Source of the DNA: Pontiellaceae bacterium B12227
GTDB lineage: Bacteria; Verrucomicrobiota; Kiritimatiellia; Kiritimatiellales; Pontiellaceae
Direction: 5' to 3'
NCBI GenBank assembly: GCA_029432775.1
Contig: JAROAZ010000004.1
Span: 186,001-250,000, forward strand
DNA: 64,000 nt
Shown here: piece after piece, positions 1-64,000 of the stretch
Layout: each line of letters opens with the position of its first letter
How positions within the stretch are numbered: position 1 is the first letter of the stretch
Position numbers and translations under genes: made by a program
The notes under the pieces: generated by a model
What the model was told of the DNA's origin: nothing
What the model saw: only the letters and a program-made list of their open reading frames with translations
The model's database searches: none

Positions 1-10
1 CGGTATTACC

Positions 11-1030
11 TTAACGGTAGCGCAAGGTTGTTCCACGGTTCCAATGGCCGCCAACGGTAACATGATGAGGCATATCGAGCTGGCCAAACTGGTTATGATG
101 GATTCGATCCAGTAACATTTCCAAAGCCAGCTTCCCGCATCCGAACGCATTTTCAATGATGCCGCTGTATTCCCCCTCTTCTTTGGCCGTGCCGAGGGTT
201 ACCAAACTGATGTCTTCCGGCACGCTCAGTCCGAGTTGTTCGAGCCATGGGATAACATTTGAAGGGCTGATGCAGACAATAACATCAGGTTTAGAACGCT
301 CGTACCATTCTCGGAACCCGTCAAATGAAGGCGCAGGGTCCAGCCACGGTTCAATACGGTCGCTCTCCGGCAGGCTTCTCTGCAACATCATATAAGCGGC
401 AAGCCAACGGTTGTCACTTTTGTAGGGGTACGGGATATCCATGATGTATCCGATTCGTTCATAAGCATTTTCACTTAGAATCCGCCTCGTTTTTTCCATA
501 TTCCCGTAATAGTCGGCCGTTACCCAATCCGTAGCCGGAGTAAGCTGATAGATACCGTAACTGACCACAGAAATTTCCGACCAGGCATGGTTCATTTTTT
601 CCCGCCATTTACCGGCAGGAATCATCACCGCACCCCGGATCCCGCGGTTATAGAATATGTCATTCAACCGCCGGGCAGACATTTCGGGTTCACCAATCCA
701 GAACTGTTCCAGTTTGATCCCCAAACTTTGGGCCACTGAAGTGCAACCGTCCACAAACCGGCTTCTATTATACCGGGCCTTCAGTTCATCAGGGGAATCC
801 GTAGCCGTAACCACGGCAATCACCGGCGGGTTATCCGGATCTTTCCCGTTGCGGCGCGCACTCATCAGCGCAGAAACGTAAGGGTTGCGTTGATACCCCA
901 TCTCCTCGGCGGCCCCATGCACTTTTTTGAGCGTCGCGGCAGCCACTTTGGGTGAATTGTTGAGCGCAAGGGAAACTGTGGAGGGATGAATGCCCAACTT
1001 CTTCGCAATATCGCAGACCGTAACCTTCAT
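11..1030 (-). CDS. LacI-family transcriptional regulator
   Basis: A one-component sugar-responsive DNA-binding repressor or activator of 339 residues, the usual length for the family. The N-terminus (residues 1-50) is a classic LacI helix-turn-helix with hinge: VTVCDIAKKLGIHPSTVSLAL, then a GYQRNPY hinge segment. The rest is a periplasmic-binding-protein-like effector domain. The ATG follows a GGAAGAG ribosome site. It lies downstream of, and on the same strand as, a sugar symporter and a set of secreted polysaccharide lyases, so it probably controls that locus. A palindromic site repeated upstream of the lyase genes carries the CG step common in LacI operators and is its likely target (inference). 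The effector is unknown; a breakdown product of a uronate-rich algal polysaccharide is a guess. Confidence 0.9.
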   Translation of the reverse strand: MKVTVCDIAKKLGIHPSTVSLALNNSPKVAAATLKKVHGAAEEMGYQRNPYVSALMSARRNGKDPDNPPVIAVVTATDSPDELKARYNRSRFVDGCTSVAQSLGIKLEQFWIGEPEMSARRLNDIFYNRGIRGAVMIPAGKWREKMNHAWSEISVVSYGIYQLTPATDWVTADYYGNMEKTRRILSENAYERIGYIMDIPYPYKSDNRWLAAYMMLQRSLPESDRIEPWLDPAPSFDGFREWYERSKPDVIVCISPSNVIPWLEQLGLSVPEDISLVTLGTAKEEGEYSGIIENAFGCGKLALEMLLDRIHHNQFGQLDMPHHVTVGGHWNRGTTLRYR

Positions 1031-1264
1031 TCTCTTCCACCCCTTATTCGCTACTCAACAAACACCGTACACGAATCTTACTGCCTTTATCGATTCAAAT
1101 CTATTGTTCCAACATACAGTGTCAACTCTTCACCCGCCGCGGGAAATGCTCCCGCCCATACACTTCCGTTCTATCCGGCCAAGCCTGTTCCGTGATTTCA
1201 CTGCGAGTTAAAATTTCTTCGTGAAAAAATCACCCGATTCCGGAACCGAAGCAACGAGGCCTCC

Positions 1265-1280
1265 ATTCAAATTATTGAAA
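1265..1280. promoter_or_regulatory. Diverged copy of the lyase-locus palindrome
   Basis: ATTCAAATTATTGAAA resembles the exact 15-mer found upstream of the lyase genes (TTTCAAATCGTTGAA) but has a different centre. It lies just past the symporter stop codon and about 235 nt upstream of the LacI-type gene, where it could serve autoregulation. With only one diverged copy this is weak. Confidence 0.3.
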
Positions 1281-1295
1281 TCAAGGATACACGGT

Positions 1296-2696
1296 CTAAT
1301 CCGATTGTTGAGCATGACGTTTTTCTAGCTCAGCTCGAACCTGTTCCGCCCGTTCGGTCGTAATGGAGTATCTTCGAATCAGGAAAAGCGCCAATAGCAA
1401 GGCTGTGGCGGGTATGGCAGACTGTAAGATGCGCAAATAGAGAATGGCCTGAGGATTCTGATCGGCACCTGCCCTTGCATCGAATCCGGTTGCGTTAAGC
1501 AGAAAGCCGGTGAGCAGAAGCCCGAAAGAGATACCGATCTTCATGACATAGCCATAGACCGCACTGAACATTCCTTCGCGACGCGTACCGTTTTCAAGTT
1601 CATCTTCGTCGCAGATGTCAGCCACCATGGACGAGGTTAGAATCCAGAGGCAGGCGAGTCCGGGCGACATGAGTGCCAGGCTGGCCAGTTGCATGTATGG
1701 CCATTGCGGATTATAGGTGAAAAACTTACTCGCGGCACCGATCAAAGCCATCCCCAGGCCGATCATCAGCATCCGTTTTTTCCCGATCCGTGCCGCGACA
1801 TAGCTGATGATGGGCGAGGCGATGATACCACCCATTAGATGATAGGTTGTTCCTGCAATGCCCAGCATAATGGAGGCCGCGCGCTTATCGCCTTCAAAGA
1901 TGTAGTAGATGTTAATGTAAATACCGAGCTGGGTGACCATGAACATTCCTAAACAGCAGAGAATCAGAACCAGCATCAATAACGAGAAACTGCGGTTTCT
2001 GAAGGTGGCCTTTAAACTGGTAAACAGGCGGATCTTTTTCTGCGCAGCCACCTCCCGGGCGAGCCGTTCCCTGCAAAGAATGGCGGGAATCAGGGTGGTG
2101 CATAGTATGACGCCGGCAATAAAAACAGAAACGGTTTTCATGCCATCAAGCGTGTTCTCGAAACGTTCCAATTGCGTGAAGCGGAACTGCCACTGAATCA
2201 TCAGGCCGGCCAACGTGGAAAATACGAATTTAAATGCCATGATCCGGGTGCGTTCGTTGTAGCTTGGGCTCAGTTCATAACCAAGCGCGTTGAACGGCAC
2301 ACTGAACAACGAATAGAACGTATAAAACACCAGGCTGCAGCCAAGAAACCAGGCAAAATAGCCCATATCCGTTTGGGCAAACGGGAAGCTCCACAGTACT
2401 ACAAACAGGCAAGCCGCCCCCATCCCCCCGATAATCATAAAGGGTCTTCGGCGCCCCAACCTTGTGCGCGTGTTGTCCGAAACAGATCCAATGACCGGAT
2501 CGCTGAACGCATCCCAGAGGCGGGATATAAAAATGGCAAGGCTGACCAGAACCGGGTTGATCCCCAGAAAAATATTCAGCACCTGATTGGCCATGTTATT
2601 GACCGCATTCTGCATGAGGGTGTCGCCAACACCTCCGATGCCAAAGGCGGTCTTCTGCCAAACCGGTACAACACGATTTTCCGGTCTTTCAACCAT
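1296..2696 (-). CDS. GPH-family (MFS) sugar:cation symporter
   Basis: A predicted inner-membrane glycoside-pentoside-hexuronide:cation symporter of about 466 residues, close to the family norm of 450-500. About twelve hydrophobic segments are visible, plus the N-terminal family signature SRLWDAFSDPVIGSVSDNTRTR followed by LGRRRPFM. The ATG at 2696 has a GGA ribosome site just upstream; a TTG twelve bases further up is less likely. Members import oligosaccharides or hexuronides with Na+ or H+. Placed between a LacI regulator and secreted lyases, it probably imports the unsaturated uronate oligosaccharides those enzymes release (inference). The exact substrate cannot be read from sequence. Confidence 0.9.
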   Translation of the reverse strand: MVERPENRVVPVWQKTAFGIGGVGDTLMQNAVNNMANQVLNIFLGINPVLVSLAIFISRLWDAFSDPVIGSVSDNTRTRLGRRRPFMIIGGMGAACLFVVLWSFPFAQTDMGYFAWFLGCSLVFYTFYSLFSVPFNALGYELSPSYNERTRIMAFKFVFSTLAGLMIQWQFRFTQLERFENTLDGMKTVSVFIAGVILCTTLIPAILCRERLAREVAAQKKIRLFTSLKATFRNRSFSLLMLVLILCCLGMFMVTQLGIYINIYYIFEGDKRAASIMLGIAGTTYHLMGGIIASPIISYVAARIGKKRMLMIGLGMALIGAASKFFTYNPQWPYMQLASLALMSPGLACLWILTSSMVADICDEDELENGTRREGMFSAVYGYVMKIGISFGLLLTGFLLNATGFDARAGADQNPQAILYLRILQSAIPATALLLALFLIRRYSITTERAEQVRAELEKRHAQQSD

Positions 2697-2775
2697 AGTT
2701 CCAACCAATAAGTTTATCTCAGTTTATCACTCGGCAACCACGAACGACTTTCAACATAATAATCTTCGTTCGACG

Positions 2776-3329
2776 CTATTCTTCTTCCAGTTTAATAAAC
2801 GGAGTCTTCAACCTTTCAGACATAACCGCGATCTCGTTATCGTCACCACGGGCATCCACATTGTATTCGAGCGCGGCCATTGTTGACCTTCACTTCACTT
2901 CCACCAATAGAAGTTACCAGATTATCAATCAAGCATCCGTCTCCCACCAGAGAGAAATGGATAAATTGAATTGAGTCCAGACACGGCACCCCATGTTTAT
3001 CGCCCAGCAGTACCTCTACCCATATCTCATTTTCCAATTCCAGGAAAGAGGTCAGCTTTATGTTCGCCGGCTCGTTTACCGCTACAGTTACATCGCAGGT
3101 AATCAAGATTTTATCACTGGCCGCAGATTGTGCAGGCGAGATCTTCAGGTTGCTGTATTCAAATGGGGTATAGCTTATACCGTGTCCGAAAAAGTAGAGC
3201 GGATCCACAATACGGAGGGATCCCCACCCGTTTTCATTCAGCGCGTCATTTTGTGCGCCCCATGATGCCCTGTATACGATGCGATGCCCCTCAATATTGA
3301 GGCATCCGCCGCTCAGTGACACAAGATTC
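2776..3329 (-). pseudogene. Decayed, chimeric glycoside hydrolase remnant (GH3-like joined to GH2-like C-terminus)
   Basis: The upstream part reads as a GH3 fibronectin-like domain: PLYFFGHGISYTPFEYSNL matches the family PLYPFGHGLSYTTFEY motif. The downstream part switches, at about AVNEPANIKL, to what looks like the extreme C-terminus of a GH2-type beta-galactosidase (GDGCLIDNLVTS, NNGRARI). One frameshift near 2880 stops the first frame. The neighbouring frame continues sensibly as VDARGDDNEIAVMSERLK to a TAG at 2776. There is no catalytic domain, start codon or signal peptide. The 5' end is cut off by the neighbouring lyase gene, which suggests that insertion or recombination of that gene destroyed older hydrolase genes. 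Not functional as read. Confidence 0.65.
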
Positions 3330-6300
3330 TTATTGCTCAATCAACCGGAAGAAGGCTTCTGCTTCGCTTGGGACAATGCTAACCGGTGGAACATCCCCTT
3401 CCGGCACATCGATCCAGAACTCTTCCACAAGATTCGTACGCGACTGCACCTTGAAGCCTCCGCCGATCCAGTTGAAGACCAGGTCGCCGCCGTCCATGCC
3501 GTGCTCGAGCACCGGGGGTTCGGCTACGGGCTGGAACGCGCCGGTTATGCCCACGTTGTCCACCCACAGGTCGTGCCCGCCGGAAGCGTCGCCCGCCCCG
3601 CCCGAAAAGGTGAGCCGGAGCTGCACGGACTCGCCAACGCCAAGAGTGTTGTCGGCCAGCCCGGCCAGTGAATGGTCGATGTTGTCGTGCGCAAAGTTGT
3701 CCCATGCACCATTCACATTGGTGATCTCCTGGGCACCCGAGGTATAAATCACGCCCGGAGTGATTCCGCCGCCGGTCAAAACGCTCAATTCATAAGTTCG
3801 GGCAGCCTTGGAACGGAAGGCGTAGGCATCGAAGTGGAAGGCGTCCAATTCAATGGCCGCCATACCGGCATTGGTGATGGAGAACGTAAGCGTTCCACCG
3901 GTGACCGCGTTGGGCAGTTCAAGGTTTTCATTATCCGCATTCGTTACCGTGCTTGCCGATGGTATGCCCACAAACGTTCCCCAGGAGCCGTCTGCGCTCG
4001 CGCCGCGCTCGTCGGTAACATGCCACGGCCGCACAGGGTCTTCCGAGGTGGTCACTGCCGATGCAGCAATGTCTGTGGCAACCACATTGGCGGCGGGTGT
4101 TGCACCGCTGTTCCAAATATCCCAACCGGCGATCAGCTCAACGACCGGAGGTGGAAGCGGATCACCCACGAGGATCGTGCCGGTTCCGGTGAACACTGCG
4201 TTGGCTCCAAGAGCGTTGAGCCCTGCCGCGCTATAGGTTCCATCCGGCACGGCGGCAGCGCCAAACACCAGGTTGGAGACCGTCCAATCATTGGAACCGA
4301 AATCGACTTCCGCCGTTGCGGAGTCGGCCACCGCCAAAGATGCCCCCGAGCTCCAATCCCCGGAAATCCGCAGCTTGCCCTCGGCAAGCACTTCAATATC
4401 GGCCGCACCGACCGCACCTCCGTTTTCAAACGTGAGCATACCAATGCTGCTTTCCCAGACCCCGGAAAACGTATTGTTGGGGTTGGCAATGGTGCAGGTG
4501 TGCGGATAGGCGGAGGTGCCGGTGCTGTGCAGCACTCCAGTGCCGCTGATCTTCGAAGAAATGCGGATGTTGCGCGGCCCCGTGGCATTGCCGTAGCCGG
4601 ACAGCCTGGTGAACCCGTCGTTCTGAAGCGTTCCGTCAAGGTGGTTGGCAATGTTGTTTCCGGTTCCGGCGGAGAGGTTCACGAATTTGCCCGACGTCCC
4701 CCCGGTGGCGATCAGGTCGTTAACTGTGGTGGATTCCCCCAACTCGTGTTTTGCACGGAACTGGAACTTGCCGCCGCCCTCAACCGTCAAAGACGCCCCG
4801 GGAAAAACTGATGTGCCGTTTTCACTTTTAAGGTTTCCCGTATCCGGGACCACATAGTCCGCCCAGGAATGTGCGGGCGAACCGTCCGACCACACACTCC
4901 CATCGGTCAGATCCACCGGTGTTCCCAACGTGGTCAAGGTAATCACCGGTTGGACAACCGGCGATACCGACAGGTCGATGGAATACATTTCCTTCGACGA
5001 CCCGGGCTTGGCGGCTAGGATGCTGAGAATCCCTGCAGTTTTCATTCGGCTCTCATCGAAAATGGCATCCCCGGCAAAATTGCCCGCGTCCCCGTCATAG
5101 GCCAGTGCCCAGTCGGTAAAACCGTTGCCGGGTGTGGCCGCATAGATCTTCGCGCTGGATGTAATCAGGTAAACGTTGTTGTGCTGGTCGGTTGTGATCT
5201 TGTTCCGGGCGGAAGGGATCGAGGTTTCATTATGAACCCAGTTTCCTGACGTATCGCGGTAGATATGGAGGAAGTTGGAACCTTTCCTCTGAACAACATG
5301 CACGCGGCCGACGGAATCGACCGTCTGCCCGGTCTGGTTGTACAAGCTGCCTTCCGCATAATCGAGAACCTTGACGGGCGGGCTGTTCGAGAGCGTCATG
5401 GGGTCGCTGTTGACCGTGCCGGCCTGCTGGCCGGCATTATTATGCCACGTGGTTCCGGAGTTATCGCTGTAAGCATACATGAAATTGAAATTCTTGCCAT
5501 CGGTGGTGCGCCAAACCCAACTGGCATGCAGCCGGCCTGCGTCATCATAGCCGATGCCATGCAGATAGCCGTTCAGCTTGGTCAGCTCGCCGGCATTGTT
5601 GTGGTAGAGCACCAGCGTGCCGTCGATGTATACCCCATGGCTCGTCCATTGGTGCGTGGTTTGGCTGTAGGTGTAGAGCATGCTCTTTCCCGCAATCGCC
5701 GAACCTTTGCGCCGCACAAACTGCAGGTCGCCGTTGGGCTTCGGAAAAAACCGCGGATAGGTCAGCCCTGTTGTGCGTCCCATATCCAGCCCCGGCAGAT
5801 TGTCCTGCACCGCGTTGAACTTGCTTGCGACCCAGCTGTGCACTTGCGGGTTCGTTGCAAGACCCTGAATTGAAATCCGGTAATTGAGGTCTTCGTTATG
5901 GTGGTCGAATGCCAAATGGATGGTTCCATCACCCTCACAGATGCCAATGCAAATGACATTGTGCGAATCGTTTTTGGTCTGCGTGTAATCGGTGAGCATG
6001 ATGGTTTCCCACGCCCCGGAGGGTAGCGCACGCCGCCCAACCGTGACATACCGCTGGGCTGTGTTTGCACCGATGGTCGAATAATACACGCAGTACTGGT
6101 AGCCGTTAAAACTCACGATGGCATCGTCCTGGTGGGGGCGCAGGTTCAGCGGCGTCGTCGCATTCTGGGTTTGCGCACTGTTGCCGATCAACGATTCCCC
6201 GATTTTTGTAATCGAAATCTGTGCAGATAGACGGGCGGGCACCAAGGTCAACAATGTCGCCAAAAGCACCAAAAAGTACTGCCGGAATAACACCACTGCA

Positions 6301-6332
6301 ATCACAGGATTTGTGGCAGACTTATTTATCAT
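3330..6332 (-). CDS. Secreted BNR-fold polysaccharide lyase, PL24/PL25-like (lyase A)
   Basis: A secreted protein of about 1000 residues. The ATG at 6332 follows GGAG with good spacing and starts a clear signal peptide ending LVPARLSA. Residues about 40-450 are a BNR_4-type beta-propeller, the fold of PL24 and PL25 ulvan lyases. The motifs SHNVICIGIC, then DGTIHLAFDHH, then TYPRFF, then VRRKG give the quartet H124, H144, Y192 and R208. The 20-residue His-His and 16-residue Tyr-Arg spacings recur in lyases B and C. Next come an autotransporter-type beta-strand repeat region (about 470-730), a GWDxW module (about 735-930) and a C-terminal tail ending FFRLIEQ. It starts 19 nt after the preceding gene's stop and is probably co-transcribed with it. 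Likely substrate ulvan or a similar uronate polymer (inference). Confidence 0.8.
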   Translation of the reverse strand: MINKSATNPVIAVVLFRQYFLVLLATLLTLVPARLSAQISITKIGESLIGNSAQTQNATTPLNLRPHQDDAIVSFNGYQYCVYYSTIGANTAQRYVTVGRRALPSGAWETIMLTDYTQTKNDSHNVICIGICEGDGTIHLAFDHHNEDLNYRISIQGLATNPQVHSWVASKFNAVQDNLPGLDMGRTTGLTYPRFFPKPNGDLQFVRRKGSAIAGKSMLYTYSQTTHQWTSHGVYIDGTLVLYHNNAGELTKLNGYLHGIGYDDAGRLHASWVWRTTDGKNFNFMYAYSDNSGTTWHNNAGQQAGTVNSDPMTLSNSPPVKVLDYAEGSLYNQTGQTVDSVGRVHVVQRKGSNFLHIYRDTSGNWVHNETSIPSARNKITTDQHNNVYLITSSAKIYAATPGNGFTDWALAYDGDAGNFAGDAIFDESRMKTAGILSILAAKPGSSKEMYSIDLSVSPVVQPVITLTTLGTPVDLTDGSVWSDGSPAHSWADYVVPDTGNLKSENGTSVFPGASLTVEGGGKFQFRAKHELGESTTVNDLIATGGTSGKFVNLSAGTGNNIANHLDGTLQNDGFTRLSGYGNATGPRNIRISSKISGTGVLHSTGTSAYPHTCTIANPNNTFSGVWESSIGMLTFENGGAVGAADIEVLAEGKLRISGDWSSGASLAVADSATAEVDFGSNDWTVSNLVFGAAAVPDGTYSAAGLNALGANAVFTGTGTILVGDPLPPPVVELIAGWDIWNSGATPAANVVATDIAASAVTTSEDPVRPWHVTDERGASADGSWGTFVGIPSASTVTNADNENLELPNAVTGGTLTFSITNAGMAAIELDAFHFDAYAFRSKAARTYELSVLTGGGITPGVIYTSGAQEITNVNGAWDNFAHDNIDHSLAGLADNTLGVGESVQLRLTFSGGAGDASGGHDLWVDNVGITGAFQPVAEPPVLEHGMDGGDLVFNWIGGGFKVQSRTNLVEEFWIDVPEGDVPPVSIVPSEAEAFFRLIEQ
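4283..4295. repeat. Near-copy of dispersed TTCCA-N5-TGGAA palindrome
   Basis: GTCCAATCATTGGAA inside the lyase A coding region, one outer base off the exact consensus. The aligned position in lyase B (about 11811-11825) is also a near-copy. Confidence 0.4.
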
Positions 6333-6351
6333 GAAAACTCCATCTAGCTTT

Positions 6352-9300
6352 TTACTGCTCAACCAACCGGTAGAAGGCTTCCGGATCGGTCGTAGAATTT
6401 GTTACCGGCGGGACATGGCCACCGGGAACATCCACCCAGATCCCCTCCGTCAGGTTGGTGCGGGACTGCACCTTGAATCCGCCTTCGCTCCAGTTGAAAA
6501 CCATGTTACCACCGCTCATGCTGACGTCAAGGACAGGCGGATCGACTGGAGGAACGGTGATCACCTGTGAGACGGCCACATTGTCCACCCACAGATCATG
6601 GCCGCCGGAGCCATCACCCACCCCACTCGAGAAGGCCAGCAGGAATTGCACGGATTCACCTGCTGCAAGGGTATGGTCGGCAAGTCCTGTCAAGGAATGG
6701 TCGATATCGTCATGAGCCAGGTTGTCTGCACCTCCTACTGAGATCTCATCGTCAGCTGACGTGTAAATCGTCCCGACCGTAATATCACTGCCGGCCAGCA
6801 CGCTCAGCTCATATGCTCTGGCCGCTTTGGTGCGGAAGGCGTTCGCATCAAAGTGGAATGCCCCCAACTCGATGTCTTCCATGCCATTGTTATTGATCGT
6901 GAACGTGATGGTTCCACCGGTAGTCGCATTGGGCAGCTCAAGGTTTTGCCCAACCGCCACGGTCGTGTCCGCCGCAGGCGGCCCCACGTGGGTTCCCCAT
7001 GAACCGTCAGCGCTGGCACCCCGTTCGTCGGAAGTATGCCAGTTCGATCCCTCGGAAGTCGTCGCAGCTGACGCAGCGACATTCGGCGCGAGTACGGATG
7101 CAGTAGGCGCACTGCCACTATTCCAGACATCCCAGCCGGCAATGATCGCCGATGCCGGCGGAGGAGGCGCAGCGCCGACGATAATCGTTCCGCTTCCGGT
7201 AAATACCGGATTGGATCCCAACGCATTGAGCTGCGCCGCGGTATAGGTTCCATCGCCCGCGGCGGTTCCGCCAAAGTCCAGGGTGGTAATGTTCCAGGCA
7301 TTGGAACCCAGCTCCACAGAAGTGGCCGCGGTGTCGGCCACCGTCAAATTTGCATACGTACTCCAATCCCCTAGGATTCTCAGTTTACCGCTATCCAGCA
7401 CATGTATATCTGCCGCCCCAACCGCACCGGCATTGTTGAATACGAGCGTGCTGTCGGCCCCTACTTCCCATGTGCCGGAAAACGTGTTGGCGGCATTATC
7501 TATAATGACGTTTTCCCCTCCATAACCCGCAGACCCTTCCCACGCCTGGATACGCCCGGAACCGTCGATTGTTGACAGGATCTTTAAGCTGCGGGCAATG
7601 GTGCCTCCGCTGTAGGCATGGTAGGTAAGGAATTTGGTGTAGCCCGAATTCACAATGGTTCCAGAAAGCACATTCGTCAGGTCGTTGCCGGTTCCGGCAG
7701 CTAGCTGAGCGAATTGGCCGGCAGCAAAACTGGTTCCATTGCTAAGCACCAAGCCATTCACCGTCGTGGACTGGCCCAGATTTTCCTTCGCCCGCACCTG
7801 GAACTTGCCATTGGCGAGAACGGTCAGCGAGTCCCCAGGAAAAGTTGATGTTCCATCCTCGCTTTTCAGGTTTCCAGTGGCTGGAACAATGTAGTCCGCC
7901 CCTGAATGCGCCGGCAAGCCATCCGACCAGGTCGCACCATCCGTCAAATTCACTGCCGAGCCGAGTGCGACCATCGTAATCGTGGTTTCGACCGGAGGTT
8001 CGGCGCCGTCGTAGAGGAGCATGTCTTTTATTTCCACCGGCGTGGAATTTTTGTCTCCGCCGTTATTGGCCCCGGTCAGCCACCAATAGATCATCCCGGC
8101 ATCGGAGCAGTCGTATTTGCCGGTTTGGAAACCGACGACGCCATCCGCTTCAGCATATTTGAGCTGGTCCAAAATCCAGACCATGGCCGAATCGCTGTGC
8201 CCTTCAGCCCAGTCCCACAGCCCGGAGCTGATGAGTACCTGCAAGCCAACATTCTGGTCGCCGATTTGATGCTCGGTGACGCCGAAATCAAGAATCTGCT
8301 GCCAAGTGAAGAAATCCCCGCTGTCATCGTTTGCCGGATGGTGGGATACCACATGAACATGCGGGATCGCCGATGCGTTGGCAGCCTGAAGGGCATACCC
8401 GATAATATCGGGTTCTCCCGCTTCAATAATCCAGAGCGGGTCGGCAGCGGTTGAGGCGTTGATCGCCGCCGCGAGATTGGCAACCGCCTCTGTTTGGTTG
8501 GAACGGCAGTTATAATAATCCGAGAGGTTGTCAAACGGTCCGAAGAAACCAATTCCTTCGCCGGCCGTCTGATGCATATAACTCTGGCGACGCAGCTCAT
8601 CCGCGGCAGAAATATTGCTGGCCTTAACCAGATCGCATGAATGGGAGAAATGCACCAATCGATCCTGCAATTCAGCGCCATGGAGAAGCCCGAACACAAC
8701 CGCATTGGCACCAATGTCATCGGGATCCGGCGAGTTGCCGTCTGCAACGTAGGCCAACCGGCCGGCCGGCGGTTTTACGAGGGAGGACGTCAGTTCGAGT
8801 TGACGCCAACGGCCGCGCGCCCAGGCCCATGGCGGGCCGACGGTATCTTCCGGCACCACACCGTTCGAGTCTGCGTTCGACTCGATTGCAATGGTATCCC
8901 CGTTATTGATCGGGATTCCGACCCACATGTGGGTATCCGGCTCAAGATCCAGGGGTGAATCCGGAGGATCATAGACATAGGCATTTGTATAGGTCCCGGC
9001 AACGGAACCGTTCACGAGCAGGCGGTAGACGGATTCGCCGTCTTCTTCCGTAAGTGTGGTGATGGTTACATCATAGCTTCCCGTTGTTCCATCAAAGGTT
9101 CGTTCGGCGCGGGCAAAACCAACGCGGTTGGACTCGAACTGCGCCGCGATCCCCAGCGCGTCGTTGCCGTTGTCTACATAGTAATCAACATCGCCGGCCG
9201 TGATGTTCGGGAAGTCCGTGGTTGCATCGTAGGTATACTCCGCGCTCGTTGCAACCGTCCCCGACTCCGGGTTGCTGAGGTTCTGCGCCGCAGTTTTCGA

Positions 9301-9936
9301 CACTGATGTGTGGCGGAACATGAGGCGGTCTATTCTGAAGTACCTTGAACGCCCGGAAACCACCAGCGTGTAGGTTTCGCCCGCCTTGAAATCATAGACA
9401 GCCACCCGCTTGTTTGACGACCCTCCAGCATCAAGGTTTCCATTGCCGCCGGAAGACAGCTCCCCGTCTTCCCATCTCCAGGATTCAACCGCCCCTCCAA
9501 AATATTTGGTGTTGCTCTGCAAAAGCGTCAGAGATGCGTTGTCGCCATGGCTATCCCATGGCGCCGGGCCGGCAGTATAATCCCCCTCGACCCGGACATA
9601 ACAATCGTTTGCCACATCCGTGCGTCCATCATGCATTTCCTTGGCACAGCGCATGTGCAGGTAATAGAGGCCGGCCTGATTGACCTTGAAGGTAAATTCA
9701 AGCGGCGAGGTTGCGGGACCGTTTTCAAAAGTGTTGCCATCAAACTTTAAATACCCGCTTCCTGTATAACCGGACAGCGCGGTTTTTTGCTCCCAGAGGC
9801 CCAGCGGAGACTCCGTGTTCTCCATCTCCATGATCACCAGGCCGCCGGATTCGTTGTAGACCGCGGCGTTGATGCGGGCAACGCTGCCAAACAACAAAAC
9901 CATTAAAACTGCTGCACGCACAAAGTTCTTCATCAT
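6352..9936 (-). CDS. Secreted multidomain protein with nucleoside-hydrolase-like domain
   Basis: A secreted protein of 1194 residues. The start is supported by AAGGAG 6-7 nt upstream, and a signal peptide ends near VARINAA. Residues about 27-210 and 220-385 look like two beta-sandwich carbohydrate-binding modules. Residues about 393-640 begin VADGNSPDPDDIGAN, resembling the Asp-rich calcium and substrate loop of nucleoside hydrolases (D399, D404, D406, D407). They continue with VHVVSHHPAND and a Trp-rich end, like the DUF1593-type secreted branch. Then follow an autotransporter-type beta-strand region, a GWDxW module and the shared C-terminal tail (FYRLVEQ). The catalytic role is unproven. 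It leads a unit with lyase A, so it may remove a side group or hydrolyse products of the same polysaccharide. Confidence 0.6.
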   Translation of the reverse strand: MMKNFVRAAVLMVLLFGSVARINAAVYNESGGLVIMEMENTESPLGLWEQKTALSGYTGSGYLKFDGNTFENGPATSPLEFTFKVNQAGLYYLHMRCAKEMHDGRTDVANDCYVRVEGDYTAGPAPWDSHGDNASLTLLQSNTKYFGGAVESWRWEDGELSSGGNGNLDAGGSSNKRVAVYDFKAGETYTLVVSGRSRYFRIDRLMFRHTSVSKTAAQNLSNPESGTVATSAEYTYDATTDFPNITAGDVDYYVDNGNDALGIAAQFESNRVGFARAERTFDGTTGSYDVTITTLTEEDGESVYRLLVNGSVAGTYTNAYVYDPPDSPLDLEPDTHMWVGIPINNGDTIAIESNADSNGVVPEDTVGPPWAWARGRWRQLELTSSLVKPPAGRLAYVADGNSPDPDDIGANAVVFGLLHGAELQDRLVHFSHSCDLVKASNISAADELRRQSYMHQTAGEGIGFFGPFDNLSDYYNCRSNQTEAVANLAAAINASTAADPLWIIEAGEPDIIGYALQAANASAIPHVHVVSHHPANDDSGDFFTWQQILDFGVTEHQIGDQNVGLQVLISSGLWDWAEGHSDSAMVWILDQLKYAEADGVVGFQTGKYDCSDAGMIYWWLTGANNGGDKNSTPVEIKDMLLYDGAEPPVETTITMVALGSAVNLTDGATWSDGLPAHSGADYIVPATGNLKSEDGTSTFPGDSLTVLANGKFQVRAKENLGQSTTVNGLVLSNGTSFAAGQFAQLAAGTGNDLTNVLSGTIVNSGYTKFLTYHAYSGGTIARSLKILSTIDGSGRIQAWEGSAGYGGENVIIDNAANTFSGTWEVGADSTLVFNNAGAVGAADIHVLDSGKLRILGDWSTYANLTVADTAATSVELGSNAWNITTLDFGGTAAGDGTYTAAQLNALGSNPVFTGSGTIIVGAAPPPPASAIIAGWDVWNSGSAPTASVLAPNVAASAATTSEGSNWHTSDERGASADGSWGTHVGPPAADTTVAVGQNLELPNATTGGTITFTINNNGMEDIELGAFHFDANAFRTKAARAYELSVLAGSDITVGTIYTSADDEISVGGADNLAHDDIDHSLTGLADHTLAAGESVQFLLAFSSGVGDGSGGHDLWVDNVAVSQVITVPPVDPPVLDVSMSGGNMVFNWSEGGFKVQSRTNLTEGIWVDVPGGHVPPVTNSTTDPEAFYRLVEQ
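7291..7307. repeat. Dispersed palindrome TTCCA-N5-TGGAA
   Basis: GTTCCAGGCATTGGAAC inside the beta-strand repeat region of the nucleoside-hydrolase-like gene. Both six-base arms match perfectly around a five-base spacer. Confidence 0.7.
7871..7887. repeat. Dispersed palindrome TTCCA-N5-TGGAA
   Basis: TTTCCAGTGGCTGGAAC, coding, at the ATGNLKS segment. Lyase B has an exact copy at its paralogous position (12294-12310). Lyase A shows TTTCCCGTATCCGGGAC there, which differs but keeps a palindromic core. Confidence 0.7.
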
Positions 9937-10013
9937 TCCTGACTCCTTATAGATCTGCCTCTTGTATGATGTCCTGTTTAGACTGCGGATGTTGGCAGAT
10001 CAATGACGGCCGG

Positions 10014-10029
10014 TTTCAAATCGTTGAAA
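10014..10029. promoter_or_regulatory. Putative operator upstream of the nucleoside-hydrolase-like/lyase A unit
   Basis: TTTCAAATCGTTGAAA lies 78 nt upstream of the start codon at 9936. The arms TTTCAA/TTGAAA are exact inverted repeats around ATCG. The identical 15-mer TTTCAAATCGTTGAA occurs upstream of lyase B and lyase C and nowhere else that I found. A shared operator for this locus is the simplest reading; the LacI-type protein at 11-1030 is the obvious candidate to bind it. Confidence 0.6.
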
Positions 10030-10046
10030 CGGCAAGGGCAAAGGAA

Positions 10047-10130
10047 TGTCCCCTCTCTTTTTTAGGAACGGGGGCTTTCCAGCCCCCGATACGGGGACAG
10101 GACGCGAAGCGAGGCTTTCTGGAAGAAAGC
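10047..10130. repeat. Nested hairpins in the lyase B / next gene spacer
   Basis: The outer arms TGTCCCC (10047-10053) and GGGGACA (10093-10099) enclose a perfect inner stem, GGGGGCT (10070-10076) with AGCCCCC (10081-10087). A second perfect stem, GCTTTCT/AGAAAGC, follows at 10114-10130. No U-tract follows on the minus strand, so this is not a classic intrinsic terminator. It could be a REP or MITE-like element, or an RNA-end-stabilising structure downstream of lyase B. Confidence 0.5.
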
Positions 10131-10171
10131 AACGACCGATAGGGAGTGGCAATTCCCCGCTCCTGTAAGAA

Positions 10172-13100
10172 TCATTTTTCAATAAGACGGAAGAAGGCCT
10201 CGAGATCGGTCGGGCTGATAATCACCGGCGCAACATCGCCGTCGGGCACATCCTGCCAAATGCCTTCCGTCAGGTTGGTGCGCGACTGCACCTTGAAGCC
10301 GCTTCCGATCCAATCGAAGACCATATCGCCACCGCTCATGCTGTGCTCAAGCAGCGGGAATTCTGTGACGGGCTGGAATACGCCGGTAATACCCACGTTG
10401 TCCACCCACAGGTCATGGCCGCCGGAGCCGTCACCGGCCCCGCCCGAGAAGGTCAGCCGGAACTGAACGGATTCGCCCGCTCCAAGGATATTATCCGAAA
10501 GTCCCGCCAGGGAATGGTCGATATCGTCATGCGCAAAGTTATCCCATTCGCCATCCACAGTGGTGATTTCCTGGGCACCTGAAATGTAGATCACGCCTTC
10601 TGTGATTCCGCCGTCAGCCAGTACGCTCAATTCGTATGTCCGGGCGGCCTTGGAACGGAATGCATAGGCATCGAAGTGGAAAGCGTCCAGTTCGATGGCC
10701 GCCGTACCGGCATTGGTGATGGAGAACGTGAGCGTTCCGCCGGTGGCAGCGTTGGGCAGTTCCAGGTTTTCATTGTCCGTATTCGTTACCGTGCTCGCCG
10801 ACGGGATACTCACAAAAGTTCCCCATGTACCGTCGGCGCTTGCGCCCCGCTCGTCGGCAACATGCCATGCAGAACCTTCCGAGGTCGCCACGGCCGATCC
10901 GGTGATGTCTGCCGCAAGCACGGACGCCAAGGGAGCACTGCCGCTATTCCACGTATCCCACCCGGCGATCAGCTCAATAACCGGCGGTGCTATGTATTCC
11001 GAGAACGCTCCGGTGATGCCCACGTTGTCCACCCATAGATCGTGTCCCCCCGAACCGTCGCCCTCGCCGCCCGAGAACGCCAGCAAGAATTGTACGGCCT
11101 CACCTGGAGCAAGCGTGTGGTCTGCCATATCCGTCAGGGAAATATCGATATCGTCATGGGCCAGATTGTCGTCGCCGCCGACGGTGATCGCATCTGCAGC
11201 GGACGTGTAAACCGTACCGGCCGAAATATCGCTGCCGGCCACGACGCTCAGCTCGTATGTTCTGGCCGCCTTAGTACGGAATGCGTTCGCATCGAAATGG
11301 AATGCACCCAGTTCGATGTCTTCCGTGCCATTGTTGCTAACCGTGAACGTGATGGTTCCGCCCGTGGTCGCATTGGGCAGTTCCAGGTTTTGATTATTAT
11401 TAGTCCCTGCCGTTGTATCTGCGATCGGCGGCCCCTCGTGCGTTCCCCACGAACCGTCAATGCTGGCGCCGCGCTCGTCAGCCGTATGCCAGGCACTGCC
11501 TTCTGAAGTGGTCACAGCCGATGCGGTCACATTCGGATCCAGTACGGATGCGGAGGGCGTCGCCCCACTGTCCCAGACATCCCACCCGGCGATGATCTCA
11601 TAGACCGGCGGAGGAAGCGGTTCCCCGATACGAATGGTGCCGGTTCCGGCAAAAACGGCATTGGCACCGAGGGCATTGAGCTCGGCGGCGGTATAGGTTC
11701 CCTCGGCGATGGCCGATGCGCCGAACACCAGATTCGAGACCGTCCAGTCATAGAAGCCCAAGTCTACTTCTGCAGTAGCCGAATCGGCTACCGTCAGGGT
11801 TCCGTAACTTATCCAGTCATTGGAAATCAAGAGTTTGCCTTGATCCAGCACGGTGATGTCGGCAGATCCGACTGCACTGCCTGTCGGGAAGACCAGCGTG
11901 CCGATATTGCTTTCCCACACCCCGGCAAAGGTGTTGTTGGCATTCACGATGGTGCAGGTGTGCGGATAGGCAGAGGTTCCGGTGCTGTGCAGCGTGCCGT
12001 CACCACTGATGACCGACGAAATACGGATGTTGCGCGGACCATCGCCATTGCCGTAGCCGGAGAGTTTGGTAAACCCGTCATTCTCCAGTGTGCCGTCAAG
12101 ATGGTTGACGGTGTTGTTGCCGGTGCCGGCAGCCAGGTTTACGGACTTTCCGGAGGTTCCGCCGGTGGCACTCAGATTATACACCGTGGTGGCTTCACCT
12201 AATTCGTACTTAGCACGGAACTGGAACTTGCCGCCGCCCTCAACCGTCAGGGTATCACCGTCGAACGTGGAGTTTCCATCCGGGCTCTTGAGGTTTCCAG
12301 TGTCTGGAACAAAATAATCAAACCCGGCGGCCGGAACCTGGTCGTTATCCCAAACCGTGGGCGTGCTCCAGGTTTGCGGAGAGCCCAGAACATCCATCGT
12401 GACGATGGTTGGATCCACCACCGTAATCGTTCCGCTGCCGGCAAAAACAGGATTACTGCCCAGCGCATTGAGCGCCGCCGGAGAATAGGTTCCATAATCA
12501 ACGGAAACGCCGCCGAACAGCAGGTCCGTAACCCTCCAGTGATTAGCCCCCAGATTCACTGCCGCTGTCGGTGCGTCGGCAACAGCAAGCATTCCTTTCG
12601 CATCCCAATCCCCCTGGATCGTGAGCGTACCATGATCCAGAACCTGGATGTCTGCACTTCCTACGGCACCCGCATTAGCAAACTCCAACGTGCCGTTCTG
12701 GCTTATCCATGTGCCTGAAAAATCATTGGCGGCATTCCCGATGGTCAGGGTATGCGTCGAGCTATTGTCAGATGCCATCGAAGTAATAGCAGCTCCGCCA
12801 CTGATCTTCGAGAGCATGTTGAGGTTACGCGGGCCGGTTGCATTCCAATAGCCCTGAAAGACTGAGTTTGAAATCACGGAGATATTGCCATCGAGAGCAA
12901 AGGTGTTGTTGTTTCCGGTTCCTGCATAAATTCCGCCGCCACTCATGATCAGATTGGAAACCATAAACGGGTTAAAGGCATCGCGCAAATGAAGCAGTCC
13001 CCCGTCAAGAATCCTCAAGGATTCTCCACCAAAAGGAGTCGCAGCGTTATTGACATGCAGATTCAGGTCGGTCGTATAGAAATTAGTGGAAACAGGAATA

Positions 13101-14497
13101 CCGTCCGGATCCCAGGTAGAGGCAGTATCCCAGTCGCCGTTATCTACATCCTGCACAACGGGGGCCGGAACCGGCAGTTGGAACACATAGCAATAGATGT
13201 CCTTTTTATCGGCCTGCTTATTTTCGGAAACAATTAGAACCAGCTTCCCGTCATCAATATAGCTTCCGCTTACCCCGAAACTGCGACTCGTACTATGCAC
13301 AAGCTCCGTGGTGTAGTTTACCGAACCGGGTTCACCACTGGTGATCGTGATATTACTGCCGGATGCATTGATGGTGTAAAAACGGTTGTTCCATGCCAGA
13401 CCGGTTTTCCGGACGCCCTGATGCTTGGTAAAGTCGGTCTCACCCGCCTTGCGGGTATAGGTGTATTCATAGGTATTATCGGTTCCCCGTCCATCATAGG
13501 TGATGTGCACATCGCCGTCCTCGCTCACCACCAGCCCGGGGCCGCCCGAGGAGCCCTTGTCATAGGCAGAGGCAGGGAGATCAATGAGAAACGGTTCGAA
13601 GTCATCAACAGGCAGATCGTGCAGGTTACCCTCAAGATCCTCCCATTTATCCGTAAATGTCGGTCCGCACTTGGCCAGATAAACGCCTTCGTTCAGAATG
13701 TCTAGATCCTGCTTGGCCGCCCATCGGACCGAGAAGGCGTAATACACATCACCGTTGTTATAATACGGAACGCCGTAGGCATAGTTATTCAGGTTGATAT
13801 CCCCAAGCCGCCCTTTCGAAACCTGTTTGGATCGTGTCCACTCGACGCCATTATACACGTGCACGACTTCATCGCCGCCAACCGCTGAGCCTTTGCGATA
13901 GTTCACAATGACATCACCATCATCATTCTGCGTGATCTTGGGATACGTAATGGTGACATCCTCCCCCTCAGCCAACCACCCACGGGTGGCTTCAAAGTTA
14001 CTCAAGGTAAATTCACTGTCCGGGGCGAAGGCGATGTTCTTTTTGGAAACAATATATTTCAGAGGATCATTGTGGTGGTCGTAGAAGATATGGACGGTTC
14101 CGTCGATCTTGCTCACCCCCACTGAAATGGTTTTATGCGAGTCGCCCCAGTCGGCCCCAATCAAGGTATTTTGATGAGGAAGCTCAACCGTCACCCAATT
14201 CCCGGAACCGATTTTCTTGCGCGAAATCATCAGGTTTCGGTTCGACATGCCCCCTTTATACCAACCGAAGAACATGTACCCGTTCACCACAGAGACACAA
14301 TCGCCCCGGGGGCTGATGTTGGGATTGTAATGGTAGGCTTTGGAGCCGTCGGCATAGTAAAAGTAAAGCCCTTCCGTGGTGACGGTACTTTCCTCAAGAA
14401 ACTGAACCTGAGCCGATGCTGAGCCGATGCCCGATAGACACAACAACACACATAGCCTTTTGACCATGTTTCCAAATGCAACATTACGCTTCTTCAT
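10172..14497 (-). CDS. Secreted BNR-fold polysaccharide lyase with duplicated C-terminal modules (lyase B)
   Basis: A secreted protein of about 1441 residues. The ATG at 14497 follows GAGGG and opens a signal peptide ending GIGSASA; an upstream TTG is less likely. The BNR_4 propeller (about 30-440) has the PL24/PL25-type quartet H121 (DSHKTISVG), H141 (YDHH), Y185 (TYPKI) and R201 (YRKGS). The residue after the first His is Lys where lyases A and C have Asn. Two autotransporter-type beta-strand regions follow (about 450-950), then two GWDxW modules in tandem (about 970-1375) and the shared tail ending FFRLIEK. The duplication of both module types relative to its paralogues points to recombination between repeats. 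Substrate inferred as an ulvan-like polymer. Confidence 0.78.
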   Translation of the reverse strand: MKKRNVAFGNMVKRLCVLLCLSGIGSASAQVQFLEESTVTTEGLYFYYADGSKAYHYNPNISPRGDCVSVVNGYMFFGWYKGGMSNRNLMISRKKIGSGNWVTVELPHQNTLIGADWGDSHKTISVGVSKIDGTVHIFYDHHNDPLKYIVSKKNIAFAPDSEFTLSNFEATRGWLAEGEDVTITYPKITQNDDGDVIVNYRKGSAVGGDEVVHVYNGVEWTRSKQVSKGRLGDINLNNYAYGVPYYNNGDVYYAFSVRWAAKQDLDILNEGVYLAKCGPTFTDKWEDLEGNLHDLPVDDFEPFLIDLPASAYDKGSSGGPGLVVSEDGDVHITYDGRGTDNTYEYTYTRKAGETDFTKHQGVRKTGLAWNNRFYTINASGSNITITSGEPGSVNYTTELVHSTSRSFGVSGSYIDDGKLVLIVSENKQADKKDIYCYVFQLPVPAPVVQDVDNGDWDTASTWDPDGIPVSTNFYTTDLNLHVNNAATPFGGESLRILDGGLLHLRDAFNPFMVSNLIMSGGGIYAGTGNNNTFALDGNISVISNSVFQGYWNATGPRNLNMLSKISGGAAITSMASDNSSTHTLTIGNAANDFSGTWISQNGTLEFANAGAVGSADIQVLDHGTLTIQGDWDAKGMLAVADAPTAAVNLGANHWRVTDLLFGGVSVDYGTYSPAALNALGSNPVFAGSGTITVVDPTIVTMDVLGSPQTWSTPTVWDNDQVPAAGFDYFVPDTGNLKSPDGNSTFDGDTLTVEGGGKFQFRAKYELGEATTVYNLSATGGTSGKSVNLAAGTGNNTVNHLDGTLENDGFTKLSGYGNGDGPRNIRISSVISGDGTLHSTGTSAYPHTCTIVNANNTFAGVWESNIGTLVFPTGSAVGSADITVLDQGKLLISNDWISYGTLTVADSATAEVDLGFYDWTVSNLVFGASAIAEGTYTAAELNALGANAVFAGTGTIRIGEPLPPPVYEIIAGWDVWDSGATPSASVLDPNVTASAVTTSEGSAWHTADERGASIDGSWGTHEGPPIADTTAGTNNNQNLELPNATTGGTITFTVSNNGTEDIELGAFHFDANAFRTKAARTYELSVVAGSDISAGTVYTSAADAITVGGDDNLAHDDIDISLTDMADHTLAPGEAVQFLLAFSGGEGDGSGGHDLWVDNVGITGAFSEYIAPPVIELIAGWDTWNSGSAPLASVLAADITGSAVATSEGSAWHVADERGASADGTWGTFVSIPSASTVTNTDNENLELPNAATGGTLTFSITNAGTAAIELDAFHFDAYAFRSKAARTYELSVLADGGITEGVIYISGAQEITTVDGEWDNFAHDDIDHSLAGLSDNILGAGESVQFRLTFSGGAGDGSGGHDLWVDNVGITGVFQPVTEFPLLEHSMSGGDMVFDWIGSGFKVQSRTNLTEGIWQDVPDGDVAPVIISPTDLEAFFRLIEK
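12294..12310. repeat. Dispersed palindrome TTCCA-N5-TGGAA
   Basis: TTTCCAGTGTCTGGAAC inside lyase B, at the position equivalent to the copy at 7871-7887. Perfect five-base core arms. Confidence 0.7.
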
Positions 14498-14654
14498 GAA
14501 TCCCTCAAAATCATTCAATTCTCTGAATGGTTAAAGCCATTCCTGTCATCACCAATTACCGCTCTACCCGACACCCTGCAGGGGAATCCGGATTATAACA
14601 CGGATTACGATGAATGTTTTATTTCATGAGAATTGGAATCTGAAGATTCAATGT

Positions 14655-14669
14655 TTTCAAATCGTTGAA
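14655..14669. promoter_or_regulatory. Putative operator upstream of lyase B
   Basis: TTTCAAATCGTTGAA, identical to the sites upstream of the other two units, 158 nt before the lyase B start. A degraded TTCCA-type palindrome (TTTCCAACGTTTGAGA) lies nearby at about 14695. Binding by the LacI-type regulator is inferred. Confidence 0.6.
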
Positions 14670-14718
14670 CCGCATTTCATGCTGTTTCCAACGTTTGAGA
14701 AAGAACGAACGTTTTTAC

Positions 14719-17700
14719 CTAGTTCTCAATCAACCGGAAGAAATCAGCGCTGTTCGTCGGGGCCACGTTAACCGGAGGGACGTCGCCACCGGGCACATCG
14801 AGCCAGATACCTTCGGTCAGGTTCGTGCGGGACTGAACCCTGAAACCGCTTCCTGTCCAGGTAAAGACCATGTTGCCTCCGCTGAAGCTGTACTCCAGCA
14901 CCGGGGGTTCGACAGAAGAGCCGGCAACCCGCGAGATTGCCACATTGTCCACGAAAAGATGGTGTCCGCCGGAGTCATCGCCCTCTCCTCCCGAGAAGGC
15001 CAAAAGGAAATCCACGGATTCACCCGCCCCTAGCGTATGGTCCGTGAGCCCCGCCAGATCAATATCGATATCATCATGGGCTCCATTATCCCATGCGCCA
15101 TTAACGGACGTGATCGCATCAGCAGCTGAGGTGAAAACAATGCCCGTTGTAATACCGCTGCCGGCCAGCACGCTCAATTCGTAGGTTCGGGGGGCCTTGG
15201 GACGGAAGGCATAGGCATCAAAATGGAAGGAGTCCAACTCGATTTCGTCCGTGCCGTTGTTCGAGACCGTGAAGGTGATCGTTCCCCCTGTGGTCGCGTT
15301 GGGCAAGGTAAGGTTTTCATGGTTCGCATTCGTTACGATGCTTGCCGAAGGCGGGCCCTCCAGCGTTCCCCACGTACCGTCATTGCTGGCGCCGCGCTCG
15401 TCGGTCGCATTCCAAGCGACCTGTTCTGAAGTCGTCACCGCTGACGCCGTGATATCGGGCGAGAGTACGGATGCATTGGGAGTTGCGGCGCTGTCCCAGA
15501 CATCCCAGCCGGCAACCACCTCAGATGGAAGCAGCACCGTCAGAATGAAGCTATTGGTGAAGCTCAACGAACCATCGCTGGCAACAACAATGATTTCCGC
15601 ATCGCCGCCTTGTCCGGCTGCAGGCGTCACGGTAACGGTACGGTTTGAACCGCTGCCGCCAAACACGATATTTGCCGGTGGCACCAGAGTGGTATTCGTG
15701 GAGTTTCCTGAAAGCGTAATCAGGCCCGGATCCGCATCGTCGCCCACGATGAAGGCGATCGGCCCGGTATTGGTGTTCACATCGATGGTTTGGTCGGGAA
15801 TATCCATAATGTAAGGGGCCGTGTTGCCTACGGCTTGATAGCTGATTTGCGGTCGCGTATCAACCGGTCCGGCCACGCCGCCTTCGGACATCGTGAGCGT
15901 GGCAAAGTTGATGCCGGTCTTTGCGGAACGGGTGTTGAGCCGGAGGAAAACATACTCCCCCACGCCTGCGCCGCCGGCGTATTGCGCGTTGAGATAGTTC
16001 ATCAGGTTGGAGCCGCCGCCCATCGAGGTGCCGACGAGGCCAAACGGCGTACTGTCGATTAAGATGCTCTCCTGCAGACGCGTGGCGTCGGTCGGATCCG
16101 GTGTCGCTGTCTGGGAATAAAAGTCACTCGTCAAGACCGCGGAACTGGCCCGCCGGCCCAGTCCATAGAGATCGTTGCCCCGCAGTGTTCCGCTTTTGCC
16201 TTCATAGTTAAAACTGAAGGACGCCTCCGTGAACGGGTTGCTGACGGCTCCCAGATCTGGCAGAGGGAATACATACACCGTGCAGCGCTCGACCCACGGC
16301 GAAGCACCTCGGGCACCTAGATCCACCGAGGCATCCGTCAGCTTTTCGATTACAAGATTTTCCTTAATAGAGCAATCGGCTCCGTCGCTGTAGAGCGTTC
16401 CCGCAACGATGCCCGGCGGCATTACAGTATATCGAAAGACCGTACTGTTGGTCAGCGGACCGCTGCCCACAACCAGGGTAATGTCTGCAAACCCGGATTC
16501 GCCGATAGCAGGCGTGATGGTTACGGTACGATTGGATCCGCTGCCCCCGAAGAGCATGTTTTCATTGGGTACGAGCGTCGTGTTGGAGGATGTGCCGGTC
16601 ACAACCAATGCATCCGCCGAGTTTGTCCCAAACGAAACCGTAAAGGGTATGGCCACGGGTGTCGTATTGAACACAACAGCCTGGTCTGGCACAGCGCTGA
16701 TTTCAACCGTGTCGCCCCAGGTCGTAAAGCTCCAGAGAAGACCTTGGCGCACAACGGCACCGGCGCTCACCTCGTCGATGCGCCAATAGTACCGGGTCTG
16801 CCCATCAACTCCCCCAGCCGGCGTAAAGCTGGTTGAAGCCTGCTCCCCCATGTACTCCGGCGAGGCCGTGGTCGCGGCGGCCACCGCATTTGAATCCGTT
16901 CCGAGATACACTCTATGAGAAACGGCATCAATTCCTGCCGTCCATTCCAGCGTCAGGCCGAGATTGGTCACCGCGGCTTCATGTACCGGTACGGGCAGAA
17001 TCGCCGTGGTCGAAACCTTATAGTCATAGATATGCAGGGGCGATGGAGTTTCACTCGTGTTAGGCGGTTCTTCCTGACCATAGAACGAGAGCACACGATC
17101 TGCTTCCCAACGCGAATAATCGAGCTGCCCTTCGCCGCCTTCGGAGACATTCTGCGTGTAAACCAACGACCAGCTCCAGGCGGTTTGCGAGGCATTGGGC
17201 ACGCCCTTGGCGATTCGTGGTTTGCCTCCATCCTCGTAGACGAGGAACAGGTTGCCGTCATCATCGCCGCACATCTTCGGGCGGCTTCCCTTGAAAGAGA
17301 GCGTCCCTTGACTCCAGGCTCCGGCCGCATTGCGCCAATAGTGTTGGTATTTGTTGTTATGTGCCACCATCACGTGGCAGCTTCCGTCCGGAAAGGCATA
17401 GTGCGTGTATTGGTTGGATAAACCGATATTCTGCGGAATTGCGGCAGCAATAAGACCGGGCGAATTAATGGAAATATAGGATGACCCGGTGGTGCCGATC
17501 AGCGTTCCCGTATTGTTGCGCCATGTGCGGCCATTATCGTCGCTATAGGCATAGTTCAGGTCATGATTGCTTGCGGCAGAGGTGCTTGTTTCGCGCCAAC
17601 CCCAGGTCGCATGCAAACGATCTCCCCCATAGGAAATGCCGTTGATGTAGGGATTGCGGGACGTGCTTGTTGTTGTCGAATAGGCACCGGTATAGTCGCC

Positions 17701-18372
17701 CCACCGGGAGATGAACTTCCCCAGCCCTATCGTCCAGTCGTGGGTCGTTCCATTGTATTCCTGAATCATGCCGTCCCCGCTGCCGGAACCCCCGTAGCGA
17801 TAATACAGCATGAGGTTTCCGTTGGGCGCGTTGAAAAAGGAGGGATAAGTCAACTGGGTAATTTTTCCAACCGATCCCAGATTATCTGTAATCGGACTGA
17901 ACAAACCCGTGCTCCAAGTCACCGACTCCGGATTGGAGGCCACACCAATGTTGGAGACCCGGTAGTTGAGATCGTGTTTATGATGATCGAACATTAAATG
18001 GATGGTTCCATCTTTCTCGCAAATACCCACCGAAACCACATTGTGCGAATCATGGCTGTTAATGGTGTAGTCCGTGAAACGGATCACATCCCACGCCCCG
18101 TCCGGTAGTTTGCGCCGCGCCAGGCATACATAGCGATCCTCGTCATAATAGGTCGCGTATTGGTATCCCTTGGACGTCGCCATCGGAAACCGCTGATAGG
18201 TCCGGCCGTTAATGTTCCGGTTGAATGACGCCGCGGAGCTGCTGAAATTGAGCGCGTTGTTGTCCACAATCGTGGACTGCAGCAGCTCCACATCAGCGAA
18301 GAGACCAAGCGCGCTGCACAGCGTTATAAATGCAACGAGCATCGCCCGTTTGTATGGTCCAATCCGTTTCAT
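14719..18372 (-). CDS. Secreted BNR-fold polysaccharide lyase with Ig/FN3-type linkers (lyase C)
   Basis: A secreted protein of 1217 residues with a signal peptide ending CSALGLFA. The BNR_4 propeller (about 28-460) has H110 (DSHNVVSVGIC), H130 (FDHH), Y176 (TYPSF) and R192 (YYRYG), spaced as in PL25-type lyases. Downstream come a fibronectin-III-like domain (about 465-550), an Ig/cadherin-like domain (about 555-650), a DNRLRE-like region (about 650-845), a second Ig-like domain (about 850-945), a GWDxW module and the shared tail ending FFRLIEN. Unlike A and B it lacks the autotransporter-type repeats, so the catalytic head has been joined to a different linker set. No good Shine-Dalgarno is visible; a perfect inverted repeat abuts the ATG. 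Confidence 0.8.
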   Translation of the reverse strand: MKRIGPYKRAMLVAFITLCSALGLFADVELLQSTIVDNNALNFSSSAASFNRNINGRTYQRFPMATSKGYQYATYYDEDRYVCLARRKLPDGAWDVIRFTDYTINSHDSHNVVSVGICEKDGTIHLMFDHHKHDLNYRVSNIGVASNPESVTWSTGLFSPITDNLGSVGKITQLTYPSFFNAPNGNLMLYYRYGGSGSGDGMIQEYNGTTHDWTIGLGKFISRWGDYTGAYSTTTSTSRNPYINGISYGGDRLHATWGWRETSTSAASNHDLNYAYSDDNGRTWRNNTGTLIGTTGSSYISINSPGLIAAAIPQNIGLSNQYTHYAFPDGSCHVMVAHNNKYQHYWRNAAGAWSQGTLSFKGSRPKMCGDDDGNLFLVYEDGGKPRIAKGVPNASQTAWSWSLVYTQNVSEGGEGQLDYSRWEADRVLSFYGQEEPPNTSETPSPLHIYDYKVSTTAILPVPVHEAAVTNLGLTLEWTAGIDAVSHRVYLGTDSNAVAAATTASPEYMGEQASTSFTPAGGVDGQTRYYWRIDEVSAGAVVRQGLLWSFTTWGDTVEISAVPDQAVVFNTTPVAIPFTVSFGTNSADALVVTGTSSNTTLVPNENMLFGGSGSNRTVTITPAIGESGFADITLVVGSGPLTNSTVFRYTVMPPGIVAGTLYSDGADCSIKENLVIEKLTDASVDLGARGASPWVERCTVYVFPLPDLGAVSNPFTEASFSFNYEGKSGTLRGNDLYGLGRRASSAVLTSDFYSQTATPDPTDATRLQESILIDSTPFGLVGTSMGGGSNLMNYLNAQYAGGAGVGEYVFLRLNTRSAKTGINFATLTMSEGGVAGPVDTRPQISYQAVGNTAPYIMDIPDQTIDVNTNTGPIAFIVGDDADPGLITLSGNSTNTTLVPPANIVFGGSGSNRTVTVTPAAGQGGDAEIIVVASDGSLSFTNSFILTVLLPSEVVAGWDVWDSAATPNASVLSPDITASAVTTSEQVAWNATDERGASNDGTWGTLEGPPSASIVTNANHENLTLPNATTGGTITFTVSNNGTDEIELDSFHFDAYAFRPKAPRTYELSVLAGSGITTGIVFTSAADAITSVNGAWDNGAHDDIDIDLAGLTDHTLGAGESVDFLLAFSGGEGDDSGGHHLFVDNVAISRVAGSSVEPPVLEYSFSGGNMVFTWTGSGFRVQSRTNLTEGIWLDVPGGDVPPVNVAPTNSADFFRLIEN

Positions 18373-18387
18373 AAGTGATCATCACTT
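18373..18387. promoter_or_regulatory. Perfect inverted repeat abutting the lyase C start codon
   Basis: On the minus strand AAGTGAT-G-ATCACTT ends immediately before the ATG, where a ribosome site would be expected. It could be a second operator or a translation-blocking stem. No comparable element abuts lyases A or B. Confidence 0.4.
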
Positions 18388-18459
18388 TACAGCCAGTGAT
18401 ATCTCCAACTTGTTTACATACATAATTGCATACACGGAGTTTTCACAAATGCCGACACC

Positions 18460-18474
18460 TTTCAAATCGTTGAA
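18460..18474. promoter_or_regulatory. Putative operator upstream of lyase C
   Basis: TTTCAAATCGTTGAA, the third exact copy, 88 nt upstream of the lyase C start. Three identical 15-mers, each 78-158 nt upstream of a lyase-locus gene, are very unlikely by chance. Confidence 0.6.
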
Positions 18475-18666
18475 TATACGATCCCGATGCCAATCGAAGA
18501 GGTATTCCCCGAGAAAATGCGGAGGCTGCGCAGATCACCGATTAGATTTTCGCTTCAAAATTTTTCAATCACACCGTTTTTTTTGGCCCAACTCTCTATG
18601 ACTAATTTACAGACACATCAGGTACGCCACCTGATTATCAGACTCCAGGCCTATCCAGAGAAGACG

Positions 18667-19587
18667 TTACCCTTTTGTTTTTTGAAAAAAGTCAATGGTG
18701 GCACGTAATCCTTCTTCGAAATTTGAAGTCGGTTCAAAACCGGCCGACATAATTTTTTTGATCGATGCCATGGAGTGCTTCACATCGCCCGCGCGTTCCG
18801 GTGCATACTCGATCTTTGAAGACGAACCGGTCAGTTCGATAATCTTCTTCGCCAGATCGTTGACTGTCAGGCGGCCACCGTAGGCAACGTTGAAATATCC
18901 GGCGGGCGTATCGTTCATTGCCAGGAAGACATTGGCGGCAACGATATCTTTCACATAGATGAAGTCGCGCGTCTGCTCGCCGTCGCCGAAAATGGTGATG
19001 GTTTCATTCTTCGAGGCTTTATCGATAAAAATGGGGACGGCCGCGGCATAAGCGCTTCCGGGATCCTGCCGAGGCCCGAAGACATTAAAGTAGCGCATCA
19101 CCCCCGTGGCCAGTTTTCCTTCGCGGCTGAACATGTCGCAGTAGTATTCGCCATCCAGCTTCGTGATCGCATAGGGACTCTTCGGCTCCGGCAGCATGGT
19201 CTCAATCTTTGGCACCACCGGATTATCGCCATAGTTGGCTGCGGAGCTGGAAAAACACAGTTTCTTTACGCCGGCCCGCGCAGCCTCTTCGAGAACGATC
19301 AACGTTCCGGTCGTATTAATTTCCACGCACTCAATCGGCTTTCCCATTGACTCGGGCACACTGATCATGGCTGCCATGTGAAAGATATAGTCAACGCCCT
19401 CAACCGCCTCCCTTACAGCCTCGCGGTCGGTAATGGATCCCTCAAGGAATTCATGTTCCAATCCCTGGAGGTTTTCACGATAGCCGCTACGCAGGTTATC
19501 GAGCACCCGGACATCGGCCTTACCTTGAAAATGTTCAACAATGTGACTGCCGATAAAGCCGGCACCGCCTGTTACTAAAACTCTCAT
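18667..19587 (-). CDS. NAD-dependent sugar-nucleotide 4-epimerase (GalE-like SDR)
   Basis: An extended short-chain dehydrogenase of 306 residues, of the UDP-glucose or UDP-GlcNAc 4-epimerase type. Visible are the Rossmann motif TGGAGFIGSHI at the N-terminus, the catalytic SSSAANYG region, the YAITK Tyr-Lys pair, and the extended-SDR segment RYFNVFGPRQDP. The ATG at 19585-19587 overlaps the previous kinase stop as TAATG, implying translational coupling. With two NahK-like kinases and NagB upstream it probably interconverts GlcNAc and GalNAc or Glc and Gal nucleotides in amino-sugar catabolism. The exact substrate is open, and no uridylyltransferase is present in the operon. A longer reading starting inside the kinase gene is unlikely. 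Confidence 0.85.
   Translation of the reverse strand: MRVLVTGGAGFIGSHIVEHFQGKADVRVLDNLRSGYRENLQGLEHEFLEGSITDREAVREAVEGVDYIFHMAAMISVPESMGKPIECVEINTTGTLIVLEEAARAGVKKLCFSSSAANYGDNPVVPKIETMLPEPKSPYAITKLDGEYYCDMFSREGKLATGVMRYFNVFGPRQDPGSAYAAAVPIFIDKASKNETITIFGDGEQTRDFIYVKDIVAANVFLAMNDTPAGYFNVAYGGRLTVNDLAKKIIELTGSSSKIEYAPERAGDVKHSMASIKKIMSAGFEPTSNFEEGLRATIDFFQKTKG
19456..19470. repeat. Near-copy of dispersed palindrome
   Basis: TTCCAATCCCTGGAG inside the epimerase gene, one terminal base off the exact consensus. Confidence 0.4.
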
Positions 19588-20678
19588 TAAATATCCTCTA
19601 CAATTTTCTGCATGGCATCCATTTGTTCTTCCATGGATTGAACCATCTTGAACTGCTTGCGGCAACGGTCAATATTCTGGCCTTCGCGGTGCGTCTTGAA
19701 ATAGGTATCGCCGTCAAGATAGTCCGTCAGGAAACGCAGACCGATCTCAAAAGTAATCAACTTTCCGGACATTGGAAGAAGCTCCTTTTCCCTGGGCACC
19801 AGAAACCCCGATGCCGTTTCAAGGTAGCCATTCACCAGTGCCTCGAAATAGTCGATATCCATACTGATTTTCGAAGAGTCCGGCTCATCCTCGGCGGCAT
19901 TGGTTGTGGTGGAGCGGACCATGTCTCCGAAGTCATACAGCACGGAACCGGGCATGACCGTGTCGAGATCGATCACACACCCGGCTTTTCCTGTCGTAGA
20001 GTCGAGCAGCACATTGTTCAGCTTTGTGTCGTTATGTGTGACGCGTTCCGGAATCTCCCCGGCCGCCATGAAATCTATGACGGTATCCACAAGCTCTTCT
20101 CGCTCGAGTGCAAATGCGATATCCCCCTTTACAGATGCCGCACGATTTAACGGATCGGCCTCAATGGCCCGCATAAGCGTATCATAGCGTGACCGCGTAT
20201 GATGGAAGCCCGGAATGGTTTCGTGCAGGCGCACCGGAAGGTCAGCCAACTGGCACTGGAACTCGCCAAACGCCTTGGCTGCTTCAAAAGCCTGCTCGGT
20301 ATTTTCCACCACATCGACTCCAACCGCATTTTCGATAAACAAATAGGTGCGCCAGAAATTCCCTTCGGAATCCCGGTAGAAATCTTTGCCATCCATTGCC
20401 GGCACCAGGGTCAGGACACGGCGGTCAAGATCTCCAGCTCCAGCTCGCTCGAACTTTTTGCGTTGGTGACGGGTAACGTGGCCTATATTTTCCATCAGCG
20501 CCGGAACATCCTGGAAAATATGGTGGTTGATGCGCTGATGGATGTAATGAACCGGACTACCATCTACTTGGTAGAATGCTTTGTAGGTATCGTTGATGTG
20601 ACCGGAACCATACGGTTCGTCACCCAGATAGGTTCCCGGGCACTGAAATGCCTCTGCAATTTCTTTAAACTGTTTCAT
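19587..20678 (-). CDS. NahK-like N-acetylhexosamine 1-kinase (aminoglycoside phosphotransferase fold), copy 1
   Basis: A cytoplasmic APH-fold kinase of 363 residues, close to the 359 of Bifidobacterium NahK, which phosphorylates GlcNAc and GalNAc at C1. The catalytic loop is VTHNDTKLNNVLLD and the metal-binding aspartate follows in CVIDLDTVMPGSVLYDFGD. AAGGAAT precedes the ATG. It lies 49 nt after a paralogous kinase and is coupled to the epimerase. In the bifidobacterial lacto-N-biose pathway NahK works with GalE, which supports the assignment. Substrate specificity is inferred only; other sugar or small-molecule kinases of the same fold are possible. Confidence 0.75.
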   Translation of the reverse strand: MKQFKEIAEAFQCPGTYLGDEPYGSGHINDTYKAFYQVDGSPVHYIHQRINHHIFQDVPALMENIGHVTRHQRKKFERAGAGDLDRRVLTLVPAMDGKDFYRDSEGNFWRTYLFIENAVGVDVVENTEQAFEAAKAFGEFQCQLADLPVRLHETIPGFHHTRSRYDTLMRAIEADPLNRAASVKGDIAFALEREELVDTVIDFMAAGEIPERVTHNDTKLNNVLLDSTTGKAGCVIDLDTVMPGSVLYDFGDMVRSTTTNAAEDEPDSSKISMDIDYFEALVNGYLETASGFLVPREKELLPMSGKLITFEIGLRFLTDYLDGDTYFKTHREGQNIDRCRKQFKMVQSMEEQMDAMQKIVEDI

Positions 20679-20727
20679 ATTTATTCCTTAGCAGAGCCGG
20701 CCCCTCCCTGCATTTTAAAGTGAGATT

Positions 20728-21885
20728 CTATTTTGTGATGCAGGATGCATCATCATCAACATTGCATCCATTCTCTCTGAGCACCTGATGGATGACCTCC
20801 TGAATTTTACGCTTGCGCGTTTCGATACTCTCACACAGGCGGAACTGCACCATCGCACGGTGCAGGTTTTGTTCCGGCGATTTGACTTTAAAATATACAT
20901 TCCCCGCCAAATGGTCCTGAAAAAAACGAAGTCCAAGCTCGAATGTGATCAGCCGAATGGAGTCATACAGGTATTCCATATCGTTACGGGTGAGGAATTC
21001 CTTTGCATAGGCCACATAGCCACGAACAAATGCTTCGCACAAATCGAGATCGAACACGACTTTCCCCAGCTCCTGGGTTTCCTCTCCGGCGCGGTTGCAG
21101 AGCGACCTCAACGCATCACCGAAATCATAATGTATCAACCCGGGCTTCGCTGTATCCAGATCGATGATGGCCGTACCTTTCGCGGTGTCATCATCGATCA
21201 TCACATTACTGACTTTCGGGTCGCCGTGTATTAACCGGAGCCTCAGCTCGCCCTTATCCAGCGCCGACTGAAGCGTGCCGGCAAATTCGCGGCGTTCTTC
21301 AATGAAACGATGAAGGTTGCGCACCTCCATTGAACCTTCGAGTAGTTCCTGCGCGTCACCGGTTTGGATGGTCTTATCATATTGTTCCAGATAACGCGGG
21401 GTTTCATGAAATCCGGGCAGCGTATCGCGCAGACTCAGCGGGTTCATTCCGGATATCAGACGATGAAACTGTCCAAGTACCGTTCCAACCTCAAACGAAT
21501 GTTCTGCACTTTGAGCGACATCGTATGAGGTTGCGGATGCAATCAATGTTAAGGCCCTCCAATACTGCCCCTCTTTATCAATAAAGAAATCCTGGCCGCT
21601 TTTGCAGGGAACAATGCGCGGCAGTTGCCAGATGCGATCCGCCACATCATTCTCCGCCTGCAATTGCTTGTGACAATGGTTCATGAGGATACTCATGTTT
21701 TCCATAATCCATTCCGGCTGAGAAAAGACATGACTGTTGACGCGCTGAACAATAATCCGTTCTTCCGAAAAATGCGTGCGAAAGACGGCCAAATACGTAT
21801 CATTCACATTACCGCTTCCGGTAGGCCGTATACTGGCTAACTGCCCTCCAACCTCAAACTGTTCCGCTATTTTAGTGGGTGTCAT
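20728..21885 (-). CDS. NahK-like N-acetylhexosamine 1-kinase, copy 2
   Basis: A second APH-fold kinase of 385 residues, paralogous to copy 1 along its length. It shares the ligand-contact start GSGNVNDTYLAVF, the catalytic loop LIHGDPKVSNVMIDD and the metal site AIIDLDTAKPGLIHYDFGD. The catalytic loop is HGDPK here where copy 1 has HNDTK, so the two may differ in acceptor sugar. AAGGAG lies six bases before the ATG. It sits between nagB and copy 1 in the same operon. Tandem copies could handle GlcNAc and GalNAc, or an acetylated and a free amino sugar (inference). Confidence 0.72.
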   Translation of the reverse strand: MTPTKIAEQFEVGGQLASIRPTGSGNVNDTYLAVFRTHFSEERIIVQRVNSHVFSQPEWIMENMSILMNHCHKQLQAENDVADRIWQLPRIVPCKSGQDFFIDKEGQYWRALTLIASATSYDVAQSAEHSFEVGTVLGQFHRLISGMNPLSLRDTLPGFHETPRYLEQYDKTIQTGDAQELLEGSMEVRNLHRFIEERREFAGTLQSALDKGELRLRLIHGDPKVSNVMIDDDTAKGTAIIDLDTAKPGLIHYDFGDALRSLCNRAGEETQELGKVVFDLDLCEAFVRGYVAYAKEFLTRNDMEYLYDSIRLITFELGLRFFQDHLAGNVYFKVKSPEQNLHRAMVQFRLCESIETRKRKIQEVIHQVLRENGCNVDDDASCITK

Positions 21886-21920
21886 ATTTTGCTCCTTAAG
21901 AACTTCTTGCCCTTCCGAGG

Positions 21921-22709
21921 TTACGCATCGCGCTGCCAGTCAGGTTTACCACCATAAACCCAACGATAGTAATCTGCCAACTTCAGATCCGCCGCCGCAC
22001 CTTCATCAATAAAGATCTTGGCCACGGGATGGTGCTGCAGAATCGATGCCGGCATGACGGAAGCAACCGGCCCCTCGACCATGCGCTCAACCGCCGCCGC
22101 TTTGCCCTCCCCGAATGCCAGCAATAGGTTCATCCGTGCCTCCATGATGGTGCCGATGCCCATAGTAATGCAATGACGCGGCACCATGGATTCATTGCCC
22201 TCAAAAAAGCGCGCGTTGTCAGCCACCGTTTGCTGTGTCAGCGTCTTAATCCTGGTTCGGGATGCAAAGGAAGAGGTCGGCTCATTAAATCCGACGTGAC
22301 CGTCGGAACCGATGCCAAGCACCTGCAAATCGATTCCCCCTGCATTCTCAATGGCACGCTCGTATGCGGTGCAGGAAGCCGGCACATCAGCGGCCATACC
22401 ATCGGGAATATGCACATTCTCCGGCTGAATATTGATGTGGCGGAACAGGTTATCCCACATAAAGGTGGAGTAGGACTGCTCATGATCGCGCGGCAAACCA
22501 ATGTATTCATCCAGATTGAAGGTGGTGACTTTACTGAAATCCAGTCCTTCTTCCTTATGCAGGCGGATCAGCTCTTTGTAGAGCATCAGCGGCGTACTGC
22601 CGGTTGCCAAGCCCAGAACGGCATTCGGTTTTTCCCGCACCAACCGGGCAACCACCCGTGCCGCCCCTTCGCTGGCAACCTGAGCATTTTCTTTGATAAT
22701 TATTTCCAT
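21921..22709 (-). CDS. nagB: Glucosamine-6-phosphate deaminase
   Basis: Converts glucosamine-6-phosphate to fructose-6-phosphate and ammonia, feeding amino sugars into glycolysis. At 262 residues it is the normal length. Clear family motifs are LGLATGSTP (phosphate loop), FNLDEYIGLPRDHEQSY (catalytic Asp and Glu region) and LGIGSDGHVGFNEP. AAGGAG precedes the start. The start overlaps the stop of the PIG-L deacetylase gene, so the deacetylation and deamination steps are translationally linked. Confidence 0.95.
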   Translation of the reverse strand: MEIIIKENAQVASEGAARVVARLVREKPNAVLGLATGSTPLMLYKELIRLHKEEGLDFSKVTTFNLDEYIGLPRDHEQSYSTFMWDNLFRHINIQPENVHIPDGMAADVPASCTAYERAIENAGGIDLQVLGIGSDGHVGFNEPTSSFASRTRIKTLTQQTVADNARFFEGNESMVPRHCITMGIGTIMEARMNLLLAFGEGKAAAVERMVEGPVASVMPASILQHHPVAKIFIDEGAAADLKLADYYRWVYGGKPDWQRDA

Positions 22710-23506
22710 TAGAATATCTCCTTCAGATTCGCGGCGCCGAGCGGAATATTCAGGCCGCCGTCAATACATTTAACAAATTCACCGCCGCTCCAGTTCCGCA
22801 GGCGGTAAAGCGTTGCGAACGAAAAGTCCGGCGCTGCGCCCCCCTGCCCGCCAACCAGTTCGCCACCACGACGAACGTTGTCCTGCATCCAGGCCGGGAG
22901 CAGCAGGTGATAGGGATTCCGCACCACTTCCTCCACGTGCAATGAGGTTGCCGCAATCAGCTCGGCCAGCATCTCTGCATCGGCCTCAACCATCAGATTC
23001 GGATCATCCATCGCCCCCCAGTATTCGGATTCCACCACGATACAGGAAAATGCTTCCGGCATCTTTTCCAGCGCTTCCGCAATCAGGAAATGCGTTGCGA
23101 TATGCCGCGAGTTCCAATCCATGGAATGGGGCATTACGATAATCTCCGGCTGGATTTTTGTCAGCACATTCACTACGTCGGCAACATCGAGAGCACGAAA
23201 GTCGGCATGCTCGCGGTGAATACCCCATCCAAGATACGCACACGCATCGGCCAGCTCGTTGGCCCGCCCTTGCCGACGGTTCTCATCGCTGCCGAAGGTA
23301 ACCGGCACATTGATGATCTGCTTTCCTAGCTCTTTCATCAGGCGCAGTGGAAGCAGACCGATGATACACTCATCGTCCGGGTGCGGTGAAAACAGCAGCA
23401 CTTTGGATTCGGATTCCACGACGTCCCGGCAACCGGACACCGCAAGCCCTTTGGCTGACTGCACGCCAGCCTGAATGGATTCAACATAGGTGAGATATGG
23501 ATTCAT
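22709..23506 (-). CDS. PIG-L/LmbE-family deacetylase
   Basis: A zinc-dependent amidase of 265 residues in the family that removes N-acetyl groups from GlcNAc derivatives. The zinc motif appears as FSPHPDDECIIG near residue 40, with the later metal His in the MPHSMDWNSRHIATH segment. Its start abuts the upstream kinase stop and its stop overlaps nagB. No NagA is present, so this enzyme probably supplies the GlcNAc or GlcNAc-6-phosphate deacetylation step (inference). The residue after the histidine (SRHIATH) is the family's usual third-ligand region. An exact dispersed palindrome lies inside at 23112-23126. Confidence 0.85.
   Translation of the reverse strand: MNPYLTYVESIQAGVQSAKGLAVSGCRDVVESESKVLLFSPHPDDECIIGLLPLRLMKELGKQIINVPVTFGSDENRRQGRANELADACAYLGWGIHREHADFRALDVADVVNVLTKIQPEIIVMPHSMDWNSRHIATHFLIAEALEKMPEAFSCIVVESEYWGAMDDPNLMVEADAEMLAELIAATSLHVEEVVRNPYHLLLPAWMQDNVRRGGELVGGQGGAAPDFSFATLYRLRNWSGGEFVKCIDGGLNIPLGAANLKEIF
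23112..23126. repeat. Dispersed palindrome TTCCA-N5-TGGAA
   Basis: TTCCAATCCATGGAA in the deacetylase gene, encoding part of MDWNS. Perfect arms. Confidence 0.7.
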
Positions 23507-24900
23507 TATTTTGCTCCTATCAATGGCAGACTTGCGGCCGCAACAGCCTGGCCATGGCGCTTGTCTTTCTCGTTCGGGGTTACGATTTCGATTTGTTTTT
23601 CCAATTCCGGGAATTCCGCAGCGAGTACGTCCTTCGCTTTTTGAATGATGGTGGACCCGCCCTGTCCACTGGTGACGCGGCCGAGCAGCAGCATTTTTTT
23701 GATTTCATAGAAATCTGCATAATGGGCAATCGTGTATCCGAGGTACGTTCCAATGGTTGAATAGATTTTCTTTGCGCGCTGATCGCCTGCGGCCATCGCC
23801 TCCTGCACTTTGATCAGCTGCTCCGGGAACGGCATATCGGCAGGAATATCCAATCCGGAAGCCGGTACCAGTTTTGCCACAGCCTGCTGCGAGAAATACT
23901 GCGCGCCCACTCCGATATCTCGAGACCATTCGTCGGCCGGTGCGTGTTCAGCATAGTCAACCGGAGCGAATGCGAGCTCGTTGAGCATCGGGGTAATGTT
24001 TCCACAGGGAGTCACGTAGCCAACGGCCTCGCTGGTTCCCATTGCCAAACCAAGCACCGCATTTTCCTTCATCGACATCGAGCCGGCAAGCGCGGTCACC
24101 TCGCCATCGTTCACCACATCAAACGGAACGTTGCCCCACCGCTCTTTCAGGTCGTAAAAGATCCGTCGGACCTTTGTTTCAAAATCCTCGGGCGTCACGC
24201 CGCGGAACAGCGATGCCACACGCACCTCATTATTGACATAAATGCCGGCAGAACTTCCGCCGATTGCATCGACCCGCGGCAAATGCGAGGCGGCGCGTTG
24301 GAGCGTGTCGTTTATCCCTTCAATATGATAACCCGGATCATTTTCGAAATAGGGATTCCATTGAATCTCTTCCGAAAAGACCACTTTTCCGTCGATTACC
24401 GCCGCGCACTTCCGGTCCGATCCGCCCAGATCAAAACCGATACGGCAACCATCGAGATGTCGACCAAGCGGCATGGCCAATTCGTGCGCTGCTGGAATCT
24501 GATCGAAGGAACAGGCTGAAACCGTTAGAGGCTCAAGATAGGTTTTTTCGCCAAAGAATTCGCAGTCGAATGCACGCTCTCCCTCGGGCGAATAGATCGC
24601 CGCGATTTTTTCCGCCAGCGAATCGCACCCTGCGATCAGCACCTTGCTTCCACCGCGCTGCCACAGCAGGAATTTGAGGATACGTTCCAGATATCGCAGT
24701 GAACCGGCTTCGTTTTTTTCCGTCAGCGGCAGAATTTCCGTATCGAACACCGTGCAGGTTTTATCCGGGCGAACCAGCGCGATGGACACAGCAACCGGAC
24801 CCCCCGACTCTTCAACTGACCGCCTGTAAGCGCGGTTCCAGAGGATGGCCGGCACAAAGTCCGCATCAAGCTCAGGTGTAATCTTTAAATCAATCTTCAT
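23506..24900 (-). CDS. ROK-like sugar kinase (actin-fold), operon leader
   Basis: A protein of 464 residues, longer than typical ROK kinases (about 300), with about 150 extra N-terminal residues. The actin-like phosphate loop reads GCRIGFDLGGSDRKCAAVIDG and the catalytic region includes VVNDGEVTALAG; an ATP-site glycine pattern follows (AVLGLAMGTSEAVGY). The ATG at 24900 has AAAGGAA upstream; an in-frame ATG 54 nt earlier lacks one. It is first in the amino-sugar operon, with an AraC regulator diverging from it. Probably phosphorylates GlcNAc or a related hexosamine before PIG-L and NagB act (inference). The usual ROK zinc motif was not seen. Confidence 0.75.
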   Translation of the reverse strand: MKIDLKITPELDADFVPAILWNRAYRRSVEESGGPVAVSIALVRPDKTCTVFDTEILPLTEKNEAGSLRYLERILKFLLWQRGGSKVLIAGCDSLAEKIAAIYSPEGERAFDCEFFGEKTYLEPLTVSACSFDQIPAAHELAMPLGRHLDGCRIGFDLGGSDRKCAAVIDGKVVFSEEIQWNPYFENDPGYHIEGINDTLQRAASHLPRVDAIGGSSAGIYVNNEVRVASLFRGVTPEDFETKVRRIFYDLKERWGNVPFDVVNDGEVTALAGSMSMKENAVLGLAMGTSEAVGYVTPCGNITPMLNELAFAPVDYAEHAPADEWSRDIGVGAQYFSQQAVAKLVPASGLDIPADMPFPEQLIKVQEAMAAGDQRAKKIYSTIGTYLGYTIAHYADFYEIKKMLLLGRVTSGQGGSTIIQKAKDVLAAEFPELEKQIEIVTPNEKDKRHGQAVAAASLPLIGAK

Positions 24901-24954
24901 GGGTAATTCCTTTCTCACTGATGCAGGAAGAGTGGAGCGAGACGAATAAACCAT

Positions 24955-25030
24955 AAAGATTAATATTTTATCCTTATTGTCTATTATTTAACATTATTGA
25001 CTTTTCGTCTATTTCCTGCATATTCCAACC
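24955..25030. promoter_or_regulatory. Divergent AT-rich promoter region
   Basis: A strongly AT-rich spacer (for example TTAATATTTTATCCTTATTG) between the amino-sugar operon and the AraC gene. It is well placed for overlapping divergent promoters and the AraC-type operator. No convincing -35/-10 pair can be fixed by eye. Confidence 0.4.
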
Positions 25031-25873
25031 ATGAAAGAAGCCCTGTTGCAAATTGAAGAACCTGCAGATTATTTTGTAGGCATTGGAAAAAGCCGCCTGC
25101 CGACGCCCACCGACATCCTGCTGTTTATTCGGCGCTCCAAGGATATGCTGCAGCAGGAAGCCCTGCAGAATCGGTCGCACCACCGGTTTGTGCTCGCCCT
25201 GAACCTTGAAACTGCTGGTCATGTGCACATCAACAACCTGGCGCTCCCTTTCAACCCCGGACAGGTTCTACTGATTCTACCCTACCAGTTCCACCACTTC
25301 AGCCAGCTCGCATCAACGCAACTCAAATGGTTGTTCTGCACCTTCGAACTCGAACCGCGCACCTTTCTGGAGCCCCTGCGAAACCGGGTGATTGATCCCA
25401 CCGACAAGAGCCGCAAAATCTATGAAGAACTACTGAGCATATGGCATCAACCTCAGAGCGAACTGCAGTCGGAACAACTGCAGACCGTTCTGCTTCGCCT
25501 GCTGCTTTCGCTGAAGCAGGATCGGCAGCAAACGGCCTCCGACCTGCCGAAGGAACCCGAAGACAATCTACTTCGCGCTGTTAACCGCCTAATGTCTGAA
25601 CGGAGCGGGCGCACCGTAATCGTGGCCGATCTCGCTCAGGCACTCGGCTATTCAGAATCGCGCCTCCGTGTATTGTTCAAAGATCTGGCTGGGATTTCGC
25701 TCGGCAGCTATATGCAGAACTATCGCATCAACCGGGCCATGGCATTATTGCGAACCACCACGCTGACGATCGCCGATGTTGCAGAAGAGGCCGGATTCGG
25801 ATCGCCTCAGGCCTTCAGCCGCATTTTCAAAAAAGAAACCGGCAGCACGCCCCGCGCATATCGCAAATTATAA
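25031..25873 (+). CDS. AraC-family transcriptional regulator
   Basis: 280 residues. The C-terminal ~100 residues carry the double helix-turn-helix (IVADLAQALGYSESRLRVLFK, then IADVAEEAGFGSPQAFSRIFK and the closing GSTPRAYRK). The N-terminal part is a cupin-like effector domain (LPFNPGQVLLILPYQFHHF). It diverges from the ROK/PIG-L/NagB/kinase/epimerase operon, so it is the likely activator of that operon, responding to an amino sugar or its phosphate (inference). Its 3' end overlaps the convergent murC stop by six bases. Confidence 0.92.
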   Translation: MKEALLQIEEPADYFVGIGKSRLPTPTDILLFIRRSKDMLQQEALQNRSHHRFVLALNLETAGHVHINNLALPFNPGQVLLILPYQFHHFSQLASTQLKWLFCTFELEPRTFLEPLRNRVIDPTDKSRKIYEELLSIWHQPQSELQSEQLQTVLLRLLLSLKQDRQQTASDLPKEPEDNLLRAVNRLMSERSGRTVIVADLAQALGYSESRLRVLFKDLAGISLGSYMQNYRINRAMALLRTTTLTIADVAEEAGFGSPQAFSRIFKKETGSTPRAYRKL

Positions 25874-27181
25874 ACGGGCAGCTGATCCGGACGATTCAGA
25901 AAACTCACGCTGGGCCCATTCGGCCACCTGCTCGATATCCCCTGCGCCGATAATCAGCAACAGATCACCTTCACACAACTGGGCTGCAAGATCCTGCCAG
26001 GCGGTTTCCAATGACTGGAAAGAGTGCAAGCGGTCTTTCCAATCATTGGAAAATCGTTTTGCAAGGTCCATAGAGGTGCCACCCTCGAGCGGTTTTTCCG
26101 AAGCGGCATAAACCGGAACGAGCCAGAGTTTTTCCAATCCCTGGAAACTCGGCGGAAAATCAGGCCCCAGCGCCAGCGTTCGAGTGTAACGGTGGGGCTG
26201 GAAGATGCCCAGCAACCGTTTCGGCTTCAGCTCCTGCGCAGTTTGAATCAGGGCAGCAATTTCTGTTGGATGGTGTGCGTAGTCGGAAACAATACGAACG
26301 CCCCCCGCGTCAACCACCGTTTCGAACCGGCGGCCGATGGGTTCGATGTTTTCCAATGCCTGGAAAATCTCGGCATCGGTTTTCCAATGTTTGGAAACAG
26401 CCCATGCGGCGGCGGCGTTCCACTGATTGTGTTTTCCAGGGATTGGAAGTTTGATTCGGGACTCGGGAAAGCTGAACGGTTTACATTTCGGGTTTGCTGA
26501 ACAAAGGCGCTGCGCAATGGGATCATCGGCACAGTAAAACACCGTATCTTTGGTCTGAGCAATCAGCTTTTCGAAGCAGCCGATGAAGGCGGTCTCTGAA
26601 TCGTGATGCTCCATATGGTCGTATTCGATGTTGGTGATAATTGAGTAGTCGGGGGTATAGCCGGCGACCGTACCATCCGATTCATCGGCTTCGACCACCA
26701 TAATTCCGCCGTCGCGCGCCACGGCACCCTGCAGACCGGAAATTTCTCCTCCAACAAAAAAACCGCAACCGAGCACCTGGGCGATCATGGCCGTTGTGGT
26801 GGTTTTTCCATGCGTACCGCTGACGGCAATACAGGTTCGGCTGCGCATGAGCGCCGGAAGCACTTCCCCGCGGCGCGAAACCGGAATACCCTCAGCCAGC
26901 GCCTGATGGACTTCCGGGTGGGTGTCGGGCACTGCGGTTGAACGGACCAGCCAATCGATATCCGGCACGATATGATCGGATGCATGCCCATGTGCAATCG
27001 GAATTCCATGACTTTCAAGCCATTCGGTTTGCCGGTTTTGCTGAAGGTCACATCCGGAAACTACAAAACCCCGTTCCTTCAGAAGCCACGCGATTCCTGC
27101 CATACCAATCCCGCCAATGCCCATCAGATGAACATGTCCGCCCTTACTGATCAGCTGTTCAGCGTGATCGACCGGCGACAT
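25868..27181 (-). CDS. murC: UDP-N-acetylmuramate--L-alanine ligase
   Basis: A cytoplasmic ATP-dependent ligase that adds L-Ala to UDP-MurNAc in peptidoglycan synthesis. It has 437 residues, slightly short of the usual 450-490. Family motifs are the N-terminal HLMGIGGIGMAGIA, the P-loop AVSGTHGKTTTTAMI, VVEADESDGT, and the C-terminal ligase-domain SDYAHHPTEI and FQPHRYTRT. It starts one base after the murG stop. Six exact and no frame-consistent copies of the dispersed TTCCA-N5-TGGAA palindrome fall in its last third. They encode FQSLE, FSNDWK, FQGLE, FQALE, SKHWK and PIPGK, so all three codon phases are used and the constraint is on DNA or RNA rather than on peptide. Confidence 0.96.
   Translation of the reverse strand: MSPVDHAEQLISKGGHVHLMGIGGIGMAGIAWLLKERGFVVSGCDLQQNRQTEWLESHGIPIAHGHASDHIVPDIDWLVRSTAVPDTHPEVHQALAEGIPVSRRGEVLPALMRSRTCIAVSGTHGKTTTTAMIAQVLGCGFFVGGEISGLQGAVARDGGIMVVEADESDGTVAGYTPDYSIITNIEYDHMEHHDSETAFIGCFEKLIAQTKDTVFYCADDPIAQRLCSANPKCKPFSFPESRIKLPIPGKHNQWNAAAAWAVSKHWKTDAEIFQALENIEPIGRRFETVVDAGGVRIVSDYAHHPTEIAALIQTAQELKPKRLLGIFQPHRYTRTLALGPDFPPSFQGLEKLWLVPVYAASEKPLEGGTSMDLAKRFSNDWKDRLHSFQSLETAWQDLAAQLCEGDLLLIIGAGDIEQVAEWAQREFSESSGSAARL
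26005..26449. repeat. Cluster of six dispersed palindromes inside murC
   Basis: Copies at 26005-26021, 26036-26052, 26131-26147, 26350-26366, 26381-26397 and 26433-26449. Each has exact TTCCA/TGGAA arms, and the first five have full TTTCCA/TGGAAA arms. Spacers are ATGAC, ATCAT, ATCCC, ATGCC, ATGTT and GGGAT, giving a directional consensus AT-S-M-Y on one strand. Two pairs are spaced 31 nt start to start. Confidence 0.85.
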
Positions 27182-27182
27182 T

Positions 27183-28277
27183 TCAGGCCCCGCCTACTTT
27201 CTCAAGCAGATCGGCCAGCTGCTGCGCGGCATTGGACTGCGCTCGTTTTTTCATGGCAACCCCCATCCGCTCAAGGCGGCCGGGCTTTTCCGAAACACTG
27301 ACCAGGTAATCGCGCAGCCAGGTAATAGTAAGATCCTCCTGCGCCACCACATCGGCCGCACCGGAGTCCTGCATGATTCGGGCGTTACTCATCTGATGAT
27401 TGCGAACGGCATGCGGATAGGGAATCAGCAGCGCCGGCACTCCGAAAACTGCCAGCTCAGCACATGTTGCGGCCCCGGAGCGGCATATGGCCAAATCGAT
27501 ATTAAGATAGACCTCTTCCATCTTCTGAACAAACTGATGCACTTCGGCCTTCACTCCGCCTTCATCATAGACCGATTGCACGGCCTCAATATCCTGCAGA
27601 CCGGCAATATGCATGACTTCCAGCTTCACGCCCTTCTCAGCAGCCATTGAAAGCGAGCGTGGCACGACCTCATTCAGAATCTGAGCCCCCCGGCTGCCGC
27701 CCATAATCATGATACGCAACGGTTCGTCCGCAGCCCGAATGCGGCGTGGTTTTTCGCATGAGAGCTGGATGTCTTTCCGAAGCGGCATCCCGGTTTGAAC
27801 AATATTTGCGTGTTTTAGATAGTATCGGGTTTTGTCGAAGCTCACAGCAATGGTATGCGCTTTTGCAGCCAAAACCGAAACCGCCCGACCGGGTAACAGA
27901 TTCGCTTCGTGCAAAACATAGGGAATATGCAGTTTATTGGCCGCTTTGACCGGACCGAATGAGGCATAGCTGCCCATGGCCAGCACCACATCCGGCGGGC
28001 TTTTTTTCATTTTCGCCAGCGCGAGGCGATAGGCTTTAAATAGACGGAACACCGTTCGAACACTGCGCAAAGAGAGCCCGAATTGAAACCCCTCAGACGG
28101 AATCGTGATGATTTCCCCCTGCCAGTTTTTCACCGATTCATGCTCAATATCTTTTCCGGCAAGCCACAGGGTCACATCGTGTCCGCGCGCGGCCAGCTCG
28201 TTCGCCGTGGCAAGTCCTGGAAAAATGTGTCCGCCGGTTCCCCCGCATGCTACTCCGATTTTCAACTTTTCCCCCAT
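27183..28277 (-). CDS. murG: UDP-N-acetylglucosamine--lipid II precursor transferase
   Basis: A membrane-associated GT28 glycosyltransferase that adds GlcNAc to lipid I to give lipid II. 364 residues, typical. The donor and acceptor motifs GVACGGTGGHIFPGLA (N-terminus), MGGSRGAQILNEVV, and CRSGAATCAELAVFGVPALLIPYP (C-terminal UDP-GlcNAc site) are all visible. It precedes murC by one base, so the two wall genes are coupled. Other dcw genes are not in the window. Confidence 0.96.
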   Translation of the reverse strand: MGEKLKIGVACGGTGGHIFPGLATANELAARGHDVTLWLAGKDIEHESVKNWQGEIITIPSEGFQFGLSLRSVRTVFRLFKAYRLALAKMKKSPPDVVLAMGSYASFGPVKAANKLHIPYVLHEANLLPGRAVSVLAAKAHTIAVSFDKTRYYLKHANIVQTGMPLRKDIQLSCEKPRRIRAADEPLRIMIMGGSRGAQILNEVVPRSLSMAAEKGVKLEVMHIAGLQDIEAVQSVYDEGGVKAEVHQFVQKMEEVYLNIDLAICRSGAATCAELAVFGVPALLIPYPHAVRNHQMSNARIMQDSGAADVVAQEDLTITWLRDYLVSVSEKPGRLERMGVAMKKRAQSNAAQQLADLLEKVGGA

Positions 28278-28398
28278 AATTCCCGATCTGGTAATTGGTC
28301 GAACGTTCTAGCACGCGACCCTGTTGATTGACACGCAAATTTGTTGATGAAAGCGCACAGGCTTCTATAATCTATCTCAGTTAAATATGGAGTTTCAC

Positions 28399-28812
28399 AT
28401 GGAAGAACTGGACCCGATCAAACTGAAAGCTGAGCTTGATCAGTTTAAAAAAGAGAAAGAAAAAATCCGGAAACTGATGGGCCAAATCGGCGGAAAAGAT
28501 GCTGAAAAGCAGGACCGTTGGGCAAACCGTTTTTTTATTACGGCCATCAGCCTGCTGGCGCTGAATGATTTTCTGCACCATATATTCGGCTTCCACACAC
28601 CGATTCCCTCGCTCTTTTCGCTGGAGATCGCCGTGCTGCTGGTCTCGGTGAAGATTATCTGGATGATGCATAAATCCACGAAAGTGGAGCACTTCCAGTT
28701 CTGGATTCTGAATTCAATCGAATATCGACTGAACGACGTCGCCAAACAGTTGCGGCATTTAGAAAAAACGGTCGATAAATACCATACCGAAGAGGATGAA
28801 GATTCCGATTAA
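28399..28812 (+). CDS. Small coiled-coil membrane protein, unrecognised
   Basis: 137 residues. The ATG at 28399 has GGAG six bases upstream; an ATG at 28387 is also possible. Residues about 1-40 are a charged, Lys/Glu-rich coiled coil. Two hydrophobic segments follow (FFITAISLLALNDFLHHIFG and IAVLLVSVKIIWMM), then a charged helix ending in acidic residues. It overlaps the convergent epmA end by four bases. No family recognised; a possible inner-membrane structural or sensing role cannot be stated from sequence. Confidence 0.6.
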   Translation: MEELDPIKLKAELDQFKKEKEKIRKLMGQIGGKDAEKQDRWANRFFITAISLLALNDFLHHIFGFHTPIPSLFSLEIAVLLVSVKIIWMMHKSTKVEHFQFWILNSIEYRLNDVAKQLRHLEKTVDKYHTEEDEDSD

Positions 28813-29654
28813 CGGAACGGCAGAACAGCATCCAGCGAGGTCGCTTCTGCGATCAGCATCAGCAGCCGGTCTACTCCAAGCGCTATGCCGCCGGAGGGCG
28901 GCATTTTTTCCAATGCCTGGAGAAAGGCTTCATCAATTTCATATGCCTCTTTCCCCAGAGCGATTCGTTGCTGAGCGCACGCTTCGAACCGAAGGCGCTG
29001 TTCCACGGGATCGGTCAATTCTGAGTAGGCATTGGCAATTTCAACCCCGTCCATGTAAAGCTCCCACCGTTCCGCGCGCAGAGGATCCCCGGGCCTGCAA
29101 CGGGAGAGTGCGGCCGCTTCGACCGGATAGTCTTTAAGCACCACCGGACCGCCGATTTTTTTTATGGCCGGCTCGACCTTTTCGACCAGATCGATATCAA
29201 ACCGATCCTCATCATAGTTCCCCGCCGGATCCCAACCGGCAAACTCGAGGAATGCATCCGAAACGGTCAGGATTTTCCACTGTTTGGAAACATCTTTCCA
29301 AACAGTGGAAATGAGCAGTCGGGTTTCTTCCAGAATGTCCATGTAATCCGCGTCGGCCTGATACCACTCGAGCATGGTATATTCCGGATTATGCAGCGGG
29401 CCTAGTTCACCGCTGCGAAAACATTTCCCCATCTCGAAAATCCGCTGGCACCCCGCCGCCAGCAGCTGTTTATGAAAGATTTCCGGCGAGGTGCGCAGGA
29501 AATGATCCCCGCTCGGCTCCGCATCGATATGTAATTCCATGCAGGGGATTTTCAGCCGGATCGGGGTTTCGACTTCGGTGTAGTCCCGATCATAAAAAAA
29601 CGCCCGGATGCGTCGCATCAGGGCGTCTCTCAGCATGATGCTGTCAGTCGGCAT
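28809..29654 (-). CDS. epmA: Elongation factor P lysine ligase EpmA (GenX/PoxA)
   Basis: A class II lysyl-tRNA-synthetase paralogue without an anticodon domain that attaches beta-lysine to EF-P. 281 residues from the ATG at 29654, which follows AAAGG and lies one base after the efp stop; an earlier ATG would overlap efp. Motif 1 lies around YTEVETPIRL, motif 2 is FEMGKCFRSGELGPLHNPEYTMLEW, and motif 3 is GIALGVDRLLM. The adjacent EF-P has the matching loop lysine, supporting this modification route. EpmB, the aminomutase that makes beta-lysine, is not seen in the window. Confidence 0.92.
   Translation of the reverse strand: MPTDSIMLRDALMRRIRAFFYDRDYTEVETPIRLKIPCMELHIDAEPSGDHFLRTSPEIFHKQLLAAGCQRIFEMGKCFRSGELGPLHNPEYTMLEWYQADADYMDILEETRLLISTVWKDVSKQWKILTVSDAFLEFAGWDPAGNYDEDRFDIDLVEKVEPAIKKIGGPVVLKDYPVEAAALSRCRPGDPLRAERWELYMDGVEIANAYSELTDPVEQRLRFEACAQQRIALGKEAYEIDEAFLQALEKMPPSGGIALGVDRLLMLIAEATSLDAVLPFR
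28907..28923. repeat. Near-copy of dispersed palindrome in epmA
   Basis: TTTCCAATGCCTGGAGA, one base off the TTTCCA/TGGAAA consensus, in the 3' part of epmA. Confidence 0.4.
29274..29311. repeat. Perfect inverted pair of dispersed palindromes inside epmA
   Basis: TTTCCACTGTTTGGAAA (29274-29290) and TTTCCAAACAGTGGAAA (29295-29311) are exact reverse complements separated by four bases. Each arm is itself a TTTCCA/TGGAAA palindrome, so the element can fold as one 17-bp hairpin or as two small ones. Confidence 0.8.
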
Positions 29655-29655
29655 C

Positions 29656-30222
29656 TTAACCTTTGGAAACGCGGTCTGCATAGGACCCATCGCGCGTATC
29701 AATGCGAATTGTGTCCCCTTCGTTAATGAAGATCGGAACGTTGATTTCGTAGCCGTTTTCCAGCTTCGCCGGTTTCATGACATTTGTTGCTGTATCACCA
29801 CGGGCTCCCGGTTCTGTTTCCGCAATCACCATTTCAACAAAATTCGGCATGGTGATATCGAGTGCGCGGTCGTTGTGGAACAGAATCTCTACCTGCATGT
29901 CATCGACAATGAAATATTTCTGATCGCCCAGCAGTTCTTCATTCAGTATCGCCTCTTCATAAGTCTCGTTATCGGAGAACACGTAGTTGTCACCATCAAT
30001 ATAGGAAAACGTGTAGTCGCGGGAAATGAGTGCGCAACGGTTCACTTTCTCCACCGAACGGTAGGTTTTATCGAACTGATTGCCGGTGATAAGGTTTTTG
30101 ATCTTACAGCGGTAAAGGGCCTGGCCTTTACCGGGTTTTGAAAACTCGAAGTTGGTAATCATGCAAGGATCGCCGTCGATCTCGATCTTCAAGCCTTTCT
30201 TCAGGTCGGATGCACTGTACAT
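29656..30222 (-). CDS. efp: Translation elongation factor P
   Basis: Relieves ribosome stalling at polyproline. 188 residues, the standard three-domain OB-like length. The N-terminal loop reads FEFSKPGKGQALYRCKIKN, with the modifiable Lys at position 32 (K34 in E. coli numbering). AAGGGAA precedes the ATG. It is immediately upstream of epmA, one base between stop and start, so the factor and its modifying enzyme are made together. Confidence 0.96.
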   Translation of the reverse strand: MYSASDLKKGLKIEIDGDPCMITNFEFSKPGKGQALYRCKIKNLITGNQFDKTYRSVEKVNRCALISRDYTFSYIDGDNYVFSDNETYEEAILNEELLGDQKYFIVDDMQVEILFHNDRALDITMPNFVEMVIAETEPGARGDTATNVMKPAKLENGYEINVPIFINEGDTIRIDTRDGSYADRVSKG

Positions 30223-30394
30223 TTTGATATTCCCTTGGTTATGTCTATTTGAAAAAGGCCGCGAATTATGCAGAAAGACTCCAATCCTGCCAAGTTCCTA
30301 TTTTCACATTAATATTGCCCTGCGCACCAAAAACCCGACGAAAAACATAGCAATTTCGCGCTAAAACCTCTATTTCTATACTCATATTGGACTT

Positions 30395-30416
30395 ACCGGA
30401 CGATGAATGGTCCGGT
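30395..30416 (+). promoter_or_regulatory. Hairpin in the 5' leader of the SHD1 gene
   Basis: ACCGGAC (30395-30401) and GTCCGGT (30410-30416) form a perfect seven-base stem with an eight-base loop, 30 nt upstream of the start codon. Role unknown: mRNA stability or an operator. Confidence 0.35.
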
Positions 30417-30445
30417 GCAACACTACTGACAGGAGATCATCAGGA

Positions 30446-31177
30446 ATGAAAAAAACACTGACTGCATTACTTTGCTTAACTACGGTTCTCATCGGAACCA
30501 CGACCCAGGCGGGAACCAAGAAGAACGATCCGAACAAAAAAGAAGTTGAAAAAACTCTAAAAGAAATCGGTGGTGAGCACTACGTTGAGCGTATGAAAAT
30601 CAGCAGCCTCTGCTCCATGAAATTTGATGGTGCCGATGGTGAAGATGATTATTACCACATTTATAATGCCTCCCTGAAAGAAGGTGGATACCGCATCATC
30701 ATCTATAACAACAAGCCGGAATATCTTGGTTTTTATTCAGTCGACTTCGAAGGCTCGGACTATGAAGAAGGAGCTATCCTTTTGGATTCCGGCGAAAGCG
30801 ATGAGGATGGAAACACTACATACTTCAACCTTCCCATTCCGGATAAAGGACCGGCCTCAAAGGTCCGCATCGATGGCACACCGACCTCATTCGTGAAAAA
30901 TCCGCAACTGGAAGCGGATAAATCAGCCGTTGCAACAAGCGGTGGCGGCATTCCGGTTGTTCCGAAGGAAACTTCCGCATCGGGCGAAGTGATCGACTAT
31001 CGTGACTGGACGATTACCATGAAAGGCAAACAGATCACTGTTAACGCTAAATTCGAGAAAATTGAAAAAGGCAAAGTATACATCAAGAATGCCAAAAACG
31101 GTAAAGTTGCTCCCGTGCCGGGAAGCGCTCTCTCCGACGAAGACAAAGAATACGTCAAACGCATTACTGCAAAATAA
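30446..31177 (+). CDS. Secreted SHD1-domain protein, function unknown
   Basis: 243 residues from the ATG at 30446 (AGGAG ten bases upstream), with a signal peptide ending TTTQA. The middle is an unrecognised acidic region. Residues about 190-243 match the SHD1 (SLA1 homology) fold common in Planctomycetes and Verrucomicrobia: YRDWTITMKGKQITVNAKF, then GKVYIKNAKNGKVAPVPGSAL and LSDEDKEYVK. In PVC bacteria such domains are widespread in secreted or envelope proteins of unknown role. A strong terminator follows, so it is probably monocistronic. Confidence 0.65.
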   Translation: MKKTLTALLCLTTVLIGTTTQAGTKKNDPNKKEVEKTLKEIGGEHYVERMKISSLCSMKFDGADGEDDYYHIYNASLKEGGYRIIIYNNKPEYLGFYSVDFEGSDYEEGAILLDSGESDEDGNTTYFNLPIPDKGPASKVRIDGTPTSFVKNPQLEADKSAVATSGGGIPVVPKETSASGEVIDYRDWTITMKGKQITVNAKFEKIEKGKVYIKNAKNGKVAPVPGSALSDEDKEYVKRITAK

Positions 31178-31200
31178 TCGTTTAAAGCACTGTTCTGACA

Positions 31201-31227
31201 AGCCGCCCAAGCCGGGCGGCTTTTTTT
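31201..31227 (+). terminator. Rho-independent terminator after the SHD1 gene
   Basis: Stem AGCCGCCC/GGGCGGCT with loop AAGCC, followed by seven T residues, about 24 nt after the stop codon. Confidence 0.9.
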
Positions 31228-31432
31228 GGGTTCCGCCCGAATTCCGGGGAGTCTACCGGCGCTTTCAAAGAAGGCTTCATGGGCATGACGTCCCGTTGCA
31301 CGGGGGCCCTTGATGCTCGATGCGAGCTTCTACAAAGAGCGATAACATTTCTCTGGAGGAATCGACACGAGCGGTTCGGGAAGCCCAACTCAGGTCTTAA
31401 ATCGAACGAAAATATGAACATACCCGATCGGC
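31228..31432. other. Intergenic stretch without recognisable genes
   Basis: About 205 bases with no credible start, ribosome site or conserved reading frame. Local codon texture resembles former coding sequence, but no protein family can be named. Confidence 0.4.
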
Positions 31433-31462
31433 ATAAATAAAGGCCTGGTTGCTCCTCAGGCC
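31433..31462 (-). terminator. Probable terminator of the DUF4230-like gene
   Basis: On the minus strand GGCCTG/CAGGCC form a six-base stem with a nine-base loop, followed by TTTATTTAT, about 33 nt after the gene's stop. Confidence 0.65.
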
Positions 31463-31494
31463 GGTAACGGAAAACTGAAATTCATGTAAAATGC

Positions 31495-32181
31495 TTACGA
31501 GGCAATTTTTTCAGACACGGCAACTTCGACCTGCGTGGCCGTCTGGTTTGAGAAAAAGAAGTCCAGATCCGTTGCTCCAAAAGCGCGGCTGATGGACTCC
31601 AGGGTGGTGGTTGCTGATTTCTGGACCTCGGACTGGATATTGTTGATCAGCTCAAGTGCCTGCTTTTGGGCGTGCCCTTTCGCAGCGTCCACCAATTTGT
31701 TTTTGTCGTCTTCTGAAAAACCGCCACTGATGAATCCGTTGAGTAAATCCGGCAAAAGCCATGGTAACAGTTTGGTGCCCTGCTCATCGTAAAAACGAAT
31801 ATCACGAATGTGCACTTCATAGTCGCACGGAGGCATCATCACCTTATACGTCCCCTCGCCTTTTTCAGTAATGTCAAACTTAGGGCTCTGCAGATTATAG
31901 CGGAAATCGATTTCAAACTCGAAAATCATGGCCATTTTCTTCCCGCTGAGCACCCAGCTTAAATACCGGTTTCCAAAATCGCCCCACGTATGATCAGTCT
32001 CCGTAACGATCTCTTTGGTCAGCACCTTGTAGACCGAAAGCTGACCGATGGCTTTCAGCTGCTCAATGCTGGAAAAAACGCGTATTTCCTGCGCCGGTCG
32101 ATTCTTTTTTGTTTTCGTCCAAATCCACAACGCCCCTGCAAGAACAAGCGTTACGACCATCCCAATTAAAAATTCTGTCAT
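31495..32181 (-). CDS. Single-pass membrane protein, DUF4230-like
   Basis: 228 residues. An N-terminal transmembrane helix (EFLIGMVVTLVLAGALWIW) is followed by an extracytoplasmic or cytoplasmic domain. The segment VFSSIEQLKAIGQLSVYKVL with later YNLQSP resembles the DUF4230 pattern. The C-terminal half is helical (LVDAAKGHAQKQALELINN). GAGGTG precedes the ATG. No catalytic motif seen; the assignment rests on weak local similarity and function is unknown. Confidence 0.45.
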   Translation of the reverse strand: MTEFLIGMVVTLVLAGALWIWTKTKKNRPAQEIRVFSSIEQLKAIGQLSVYKVLTKEIVTETDHTWGDFGNRYLSWVLSGKKMAMIFEFEIDFRYNLQSPKFDITEKGEGTYKVMMPPCDYEVHIRDIRFYDEQGTKLLPWLLPDLLNGFISGGFSEDDKNKLVDAAKGHAQKQALELINNIQSEVQKSATTTLESISRAFGATDLDFFFSNQTATQVEVAVSEKIAS

Positions 32182-32236
32182 ACATTCACCTCGATCTGCT
32201 CAAAGGCTAGCCCTTTGCATTTTCCAAGTACAGGTT

Positions 32237-32253
32237 TTTCCAAGCTTTGGAAG
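32237..32253. repeat. Dispersed palindrome TTCCA-N5-TGGAA, intergenic
   Basis: TTTCCAAGCTTTGGAAG with exact five-base arms. It lies just after the EEP gene stop and before the DUF4230-like gene on the minus strand. Confidence 0.7.
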
Positions 32254-32261
32254 GTTCAGCT

Positions 32262-32999
32262 TTACTCTTCCTGCAAAACATCGAAATCGATTACCAATGG
32301 CAGATGATCCGAAAGTTCAACCTGCGGCATATTAAAGTGGTTCACTTTAATTTTCGGACTGTGCAGGATAAAATCCAAATGGCGCTTCGGATTGCGACTG
32401 GGATATGAGGGCTGCATCTTCAGATCTGCATTCTGCAAGCCGCTGGCCGACATCAACAGCTGAATTTCTTCTTCGCCGGTAAACGCATTAAAATCGCCCG
32501 CCACAATGTAGGGCCGGTCGGTCTGTTTTATCATGTTGTATAGGTGAAGGATCTGCTTCTGCCGCACTTTGAAACTCAGCGCCAGATGTACCAGAAAAAA
32601 GGTTACATGCTCCAGTTCCAGCTCAATAACCAGCTTTTTCATTCCCCGATCGAAGTAATGAAACTTTTCATTCTGTATCGAATCTTTTGCGAGAAAAGCA
32701 TTCCCCTGCTTGTTATAGATTGGAATGTTCTGCCAACGGGAATCGGTTGCATATTTTGAGCGGTAGGAGTGAAAATGGCCCAGCTTCTCAGCAATCTTCT
32801 CAACCTGACACTTCCGTCCCGACCGATAGGAACCGCTATCGACCTCAATCAACCCGATTACATCCGGGTCTACATTATCGATAAATTCAATGATCGCATC
32901 CAAATGATCCTGCGTTTTCCCGAGCAGGCCCAGTAGCGGAATTTTTTTCTGATTTCCGTGCGTTCCGTAGCAAATATTGTAAAGCATAAATCTCATCAC
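32262..32999 (-). CDS. Endonuclease/exonuclease/phosphatase (EEP) family protein
   Basis: A metal-dependent phosphodiesterase-fold protein of 245 residues without a signal peptide. Family motifs in order are FMLYNICYG (Asn metal ligand), DVIGLIEVD (Glu metal ligand), FFLVHLAL (catalytic His), VAGDFNAF (Asp/Asn) and LSDHLPLVIDF (terminal Asp-His). All active-site residues look intact. The family covers nucleases, sphingomyelinases and inositol phosphatases, so the substrate is unresolved. It diverges from a cardiolipin synthase gene, which hints at a phospholipid role (inference). Confidence 0.8.
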   Translation of the reverse strand: MMRFMLYNICYGTHGNQKKIPLLGLLGKTQDHLDAIIEFIDNVDPDVIGLIEVDSGSYRSGRKCQVEKIAEKLGHFHSYRSKYATDSRWQNIPIYNKQGNAFLAKDSIQNEKFHYFDRGMKKLVIELELEHVTFFLVHLALSFKVRQKQILHLYNMIKQTDRPYIVAGDFNAFTGEEEIQLLMSASGLQNADLKMQPSYPSRNPKRHLDFILHSPKIKVNHFNMPQVELSDHLPLVIDFDVLQEE

Positions 33000-33086
33000 T
33001 CAAATGTAGTCCCTTCCCATAATATGGCAACAACGGTCAGCGACTTTTCCCTGTTATTTTACATCCACGGCCGTTAGCATTCTTGC

Positions 33087-34583
33087 ATGGATCAAAGTTC
33101 ATATGACCTCACTTTCTGGGTTGTGTTCAGTTCTGCCCTGCACATGACCGCCTTCATCGGTGTTACTTTGCATGCGTTGCAGCGCCGCAGAAATGCCAGC
33201 GCTACCGTTCTGTGGATCTTTGTTGCCTGGTCCATTCCCGTTATCGGCCCGTTGCTGTACCTTTCATTCGGCATCGACCGTGTATCCATGAAAGGGCTCC
33301 AGCGGCAGCTGACCAATCAGCTGCTCATGCAGCAAAGAGATAAACGCTTAACCGACAGCAGTTCGCTTCGGGCCTGGCACATGGACTATCTGACCCATTC
33401 CTCCGAAATAGAAAACCGAATCAGCCGTAAACTGAACATGGCTCTCGATACGATCAATCCAGAGCATCCGTTTCTTGGGGCAAATGCGATCACCCCTCTT
33501 CTCAGTGGTGATGCCGCCTACCCGCTTATGCTTCAGGCTATTCGTGATGCAAAACACCATATCCATATTCAAAGCTTCATCATCGGGCGCGACGATATCG
33601 GCCGAAAAATGCTGGATGCGCTCAAGGAGAAAGCGAACGAAGGAGTCAAAGTCCGCCTTCTGTTCGACCGTTTCGGCTCCACCCATTCCTATCTGGGCGG
33701 AATGTTCCGGAAATACCGCCACATTCAGAATCTTGAAATATGCGGTTGGACTCAGGCCAACCCCTTCAAAGCCCAGTTTCAGATCAATCTACGCAACCAC
33801 CGGAAAAATCTGGTGGTCGATGGCAGAGTCGGCTTTTTCGGAGGAGTGAATATTGCCGAGGAAAACACCACGACCAAAGGCCGGAAAGCCATTCGGGATT
33901 ATCACTTCAAAGTCGAAGGTCCACTGGTACACGAACTGCAGCTCTCCTTTTTAAGCGACTGGTATTTCATGACCCGCGAGTCGCTCGACACCTTGCTCTC
34001 CGGCGACCTTTTTCCCGAGGTCCTTTCCGTCGGCCAGGTGAGAGCCCGTTTGATTGACAGTGGTCCCTCTTCACCTCCCGGACTGGTTGGAGAAACATTT
34101 TTCAATGCCATTATTCTGGCTCAACAACAGATCCTGCTGGTGACACCCTACTTTGTTCCGACTACCGACATCCTGAAGGCGCTTCGCTCCGCGGCCCGAC
34201 GGGGCGTCGATGTTCGAATCGTTCTTCCCGAAATCAACAATCACAAATATGCCGGCATGGCCTCAAAGGCGCTTTATGAAGAACTGATGGATGCCGGCGT
34301 CCGGATTTTCCATCGCATGCCCCCGTTTATTCACGCCAAAGCCATGGTCGTGGATAACAGCATCGCACTCGCCGGCACGGCCAACCTCGATGTCCGCAGT
34401 CTGGAACTCAACTACGAAACCACCGTACTCTTCGAAGAGGAAACTGCCGTCAGCTCCCTCAAACGGATGATTCGCGAAGACATCAGCGCAAGCGAAGAGC
34501 TCGACCTCAACCAATGGCTCAAACGCCCGCGCATACATAAACTGGGAGAAAACTTATGCGCTCTCCTCTCCCCCGTGTTGTAA
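33087..34583 (+). CDS. cls: Cardiolipin synthase (PLD family)
   Basis: Makes cardiolipin from phosphatidylglycerol at the inner membrane. 498 residues, typical of ClsA-type enzymes. Two N-terminal transmembrane helices (about 8-30 and 40-62) precede two HKD phospholipase-D motifs: H238-K240-D245 (NHRKNLVVDGRVGFFGG) and H416-K418-D423 (IHAKAMVVDNSIALAGTANLD). The HxKxxxxD residues are complete in both. No strong ribosome site is seen. The TPR gene follows after 58 nt. Confidence 0.93.
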   Translation: MDQSSYDLTFWVVFSSALHMTAFIGVTLHALQRRRNASATVLWIFVAWSIPVIGPLLYLSFGIDRVSMKGLQRQLTNQLLMQQRDKRLTDSSSLRAWHMDYLTHSSEIENRISRKLNMALDTINPEHPFLGANAITPLLSGDAAYPLMLQAIRDAKHHIHIQSFIIGRDDIGRKMLDALKEKANEGVKVRLLFDRFGSTHSYLGGMFRKYRHIQNLEICGWTQANPFKAQFQINLRNHRKNLVVDGRVGFFGGVNIAEENTTTKGRKAIRDYHFKVEGPLVHELQLSFLSDWYFMTRESLDTLLSGDLFPEVLSVGQVRARLIDSGPSSPPGLVGETFFNAIILAQQQILLVTPYFVPTTDILKALRSAARRGVDVRIVLPEINNHKYAGMASKALYEELMDAGVRIFHRMPPFIHAKAMVVDNSIALAGTANLDVRSLELNYETTVLFEEETAVSSLKRMIREDISASEELDLNQWLKRPRIHKLGENLCALLSPVL

Positions 34584-34641
34584 TGCATTGCAATTTCAGG
34601 AGCCGGGAATAGTATAACTTTCATTCACGAGGCATAAGGTA

Positions 34642-35964
34642 ATGGCAGAAGTTGAACTCCAGGATGCGCCGCAAGGCGTACGGACCTATTATGACAAAGG
34701 GGTTGCTGCGCTGGAACGCAGTAACTTCGAATATGCAATGGATATGTTCGCAGCAGCGCTCAAGATCGAGCCCCGCCTGTTATCAGTCCGCAAATTATTA
34801 CGCTTGGCGGCCATTAAAAACACCGGCTTAAAGCCTCCGGGAAAGTTGACGGCAGCCAAAAGTCTCGGAGCTTTCATGAAAGCTTCGGCCATGCTGAAAA
34901 AGGATCCGCAACAGGCTATTGAACGGGCGGAAGATCTTTTACGCATCGATCCGCTGAATTTCAAGTTTGCCAAACTGCAATGCGATGCCGCTGAAGCCGC
35001 CGGTCATCCCGAGATTGCCATCCTGACCCTGGAAATGCTTAAAGAAAATACTCCTCCAAACCTGGCGATCCTGAACCCTTTGGCCCGGCTTTACCGCACT
35101 GCAGAACGCTTTGACGATGAATATGCCTGCCATGAAGCAATGGTTAAACTGAAGCCAAACGATACCAACGCCCTCAAAGAATTGAAAGACTCCGCCGCCC
35201 GGCTGACCATGGGCAAAGCCGGATGGCAAAAAGCTGAAAGCTTCCGCGATGTGATTCGCACAGAAACCGAAGCCGCTTCAGCTTCCAATGAGCTTGAGCA
35301 GCTGACAGCCCTGCTGCAGGCAGAACCGGATAACGTAAACCACATCCTGGCTCTGGCTGATTATCAGACAAAACGCCGACTCTTCGGAGATGCTGTCCTG
35401 ACCCTGAAAAACGGATTAAACGTGAGCGGCGGCGATCCGCGCCTGGAGCAGAAACTGTGGAATGCCCAGGAGCAGGAACTGCTGTTTCAACTTGCAGAAG
35501 CGGAAGATTCTCAGGAGGAAAATCAAATTTCCAGGCTTCGGAAGCAGCTGTCTGAAATGCGCATCACGACGGCCGCCCGTAAAGTGGAGCAGTACCCCAA
35601 CGATCTCCAGATGAAGTTCGAATATGGCAAACTGCTTTTCGATGCGGATCAATTAACAGCGGCTGTTCAACAATTTCAACTGGCACAGCGGAATCCCCAG
35701 CGCCGGGTTCGATCGCTCATCTATCTGGCCAAGGCATTTGAAAAGAAAGGCCAGTTGAATATTGCCCTTGAACAACTGGAAGCTGCTCTGAATGAATTGC
35801 AGTCGATGGACGAAACCCGGAAAGAAGTTTTATATCAGTTGGGGCTTCTACAGGAAAAAATGGGAAACAAGACGCAGGCGGAATCCTGCCTGAAAGAGAT
35901 CTACACCGTAGATATTGGATACAGGGATGTGGCGGAACGAATTGAAAACAGCGCTGATTGCTAG
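34642..35964 (+). CDS. TPR-repeat protein
   Basis: 440 residues composed largely of tetratricopeptide-type helix pairs, for example YYDKGVAALERSNFEYAMDMF, AIERAEDLLRIDPLNFKF and ALEQLEAALNELQ. No signal peptide or membrane segment. GAGG lies nine bases before the ATG. Its end overlaps the next gene by 38 nt. Such proteins are scaffolds for protein-protein contacts; the partner cannot be read from sequence. Confidence 0.8.
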   Translation: MAEVELQDAPQGVRTYYDKGVAALERSNFEYAMDMFAAALKIEPRLLSVRKLLRLAAIKNTGLKPPGKLTAAKSLGAFMKASAMLKKDPQQAIERAEDLLRIDPLNFKFAKLQCDAAEAAGHPEIAILTLEMLKENTPPNLAILNPLARLYRTAERFDDEYACHEAMVKLKPNDTNALKELKDSAARLTMGKAGWQKAESFRDVIRTETEAASASNELEQLTALLQAEPDNVNHILALADYQTKRRLFGDAVLTLKNGLNVSGGDPRLEQKLWNAQEQELLFQLAEAEDSQEENQISRLRKQLSEMRITTAARKVEQYPNDLQMKFEYGKLLFDADQLTAAVQQFQLAQRNPQRRVRSLIYLAKAFEKKGQLNIALEQLEAALNELQSMDETRKEVLYQLGLLQEKMGNKTQAESCLKEIYTVDIGYRDVAERIENSADC

Positions 35965-36814
35965 CCTTGCAATCACAAACTGCCTGATCACTGATGCCCG
36001 CGAATTTTCGGTCATGACGTATAATCTGCATCAGTTTTACCTGACCGATAGAGATCGCGACGGTAAAAAGGACGATCCCAAACCGGACTCCGAATGCAAA
36101 GCCATTGCCGCCATTATAGCGGAAGCGAATCCAGACATTCTGGCTGTACAGGAAATGGGAGGCGTTCCTTTTCTCAATACATTTCAGGCCTGGCTGAAAA
36201 CAAAGGGATTGGAATATCAGCATGTGGAGTTGCTGCAGCGGGGCGACCGCGACAATAACCTCGCCGTGCTAAGCCGATTTCCAATCATTGGAACCACGTA
36301 CCACACCAACGAATGGTATTCGATTGGAAAAGCAAAGCTGGCCGTTGCCCGCGGTTTTCTTGAAACGGAGATTCAAGTAGACGAAACGTATTCATTCCGA
36401 CTCTTAAACTCCCACCTGAAATCGAAGGTTTACAGCCGCTTGGGACAAACCGAGATGCGGCGCAATGAAGCCCGTCTATTAAACAAAGTGGTACGCCGAA
36501 TTCTTGAAGAGAACGAAGCGTGCAACCTGCTGGTTGTGGGCGATATGAACGACAACCCGAACTCGGCCGCCCTGCGGGAGGTTACGGGAAAGTCGAAAAA
36601 AAACCTCTTTGATCTCCGCCCCGCTGAGGAAACCGGTGATGCCTGGACTTATTACCAACAGTCCACGGAACAACACGCGCGGTTCGACTACCTGTTTGCC
36701 AATGCAAAAATGATGGGCGATGCTATTCCTGAAAAATCAACGGTGATCAGAAGTCCGCTCACCTACAAAGCTTCCGATCACCGCCCGGTGCTGGTCACGT
36801 TCAAAACCGATTAG
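35927..36814 (+). CDS. Secreted EEP-family nuclease/phosphodiesterase-like protein
   Basis: 295 residues from the ATG at 35927, which opens a likely signal peptide (LKTALIASLAITNCLITDA). Motifs: VMTYNLHQF (Asn), DILAVQEMGG (Glu), LLNSHLKSK (His), LVVGDMNDNP (Asp/Asn) and KASDHRPVLVTF (Asp-His), an intact EEP active site. Asp-rich DRDRDGKKDD near residue 40 could bind calcium. The gene overlaps the TPR gene end by 38 nt and the convergent lipoprotein gene by four. The substrate, perhaps extracellular DNA, is inferred. Confidence 0.75.
   Translation: MWRNELKTALIASLAITNCLITDAREFSVMTYNLHQFYLTDRDRDGKKDDPKPDSECKAIAAIIAEANPDILAVQEMGGVPFLNTFQAWLKTKGLEYQHVELLQRGDRDNNLAVLSRFPIIGTTYHTNEWYSIGKAKLAVARGFLETEIQVDETYSFRLLNSHLKSKVYSRLGQTEMRRNEARLLNKVVRRILEENEACNLLVVGDMNDNPNSAALREVTGKSKKNLFDLRPAEETGDAWTYYQQSTEQHARFDYLFANAKMMGDAIPEKSTVIRSPLTYKASDHRPVLVTFKTD
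36278..36293. repeat. Dispersed palindrome TTCCA-N5-TGGAA
   Basis: TTTCCAATCATTGGAA inside the secreted EEP gene; same spacer as the murC copy at 26036. Confidence 0.7.
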
Positions 36815-37137
36815 AGCTTTGAGTAGTTAACCGTAAATGGAGGAAGCGGCCCGCGGGAGTTGAACTTCTTTTCAATCTCAATGGTCTCGCCAGTTCCAAT
36901 GATCGACTCGCACCCTTTTATCGGCTTCCAACTCATATCCTTCTGATCCTGATAGAGGATGGAATACTTATACCCCGGCTTGGTTTCCAGCGCAAAAGCG
37001 ACCATATTATTACTGCTCTGCGCAACCCCAAGCTTGGGATTATCTTCCGGTTCCAGTTGCTTGGACACACAACCGGACAGCAAAAATGCACTTATTAAAA
37101 GTAAATATATCCCCAGCCCGCTGACATTCATTTTCAT
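36811..37137 (-). CDS. Small lipoprotein, function unknown
   Basis: 108 residues with a lipoprotein signal peptide ending FLLSGC; Cys22 would carry the lipid. The mature part is about 87 residues of mostly beta character, with no recognised family. AAGGAAT precedes the start. It lies 9 nt after the secreted hypothetical gene and is probably co-transcribed with it. Confidence 0.7.
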   Translation of the reverse strand: MKMNVSGLGIYLLLISAFLLSGCVSKQLEPEDNPKLGVAQSSNNMVAFALETKPGYKYSILYQDQKDMSWKPIKGCESIIGTGETIEIEKKFNSRGPLPPFTVNYSKL

Positions 37138-37146
37138 TAGAATTCC

Positions 37147-37887
37147 TTACTCGGCCCGGGCGGCTTCTTCTGCATCCCCTGCACTGAGCACAACGGCCTC
37201 AGGCACAGCATTTGTTAACGGATTTACCTCCGGGTCTCCGGGCAGTTCCATTTCCGGCTGCGTTTCTTCCTCAACCGCTTCCGGAAGCTCTTCAAGAACC
37301 ACCGGATGGCGGATGGCGACCCAGTACTGAAGATCGTCTGCCGCAACCGGACTCTTCTTCAGGTTGTCTCCGAAGCGTTTATGATACCATGCCACGTTCA
37401 ACCCTTCCGGGTTAATGGCATCCATTGATAATTTGTAATTTTCCGAGAACCACTGCCACTCTTTATACTTAAAGTCATAATACTGACCAACCAGGTGCAG
37501 GAGCGGACGAGTTTGCGTGGTCGTGATTTTATAGGCGGCATCACACCAGCCCACCGGCGGAATCAGCGTTTCCGGAACGGCAGTTCCTTCCTCTTCGATC
37601 AACAGGGCCGAATCAGGTCCCGTGCGGAAAAAATTACCGGCATGAAAATCATCCAGAGAGATGTTAACCCACTCCTTACCGGACCAACCATGCAGGGAAA
37701 CGGGCTTATTCGGCTTTACTTCATAGCTGATCAATAAAGTTGGATATCGATTGGCCAGATCCAACCCCAAACGGACCGTACTGTCTTCGCGCGGCACCAT
37801 TACCAATGTCACCTCGCTCTTACGTGCTGCCGAGGCTGCCAAAGCAGCCACGAGAATGATCAGGATGCTAAATACCTTTATTTTCAT
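37147..37887 (-). CDS. Secreted hypothetical protein
   Basis: 246 residues from the ATG at 37887 (AAAGGAACGAG upstream), with a signal peptide ending ALAASA. The middle holds Trp-rich strands (HGWSGKEWVN, YKEWQWFSENY). The C-terminal ~45 residues are Pro/Glu-rich and probably disordered. No family recognised. Paired with the downstream lipoprotein gene, which suggests a common envelope role. Confidence 0.6.
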   Translation of the reverse strand: MKIKVFSILIILVAALAASAARKSEVTLVMVPREDSTVRLGLDLANRYPTLLISYEVKPNKPVSLHGWSGKEWVNISLDDFHAGNFFRTGPDSALLIEEEGTAVPETLIPPVGWCDAAYKITTTQTRPLLHLVGQYYDFKYKEWQWFSENYKLSMDAINPEGLNVAWYHKRFGDNLKKSPVAADDLQYWVAIRHPVVLEELPEAVEEETQPEMELPGDPEVNPLTNAVPEAVVLSAGDAEEAARAE

Positions 37888-37908
37888 GGTTCTCGTTCCT
37901 TTCAATCA

Positions 37909-38418
37909 TTATGCGGTAAGAGGCGTGGGTGCCAGCCGGCCGGACAGCTGCTGATCAATCATCATCAGGCCGCCTTTGTCTTCGCCCACCATACGCAGCG
38001 GGGAAACAATGTCGTTTACGTTCGCTTCCTCCTCCACCTGTTCAGTTACGTACCACTGCAGGAAGGTCTGTGTGGCATAATCACGTTCCTCAACAGCCAG
38101 ATCCATTAAACGATGGATCAGATTGGTAACATACTGCTCGTGCTCCAGCGTCTTTTCAAAGATGGCCAAGGGCGTTCCATATTCTTTTTCCGGCTGTTCG
38201 ATGGCCATCAGATTCACTTCGCCGCCCTGATCCATGATGTAATCATACATTTTTGTTACGTGCATGATTTCTTCTTCATATTGCATGCGCATCCAGTGTG
38301 CGAAACCCGGCAGGCCCAACGTGTTGCAATAGGCCGACATCGCCAAATACATGTAAGCTGAGAAAAATTCCTTATTTACCTGCTCGTTGAGCGCATCCTG
38401 CATTTTTGCTGAGATCAT
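37909..38418 (-). CDS. ftnA: Non-haem ferritin
   Basis: An iron-storage 24-mer subunit of 169 residues, the usual length. The ferroxidase ligands are visible as NKEFFSAYMYL (Glu17), YEEEIMHVTKMYDY (Glu50, His53 region) and FLQWYVTEQVEEE. AAGGAA precedes the ATG. It is flanked by folD upstream on the same strand. The symbol follows the bacterial FtnA type; there is no bacterioferritin haem Met context. Confidence 0.93.
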   Translation of the reverse strand: MISAKMQDALNEQVNKEFFSAYMYLAMSAYCNTLGLPGFAHWMRMQYEEEIMHVTKMYDYIMDQGGEVNLMAIEQPEKEYGTPLAIFEKTLEHEQYVTNLIHRLMDLAVEERDYATQTFLQWYVTEQVEEEANVNDIVSPLRMVGEDKGGLMMIDQQLSGRLAPTPLTA

Positions 38419-38442
38419 CTTTTCATTCCTTCTGGCTTAAGT

Positions 38443-39330
38443 TTAAACAAGTCCGCCGGCTTTTTTCGCCGAATCAACGGTATTGAACAGCAGCATCGTG
38501 ATCGTCATCGGTCCCACCCCGCCGGGTACCGGTGTAATCATCGACGCCTTTTCCTTAATTGCATCAAAATCAACATCGCCCACGAGGCGATAGCCCCGCT
38601 CGCGGCTGGGATCTTCCACCCGGTTTACCCCCACATCAATGACCACTGCGCCCTCTTTTACCATATCAGCTGTCACTGTGTTAGGCCAACCGGACGCGGC
38701 GATAATGATATCGGCCTGTCGGGTGTGGTAACCCAGATCTTTTGTGCCGGTGTGGCAAAGGGTAACGGTGGCATTGGCGCCGTCCTTTTTCTGAAGCAGC
38801 ATATTGGCCACCGGCTTGCCTACAATATTACTGCGCCCCACAACCACAACATGTGCTCCTGATGTTTCTGCACCGCTACGGGCCAGCATCTGCACAACAC
38901 CATGCGGTGTGCAGGGCAGAAACGCTTCTTCACCCACCATCATTTTACCGACATTCATCGGGTGGAACCCATCCACATCCTTATCGGGGTTAATTGCCAG
39001 CAGAATGGCAGCCTCATCAATGTGCTTCGGGAGCGGAAGCTGAACCAGAATACCGTTAATTTTCGGATCCTGATTCATCCGCTCGACCACGGCCAGAAGC
39101 TCGTCCTGCGTCGTCTCGGCCGGCAGCCGGTTATCATCGGAAAAAATGCCGATATTTTTGCAGGCCTTTTCCTTGGCACTCACATAGGACTTGGACGCCG
39201 GGTCTTCTCCCACCAGTATGACACCAAGGCCGGGAACGATGCCCTTTTCCTTCAGTGCTGCAACCTCCGCCTTCAGTTCCTCACGGATTTCCGCTGCAAT
39301 CTGTTTTCCATCGATAATCTTTGCCGACAT
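38443..39330 (-). CDS. folD: Bifunctional methylenetetrahydrofolate dehydrogenase/cyclohydrolase
   Basis: Interconverts 5,10-methylene-THF and 10-formyl-THF with NADP, in one-carbon metabolism. 295 residues. Motifs: YVSAKEKACKNIGI (catalytic Lys), ILVQLPLPKHID, and the NADP site VVVGRSNIVGKPVANMLL, with the terminal PVPGGVGPMTITML. AGAGGGG precedes the ATG. The one-carbon role fits the nearby glycine cleavage genes. Confidence 0.97.
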   Translation of the reverse strand: MSAKIIDGKQIAAEIREELKAEVAALKEKGIVPGLGVILVGEDPASKSYVSAKEKACKNIGIFSDDNRLPAETTQDELLAVVERMNQDPKINGILVQLPLPKHIDEAAILLAINPDKDVDGFHPMNVGKMMVGEEAFLPCTPHGVVQMLARSGAETSGAHVVVVGRSNIVGKPVANMLLQKKDGANATVTLCHTGTKDLGYHTRQADIIIAASGWPNTVTADMVKEGAVVIDVGVNRVEDPSRERGYRLVGDVDFDAIKEKASMITPVPGGVGPMTITMLLFNTVDSAKKAGGLV

Positions 39331-39353
39331 TGATCAACCCCTCTTCATACAAA

Positions 39354-39758
39354 CTATTTAATAAAACGAATACACATTGGATATCGGTACGCCCTGCCCT
39401 CGCTGGCTTTCACTGCTCCGATGATTGGACAAACAAAGCCGAAGACAATCAGAGGAAACAAAAGAAAAGCACCAATGGCCACCAGAAACAGCAAACCGCA
39501 GATAAAGCTATAGAGCAATAAACTGAGTTGGAAATTCAATGCTTCTTTACCCTGCTCATCCACAAATGCTCCATCTTCGCGTTTAATCAGCCAGATCACC
39601 AATGGGGCCAGAAAATTGCCTGCAATAAACGGCATCAAATAACCGGCCACCGCAGCCAAATGGCAAGCCATGGCCCATTGCCGCTCGTTTTTAGCCGGTC
39701 GAAGAGGAGCAACCTCCTCGAATATTCCGTCAGCTTCCTTGAATTCACTGTTTTCCAT
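39354..39758 (-). CDS. DUF4870 membrane protein
   Basis: 134 residues from the ATG at 39758. Strong DUF4870 pattern: AMACHLAAVAGYLMPFIAGN, PLVIWLIKREDGAFVDEQGKEALNFQ and CPIIGAVKASEGRAYRYPM. Three or four transmembrane helices. The family is widespread and of unknown function. A longer reading from a TTG upstream would run into a dispersed-palindrome cluster and is not favoured. Confidence 0.88.
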   Translation of the reverse strand: MENSEFKEADGIFEEVAPLRPAKNERQWAMACHLAAVAGYLMPFIAGNFLAPLVIWLIKREDGAFVDEQGKEALNFQLSLLLYSFICGLLFLVAIGAFLLFPLIVFGFVCPIIGAVKASEGRAYRYPMCIRFIK

Positions 39759-39770
39759 GGGTTTTTCCGT

Positions 39771-39862
39771 TATCCAGAGTTTGGAAACAATACCCCTCGG
39801 CCCCGTGTGCCGCAAACCCGATTTCATATTTTCCAACCATTGGAAGTTCCAATGACTGGAAA
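39771..39862. repeat. Cluster of dispersed palindromes upstream of the DUF4870 gene
   Basis: TATCCAGAGTTTGGAAA (39771-39787, near-copy), TTTCCAACCATTGGAAG (39830-39846) and GTTCCAATGACTGGAAA (39846-39862). The last two have exact TTCCA/TGGAA arms and sit head to tail, sharing one base. They lie in the spacer between the Cys-rich gene's terminator and the DUF4870 start. Confidence 0.8.
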
Positions 39863-39864
39863 TG

Positions 39865-39890
39865 AAAAAAGCCCCCCCGAACGGAGAGGC
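39865..39890 (-). terminator. Rho-independent terminator of the Cys-rich small gene
   Basis: On the minus strand GCCTCTCC-GTTC-GGGGGGGC folds with two G-U pairs and is followed by six T residues. Confidence 0.75.
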
Positions 39891-39914
39891 CTTTTCGCAT
39901 GTGTAGAAACAGAG

Positions 39915-40127
39915 TTATTTCTTCGTGCACTCAGATTTCTTTTTGCTGTCGCACTCTTTTTTAGCGGACGCATCACATTTCTTTGCATCTTCCTTGCCTT
40001 TAGTGCAGGAAGAACATTCGGATTTGGCTTTTGTTTTCTTTGCAGAACATCCGCAACCATCACAGGCGAATGCACTTGAACCAGCCATAAACAACGCGAT
40101 TGCAGCAATACTCATCAGTTTCATCAT
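39915..40127 (-). CDS. Small secreted Cys/Lys-rich protein
   Basis: 70 residues with a signal peptide ending AGSSAFA. The mature peptide begins CDGCGCSAKK and holds further Cys at SECSSC, KKCDAS, KKECD and SECTK, with many Lys. AGGAG precedes the ATG and a terminator follows, so it is a stand-alone gene. The CxxCxC cluster suggests metal binding in the periplasm. No family recognised. Confidence 0.7.
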   Translation of the reverse strand: MMKLMSIAAIALFMAGSSAFACDGCGCSAKKTKAKSECSSCTKGKEDAKKCDASAKKECDSKKKSECTKK

Positions 40128-40220
40128 GTTGGGAATCTCCTATATTTAATTTAACCAACTTAAACCATCGACCACGCAGATCGAATAACGTTCAAAATAA
40201 TACCACTTTAGTCGCTTTTG

Positions 40221-41669
40221 TCACGTATAACTTAAACGCATATCCCGCGCCGCCTTAACCTCGTCCAACCGACCCACCGGAGTTGAGACTGGCGCAGCAC
40301 GCAATTGGTCCGGATCGGTCCGGGCAATTTCGAACAGCTCCTCCATCACCTCCACGAAGCGATCCAGCGTATCCCGGTCTTCCGATTCGGTTGGCTCCAC
40401 CATCAGCGCTTCCGAAACATTCAGCGGAAAATAGACGGTCGGCGGATGAATACCACGGTCAATCATACCCTTCGCAAGGTCCAGCGTATGAACACCATGC
40501 TCCTTAAGCACATCACCGGAATAGACAAATTCATGCATACAGCGGCCTTTATACTCTTCATTAAACAGCGGCCGTAGCTTTTCCTGCAGATAGTTGGCGT
40601 TCAGCACAGCGCGGTTGCTCGTTCCCAGCATGCCGTCGCGGCCCAGGGAGAGCATATAGGCATAGGCCCGCGCAATAATTCCGAAATTTCCATAGAATGG
40701 AGCAATGTAGCCAATGCTCTTGGGCTCATCATAGTTGAGAGCGAACGTTCCGTCTTTGGTTTTCTCGAGGCGCGAAACGGGCAAATACGGCCGCAGCTTT
40801 TCAACCACCCCGACCGGGCCGGCTCCCGGGCCTCCGCCGCCATGCGGCGTTGCAAATGATTTGTGCAGATTCAGATGGCAGATATCAAAGCCCATTTCGC
40901 CCGGCCGGTAGCGCCCCATAATGGCATTGAAGTTGGCTCCGTCATAATACATCAGGCCGTCCACATCGTGGACTGCATCGCAGATTTCCTTAATTCTGGG
41001 ATTAAAAACACCCAGTGTATTCGGACTGGTGAGCATGACACCCGCGGTTTTTTCATTTAATGCTTCCATGAACAGATCAAAATCCATCACCCCGTTGGTG
41101 TCGGAAGGAATGGTAACGACTTTATAGCCCGCCACCTGCGCACTGGCCGGATTGGTTCCATGCGCAGAGTCGGGAATAATGATATGATCCTTGTCCGGAT
41201 GACCCCGGTCTTTGTGATACGCCGCCATGATCATGACTCCGGTCAGTTCGCCATGCGCACCGGCCATCGGCTGCAGCGTAAACTCATCCAGCCCGGTTGC
41301 TTCGGAAAGCAGGCGCTCCGTACGGTAAAGAATGGCCAACGAGCCCTGAGTCAGTAGTCCGCCCCCTCTAAGCTGCGGCCAAAGCGGATGTACCTCCGTC
41401 AATTCGGGCAGATTAGCCGCCGCTTCGCATGCTTTCGGGTTGTACTTCATGGTGCAGGATCCCAGAGGATAAAAATGGGTATCCACCGAAAAGTTCATGC
41501 GGGAAAGTGCCGTAAAATGCCGCACCACCTCCGCTTCAGAGACCTCCGGCAACTCAGCAGGTGCGCTCCGCAGATATTTGGAGGGAATCTCCTCGGTCGG
41601 AGAGATTTTCAGCGAAGACATTTGAACCCCCGGCCGGCCGGGCGATGATTTTTCATAGATTAGTTTCAT
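40221..41669 (-). CDS. gcvPB: Glycine dehydrogenase (decarboxylating) subunit 2
   Basis: The PLP-binding half of the two-subunit glycine cleavage P-protein, which decarboxylates glycine and passes aminomethyl to the H-protein. About 482 residues from the ATG at 41669 (GGAG seven bases upstream). The PLP lysine is in NLHKSFATPHGGGGPG; LTSPNTLGVFNP and YYDGANFNAI are also family-typical. It should pair with GcvPA at 42767-44113, but a toxin-antitoxin pair and repeat debris separate the two genes. Confidence 0.95.
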   Translation of the reverse strand: MKLIYEKSSPGRPGVQMSSLKISPTEEIPSKYLRSAPAELPEVSEAEVVRHFTALSRMNFSVDTHFYPLGSCTMKYNPKACEAAANLPELTEVHPLWPQLRGGGLLTQGSLAILYRTERLLSEATGLDEFTLQPMAGAHGELTGVMIMAAYHKDRGHPDKDHIIIPDSAHGTNPASAQVAGYKVVTIPSDTNGVMDFDLFMEALNEKTAGVMLTSPNTLGVFNPRIKEICDAVHDVDGLMYYDGANFNAIMGRYRPGEMGFDICHLNLHKSFATPHGGGGPGAGPVGVVEKLRPYLPVSRLEKTKDGTFALNYDEPKSIGYIAPFYGNFGIIARAYAYMLSLGRDGMLGTSNRAVLNANYLQEKLRPLFNEEYKGRCMHEFVYSGDVLKEHGVHTLDLAKGMIDRGIHPPTVYFPLNVSEALMVEPTESEDRDTLDRFVEVMEELFEIARTDPDQLRAAPVSTPVGRLDEVKAARDMRLSYT

Positions 41670-41702
41670 GTCGCAAACTCCGTAATGCCTAATATCCAAA
41701 TG

Positions 41703-41894
41703 CTATGCTTTATACTCTGAACCCTCTTCCTGGATCCGTAAGGCTTCGGATGCCGGAATTTTATAAGGCTCGCCATTCCTCTCAATAATCACATCCTGTC
41801 CAAGCTTGGCTTTTTTGACCAACTCATCATAAACAGCCGCCTTCAGGCACTTTCTCGCCTCTTCTGTTTTTCTTAAAATACTTTTTTCACTCAT
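41703..41894 (-). CDS. Probable antitoxin of the zeta-type pair
   Basis: 63 residues, charged (MSEKSILRKTEEARKCL start, then VIIERNGEPYKIPASEAL). The VIxRNGEPYxI pattern resembles PHD/antitoxin-like small proteins. Its ATG overlaps the end of the zeta-like gene by eight bases, the usual layout of a toxin-antitoxin pair, here toxin first. Function is inferred from position and size. Confidence 0.6.
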   Translation of the reverse strand: MSEKSILRKTEEARKCLKAAVYDELVKKAKLGQDVIIERNGEPYKIPASEALRIQEEGSEYKA

Positions 41895-42471
41895 AGCCAC
41901 TCTCCAGAATCAATTGATAACGATCTTCATCAATAACAGTTCTTTCGCCCATATTTTCTGCAAAAACCGAAACAGGTTCTGTCTGCGCATTGTTGTAACA
42001 CATCACCTCGTCGCACAGCGGAATAAACACATTCAGCAGATTTGAAACCGTCCGAACATAGCGGCGAGCAATCGCCTCTACGGGAATATCATGTCCCCCG
42101 GCTTCAACACGTTGCTGCACCCGAGCCGCAGAGAAGCGCGCATTCGGAACCCATAGATAAAACAGAATAATCTTCCAATCCTTGGAACGCAGCTCTTTCA
42201 GCAGCTTTACATACGAACGCCCTGACAGAGTCGTTTCAAACGCAAAATCCTCGCCCTTTTCCACATTCGAACGGATTTCGCGCAATAGGATCTTACCGGC
42301 CTCCAGTTGAACTTTTGAAGGATCGAGCGGAGACAAGCCATCCGCAATCAGGTCGGCGTTAATAAAATTCCGGCACCCCGTCATCTCCGGTAAGTACCGT
42401 AAGGCAAACGTCGTCTTGCCCGCACCATTAGGCCCGGCTATCACATAACAGATTGGCTGTTCGTTTTTCAT
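41887..42471 (-). CDS. Zeta-toxin-like P-loop kinase
   Basis: 194 residues with a Walker A motif at the N-terminus (VIAGPNGAGKTTFALRYL), NADLIADGLSP, and FAFETTLSGRSY, all typical of zeta-toxin or related UDP-sugar kinases. Catalytic-looking Arg residues are in ARVQQRVEAGGHD. It overlaps the small antitoxin-like gene. The known family blocks wall synthesis by phosphorylating UDP-GlcNAc; whether this one does is inferred. An exact dispersed palindrome lies at 42173-42187. Confidence 0.8.
   Translation of the reverse strand: MKNEQPICYVIAGPNGAGKTTFALRYLPEMTGCRNFINADLIADGLSPLDPSKVQLEAGKILLREIRSNVEKGEDFAFETTLSGRSYVKLLKELRSKDWKIILFYLWVPNARFSAARVQQRVEAGGHDIPVEAIARRYVRTVSNLLNVFIPLCDEVMCYNNAQTEPVSVFAENMGERTVIDEDRYQLILESGYE
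42173..42187. repeat. Dispersed palindrome TTCCA-N5-TGGAA
   Basis: TTCCAATCCTTGGAA inside the zeta-like gene, encoding part of SKDWK. Confidence 0.7.
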
Positions 42472-42482
42472 TTCAGCTTATC

Positions 42483-42545
42483 GTAGACGCGACGCCCTCG
42501 GCGCGTTCCCTGCGCACGATAAAGCGACGAGGGCGTCGCTTCTAC
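42483..42545. repeat. MITE/REP-like inverted repeat
   Basis: Arms GTAGACGCGACGCCCTCG (42483-42500) and CGAGGGCGTCGCTTCTAC (42528-42545) match at 17 of 18 positions, with an internal GCGC-N7-GCGC stem. About 63 nt in all, GC-rich, non-coding, directly upstream of the zeta-like gene. Confidence 0.7.
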
Positions 42546-42546
42546 A

Positions 42547-42681
42547 TTAATACACCTTAATCATTACAGCCGACTGCTTCAGTTCTCGGTCAGCATCCAC
42601 AACTCTGGTTTTCTCAGGAAGCAAGCCTAAGAATTTCTCAAGGTAAAATCGTTCTTCATCTTTTTGCGCTTGTCCAGTCAT
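42547..42681 (-). pseudogene. 44-codon fragment, possibly a truncated gene
   Basis: An ATG-to-TAA frame reading MTGQAQKDEERFYLEKF, ending SAVMIKVY, with no ribosome site. It ends directly at the inverted repeat, so the rest of a former gene may have been lost when that element arrived. No family named. Confidence 0.35.
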
Positions 42682-42766
42682 TGCCTTCGTCCCTCTTGCA
42701 CCTCTTTGTGGCCATCAATTCCTGCTCATCCGCAGCCGCCTAAAGGCGGGACTACATACTTTTCTC

Positions 42767-44113
42767 TCACTTTAACGCGCTTTCGAGTTTGGCCACCATG
42801 ATATCGATCTCTTCCTTGGTCCGCTTTTCGGTGAAGGCGAGCAGGAGGACATTATCCATTCCTTCATAGTAGCGACCTACCGGGAAGCCGGCGGCAAAGC
42901 CCTGATCGACCAGTAAACTGACAACTGAAGATGCATTTTTCGGCAGACGGATGGCGAATTCATTAAAGAAGCGGCGGTTAAAGGCCGGTTCAACGCCGTC
43001 AATCTGAGTGAGTTTGTGCCAGGCATAGCTTGCGCGATCCATACAGTCGCGCCCGACTTCGCGGAAGCCTTCGCGCCCGACGAGCGAGAGATAGATGATG
43101 GCGCGCAGCGCACAGAGCTGCACGTTGGAGCAGATGTTCGATGTCGCCTTTTCCCGGCGGATATGCTGCTCGCGCGCCTGTAGCGTGAGCACATACCCGC
43201 GCCGTCCCTGACCGTCTTCCGTTTCGCCGACGATGCGGCCGGGCATTTTACGAACCAGTTTTTTTCTAGTCGCCATGAATCCGAGATAAGGTCCGCCGAA
43301 GTTGAGCGGAAGCCCCAGACTCTGCCCTTCACCGGTGACAATATCCGCTCCCATGGCTCCGGGCGTTTCGACATGCGAGAGCGCCATGGGATAGACCGAC
43401 ATAATGGCCAGTGCTTTCACCGCATGGATTTGTTCGATCAGATCGGTCAGGTTGTCGAGACAACCGAAAAAGTTGGGGTTCTGCAGAACGACGGCTCCCA
43501 CGGAGTCGTCGAGCGCTTCAATATGTGCGGTACGGTCTGCAACGCCGCTTCCGGAGATTGGAACTTCCTGATAATCGACGGAAAGGTTCTGTGTGTAGCA
43601 CCGAAGCATCTCGCGATAGATCGGGCTGACCCCTTCGTCCACCAACACCTTGTTTCGGCGGGTTTGCCGGAGGGCCATCATAATGCCCTCGATCAGAGCG
43701 GTGCCGCCATCAAAGAGCGAGGCATTCGCCACTTCCATTCCGGTGAGGCGGCAGATAGCGGTCTGATACTCGAATGCCGCCTGCAAGGTGCCCTGCGAAG
43801 CTTCGGGCTGATACGGCGTGTATGCTGTGTAGAACTCCCCCCGACTGGAGAGCGCACTGACCGCGGCCGGAATATAATGATCGTAAAAACCGGCACCGCA
43901 AAAATTGACCAGATTCGTGGAGTTTCTGGAGGCCAGTTTCCGAATATGCTGCATCATCTCCATTTCGGAAAGTCCCTCGGGAATATTCAGTTCATTAGAA
44001 CGGAGCTCATCGGGAATGGCCTCAAACAGTTCATCAAAGTCAGCAATTCCCAAGGTTTGGAACATTGCCTCCTGATCCTGTTCACTCGTTGCACAAAAAG
44101 GGGTCTTTTTCAT
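42767..44113 (-). CDS. gcvPA: Glycine dehydrogenase (decarboxylating) subunit 1
   Basis: The N-terminal half of the split P-protein of glycine cleavage. 448 residues from the ATG at 44113; an in-frame GTG lies six bases upstream. Family motifs: FCGAGFYDHYIPAAV, YTPYQPEASQGTLQ, MEVANASLFDGGTA and FGGPYLGFMATR. It follows gcvT by 20 nt. The partner subunit gcvPB lies 1.1 kb further on, beyond the toxin-antitoxin insertion. Confidence 0.95.
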   Translation of the reverse strand: MKKTPFCATSEQDQEAMFQTLGIADFDELFEAIPDELRSNELNIPEGLSEMEMMQHIRKLASRNSTNLVNFCGAGFYDHYIPAAVSALSSRGEFYTAYTPYQPEASQGTLQAAFEYQTAICRLTGMEVANASLFDGGTALIEGIMMALRQTRRNKVLVDEGVSPIYREMLRCYTQNLSVDYQEVPISGSGVADRTAHIEALDDSVGAVVLQNPNFFGCLDNLTDLIEQIHAVKALAIMSVYPMALSHVETPGAMGADIVTGEGQSLGLPLNFGGPYLGFMATRKKLVRKMPGRIVGETEDGQGRRGYVLTLQAREQHIRREKATSNICSNVQLCALRAIIYLSLVGREGFREVGRDCMDRASYAWHKLTQIDGVEPAFNRRFFNEFAIRLPKNASSVVSLLVDQGFAAGFPVGRYYEGMDNVLLLAFTEKRTKEEIDIMVAKLESALK

Positions 44114-44133
44114 GTTCACTTCTTTCTTTTGAA

Positions 44134-45213
44134 CTAACTGCGGGCTGTTCCGTTTTTATAAAACGGGAGTTCTACAATTTCAGCGGGGAAGCGCTTGCCC
44201 CGAATCTCGACTTCCAGCGTGTTCCCAACCTTGGAAACATCCGATTTCACATAGGCCATGGCCACCGCCACTCCAAGGCTTGGAGCAAGCGACCCACTGG
44301 TCACCTCCCCGACTTCCTGATCTCCGGAAAAAACCTTGTCATGTTCCCGGGCGGCGCGTTTTGAACTGAACTTCAGTCCAACCAGCAGGTTTTGCGGAAT
44401 TTCGAGGTCGTGCATTACCGGATCTTTTCCGATGAAATCCTTATTCCGGTCAATAAACATGCCGCGGGTCATTTCCGCTGGTGTTCGTGAGGCCGAGAGC
44501 TCGTGTCCATAAAGCGCATAGCCCATTTCGAGGCGCAGGGTATCGCGGGCGCCGAGCCCGCCGGGTTGGCAGTACGGGTGAGCAACCAGCTTTTTCCATA
44601 ATTCAACCGCAGCCTCATTCGGCAGATAGATTTCGTAGCCCAGCTCGCCGGTGTAGCCTGTTCGGCTGATAATGGTTGAGGCTTCCAGGGCCTGGAACTC
44701 TCTGAAACGGAAATATCCAAGCTCCGGAAGCGTGCAGCCGAAGACCTCCTCAAGCACATCCAGCGCTTCCGGTCCCTGAATATCCAGCTTTGCAGTTTCG
44801 GCCGATAAATCCACAAAGATTGTCGTATCGGAGATGCGGCTCTGAATCCATTCTGCATCTTTTTGGGCTGTACCGGCATTAACCACCAGCATATAGCGCT
44901 CTTCACAAAGGCGGTAGCAGGTCAGATCGTCAATGACCCCGCCCTCTTCGTTCAGCATAAAGCCATAACGAACCTGCCCAATTTTCAGCGAGCGAATGTT
45001 GCAGGTGAGTAAATTTTCCAGATCCTGAAGGGCGGTTTTCCCATACAGTTCGAATTCACCCATATGGCATATATCAAAAATAGAACAGTGATTACGAGTG
45101 TGTTCGTGCTCATCCAGAATGCCCGCATACTGAATGGGCATGTCCCATCCACCAAATTCTCCCATCCGGGCGCCGAGTTTCAAATGCTGTTCGTGCAGCG
45201 GCGTCATTTTCAT
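44134..45213 (-). CDS. gcvT: Glycine cleavage T-protein (aminomethyltransferase)
   Basis: Transfers the methylene of the H-protein aminomethyl arm to THF, releasing ammonia. 359 residues, typical. Motifs: GARMGEFGGWDMPIQY near the N-terminus, NHCSIFDICHMGEF, RTGYTGELGYEI, and GLGARDTLRLEMGYALYGHEL. It leads the gcvT-gcvPA-gcvPB unit; no gcvH gene occurs between 40 and 46 kb. An exact dispersed palindrome is at 44683-44697. Confidence 0.96.
   Translation of the reverse strand: MKMTPLHEQHLKLGARMGEFGGWDMPIQYAGILDEHEHTRNHCSIFDICHMGEFELYGKTALQDLENLLTCNIRSLKIGQVRYGFMLNEEGGVIDDLTCYRLCEERYMLVVNAGTAQKDAEWIQSRISDTTIFVDLSAETAKLDIQGPEALDVLEEVFGCTLPELGYFRFREFQALEASTIISRTGYTGELGYEIYLPNEAAVELWKKLVAHPYCQPGGLGARDTLRLEMGYALYGHELSASRTPAEMTRGMFIDRNKDFIGKDPVMHDLEIPQNLLVGLKFSSKRAAREHDKVFSGDQEVGEVTSGSLAPSLGVAVAMAYVKSDVSKVGNTLEVEIRGKRFPAEIVELPFYKNGTARS
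44683..44697. repeat. Dispersed palindrome TTCCA-N5-TGGAA
   Basis: TTCCAGGGCCTGGAA in gcvT, encoding FQALE. Near-copies lie at 43549 (gcvPA) and at 44222 and 44270 (gcvT). Confidence 0.7.
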
Positions 45214-45351
45214 AATGTTCTATCCTACGGAAACGTCTTATATACAGCAATTTGAATTTAATCCTATATAGCACTATTCCAATGAATTTATTCACATTTG
45301 GCAAACTCTCTTATAAGTTGTAGTTTAACTTTTCAAACATGATCAAAATTT

Positions 45352-46356
45352 ATGCCTCGGCGAGTAACCATTATATATATTTTTGCATGGATCCTATATG
45401 CTGCATTTACAATCACTTCCTTCCCTGTTTGGAATATTTCCGTGGCAATTCCGCACTTTCTGCTACTGGGGATCGGTTCCTGGATCTATGGAACACGCAG
45501 AGGCCTTTTGATCATGATCCCGGCCATGTTTTTTCATATGTATCTTTTGAGTCATCTCCACGCGGATATTTTCAATTCGTATCAAACGAAACTCACCAGT
45601 CCGCTCATCAACATCCTGTTAATTGAACTTGTTGGTAATCTGAAACTGGAACTGGACCGAATTAAATCCACGAATGAACGGTTAGACAAACTGATCAATT
45701 TAAGAAACGCCGAACTGAGTTCGTTAACTTTACATCTATTAGAAACCTCGGAAAATATTAAAATCGCCAATGGGCAGGAGCTCCACGATGGGATCGGGCA
45801 ACAACTCACGGGCATTCAACTCCTCTCCGCTTCACTTTCAGAACAACTGCTCGCTGAGAACAGTCCAACAGCAGCCATTTCCCACCACTTAATAAATCAA
45901 ACAAGCCAGACGCATCACTATATCCGTAAGATTTCACGCCAACTGTTCCCCGTTCGCATCGGAACGGTGGGACTGACTGCCGCATTGAATGAGCTTTCAT
46001 CCTGTCTGAATGATATCAAACCCGTCATGGTTTCTGTGGATGACGACCATAAGATCCCGCCGCTTCCGGAGCATCTCCAGTTACAACTTTTTCGCATCTG
46101 CCAGGAATCTATCATTTTTGCCATGAATCACCTCAAAGCAAATCGGCTCGATGTTAAGCTGAATATGTCCGGAACGTCTCTGTTTATGACGATTAATCAC
46201 AATGGAAATCATATTCAAACCGCCTTCGACAAGGGTGCCCATCAATTAATTCGTTATCGCCTAAAACAGATCAGCGGCAAAAGAACCGGCACCACCAACC
46301 CGTCAAAGAATCAGGTTGAGAGATTTTCTATTCCTTTAAATCCCTGTCCCGTTTAG
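45352..46356 (+). CDS. Histidine-kinase-like membrane protein A: phosphoacceptor His present, ATP site degenerate
   Basis: 334 residues. Four hydrophobic segments (about 5-100) and a coiled coil (about 98-140) precede a HisKA_3-type box, GQELHDGIGQQLTG, with His145 intact. The following conserved RQLFPVRIGTVGL segment is family-typical. The ATPase half is degraded: the N-box reads QESIIFAMNH, with Phe where the catalytic Asn belongs; the DxG box reads INHNG, with His for Asp; and the G2 box is lost (KGAHQLIRYR). It is therefore predicted to accept phosphate but not bind ATP normally. No response regulator is adjacent. It lies seven nt before its paralogue. Confidence 0.75.
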   Translation: MPRRVTIIYIFAWILYAAFTITSFPVWNISVAIPHFLLLGIGSWIYGTRRGLLIMIPAMFFHMYLLSHLHADIFNSYQTKLTSPLINILLIELVGNLKLELDRIKSTNERLDKLINLRNAELSSLTLHLLETSENIKIANGQELHDGIGQQLTGIQLLSASLSEQLLAENSPTAAISHHLINQTSQTHHYIRKISRQLFPVRIGTVGLTAALNELSSCLNDIKPVMVSVDDDHKIPPLPEHLQLQLFRICQESIIFAMNHLKANRLDVKLNMSGTSLFMTINHNGNHIQTAFDKGAHQLIRYRLKQISGKRTGTTNPSKNQVERFSIPLNPCPV

Positions 46357-46363
46357 CATCCCG

Positions 46364-47371
46364 ATGAAACACCTTGCTCACATATTGTATCTGCTGTTAT
46401 GCATCGTTTACGCCCACTTCAGCTTCGGCCTTTTCCCCGAATGGAATTCGAATGTAATTATCCCGTCGATACCCTTGCTCGCAGTCGGCGCGTGGTTATT
46501 CGGCACATCGGGCGGCTTGCTGATTATGCTATACCTCATAAGCATCGGCTTTGCACTGAGTCAGGTATTCGGAGATCAGTATATCTACTTTATGGATCGC
46601 GCAACCGGGACCGTGATCTACTTTGCCATCACCTATCTTTTCGGAAATTTAAAAAAACAATATGAAGCCATTCGGGCAACCAACCGGCTGCTGGATCACC
46701 GTGTTGCCGAGCGCGATGCTCAGTTATTGGCCCAGACAAAACAATTACTCGATACGGCCGAAAAAACACGGGTGGACCGGGGGCAGGAACTCCATGATGG
46801 CGTGGGCCAGCAGCTCACGGGCGTGCAGTTGCTTTGCTCCTCGCTCGCCTATCAACTGGAACATGAAGGCAGCGCCCAATCAGCCATAGCCTACCGGCTT
46901 TCAATAACCACAGGTAAAGCACACAACCACATCCGGCGCATCGCCCGCACCTTGTTTCCCGTCCGTATTGCCCAGGTCGGACTGATGTCTGCATTGACTG
47001 AATTAGCGGCCTGTTTTAATGAAATCCGACCCGCCCACATTCTCGTTAAAGAGCTGTCAGACACCTCATCGATGCCCGAAACCACTGCGCTTCAACTTTA
47101 CCGCATCTGCCAGGAAAGCTGCACGTACTTCATTAATCAGTGTAATGCCACGCAATTGGAAGTGACGCTGAACACGTCCTCAAAAAATTATATTCTTCGT
47201 GTAGCGCATAATGGCACTATGCCTGACAAAAATATGAAAACATCCATCCTTGGGCTTATTCAATATCGACTGAAACAGATTAACGGAAAACAAATCCGAC
47301 CCAGAACCATCACCGAACGATCTGTCATATTTTACGAAGTACCCAAAAAACAACTCCAAGGGGTTGCATGA
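46364..47371 (+). CDS. Histidine-kinase-like membrane protein B: phosphoacceptor His present, ATP site degenerate
   Basis: 335 residues, a paralogue of protein A along its whole length, with the same four-helix N-terminus (SIPLLAVGAWLFGTSGGLL). The H-box GQELHDGVGQQLTGVQ has His144. The ATPase half is again degenerate, and in the same way: N-box QESCTYFIN has Tyr for Asn, and VAHNGTM has His where the DxG Asp should be. The same Asp-to-His change in A and B suggests the loss is old and maintained rather than random decay. Its last four bases overlap the start of gene C (ATGA). Confidence 0.75.
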   Translation: MKHLAHILYLLLCIVYAHFSFGLFPEWNSNVIIPSIPLLAVGAWLFGTSGGLLIMLYLISIGFALSQVFGDQYIYFMDRATGTVIYFAITYLFGNLKKQYEAIRATNRLLDHRVAERDAQLLAQTKQLLDTAEKTRVDRGQELHDGVGQQLTGVQLLCSSLAYQLEHEGSAQSAIAYRLSITTGKAHNHIRRIARTLFPVRIAQVGLMSALTELAACFNEIRPAHILVKELSDTSSMPETTALQLYRICQESCTYFINQCNATQLEVTLNTSSKNYILRVAHNGTMPDKNMKTSILGLIQYRLKQINGKQIRPRTITERSVIFYEVPKKQLQGVA

Positions 47372-48381
47372 AACTGACACGCCTACAAACCTACTGCACA
47401 GGCTGGATGCTCTATCTGGCATTCATATTCATACTGTTCCCTCAGTTAAAGATCACTGTATTGCTATTCTCCATTCCCCTTTCCATGCTGGGAGGATGGC
47501 TCTACAAATATAAGGGCGCCTTTGCCACCACGCTGTTCACCATCCCGCTCCACTATATCCTGCTAACCGTTTACTCTGACGATCAGCAACTGATCAATGA
47601 AGCCTTCAACCCTTTCGGAATCAGTTCCCAGCTCATCTTCTCCTGCTGCACGGCCCTTCTGCGCGCATCACAACTTAAGTATAAAGAGCTGAATAATTCG
47701 CTCGAAGATATTGTTAAAGAACGAACCCGGGACCTCGAAGAACTCACGACATACCTCATTGAATCCCAGCAGTATGAGAATCGCGAGTTAAATGCCAGCC
47801 TGCTGGAGAAGCCCTATCAGGAATTAAAAACCATGCTGGCCACCAGTCAGCTGCTTAAACAAAAGTTAAACAGTGAGAATCATCCCCGCGCCATGGATGC
47901 TGAAAATATCAGCATGATTATCAGTTCCTGCATAAAACAACTTCGCTCAATCGATAACTACACCTTTACCGACGCATCGCTGCCCGGGCGGATCTCCGAC
48001 TCAATTGAAACGCTCATGAATCAGGTAGAGGAAGTATCGGAAATCGATATTCAATGCATTGAAAGTCCGGAATGGGAAACGCTGCCGGAGCACACAGCCC
48101 CCCGAATCTGTGAGATCATTTTTGAAGCGGTCTCCAATGCCTTAAGACATGCAGAACCGAATTTCATACACATCGGGATCGAAAAAGCCGAAGGCACCAC
48201 ATTGGTATTCATTGAAAACGATGGAAAACCTTTACCCACTGCGATCAAAGAAGGAATGGGCGTTCCTTTGATGCGCTACCGAGCCGGAAAAATCGGAGCC
48301 ACGTGCGCCATTCATACGCTGCCCTCAGGAAAAACCCGGGTCGAATGCAGAATTCCGGAAATCAAAAAAACAGCCCATTGA
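47368..48381 (+). CDS. Histidine-kinase-like membrane protein C: ATP site intact, phosphoacceptor His missing
   Basis: 337 residues, third member of the paralogous trio with the same N-terminal membrane domain (SIPLSMLGGWLYKYKG). At the H-box position it reads ENRELNASLLEKPY: the ELHD of A and B is ELNA, so His is replaced by Asn142. By contrast the ATPase domain looks complete: N-box FEAVSNALRHAEP with Asn257, FIENDGKPL with Asp285, and G2 box EGMGVPLMRYRAGKIGA. It is thus the mirror image of A and B. It probably phosphorylates their histidines in trans (inference). Confidence 0.75.
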   Translation: MKLTRLQTYCTGWMLYLAFIFILFPQLKITVLLFSIPLSMLGGWLYKYKGAFATTLFTIPLHYILLTVYSDDQQLINEAFNPFGISSQLIFSCCTALLRASQLKYKELNNSLEDIVKERTRDLEELTTYLIESQQYENRELNASLLEKPYQELKTMLATSQLLKQKLNSENHPRAMDAENISMIISSCIKQLRSIDNYTFTDASLPGRISDSIETLMNQVEEVSEIDIQCIESPEWETLPEHTAPRICEIIFEAVSNALRHAEPNFIHIGIEKAEGTTLVFIENDGKPLPTAIKEGMGVPLMRYRAGKIGATCAIHTLPSGKTRVECRIPEIKKTAH

Positions 48382-48433
48382 ACCAATTTACCCATTGTCT
48401 GAAAAACTCATACATGGCGTAATAATGGGCTGT
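48370..48433. promoter_or_regulatory. Long-range inverted repeat between kinase C and the CstA gene
   Basis: ACAGCCCATT (48370-48379) and AATGGGCTGT (48424-48433) are exact ten-base complements with a 44-nt loop. They span the kinase C stop and end 20 nt before the transporter start. Possible attenuator or operator pair. Confidence 0.4.
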
Positions 48434-48453
48434 ATCGACCCCGAAAGGACATT

Positions 48454-49896
48454 ATGATCACGTTCATTATATCTTTAGTCATATTGATTGCCGGATATTT
48501 CATCTATGGATCCCTGGTTGAAAAATGGTTTGGAATCGACCCCTCTGCAGAAACGCCTGCCACAAAATTTAACGATGGCATCGATTTTGTTCCCATGCCC
48601 ACCTGGCGCATTTTCATGATTCAGTTCCTGAACATCGCCGGACTCGGCCCCATTTTCGGTGCCGTTATGGGAGCCATGTACGGTCCCTCGGCCTTTCTAT
48701 GGATTGTCTTCGGCTGCATTTTCGGCGGAGCTGTTCACGACTATTTTTCCGGGATGCTCTCCATTCGGCACGACGGCGCCAGTATCCCGGAAGTCGTAGG
48801 AGTCTATCTGGGAAACAGCATGAAACAGTTCATGCGCGGCTTTTCTGTGATCCTGCTACTGCTCGTCGGGGTCGTCTTCATTATCGGCCCGGCAAAAATT
48901 TTAACCGGTCTGACCGGTGAATTCATTACCCTCGGCGCCTTTAAAACCATGGATTTCTGGCTCGTGATCATTCTGCTCTATTATCTTACGGCCACCATGC
49001 TCCCGATCGACAAAGTCATCGGCAAGATCTATCCGCTTTTCGGAGCCGTGCTGCTCATTATGGCATTCGGCCTCCTGATTGCCTTGTTTACTAAAGGCGC
49101 AGCCATTCCGAACCTCACCATGGAAACGTTGGGAAATATGCACGCAAAAGCGGACACCCAGCCCCTTTTCCCAATGCTCTTCATCACCATCGCCTGCGGT
49201 GCGGTTTCCGGCTTCCATGCCACGCAGTCGCCCATGATGGCCCGCTGCATCAAAAACGAACGCCTCGGCCGCCATGTATTTTACGGTGCCATGATTACCG
49301 AAGGGGTTGTGGCCCTCATCTGGGCCGCCGCCGCCATGAGCTTCTGGGGCGGAACCGGCGAACTCAATGCCACGATGGCAGAACAGGGAAACAATGCGGC
49401 CTGGGCCGTTAAGGAGATCTGCAACAGCTGGCTCGGAAAAGTCGGGGGCATTCTGGCCATCCTCGGCGTGGTCGCCTGCCCCATCACTTCCGGCGACACC
49501 GCCTTCCGCAGCGCGCGCCTCATCATCGCCGATTTCACCAAAATAAGTCAGAAACCCATTCTCAAACGCCTGCTGGTCAGCATTCCACTTTTTGCCATTG
49601 CCCTGTGGGTAACCCGTCTGGACTTCAGTGTCATCTGGCGCTACTTCGGTTTTTCCAACCAAACGCTGGCGGTTATTGTGCTTTGGATGGCCGCGGCGTA
49701 CATGGCCTCCAAACAGAAAAACTATTGGATTGCACTCATTCCGGCACTGTTCATGACCGCGGTCTGTGCCACCTATATTCTGATTGCCCCCGAAGGCTTC
49801 AAACTCAGCACAGCCATCGCCTATCCGGCCGGACTGCTTTTCACGGCACTCCTTCTGGTTCTGTTCTTTATGAAGGCCGTGAAGAAACAGCGCTAA
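48454..49896 (+). CDS. CstA-family carbon starvation transporter
   Basis: A polytopic membrane protein of 480 residues, the short CstA form (E. coli CstA is about 700). Many hydrophobic segments. Family segments include QFLNIAGLGPIFGAVMGAMYG, the GAVHDYFSGMLSIRH loop, FHATQSPMMARC and CPITSGDTAFRSARL. CstA and BtsT proteins import pyruvate or peptides and in several bacteria are controlled by sensor kinases. Here it lies 72 nt after the three kinase-like genes, so they may regulate it (inference). Substrate not determined. Confidence 0.9.
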   Translation: MITFIISLVILIAGYFIYGSLVEKWFGIDPSAETPATKFNDGIDFVPMPTWRIFMIQFLNIAGLGPIFGAVMGAMYGPSAFLWIVFGCIFGGAVHDYFSGMLSIRHDGASIPEVVGVYLGNSMKQFMRGFSVILLLLVGVVFIIGPAKILTGLTGEFITLGAFKTMDFWLVIILLYYLTATMLPIDKVIGKIYPLFGAVLLIMAFGLLIALFTKGAAIPNLTMETLGNMHAKADTQPLFPMLFITIACGAVSGFHATQSPMMARCIKNERLGRHVFYGAMITEGVVALIWAAAAMSFWGGTGELNATMAEQGNNAAWAVKEICNSWLGKVGGILAILGVVACPITSGDTAFRSARLIIADFTKISQKPILKRLLVSIPLFAIALWVTRLDFSVIWRYFGFSNQTLAVIVLWMAAAYMASKQKNYWIALIPALFMTAVCATYILIAPEGFKLSTAIAYPAGLLFTALLLVLFFMKAVKKQR

Positions 49897-49981
49897 TTAG
49901 TACATATTACGTATTGCGTAATGATCCGGGAACTCCGTACCTTTCCGCATCACTCACGCGAAGTACGAATGGAGAAACTGA

Positions 49982-50524
49982 ATGAACGACCTCTATAAAG
50001 ATCTGCTCTCACAAATCGGCGAAGATCCCGAACGCGAAGGATTACTGGACACTCCGAACCGGGCAGCTAAAGCGATGAGCTTCCTGACCAAAGGTTATCG
50101 TGAAAAACTCGAAGATGTGATCAATAACGCCATCTTCACCGTCGAAGACAATCACATGATCATTGTCAAAGACATAGAGCTCTACAGCCTTTGCGAACAT
50201 CATATGCTGCCCTTCTTCGGAAAATGCCATATCGGCTATATTCCCGAAGGCAAGGTCCTCGGCGTCAGCAAGCTCGCCCGCATTGTCGACCACTTTGCAC
50301 GGCGCCTCCAAATTCAGGAACGCCTCACCAATCAGGTTGCAACCACCCTCATGGATACGGTCGCCCCGGAAGGCGTCGGCGTGGTCATCGAAGCACAGCA
50401 TCTCTGCATGATGATGCGCGGCGTGGAAAAACAAAACTCCTGCATGGTCACCTCAGCCATGCTCGGCAGCTTCCGCAAAGATCAATCCACCCGCAACGAA
50501 TTTCTGAAACTCATCGGAAAATAA
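49982..50524 (+). CDS. folE: GTP cyclohydrolase I
   Basis: Converts GTP to dihydroneopterin triphosphate, the first step of folate synthesis. 180 residues, normal. Zinc ligands are Cys and His in [21 protein letters not shown] and the later Cys in [19 protein letters not shown] precedes the ATG. It follows cstA after 85 nt and has no folate-gene neighbours. Confidence 0.96.
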
Positions 50525-50617
50525 GACCGCCCGGGCCAGATCCGCCCCGCGGAGCCGTTGAAATGTGAAAGTTCAGAAAAAGGTGCAACGAATTAGGTTC
50601 GCCAGACCGCCCGCTCT

Positions 50618-50634
50618 TTTCCATTCTTTGGAAA
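50618..50634. repeat. Dispersed palindrome TTCCA-N5-TGGAA, intergenic
   Basis: TTTCCATTCTTTGGAAA, full six-base arms, just upstream of the fucosidase ribosome site. Confidence 0.7.
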
Positions 50635-50650
50635 TTCAGGAGATTGAACC

Positions 50651-51679
50651 ATGGCAGACCCGATTCCGGACCAAAACAACATTAAACTCGTCGATGCAAA
50701 AGGCACCGGCGATCAGCGCCTGAGCATTGAACAGCTCAAACAATATGAAGAGTGGAAATACGGCATGTTTATCCACTGGGGCATGTCGACCTTCGACGGC
50801 CTCGAACTCAGCGCCTGCGAACCGATCGAAACCTACGACCCGACCGACCTGGATGTGGACGAGTGGATTTCCGTGGCCCGCGATGCCGGAATGAAATATG
50901 CCGTACTGACCACCAAACATGTGGCCGGTCATGCCCTCTGGCCGAGCGCCTATGGCGACTACTCCGTCAAGAACAGCAAAGATACCACCGATGTGGTCGG
51001 AGAATACGTAACCGCCTGCCGGAACAAAGGGATTAAGGTCGGTTTCTATTACTGCGCCTGGGACAACACCAACCTCTTCGGCCAGAAGATTACAAAAGAC
51101 TGGAATGAATATGCCCTCGGCATGACCACCACCAACGATGACTTCCGCGAGTTTATGTGGAACCAGTGCGATGAGCTGATCGACACCTACAACCCCGACT
51201 ATTTCTGGATCGACATGCCCAAAGTGCTCCCGCTCGACAAACGCATAGAGCTCTATGAACGCATCACCAACCGTGACCCGAACATCATCTGCGGCTACAA
51301 CCATTCCTGCCAGAACGGAACCGAGTTTGACCCCACCTTTGCCTGGCCATCGGATTTTATGACGATGGAACGGAATATTCCGAATGCCTTTAACGGACAT
51401 GCCAAACAGGATTACTTCCAATGGAAGGAAGTGCTCGGGAAAAACCTGTATCTACCCGGCGAAACCAACGACACCATCGGCCGTGAATGGTTCTACGAAG
51501 AAGACGATGCCGTCCGCAGCGACAAAGATCTGCTCGGCATGTATATGGCCACCACCGGCCGCAACGTTAACTTCCTGCTCAACTGCCCGCCCGACAAACG
51601 CGGCCGCATGCCGCAGCGCTGGATCGACGCGCTCATGCGCCTGCGCAAGAACATCGACCTGCTCGGACTGGACTCATAA
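50651..51679 (+). CDS. GH29 alpha-L-fucosidase-like enzyme
   Basis: 342 residues without a signal peptide, so predicted cytoplasmic. GH29 signatures: [15 protein letters not shown] near the N-terminus, [16 protein letters not shown] (His90), and [11 protein letters not shown], where Asp188 is the likely nucleophile. The chain is shorter than many fucosidases and lacks a clear C-terminal beta-sandwich. AGGAG precedes the ATG. Convergent with a sulfatase, which suggests sulfated fucan or fucosylated glycan use. A specificity other than fucose is possible within GH29. Confidence 0.82.
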
Positions 51680-51753
51680 TAAACACCAAGAACACGAAGG
51701 CCGGGCCGTTGCTCAAGCTTGGTACTCTTTGAGAACGTTGTATTAAATTACAC

Positions 51754-53364
51754 TCAGTCATCCCAGTGCGCATCAATGATCTTCTGGATGTGCGGGTAGT
51801 CCTGGTCGGTCTCATCCAGTTCAGATCTTAGCTCTTTGAGCCGGATCTTCAGCTTTTTCCGAACCTCGGAATACTCGGGATGATCATAGACGTTGTTCAT
51901 CTCCTTCGGATCGCTCTTCAGGTCGTAGAGTTCCCAGGCGGCCGGCGTGCGCCATTCGGACCGGGTGCCCCAGCCGGGGCGCCCGGCTTCAAACACATCC
52001 GCACCGTAATAGAAGATCAGTTTGTAGCGTTTGGTTCGTACGGCAAAATGCCCGGGGTTGGCGTGGGCGTGGGCCATGTGCATCCAATAGCGGTAATACG
52101 TGGCATCACGCCAGTCGTCGGGCTCGACACCCGTTTCCACCATCGATTTAAAGGAACGCCCCTGCATATAACCCGGGGTTTTGACTCCCGCATACTCCAG
52201 CATCGTCGGGGCGAAGTCGGTATTGTTGATCAACGCGTCGCAGACCGTGCCGGGTTGAATGGATTTCGGATAATACATGATGAACGGCATGCGCATGCCT
52301 TCTTCATAGGCCCAGCGCTTGTCAATGTAGTCATGTTCCCCGAGGAAAAATCCCTGGTCGCCCGTATAGAAGATCACAGTATTTTCCCAAAGCCCTTCCT
52401 TCTTCAGATGATCGAACAGCCGTTTCAGATTATCGTCCACGCCCTTGACGCAACGCAGATAGCGCTTCAGATATTTCTGATAGGCCTGATGCGTATATTC
52501 CCGGTCATCGAGATCCGGATCGATCTCCATATGCTGGCCCATGTTCCGAATCGTGTTGCGCTTCGAAACCGAGGAACCGATATCGTGAATCAGCTCATCG
52601 TTTTCACCGCGGGTGCCGATGGAGCCGTGGTTGCCCGATTCGTACAGACTCTCCGGTTCCGGGATCTCCACATCCTCCAGCCAGGAGTCATAGCGCGGCG
52701 CATTTTCAAACATGTCGTGCGGCGCTTTATAATGATGCATCAGAAAGAACGGCTGCTTTTTGTTCCAACCCTTGGAAAGCCAGTCCATTGAAAGATCGGT
52801 TATCACATCGGAGCTGTAGCCTGTATATTTTTTGGTCTTAATACCCGGTGCACCGTGTTTGCCGAACTTCATGCCGGTTTCAATAAATTCGGGATCAAAA
52901 TAGGTTCCCTGCTGCCCGGCGGCGACAAGCACACTGTAATAGTCATACGCCGCCGGCTCTTCCTTCAGGTGCCATTTCCCGATCATCGCCGTCTGATACC
53001 CGGCCTTCTTCATCTCGATCGGCAGATACTGCCGCTTCGGCGGCAGCGCGCCTTCCAGATCCAACACCCCGTTCGTCTGGGAATACTGCCCGGTCATAAT
53101 GGCCGCGCGGCTCGGAGTGCAGATCGCATTGGTGCAGAACACGCTGTCGAACCGCGCCCCGTTACGGGCCAGCTCGTCCAGCACCGGAGTCGGGTTCAGT
53201 TTGGCCAGACGCGAGCCATAGCAACCAAAGCCCTGTGTCGTGTGGTCGTCGGACATGATGAACAAAATATTCGGTTTCTTTACCCGAGCGCCAACCGCGA
53301 CGGAGCTCAGGTTTGCAGACAGCCCGCCGGCCACCATCAGTGTGTTAAAAGATCTTCTTTTCAT
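51754..53364 (-). CDS. Secreted type I sulfatase
   Basis: 536 residues. An N-terminal twin-arginine-like signal (MKRRSFNTLMVAGGLSA) suggests export. The formylglycine motif is CTPSR with Cys82. Metal-binding Asp39-Asp40 lie in FIMSDDHTTQG, and the second metal site is in YTGDQGFFLGEH. Catalytic His and Lys are in GKWHLKEE. The C-terminal subdomain ELYDLKSDPKEMNNVYD is typical of S1 sulfatases. Removes sulfate esters from algal or mucin-like glycans in the periplasm (inference). A maturase (anaerobic or FGE type) is not in the window. Confidence 0.93.
   Translation of the reverse strand: MKRRSFNTLMVAGGLSANLSSVAVGARVKKPNILFIMSDDHTTQGFGCYGSRLAKLNPTPVLDELARNGARFDSVFCTNAICTPSRAAIMTGQYSQTNGVLDLEGALPPKRQYLPIEMKKAGYQTAMIGKWHLKEEPAAYDYYSVLVAAGQQGTYFDPEFIETGMKFGKHGAPGIKTKKYTGYSSDVITDLSMDWLSKGWNKKQPFFLMHHYKAPHDMFENAPRYDSWLEDVEIPEPESLYESGNHGSIGTRGENDELIHDIGSSVSKRNTIRNMGQHMEIDPDLDDREYTHQAYQKYLKRYLRCVKGVDDNLKRLFDHLKKEGLWENTVIFYTGDQGFFLGEHDYIDKRWAYEEGMRMPFIMYYPKSIQPGTVCDALINNTDFAPTMLEYAGVKTPGYMQGRSFKSMVETGVEPDDWRDATYYRYWMHMAHAHANPGHFAVRTKRYKLIFYYGADVFEAGRPGWGTRSEWRTPAAWELYDLKSDPKEMNNVYDHPEYSEVRKKLKIRLKELRSELDETDQDYPHIQKIIDAHWDD
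52763..52777. repeat. Dispersed palindrome TTCCA-N5-TGGAA
   Basis: TTCCAACCCTTGGAA in the sulfatase gene, encoding part of SKGWN. Confidence 0.7.
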
Positions 53365-53590
53365 AGGTCGTCCAATATCCCCTTCGTGATGCCACCGTGA
53401 CTATTTTTGATTTGCAGGCAACTATAGCAGACATTTAAACACTTTACCGGAAAACCTGTAAACTGTGCTTAGGGACAGGGCGGTCATGAACAACTCCGCT
53501 CTATACGAAAAAAAGAACCGTACCGGTTATACGTCATCCATGCGGTAGGAACCGCCGGTTCCGACCTGGACTCTGCTGCCGAGGAGCCCC

Positions 53591-55648
53591 TTAGAAGCTG
53601 CTGCGAACGCGGGCCTTCGGGAAGGCGGAAAGGCCGATGGAAAACATGAGGCGGTGTTCGTCTTCATCGTAAAAGTGGTAGCCGATGCCATAACGCATAC
53701 AGCAGTAGTTCATATAGACAATCCCGGCAATCTCTTCCAGATCGTTTGGACGGTCATCATAGCGGGCATACCCTTCGAATGAGAACTTTGATTCCGGATA
53801 AAGCTCGAACCGCGGCGTCCATAATGATTGGCGCTTTGACTGACGATAGAGGTGCTCCAGCGAAAGAATCAGGTCCCCGCTATCGTGGGAAAAGCGCGTA
53901 TTAAAGAACGGGACTTCACCCCGGTTCCAGTCAATCTCCCCTTCCAGATCAATCATCATCTGCTTCGTGAGCGGCATGCGGGCATCGATGAAGAGAGAAT
54001 CAAAATCATTGCCGGTATCGTGATCTTCCATCTGATAGTAGGTATAGAGATCCAGATCGATGAAGCGGGAAACCCGGCCATCGCGCTTGGTCTGCAGCAC
54101 GTTGCGGAAGCCGATTTTAACCTTATTTTCATCCTGAAGCATATCCACATCGTCAAACTGATGCAGCGCATTGGTCCGCACCGAACTGTCCTGATAAATG
54201 TAGTCCGCATAGGGCTCAAATTTGTGGCGCAGCCCTTTACCATACCATCGTTCCCGCTCGGACAGTACTTTGTTGGCCTGGAAAGACAGTTCCATCCCGG
54301 CTCCGGGAATCTGGCGCATCTCATCTGTTCCGCCAACGCTGTCGCTGTAATAGGTGGCCCGATAGGAAGCCCGCGGAACCAGGCTGAGGAACCCCCAGCG
54401 CTGCGGCATGTAAATGGTATTCATCGTATCGGCCCGCACCGAGTCATAGGAAGCCGGCACGGCAACAAGACTGTTTGTTTCGGCAAACCTTCGGCCCAGA
54501 TCGGAAATGGCATTCTCGCTCTCCACATAGAACGGCGTTCCGGGGATACGGGTGCGATACAGATCCAGGCTGTATTCCAGCCGGTCGGTATTGGAATAAA
54601 AGTCGTTCAAACGCTGGTTGGCGAAGGCTTCCGTCCCGATGTAGCTGTTTCCATATACGAACGAAAGATAGTTTTCCGGCTGCGCATAAGAGCGGTATTC
54701 CGACTTGAAGAATTCTTCGAGCACCGCCGGATCGCTTAAATAGTTCAGCTTGGTATTCACATACAACGTGTCCGTGAATTTCTGCAGGTGCTCGAACTTC
54801 AGGCGGTAGCGCTCGTCATCAATCAGCTCTTTCGCAGAATCCGAATCATACTTGGCATAGGGATCCTGGTCCTTGATGTAAAAGGCCGAAAACTCGCCGG
54901 TGGCCTTTGGATAGTCCCATTCAAATCCCTGCCCCAGCCCGACGCCGCGTTTGCTGTACAGGTTCAGGTCGGTGATGGAGTCAAAATGTTCGGTCACCGG
55001 CACCGTGGCCCGGATCATTCCATACACACCCCATTCGGAACCCATACCGGCCTCGAACGAGAAAATACTTTTGCTCAGCTTCTGTCGCCAGTACGGCACA
55101 TAAAAAACCGGTACTTTTCCAACATAGACCGTAACGCCTTTCGCCTTGAGATATTTTTCATCCACCAGCCGGGCTTCTTTCGCCTTCACATGAAAATGTT
55201 TATGATCCTTGGGGCAGGTTGAAAACGAAGCCCCCTCGAGCATATATTCGTTTGTCGACACCCGCTGCACATGATCAACACTCATCAGAATCGGATCAAA
55301 ATTCAGTGTTGAAGGGCCGAAGTTCCCGCTTTGGGTCAGATAATTATAATCCAGTTCCGACCCCTGCCAGACCACATCGCCCCGCTCAAAATGAATATCA
55401 CCCTCGATCCGCAGGTCGCCGGTTTCTGTATTTCCCGAAGCACGGTCGGCACGCAGCGTGACATTCTCAAACCGTCCGGTCACTCCGCCGCTGGCGATGA
55501 AGGTATCGTTGGTATATTCGAACCGCGCCGCCCGAAGGTCGAACGGCTCATCAGGAATCTCTTTCGGCACATCAAAATCTGCGGCACCGGCCGACATCAG
55601 TCCGGCACAGACTGCCGGCAGAATATGACGAAACCTAACCGTCAGCAT
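53591..55648 (-). CDS. lptD: LPS-assembly outer-membrane protein LptD-like
   Basis: About 685 residues from the ATG at 55648, which opens a signal peptide ending AGLMSAGA; an earlier start is unlikely because it would lie inside the upstream gene. The N-terminal OstA-type domain (FDLRAARFEYTNDTFIASGGV, then RADRASGNTETGDLRIEG) is followed by the barrel. VFYVPYWRQKL and the alternating Tyr/Arg barrel strands fit LptD. A Cys pair is visible (FSTCPKD; YCCMRYG). The gene overlaps the BamD-like gene by 14 bases. Its presence implies an LPS-bearing outer membrane. Confidence 0.82.
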   Translation of the reverse strand: MLTVRFRHILPAVCAGLMSAGAADFDVPKEIPDEPFDLRAARFEYTNDTFIASGGVTGRFENVTLRADRASGNTETGDLRIEGDIHFERGDVVWQGSELDYNYLTQSGNFGPSTLNFDPILMSVDHVQRVSTNEYMLEGASFSTCPKDHKHFHVKAKEARLVDEKYLKAKGVTVYVGKVPVFYVPYWRQKLSKSIFSFEAGMGSEWGVYGMIRATVPVTEHFDSITDLNLYSKRGVGLGQGFEWDYPKATGEFSAFYIKDQDPYAKYDSDSAKELIDDERYRLKFEHLQKFTDTLYVNTKLNYLSDPAVLEEFFKSEYRSYAQPENYLSFVYGNSYIGTEAFANQRLNDFYSNTDRLEYSLDLYRTRIPGTPFYVESENAISDLGRRFAETNSLVAVPASYDSVRADTMNTIYMPQRWGFLSLVPRASYRATYYSDSVGGTDEMRQIPGAGMELSFQANKVLSERERWYGKGLRHKFEPYADYIYQDSSVRTNALHQFDDVDMLQDENKVKIGFRNVLQTKRDGRVSRFIDLDLYTYYQMEDHDTGNDFDSLFIDARMPLTKQMMIDLEGEIDWNRGEVPFFNTRFSHDSGDLILSLEHLYRQSKRQSLWTPRFELYPESKFSFEGYARYDDRPNDLEEIAGIVYMNYCCMRYGIGYHFYDEDEHRLMFSIGLSAFPKARVRSSF

Positions 55649-56771
55649 GCTCAGGTCCTTGGGTGAAAGGCAGTGGCCGCGAACGCGGGGCCTTGGGTGT
55701 ACGTGCTTCCAGCGGCAGGGCCAGCAGTTCTTTAAGCTCAGCAATACGCTCTTCCGCAAGGGGGACCATCTGGCTGCGTGGATACTCTTCAATCATTTTT
55801 TCATAGTAGATGATGGCCGCTTCGGGCTCTTTCGGCACCTTGGCATAAAAGGCGGCTTCATCAAAAACCCGCCCCGCCTTGACTTCATAGAGTTCATTAC
55901 GAAGCTGGATGATCTCATCCTTGTGCTCCGATACCGGAAAGGTCGAAAGAAAAACGGTTGTGGAAGTCAGGGTGCGGTCCAGAATTTCAGGACTGCTCGG
56001 AAACTCTTTCCGAAGCTTGATCAAACACTGGATCTGTTGCCAGGCGGCTTCTTCGGCATAGGCGCTGTCCGGATACCGATAGCCCAGCACCGCATAGGCA
56101 CTGATGGCCAGTTCGTATTCCTTTGCATCCTGATTACACTTGCCCACCATGAACTGGGCTTCCGGCGCGCGGGCCCACTGCGGACCATTGCTATTGACCT
56201 TTTCAAAATATTCAACGGCATATTCCGGAGCACGGTAACCGCCGAAAATCCAACGGAGCCGTTTCCGGTTCATGATTTTTTCCGCAATTTCGAACTGCCG
56301 TTCCAGCGCCAGATCATAGTCGCCCATCCGGCTTGAATAGTTATCAATCAGATATTGATAGGCCGTGAACGACTCTTTCCACTGCTTGCGTTCAAACAGC
56401 ATATCCGCCCGGGCCCGCGCAGCCCAGGGCGCTTCCTTGCTGTTCGGCCAGCGGCGATACAGATAGAGCATGCGCCCTTCCGCCTTTTTCAGGTGGCCGC
56501 GGTCGCGGGTTTCCTTCGCAAAGCTCCATTGATCGGCCGAAGAATCTTTCTTGGATGCAAACGCGGAGCGCAGCGTGGTGCGCCCTTTATCTTCCACCCA
56601 GTACACCTTCTCCTCTTTGGCCTGCTCCTGGATTTCCTGAATCGGAACCTGCGTATTCGCCCCGACCCCTTCTCCTTCAACGTTCTTCGTTCCGGTCTGA
56701 GCCTGAACAATCGAGCCGGAAAGAAGCAGTCCGAGAACGGGAAGCAGTACTGTTTTTTGTGAAAAATACAT
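55635..56771 (-). CDS. BamD-like / TPR outer-membrane assembly protein
   Basis: 378 residues with a signal peptide ending SGSIVQA. TPR-like helix pairs with family-typical strings such as LYLYRRWPNSKEAPWA, KCNQDAKEYELAISAYAVLGYRYPDSAYAEEA and AIIYYEKMIEEYPRSQM. BamD-type assembly factors read similarly, but no lipobox Cys is seen, so the assignment is to the fold, not firmly to BamD. The neighbour is lptD, which fits an envelope-assembly role. Confidence 0.65.
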   Translation of the reverse strand: MYFSQKTVLLPVLGLLLSGSIVQAQTGTKNVEGEGVGANTQVPIQEIQEQAKEEKVYWVEDKGRTTLRSAFASKKDSSADQWSFAKETRDRGHLKKAEGRMLYLYRRWPNSKEAPWAARARADMLFERKQWKESFTAYQYLIDNYSSRMGDYDLALERQFEIAEKIMNRKRLRWIFGGYRAPEYAVEYFEKVNSNGPQWARAPEAQFMVGKCNQDAKEYELAISAYAVLGYRYPDSAYAEEAAWQQIQCLIKLRKEFPSSPEILDRTLTSTTVFLSTFPVSEHKDEIIQLRNELYEVKAGRVFDEAAFYAKVPKEPEAAIIYYEKMIEEYPRSQMVPLAEERIAELKELLALPLEARTPKAPRSRPLPFTQGPEHADG

Positions 56772-56883
56772 AATGGATACAATCTAGATTACGGATGCTC
56801 TCGGAGCAATTCCAAACGACTGATTCGTGAAACGTGAGTCGTGATTTTTTTCATTTCACACATCACGTATCAATCGCCACGGT

Positions 56884-58404
56884 TTAATAGCTTTTTGCAA
56901 ACACCACACGGCCGGGGCTTGGTTTGCCGCAGCAGATGCAAGCGCCCTCACCGCTTTCCGCCCGGTCGAACGGAATACAGCGGATCGTCACCGAAAGGTC
57001 GTCGTTAATCTTATCTTCGCATTCAGTCCCCTCGCACCAGTGGCTCATGGCAAAACCGCCGTGTACTTCCGGGCGCTCTTTGTTTTCCGGCGTAAAATAG
57101 GCCTCAAACTCGTCGTAGGAATCGATTTCTTTCGTGTTCTCCGCCCGATGGTCCAGCGCCTTCTGCAGCATGCCCTGCTGAATATCATCCAGCGTCTGGA
57201 CAATGTTGGCCGTAAACTCGTCTTTATCGACGCCCTCTTTCTTGCCGGTGTCGCGGCGGGCCATAAAGACCGAATTGTTCGCCATATCGCGCGGACCGAC
57301 TTCAGCGCGGATCGGAATGCCCTTCTTCACCCAGCTCCAGCCCTTTTCGCCGGCATTGATATCGCGCGCATCCACCGTCACTTCAACATCCCGTTCATAA
57401 AAACGCTGTTTCCGGAGGTTGGAAGCAATCTCGTTGCAATAGTCCAGAATGGCTTCACGATCCTCTTCCTTGCGGATAATCGGCAGAATTACCACGTGCT
57501 GAGGAGCCAAACGGGGCGGCATCATCATGCCGTCGTCATCGCCATGCGTCATAATCATGCCGCCGATCAAACGGGTGGAAACCCCCCACGAGGTAGTCCA
57601 GGCAAATGATTTACCGCCATCGCGGTTGCTGTACTGAATGCCCGAGGCTTTTGCAAAATTCTGCCCGAGGAAGTGGCTGGTTCCGGCCTGCAGGGCTTTA
57701 CGGTCCTGCATCATCGCTTCAATACACAGCGTGCTCACGGCTCCCGGAAAACGCTCGCCGGCGGTTTTTTCGCCAATCAGCACCGGCATCGCCATAAACT
57801 CTTCGGCAAACGTCTGGTAAACATCGAGCATCTTACGGGTTTCTTCCCAGGCTTCCTCTTCGGTTTCATGGGCGGTATGCCCTTCCTGCCAGAGAAACTC
57901 GGCCGTGCGCAGAAACAGGCGCGTACGCATTTCCCAGCGCACCACATTGGCCCACTGATTGATCAGCAGCGGCAGATCGCGGTAGCTCTCCACCCACTTG
58001 GCAAAGGTGGCTCCGATAATGGTTTCCGATGTCGGGCGCACAATCAGCGGCTCTTCCAGCTCGCCCGCCGGATGCAGTTTTCCATCTTCACCCTGCTCGA
58101 GTCGATGATGCGTCACCACGGCGCACTCCTTGGCAAAGCCGTCCACGTGTTCGGCTTCCTTTTCCAGATAGCTTTTCGGAATAAAGATCGGGAAATAGGC
58201 ATTCACGTGCCCCGTTTCCTTGAACATTTTATCCAGGCCCTTCTGGATATTTTCCCACAGCGCATAGCCCCAGGGCTTGATTACCATACAGCCGCGCACA
58301 TCGCTGTTTTCCGCCAGATCCGCCGCGCGCACCACCTTCTGGTACCATTCGGGATAGTTCTCTTCACGGGTCGGTGTAATTGCCGTTCTCTTCTGCTTTG
58401 CCAT
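56884..58404 (-). CDS. proS: Prolyl-tRNA synthetase, short (archaeal/eukaryote-like) form
   Basis: Charges tRNA-Pro. 506 residues from the ATG at 58404 (AGGA upstream); an upstream frame without a ribosome site is not favoured. Class II motifs are visible: YFPIFIPKSYLEKEAEHVDGF, LIVRPTSETIIGATFAKW, and NVVRWEMRTRLFLRTAEFLWQEGHTAH. The C-terminal zinc-binding-like cluster CIPFD, then GACICCGKPS, and the terminal Tyr (KSY) are characteristic of this ProRS type. No bacterial INS editing domain. Confidence 0.96.
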   Translation of the reverse strand: MAKQKRTAITPTREENYPEWYQKVVRAADLAENSDVRGCMVIKPWGYALWENIQKGLDKMFKETGHVNAYFPIFIPKSYLEKEAEHVDGFAKECAVVTHHRLEQGEDGKLHPAGELEEPLIVRPTSETIIGATFAKWVESYRDLPLLINQWANVVRWEMRTRLFLRTAEFLWQEGHTAHETEEEAWEETRKMLDVYQTFAEEFMAMPVLIGEKTAGERFPGAVSTLCIEAMMQDRKALQAGTSHFLGQNFAKASGIQYSNRDGGKSFAWTTSWGVSTRLIGGMIMTHGDDDGMMMPPRLAPQHVVILPIIRKEEDREAILDYCNEIASNLRKQRFYERDVEVTVDARDINAGEKGWSWVKKGIPIRAEVGPRDMANNSVFMARRDTGKKEGVDKDEFTANIVQTLDDIQQGMLQKALDHRAENTKEIDSYDEFEAYFTPENKERPEVHGGFAMSHWCEGTECEDKINDDLSVTIRCIPFDRAESGEGACICCGKPSPGRVVFAKSY

Positions 58405-58790
58405 AAAATTTTCCTGTTTGCGGTATTTTAGCGCCCTGAGGCGGTCCTGAAAATGAAGCGCGCAATCTACAGTCCAGACGCCATGAATACACGAAAAAAA
58501 ACCGACAGAGCGTCCAATGGCGCCGGCCATCGCCGAGGCAGAATGCCCGGCTCCGGTCCGGGGCCCCTCATTCTGCTTCATCAACGGTCGGATTCATGCC
58601 GCAATCAAGACTTGTGGATTTACGTATCTTAATTATTTTCAACGAATAAGCGATTTTTCTATCTATCGAAAGGGAACCATAGTAGGTTGATTTTACTCAA
58701 CCACTTTTAGTGGGGACCTCTCGTTGACCTTCTGCCGCTTCTGGCAGACACGATCCCGTCGCCTCCTCTGAACACACTCAAGGAGGACCC
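58405..58790 (+). promoter_or_regulatory. Structured leader of the DUF1611-racemase-YcaO operon
   Basis: 386 nt between divergent genes. The 3' half has three small stems: GGTTGA/TCAACC (58685-58702), CCAC/GTGG (58701-58713) and CTGCC/GGCAG (about 58732-58748). The last element, CCTCCT (58762-58767), pairs perfectly with the ribosome site AGGAGG (58781-58786), with a 13-nt loop. This could hide the Shine-Dalgarno sequence of the first gene. It may be a translation switch or an unnamed riboswitch; no known class was recognised. The 5' half shows nothing I can name. Confidence 0.5.
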
Positions 58791-59909
58791 ATGTCCATCT
58801 CTAATAGACCCACGTCTATACCCCAACACCCGACCGCGGTGGTTTATTGCGAAGCAAACTTTGGTTCCATGGACGGAAAAACCGCCAATGGGCTGGTACG
58901 GCACTCCGAGAAATACAAAATTCTCTCGGTCATCGACAGCACCAAAGCCGGCATGGATGCCGGTGCGCTGCTTGATCAAGTATCAAATGGAATCCCGATC
59001 CATAGCGATCTTTCCACAGCGCTGGAGCACACCGACGGCGTGCCCGACTACTTTATCTTCGGAATGGCGCCCTCCAGCGGCATGCTTTCGCCCGTCGAAC
59101 GCCGCCTGGTGCTCGAATCCATGGGGCTGGGTATGAATATCGTCAACGGCCTGCATGAATTCCTGAATGATGACCCGGAGTTTGCCGAGGCGAGCAGAGC
59201 CGGAAACGTTGAGATTATTGATATCCGACGCCCCCGCCCCAAAAAAGATCTGCGGATGTTCAATGGAAGCATCGCGAAAGTCACCTGCCCCCGCATCGCC
59301 GTTCTCGGCACCGACGGAGCCATTGGCAAACGCACCACCGCCACCATCCTTGCCCGGGCTCTGAATGAGCGCGGCATCAAGACCGTATTGGTGGGCACCG
59401 GGCAGACGGGCCTGATTCAGGGCGCCCGCTACGGTGTCGCGGTCGACGCCATTCCCTGCCAGTTTTGCTCCGGCGAACTCGAAGCCACCATGGTTGAGGC
59501 TTTCGAAGGCGAAAACCCCGACGTTATTATCATTGAAGGGCAAGGCGCCCTGAGTCATCCGGCCTACCTCACTTCGGCCTATATTCTGCGCGGCAGCATG
59601 CCGAACGGCGTCGTGCTGCAGCATGCCCCCACACGGACGCATTTAGGCGACTTCCCCGACACCCCGATGCCCACAGCAGCCTCCGAAATCCATCTCATCG
59701 AAACCTTTTCCCGCACGAACGTCATCGGCCTGACCATCAACCACGAAAAAATGACCGATGCCGCAGTTAGCGCAGCCATCATCAAGTATGAGCGGGAACT
59801 GGGCATTCCCGCCACCGATGCGTTGCTCCGTTCCCCGGACCGACTCGTCGAAATGGTTGTAGAGGCTTTTCCGGTTCTTAAGGAAAAGCTGAGTGCCCTC
59901 TCTATATGA
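58791..59909 (+). CDS. DUF1611 (DgcN-type) N-acyltransferase-like protein
   Basis: 372 residues. The C-terminal half contains a P-loop-like motif (GTDGAIGKRTTATILARAL) and EGQGALSHPAYL, typical of DUF1611. As I recall, a characterised member (DgcN) is a D-glutamate N-acetyltransferase; the family is otherwise little studied. AAGGAGG lies directly before the ATG. The stop overlaps the racemase start (ATGA), so it is coupled to a PLP-fold racemase, a plausible partner in D-amino-acid metabolism (inference). Confidence 0.72.
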   Translation: MSISNRPTSIPQHPTAVVYCEANFGSMDGKTANGLVRHSEKYKILSVIDSTKAGMDAGALLDQVSNGIPIHSDLSTALEHTDGVPDYFIFGMAPSSGMLSPVERRLVLESMGLGMNIVNGLHEFLNDDPEFAEASRAGNVEIIDIRRPRPKKDLRMFNGSIAKVTCPRIAVLGTDGAIGKRTTATILARALNERGIKTVLVGTGQTGLIQGARYGVAVDAIPCQFCSGELEATMVEAFEGENPDVIIIEGQGALSHPAYLTSAYILRGSMPNGVVLQHAPTRTHLGDFPDTPMPTAASEIHLIETFSRTNVIGLTINHEKMTDAAVSAAIIKYERELGIPATDALLRSPDRLVEMVVEAFPVLKEKLSALSI

Positions 59910-61039
59910 TTGCGCCGCGATTAGAGATCGACCTCGAAAAAATACACTTTAATGCCCGCACCCTGGTCAAGCGTCTGGCTCCGAAAGGCATCTCGGTTAC
60001 GGCCGTCATGAAAGCCACGCTGGGCTCCCCCGAGATTGCCAATGCCTTCCTGATGGCAGGAGTCAAAACCCTGGGAGACGCACGCATTGAAAATATAACC
60101 CGGATGCGTCAGGGCGGCGTAACCGCCCCCATGGCCCTCATTCGTTCGCCGATGTGCAGTCAGGTGGCACGCGTCGTTAAATACACCGAGTTCAGTTTTA
60201 ATACTGAACTGGATGTCATCCGCCTGCTTTCGGATGCAGCGCAAAAGGCAAAGCGGGTTCATGGAATCGTGCTGATGGTTGAGCTGGGCGATCTGCGCGA
60301 AGGCATTCTTCCGAATGCCCTGAACCATACCGTTCAGGAGATCCTGCGCCTGCCGAATGTCGCAATTAAAGGCATTGGCACCAATCTGGCCTGCCGCAGC
60401 GGCGTCGTGCCGGATGCCGCCAATATGGCCGCGCTCTCCGCGGTTACAAACTCCATCGAATCGACCTTCGGTTTTCCGCTGGACATCGTATCCGGAGGAA
60501 ACTCCGCCAACCTGCACTGGGCCCTCAGCGGAGCCGATACCGGGCGCGTGAATAATCTGCGCCTGGGAGAATCCATTCTGCTCGGTTGCGATCCACTCCA
60601 CCGTAAACCGATTGCCGGACTCCACACCGATGCCATCACCCTCGTAGCCGAGGTGATTGAATCAAAGGTGAAACCATCGCAGCCCTGGGGAACCATTGCT
60701 CAGAATGCGTTCGGCATCCCGGCGGCTCCGAAAACGGTCGGCCATATTCAGCAGGCCATTCTCGCCATAGGCCGGCAGGACATTGATCCTGCCGGACTGG
60801 AAGCCCCCCATGACATTGAAATTCTTGAAGCCAGCAGCGACCATCTGGTGGTCAAAACCAAACGGTTCACTCAGCCCGTCGGCAGCGAGATCCCGTTCCA
60901 GCTGAACTACAGCGCCTTGCTCCGTTCCATGACCTCGCCCTTTATTTCCAAGATCTGGAAAAAACGCGCAACCGCCCTGCAGCCCTCGCTTCCACTTCTG
61001 AAAAAAGCCTCACCTCTCGCCCAGCTATCAGGAAAATAA
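59906..61039 (+). CDS. Alanine/ornithine-racemase-type PLP enzyme
   Basis: 377 residues with the fold-III alanine-racemase-like N-terminal barrel. MIAPRLEIDLEKIHFNA precedes VTAVMKATLGSPEIANAF, where the PLP lysine is probably the K of AVMKAT. The later segments VSGGNSANLHWAL and LRLGESILLG match the OrrA/YhfX branch. It acts on amino acids; whether on Ala, Orn or another residue is not decided by sequence. An exact dispersed palindrome lies near the end (60945-60961). One base separates it from ycaO. Confidence 0.82.
   Translation: MIAPRLEIDLEKIHFNARTLVKRLAPKGISVTAVMKATLGSPEIANAFLMAGVKTLGDARIENITRMRQGGVTAPMALIRSPMCSQVARVVKYTEFSFNTELDVIRLLSDAAQKAKRVHGIVLMVELGDLREGILPNALNHTVQEILRLPNVAIKGIGTNLACRSGVVPDAANMAALSAVTNSIESTFGFPLDIVSGGNSANLHWALSGADTGRVNNLRLGESILLGCDPLHRKPIAGLHTDAITLVAEVIESKVKPSQPWGTIAQNAFGIPAAPKTVGHIQQAILAIGRQDIDPAGLEAPHDIEILEASSDHLVVKTKRFTQPVGSEIPFQLNYSALLRSMTSPFISKIWKKRATALQPSLPLLKKASPLAQLSGK
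60945..60961. repeat. Dispersed palindrome TTCCA-N5-TGGAA
   Basis: TTTCCAAGATCTGGAAA, full six-base arms, in the racemase gene encoding ISKIWK. Confidence 0.7.
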
Positions 61040-61040
61040 A

Positions 61041-62801
61041 ATGACCACAAAAACACTTATTCCGGGCAAAGATGCAGCTTTGGAAGACACCATCGGGAAA
61101 GCACACAAACTCCTCACCGAACATGGATTCCCCATCGAGCTGGCCTCCGGCAAACATCCGGTGCAAAACTGCTGGTCGGTGCACCTGCGCTCGTCGGAAT
61201 GCCCGCAGATCTACACCAATGGGAAAGGCAGCTCCGAATTAGCCAGCGAAGCCAGTGCCATGCTCGAGTTTTTTGAACGCCTCTCCACCAATCTGTTCTT
61301 CTTCGACTACTATCTGGGCAGCCGCTCGGCGGAAAAAGATTTTGTCTTTTTCCCCAATGAAAAATGGTTTCCGATCGAAGCGCCGTCAACCATCCCCACC
61401 CATCACCCCGACGGAACCGAATTGCTCAGCACTTCGCTGCGCTCCTTCTACAATTCCGACAATGAGCTCATCCCGGCGCAACTGCTCGACAACAACACCG
61501 ACGATCCCAACCGCGGAATTGCCGCCCTGCCCTTTGAACAGATCGACAGCAGTGAGACCGTCTATTTTCCCGTCAGCATTCTCACCAACCTCTATGTGAG
61601 TAACGGCATGGCCGCCGGCAACACGGCCTCCGAATGCCGCGCGCAGGCTCTGGCGGAAATTCTGGAACGATATGTAAAAAACAATGTCATCGCCATGGGG
61701 CTTTGCCTGCCCGACGTGCCGCCGGAAATACTCGCGCGAACGCCCCGTATACAGAAAGACATCGAAGAGCTCCGGGCGAACGGCTTCCCCATCCTGGTTA
61801 AAGATGCCTCCATGGGCGGTCAGTTCCCGGTGATCTGCGTCCTGCTGATGAATCCGGAAAACGGCGGGTGCTATGCCTCCTTTGGAGCAAACTGCCGGTT
61901 CGAGGTTGCCCTAGAACGTACCGTGACTGAACTGCTGCAGGGACGCGGCCTGGACGAGCTCGATCTGTTCAACCGGCCGTCGCACGATCTCGATGCCGTT
62001 GCCGACGAACTGAATCTCGAAAGTCATTTCATCGATTCCGACGGATTGCTTTCATGGAAAATGTTCGGCAGCCAACCCGACTTTGAGTTTAACGATTGGA
62101 ATTTTGAAGGCACCACCGCCGAGGAATATGACCATTTAAAATCGCTCATCATTCAATCCGGACATGAAGCCTATTGCGCAGAATATCTCCATTGCGGCGT
62201 CTACACCTGCCGCATCATTGTGCCCGGCATGTCGGACATCTATCTTCCCGACGACCTGATCTGGAGCAATAAAAACACGGGGGCCACGCTGCGCCCGCAG
62301 CTGCTCCGACTGAATCAGATGACGGTCGACGAATTAAAAACCTTCACCGGCCACCTGACCGAACTCGGACTCAGCGACCTGCAACCCGTCTCCGATGCCA
62401 TTGGTGTGCTTTTTGAAGAAGAGTCCACCTGGCACACACTGCGGATCGGCGAACTGAAAGGCATGCTTGCTCTTGCAACCGGGAACCTCGAAGAAGCCGA
62501 AACCTGGTGCGACTGGTGCCAGCACTTTGATTTCCTGCCACCGGCCCGGAAAGATCTATACCGCGCCCTCCACGAGCTGATTCAGCTTCAGCGATCCGGC
62601 GAAAACCCGGCCCGATACGAAACATCGCTGGCGCTGTTTTTTAAGGAACAGACCCTTGCCGACGCCCGGGAAATTGTTGCAGGCGCCCGGACCTTTCATG
62701 GCCTGACCTTCGCCGATAGCTGGGAACAAATCTCCCCCGCCCATCAGACGTTGATCAACATCTACAAGCGCCTGCATCCCCTTAAGCAGGAAGCGTCATG
62801 A
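61041..62801 (+). CDS. ycaO: YcaO-domain protein (E. coli YcaO-like, full length)
   Basis: 586 residues, exactly the length of E. coli YcaO, which is linked to ribosomal protein S12 methylthiolation. The ATP-binding YcaO core is visible: GKGSSELASEASAMLEFFERL, then NGMAAGNTASECRAQALAEILERYVKN and RFEVALERTVTELLQGR. The C-terminal part is the TPR-like extension typical of this subgroup. YcaO domains activate amide backbones with ATP. It sits in a four-gene coupled operon with a racemase and an acyltransferase-like gene, an unusual setting. No peptide-precursor gene is obvious beside it. Confidence 0.88.
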   Translation: MTTKTLIPGKDAALEDTIGKAHKLLTEHGFPIELASGKHPVQNCWSVHLRSSECPQIYTNGKGSSELASEASAMLEFFERLSTNLFFFDYYLGSRSAEKDFVFFPNEKWFPIEAPSTIPTHHPDGTELLSTSLRSFYNSDNELIPAQLLDNNTDDPNRGIAALPFEQIDSSETVYFPVSILTNLYVSNGMAAGNTASECRAQALAEILERYVKNNVIAMGLCLPDVPPEILARTPRIQKDIEELRANGFPILVKDASMGGQFPVICVLLMNPENGGCYASFGANCRFEVALERTVTELLQGRGLDELDLFNRPSHDLDAVADELNLESHFIDSDGLLSWKMFGSQPDFEFNDWNFEGTTAEEYDHLKSLIIQSGHEAYCAEYLHCGVYTCRIIVPGMSDIYLPDDLIWSNKNTGATLRPQLLRLNQMTVDELKTFTGHLTELGLSDLQPVSDAIGVLFEEESTWHTLRIGELKGMLALATGNLEEAETWCDWCQHFDFLPPARKDLYRALHELIQLQRSGENPARYETSLALFFKEQTLADAREIVAGARTFHGLTFADSWEQISPAHQTLINIYKRLHPLKQEAS

Positions 62802-63373
62802 TGGAATTCTTTGTTCAATATCCGTATTTGTTGGTGCCGTTAATCTTTTTTGCCCGAGTGGCCGACGTTTCACTGGCAACATTCCGGACCATTGTCATAT
62901 TTCGCGGCCGCAAACTTCTGGCCTCGGTTATTGGTTTTATTGAAATTATTATCTGGCTGGTTGCGGCATCCCAGGTTTTGACCAACCTTGATCAGTGGTA
63001 TCTGGCATTGGCCTATGCCAGTGGTTTCGCCGTGGGTAATTATGTGGGCATTTCTATTGAAAGCCGTTTTGCGATTGGAAATGAATTGATCCGCTGCATT
63101 TCATTTAATCGCGATATGCTGGCCGGCGAATTACGGAAGGAAGGCTTCAAGGTCGTTTCATTCGATGGGGATATGGGCGAAACCCACCCGGTTGAGTTAC
63201 TGCTTATTATTGAAAAGAGGCGTAATGTCCCTTCGTTGGTCCGGTTAATTCGAACGCTGGACGAGACCGCCGTGTATTCTGTATCTGATGTAAAAAGTGT
63301 TTACGAAGGCCCCGAACTGCTGCACCGGCGGAGTTTTTCAGGCAATACATCCATGCCGGCGCGGAAGCACTGA
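62798..63373 (+). CDS. UPF0316 / DUF2179-type membrane protein
   Basis: 191 residues. About three N-terminal transmembrane segments (LLVPLIFFARVADVSLA, LASVIGFIEIIIWLVAA, LALAYASGFAVGNYVG) and a C-terminal soluble DUF2179-like domain (GFKVVSFDGDMGETHPVELLLIIEKR). RTIVIFRGRK is family-typical. The start overlaps the ycaO stop (ATGA), so it belongs to the same operon. Function in the family is unknown. Confidence 0.82.
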   Translation: MMEFFVQYPYLLVPLIFFARVADVSLATFRTIVIFRGRKLLASVIGFIEIIIWLVAASQVLTNLDQWYLALAYASGFAVGNYVGISIESRFAIGNELIRCISFNRDMLAGELRKEGFKVVSFDGDMGETHPVELLLIIEKRRNVPSLVRLIRTLDETAVYSVSDVKSVYEGPELLHRRSFSGNTSMPARKH

Positions 63374-63463
63374 TAACAGAGAGAACATCCCGTATTCACC
63401 GAAACAACCCTTCAGCAAAATCATTCTGACAGAGCAACGACAACACACAACGGAGGCATAGAC

Positions 63464-63586
63464 ATGGGCGAGCAAGGCAAAAGAGACAAAGGCAAGAAGG
63501 AAAAGAAAAAGGAACCGAAACTGACACTGAAGGAAAAGCGAAAGGCCAAAAAAGACAAGGCCCTTAACAAGGATTACACCGTATAG
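63464..63586 (+). CDS. 40-residue Lys-rich peptide
   Basis: GGAGG lies eight bases before the ATG and the frame ends in TAG after YTV. Composition is extremely basic (MGEQGKRDKGKKEKKK start, then LTLKEKRKAKKDKAL). No hydrophobic segment or Cys. It could be a small nucleic-acid- or ribosome-binding protein. A hairpin follows. The protein family is not recognised. Confidence 0.55.
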   Translation: MGEQGKRDKGKKEKKKEPKLTLKEKRKAKKDKALNKDYTV

Positions 63587-63596
63587 CCCAACCGTT

Positions 63597-63635
63597 CATC
63601 ATCCCGGAGTGCGGAGCCTCCGCACCCGGATGATG
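63597..63635. terminator. Long hairpin between convergent genes
   Basis: CATCATCC/GGATGATG outer arms and GTGCGGAG/CTCCGCAC inner arms give a near-continuous stem. No T-tract on either strand, so it may act as a bidirectional transcript-end barrier rather than a classic terminator. Confidence 0.5.
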
Positions 63636-63654
63636 GTCCCTTCAAACAACTTCT

Positions 63655-64000
63655 CTACTCCGCAACCTTCCCCTGCTCCAGGAGTTGATATTTGCCGGTC
63701 ATGCCGCCGGAAATCGTTCCGTTATTCTGGATGATCTGCGCCTGGGCATCAACGCCTCCCGTGATTTCGGCTCCCGGATGCACGGTGAGCATCTGGCCTC
63801 GGAAATAGAGCTTTCCATCCACTTTTCCATAGACTTCACAGATCTGAGCCAACACCGCCAGATCCGTCGAGCAATCCGCCCGCAACTGCAGCGACTGCGC
63901 TTTCAGCAGGACCGGTTGCGTAATCGGCTCCGTAACATTGAGCATCTGACCTTCGGTGACCTGTTCGAAACCATAGCCCTTCAGCTCGGTCTCATATTTC
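63655..64000 (-). CDS. Bactofilin-like beta-helix protein, 5' end outside the window
   Basis: The frame is open to the right edge, so only the C-terminal ~114 residues are seen; an internal Met at 63945 is not the start. Short hydrophobic strands separated by Gly/Asp turns (LRADCSTDLAVLAQICEVYGK, LTVHPGAEITGGVDAQAQI) fit a right-handed beta-helix as in polymer-forming cytoskeletal bactofilins. The family call is tentative. Confidence 0.45.
   Translation of the reverse strand, partial: KYETELKGYGFEQVTEGQMLNVTEPITQPVLLKAQSLQLRADCSTDLAVLAQICEVYGKVDGKLYFRGQMLTVHPGAEITGGVDAQAQIIQNNGTISGGMTGKYQLLEQGKVAE

Follow-up and report, generated by a model that had tools for sequence, protein, structure and literature searches.

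Iterated genomic words such as HIP1 have long been puzzling, because sequence alone rarely tells what reads them. Short palindromes are read by dimers that organise the chromosome in the case of Noc sites and of matS, the site of MatP, whose centre is R-N-Y; these sites number in the tens and lie in limited regions. DNA uptake sequences (DUS) are not known to be palindromic. HIP1 (GCGATCGC) of cyanobacteria is described as a short, contiguous and GC-rich palindrome that occurs very often, within genes as well as between them, is made by substitution, has replacement forms in some lineages and is linked to methyltransferases of its core (PMC4390886). The DUS of Neisseriaceae are described as numbering about 1000 to 6000 in a genome, with dialects among clades and loss in some relatives (PMC3630211). 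From Bacillus and others, tandem repeats of constant size (20-21 and 52 nt) are described, which have a whole-turn step and in which short constant words alternate with variable DNA; a nucleoid-stabilising protein that polymerises along the DNA was proposed for them (PMC8161180). The genome-wide A-tract periodicity of 10-11 bp is presented as a helical-period signal tied to nucleoid proteins (PMC3940949). A literature search with the literal forms of the motif studied here found no paper, and Pontiella or Kiritimatiell- combined with palindrom- returned no title or abstract on such a motif, the lone co-mention sitting in a reference list. The word search of the available text of PMC7356697 and PMC10880615 gave irrelevant passages only.

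The palindrome TTCCA-N5-TGGAA was present in 21 exact copies in the window, the whole 64-kb stretch of DNA that was analysed, compared to a mean of 0.08 over 100 shuffles (largest 2). Each of the 21 positions listed in the original prediction was confirmed, while the number of near-copies was corrected from about eight to 15 copies with one arm mismatch. Most copies had been placed within genes, in three codon phases, and 17 of the 21 were indeed genic in all three phases and four intergenic, according to a simple purpose-made gene finder. The gene holding six copies (25868-27181, minus strand) was murC, as had been claimed for the densest cluster; it scored above cut-off for TIGR01082 (372.6 bits, cut-off 335.1) and has orthologues in the genus. 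By motif scan and phase calculation, these six copies were located at 26006-26020 (turn 0), 26037-26051 (2.97 turns of 10.45 bp), 26132-26146 (12.06 turns), 26351-26365 (33.01 turns), 26382-26396 (35.98 turns) and 26434-26448 (40.96 turns), all on one face of the helix (chance 0.0002). Two further copies (7292-7306 and 7872-7886) lay in the gene at 6352-9936 (-), and one (12295-12309), with the same codon phase as the 7872 copy and similar flanks, in the gene at 10172-14497 (-). A 21-bp pair (29275-29289 and 29296-29310) was found in the gene at 28809-29681 (-). The remaining genic copies were 23112-23126 in 22709-23506 (-), 36279-36293 in 35927-36814 (+), identical in the relatives G020 and G019, 42173-42187 in 41887-42471 (-), 44683-44697 in 44134-45213 (-), 52763-52777 in 51754-53337 (-) and 60946-60960 in 59906-61039 (+). 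The intergenic copies were 32238-32252, 50619-50633 and the two at 39831-39845 and 39847-39861, which are 16 bp apart.

The refined site was the 17-bp TTTCCA-RNSNY-TGGAAA. Among 132 copies in 417 kb of the genome of the window (G000), the first spacer base was A or G in 93%, the last T or C in 93% (strands pooled) and the centre C or G in 96%; the spacer rule is wider (R-N-S-N-Y) than the AT-S-M-Y proposed before. The spacer length was strict: five bases were found in 132 copies, and any other length between 2 and 11 gave 0 to 2. No 5-5-5 inverted repeat besides TTCCA stood out (132 copies, next best 8). A short RNA hairpin, suggested earlier as one role, would keep its stem by compensating changes. 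This option was not supported, as the arms were fixed, no other 5-5-5 repeat rivalled the palindrome and the inner bases were unpaired: those adjoining the arms inside the spacer were A-C or G-T in 43 of 132 copies and G-C in 7. In the same 417 kb, CCAN5TGG without TT...AA was not visibly enriched, which rejects the plain core motif as an explanation and lends no support to the suggested methylase target insofar as it concerned the core alone. The fixed arms, the unpaired inner bases, the strict spacer and the 10-bp distance between half-sites point to the DNA site of a dimer. Like the sites of chromosome-organising dimers, it is palindromic and sequence-specific, with a spacing compatible with the helix. 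The commonest single arm deviation was A to G at the base adjoining the spacer (30 copies versus 2.6 in controls with other spacers, 417 kb of G000), and the relaxed TTCCR form may be bound too.

The 6.29 Mb of G000 contained 2297 copies, versus 6 for the reversed control pattern. This excess of about 380-fold exceeded the genome-wide excess of at least 100-fold that had been proposed as support, and a short palindrome lying so far above expectation genome-wide is typical of HIP-type words. In the order of the window, all 43 genomes matched, with 5 to 2297 copies each, and those with the fewest (5 to 7, versus 0 or 1 for the control) were near background. Among 288 genomes of the class, the motif was abundant in families f1, f2, f8, f14 (up to 3209 copies in G125), f18 and f27, moderate in f9, f22 and f36, and limited to at most 18 copies in f11, f19, f26, f31 and f37, where controls gave 0 to 11. 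Two copies spaced exactly 31 bp apart were found in 43 of 131 sampled class genomes and in 0 of 256 others of the phylum (387 in total, by row count). The class bearing the motif is probably Kiritimatiellia; the best named MurC relatives were MAGs labelled Lentisphaerales and Kiritimatiellia. In f27, the spacers of G087 and G113 followed Y-R-S-Y-R and those of G104 did not. Like DUS/USS, the motif is abundant both inside and outside genes and has clade dialects. G029, a one-contig chromosome from another family than G000, carried 186 copies over 40 sampled stretches all round the chromosome, and the counts fell mildly with distance from the origin placed by GC skew (Spearman -0.33, p 0.037). 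The segregation mark suggested earlier, if taken as limited to one part of the chromosome, is not supported by this distribution. Four of the 40 stretches (20 kb each, at 0.10, 0.19, 1.94 and 2.52 Mb) had no copy, versus about 0.4 expected, and perhaps represent recently acquired DNA.

The placement of the sites differed among families. In f1 and f2, the order of the window, most sampled copies were genic and in all codon phases (224 of 287 in G000, 131 of 186 in G029), with a density between genes about 2.6 times that within genes in these two genomes. In the other families sampled, whose stretches were partly picked around listed sites, 15 of 139 copies (summed over rows) were genic and the remainder were mostly intergenic doublets and arrays. 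The array steps were mostly 31-32 bp and some 21-22 bp, with linkers differing between units, and 28 of the 30 rich genomes chosen had triple arrays, compared to 0 for the reversed control. In G125, 14 of 19 convergent or divergent gaps had a site versus 8 of 28 tandem gaps, as if sites sat at the borders of transcription units; the families besides that of G125 were thinly sampled. The gap preference and the higher density between genes would suit a global transcription regulator with a very large regulon, whose promoter sites spilled over into genes. However, convergent gaps, which hold no promoter for the flanking genes, were hit as often as divergent ones (7 of 9 in G125), and most copies in G000 and G029 were genic. 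Moreover, of a list of 40 genes preceded by two or more sites, in which two genes were entered in duplicate, the 20 scanned had unrelated functions, which speaks against one regulon. A regulator of this kind is thus distinctly unlikely, and the copies all round the chromosome together with the lack of a common theme in the 20 scanned genes favour an architectural over a regulatory role.

The orthologues of murC revealed how copies arise. In the codon alignment of sister genomes, the six sites were with or without the motif and differed by substitutions without gaps, and the encoded residues tracked the motif, being FQGLE in G000, G020, G019 and G001 and FDGLE, FDGLD or FEGLD in G009, G016 and G008. 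The alignment took in 24 of 28 genomes, leaving out G012 and G014 (cut short) and G006 and G010 (distant matches only), with a misaligned G002 row set aside; the differences it shows may be gains or losses of the motif. Compared with four relatives, arm identity was 87-95.5%, flanks 73-76% and spacers 56-64%. Both arms were intact in 7/11, 8/13, 3/9 and 4/10 sites, versus 7-8% of control windows, and outside murC in 2/5, 4/7, 2/3 and 1/4, the same site recurring in several relatives; these counts omit gap-containing sites, which the identity comparison includes. The higher identity of arms than flanks and the excess of intact arms over controls indicated that the arms are conserved as DNA, and copies come and go by point substitution. 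The claims that the constraint is not on peptide and that the motif behaves like HIP1 were both borne out.

These data also bear on a mobile palindromic repeat, whether a REP/BIME element mobilised by RAYT transposases or an insert resembling the palindromic element of Rickettsia. Arrays between genes would be expected from it, and Y1 transposase domains were found in 32 of 33 chosen genomes. However, the murC sites aligned gaplessly apart from the one misaligned row, and a gap was touched in 3 of 46 site comparisons with the four relatives, at two intergenic sites, which rejects insertion elements. The linkers between array units were unlike, and Y1 and motif numbers were unrelated (8 Y1 and 41 copies in G012, 2 and 1091 in G033, none in G057, which has arrays), which rejects RAYT/REP in particular. 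Such an origin is hardly credible.

The distances between copies followed the DNA helix. In G000 (817 kb) and G029 (800 kb), distances of 18-400 bp clustered at whole multiples of a 10.45-bp turn (R 0.59 for 107 pairs; the nominal p is 6e-17, the pairs inside one cluster not being independent); a pooled test that repeats orthologous murC pairs was left out of this result. As control, 27 palindromic 6-mers gave a median R of 0.07 and a best of 0.21. Pairs whose distance is not a multiple of three were equally phased (R 0.57, 70 pairs), which rejects the alpha-helix periodicity of encoded proteins as the cause. The phase was also found between exact and one-mismatch copies (R 0.40, 153 pairs) and between two one-mismatch copies (R 0.40, 64 pairs). 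TTCCA alone (R 0.06) and TGGAA alone (R 0.05) were unphased, which places the phase in the full palindrome only and rejects background A-tract periodicity. With a free period from 4 to 20, adjacent pairs gave P 0.0005 in G029 (24 pairs), and P 0.0005 in both genomes after removal of the 28-36 bp class (49 pairs). The phase was kept at 250-400 bp (R 0.55, 33 pairs) and absent beyond 400 bp (R 0.14 for 54 pairs at 400-700 bp, R 0.08 for 83 pairs at 700-1200 bp). In f8, f14, f22 and f27, the steps were so uniform at 31-33 bp that no period could be resolved. Counted against an architectural role were the P of 0.03 for adjacent pairs in G000 alone (42 pairs, same free period), the weak phase of short pairs (18-60 bp) that are not both genic (19 pairs, R 0.37, p 0.07) and the off-phase 16-bp pair 39831/39847 of the window. 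The original prediction did not extend to the helical phase, to arrays throughout the class or to the origin of copies by substitution.

The phase between dispersed genic copies looks like a record of physical contact between bound proteins, since phase over several hundred bases suggests that bound dimers touch, bridge or loop. CCAN5TGG is a known type of restriction site (PflMI), and this was counted for a HIP-type by-product of methylation or repair, or some other mutational ratchet working without a structural binder. The distribution and the substitution origin resemble those of HIP1 under that explanation too, but the core without TT...AA is not visibly enriched, and a ratchet that works on each site separately would not be expected to set sites in helical phase with one another, so it is very unlikely. 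Taken together, the phase and the other features favour a cooperative dimer along one face and disfavour a hairpin, a mobile element and a plain methylation site.

The main rival is a DNA uptake signal, in which the competence apparatus would recognise the palindrome, DNA bearing it would be taken up and recombined in preference, and the copies would multiply through biased transformation, like those of DUS/USS. The thousands of substitution-made copies in and outside genes, the clade dialects and the uneven loss all suit this explanation. ComEC was found in 263 of 288 class genomes, and DprA likewise in 263 of 288. Within f1, f2, f8 and f27, genomes without ComEC had low motif density (8 of 66, stratified permutation p 0.0003); the link held at completeness of at least 75% (5 of 58, p 0.0003) and of at least 80% (4 of 55, p 0.005). 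The loss of ComEC together with the motif is not predicted by architecture and was counted against it. However, the ComEC losses fell in about four lineages, three with small or incomplete genomes, and thus represent few independent events. DprA gave p 0.03 unfiltered and no link at completeness of at least 75% (p 0.23), and the motif-poor genomes G008, G016, G009, G012, G013, G005 and G149 keep ComEC. We know of no uptake signal with helical phase or 31-bp arrays, and both stand against this explanation. Because the absences come from few lineages and motif-poor genomes retain ComEC, the association hints at an uptake signal but does not prove one; such a signal is possible but unlikely. The ComEC-less genomes in motif-bearing families were G004, G006, G010, G023, G131, G177, G187 and G201, all motif-poor for their family and some small or incomplete; five of the 25 ComEC-less genomes seem to lie outside the families tested.

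Among the roles listed in the original prediction, the site of a nucleoid protein or regulator fitted best and an uptake mark was a less likely alternative; the hairpin, a methylase target on the core alone and a segregation mark bound to one region were not supported. On balance, TTTCCA-RNSNY-TGGAAA is probably the putative site of an abundant, class-wide, dimeric DNA-binding protein that is cooperative along one face, with chromosome architecture as its likeliest role. The candidate dimer would read the site as double-stranded DNA, contacting two neighbouring major grooves on one face through half-sites 10 bp apart, and dimers would interact across distances of up to about 400 bp between their sites. 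Copies would appear and vanish through point substitutions and be conserved as DNA, the amino acids differing accordingly, as seen in murC, and retained sites are placed whole helical turns apart, as expected if the interaction favours such placement. In the order of the window, dispersed sites may be coated or bridged along one face; in other families, the intergenic doublets and arrays may serve chromosome architecture, and in the f27 genomes with the YRSYR spacer, protein and site may have changed together. Sister species that have 20 copies do without the system, which was counted against architecture.

The DNA-binding protein VF530 was tried as the binder because one of its paralogues in G000 has two upstream sites. 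It was found in 52 of 288 class genomes and had no match in G029 or G048, so this sole scanned candidate failed and the scan found no binder protein. The paralogue, a longer one (L117:3739-4137(-), contig C151 of G000, near 44 kb), has its two upstream sites 22 bp apart.

Arrays were also observed in viral sequences. Three of 50 IMG/VR stretches with paired sites had arrays just before head genes (L210:2786-2946, L209:3034-3164 and L239:650-767) with steps of 31, 22 or 41 bp, and the ten proteins scanned beside viral arrays were terminase, portal, protease and major head proteins. Many other viral pairs were off helical steps. In addition, a viral ORF of 130 aa (L228:3188-3580(+)) overlaps three motif copies 31 bp apart; by eye, its start resembles a small helix-turn-helix repressor, and it had no NCBIfam match.

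A broader reading is offered tentatively, somewhat short of probable: the class may write an architectural code into its chromosome, coding DNA included, as thousands of sites for one cooperative dimer, set whole turns apart up to about 400 bp, with residues of an essential enzyme matching. This would amount to a base-specific bacterial analogue of chromatin positioning that has dialects among clades, and host phages would carry the same arrays ahead of packaging genes. If this were confirmed, coding sequence in the class would be shaped by chromosome architecture, studies of its protein evolution and codon statistics would have to allow for a signal at the level of DNA, and the binder would be retrievable with a 17-bp oligonucleotide.

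Compared to the described systems, the palindrome has thousands of sites all round the chromosome, unlike those of MatP and Noc. It shares with HIP1, as that word is described (PMC4390886), the short palindromic form, the very many genic and intergenic copies, the substitution origin and the lineage replacement forms; it differs in being AT-rich at its ends, with a five-base spacer, a core not visibly enriched by itself, helical phase and 31-bp arrays. The copy number, dialects and loss in relatives resemble those of DUS, which are read by the uptake machinery and for which the text available from PMC3630211 does not mention helical phase. The constant-size repeats described in PMC8161180 likewise have a helical array step, of 20-21 or 52 nt there and mostly 31-32 with some 21-22 bp here, and a proposed nucleoid role, but here one fixed palindrome is used across families, with dispersed, phased genic copies. 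The A-tract signal, as presented in PMC3940949, resides in short A/T runs, whereas here only the full palindrome is phased. The combination of a fixed palindrome, coding copies and helical phase is found in none of HIP1, DUS and the constant-size repeats as these sources describe them.
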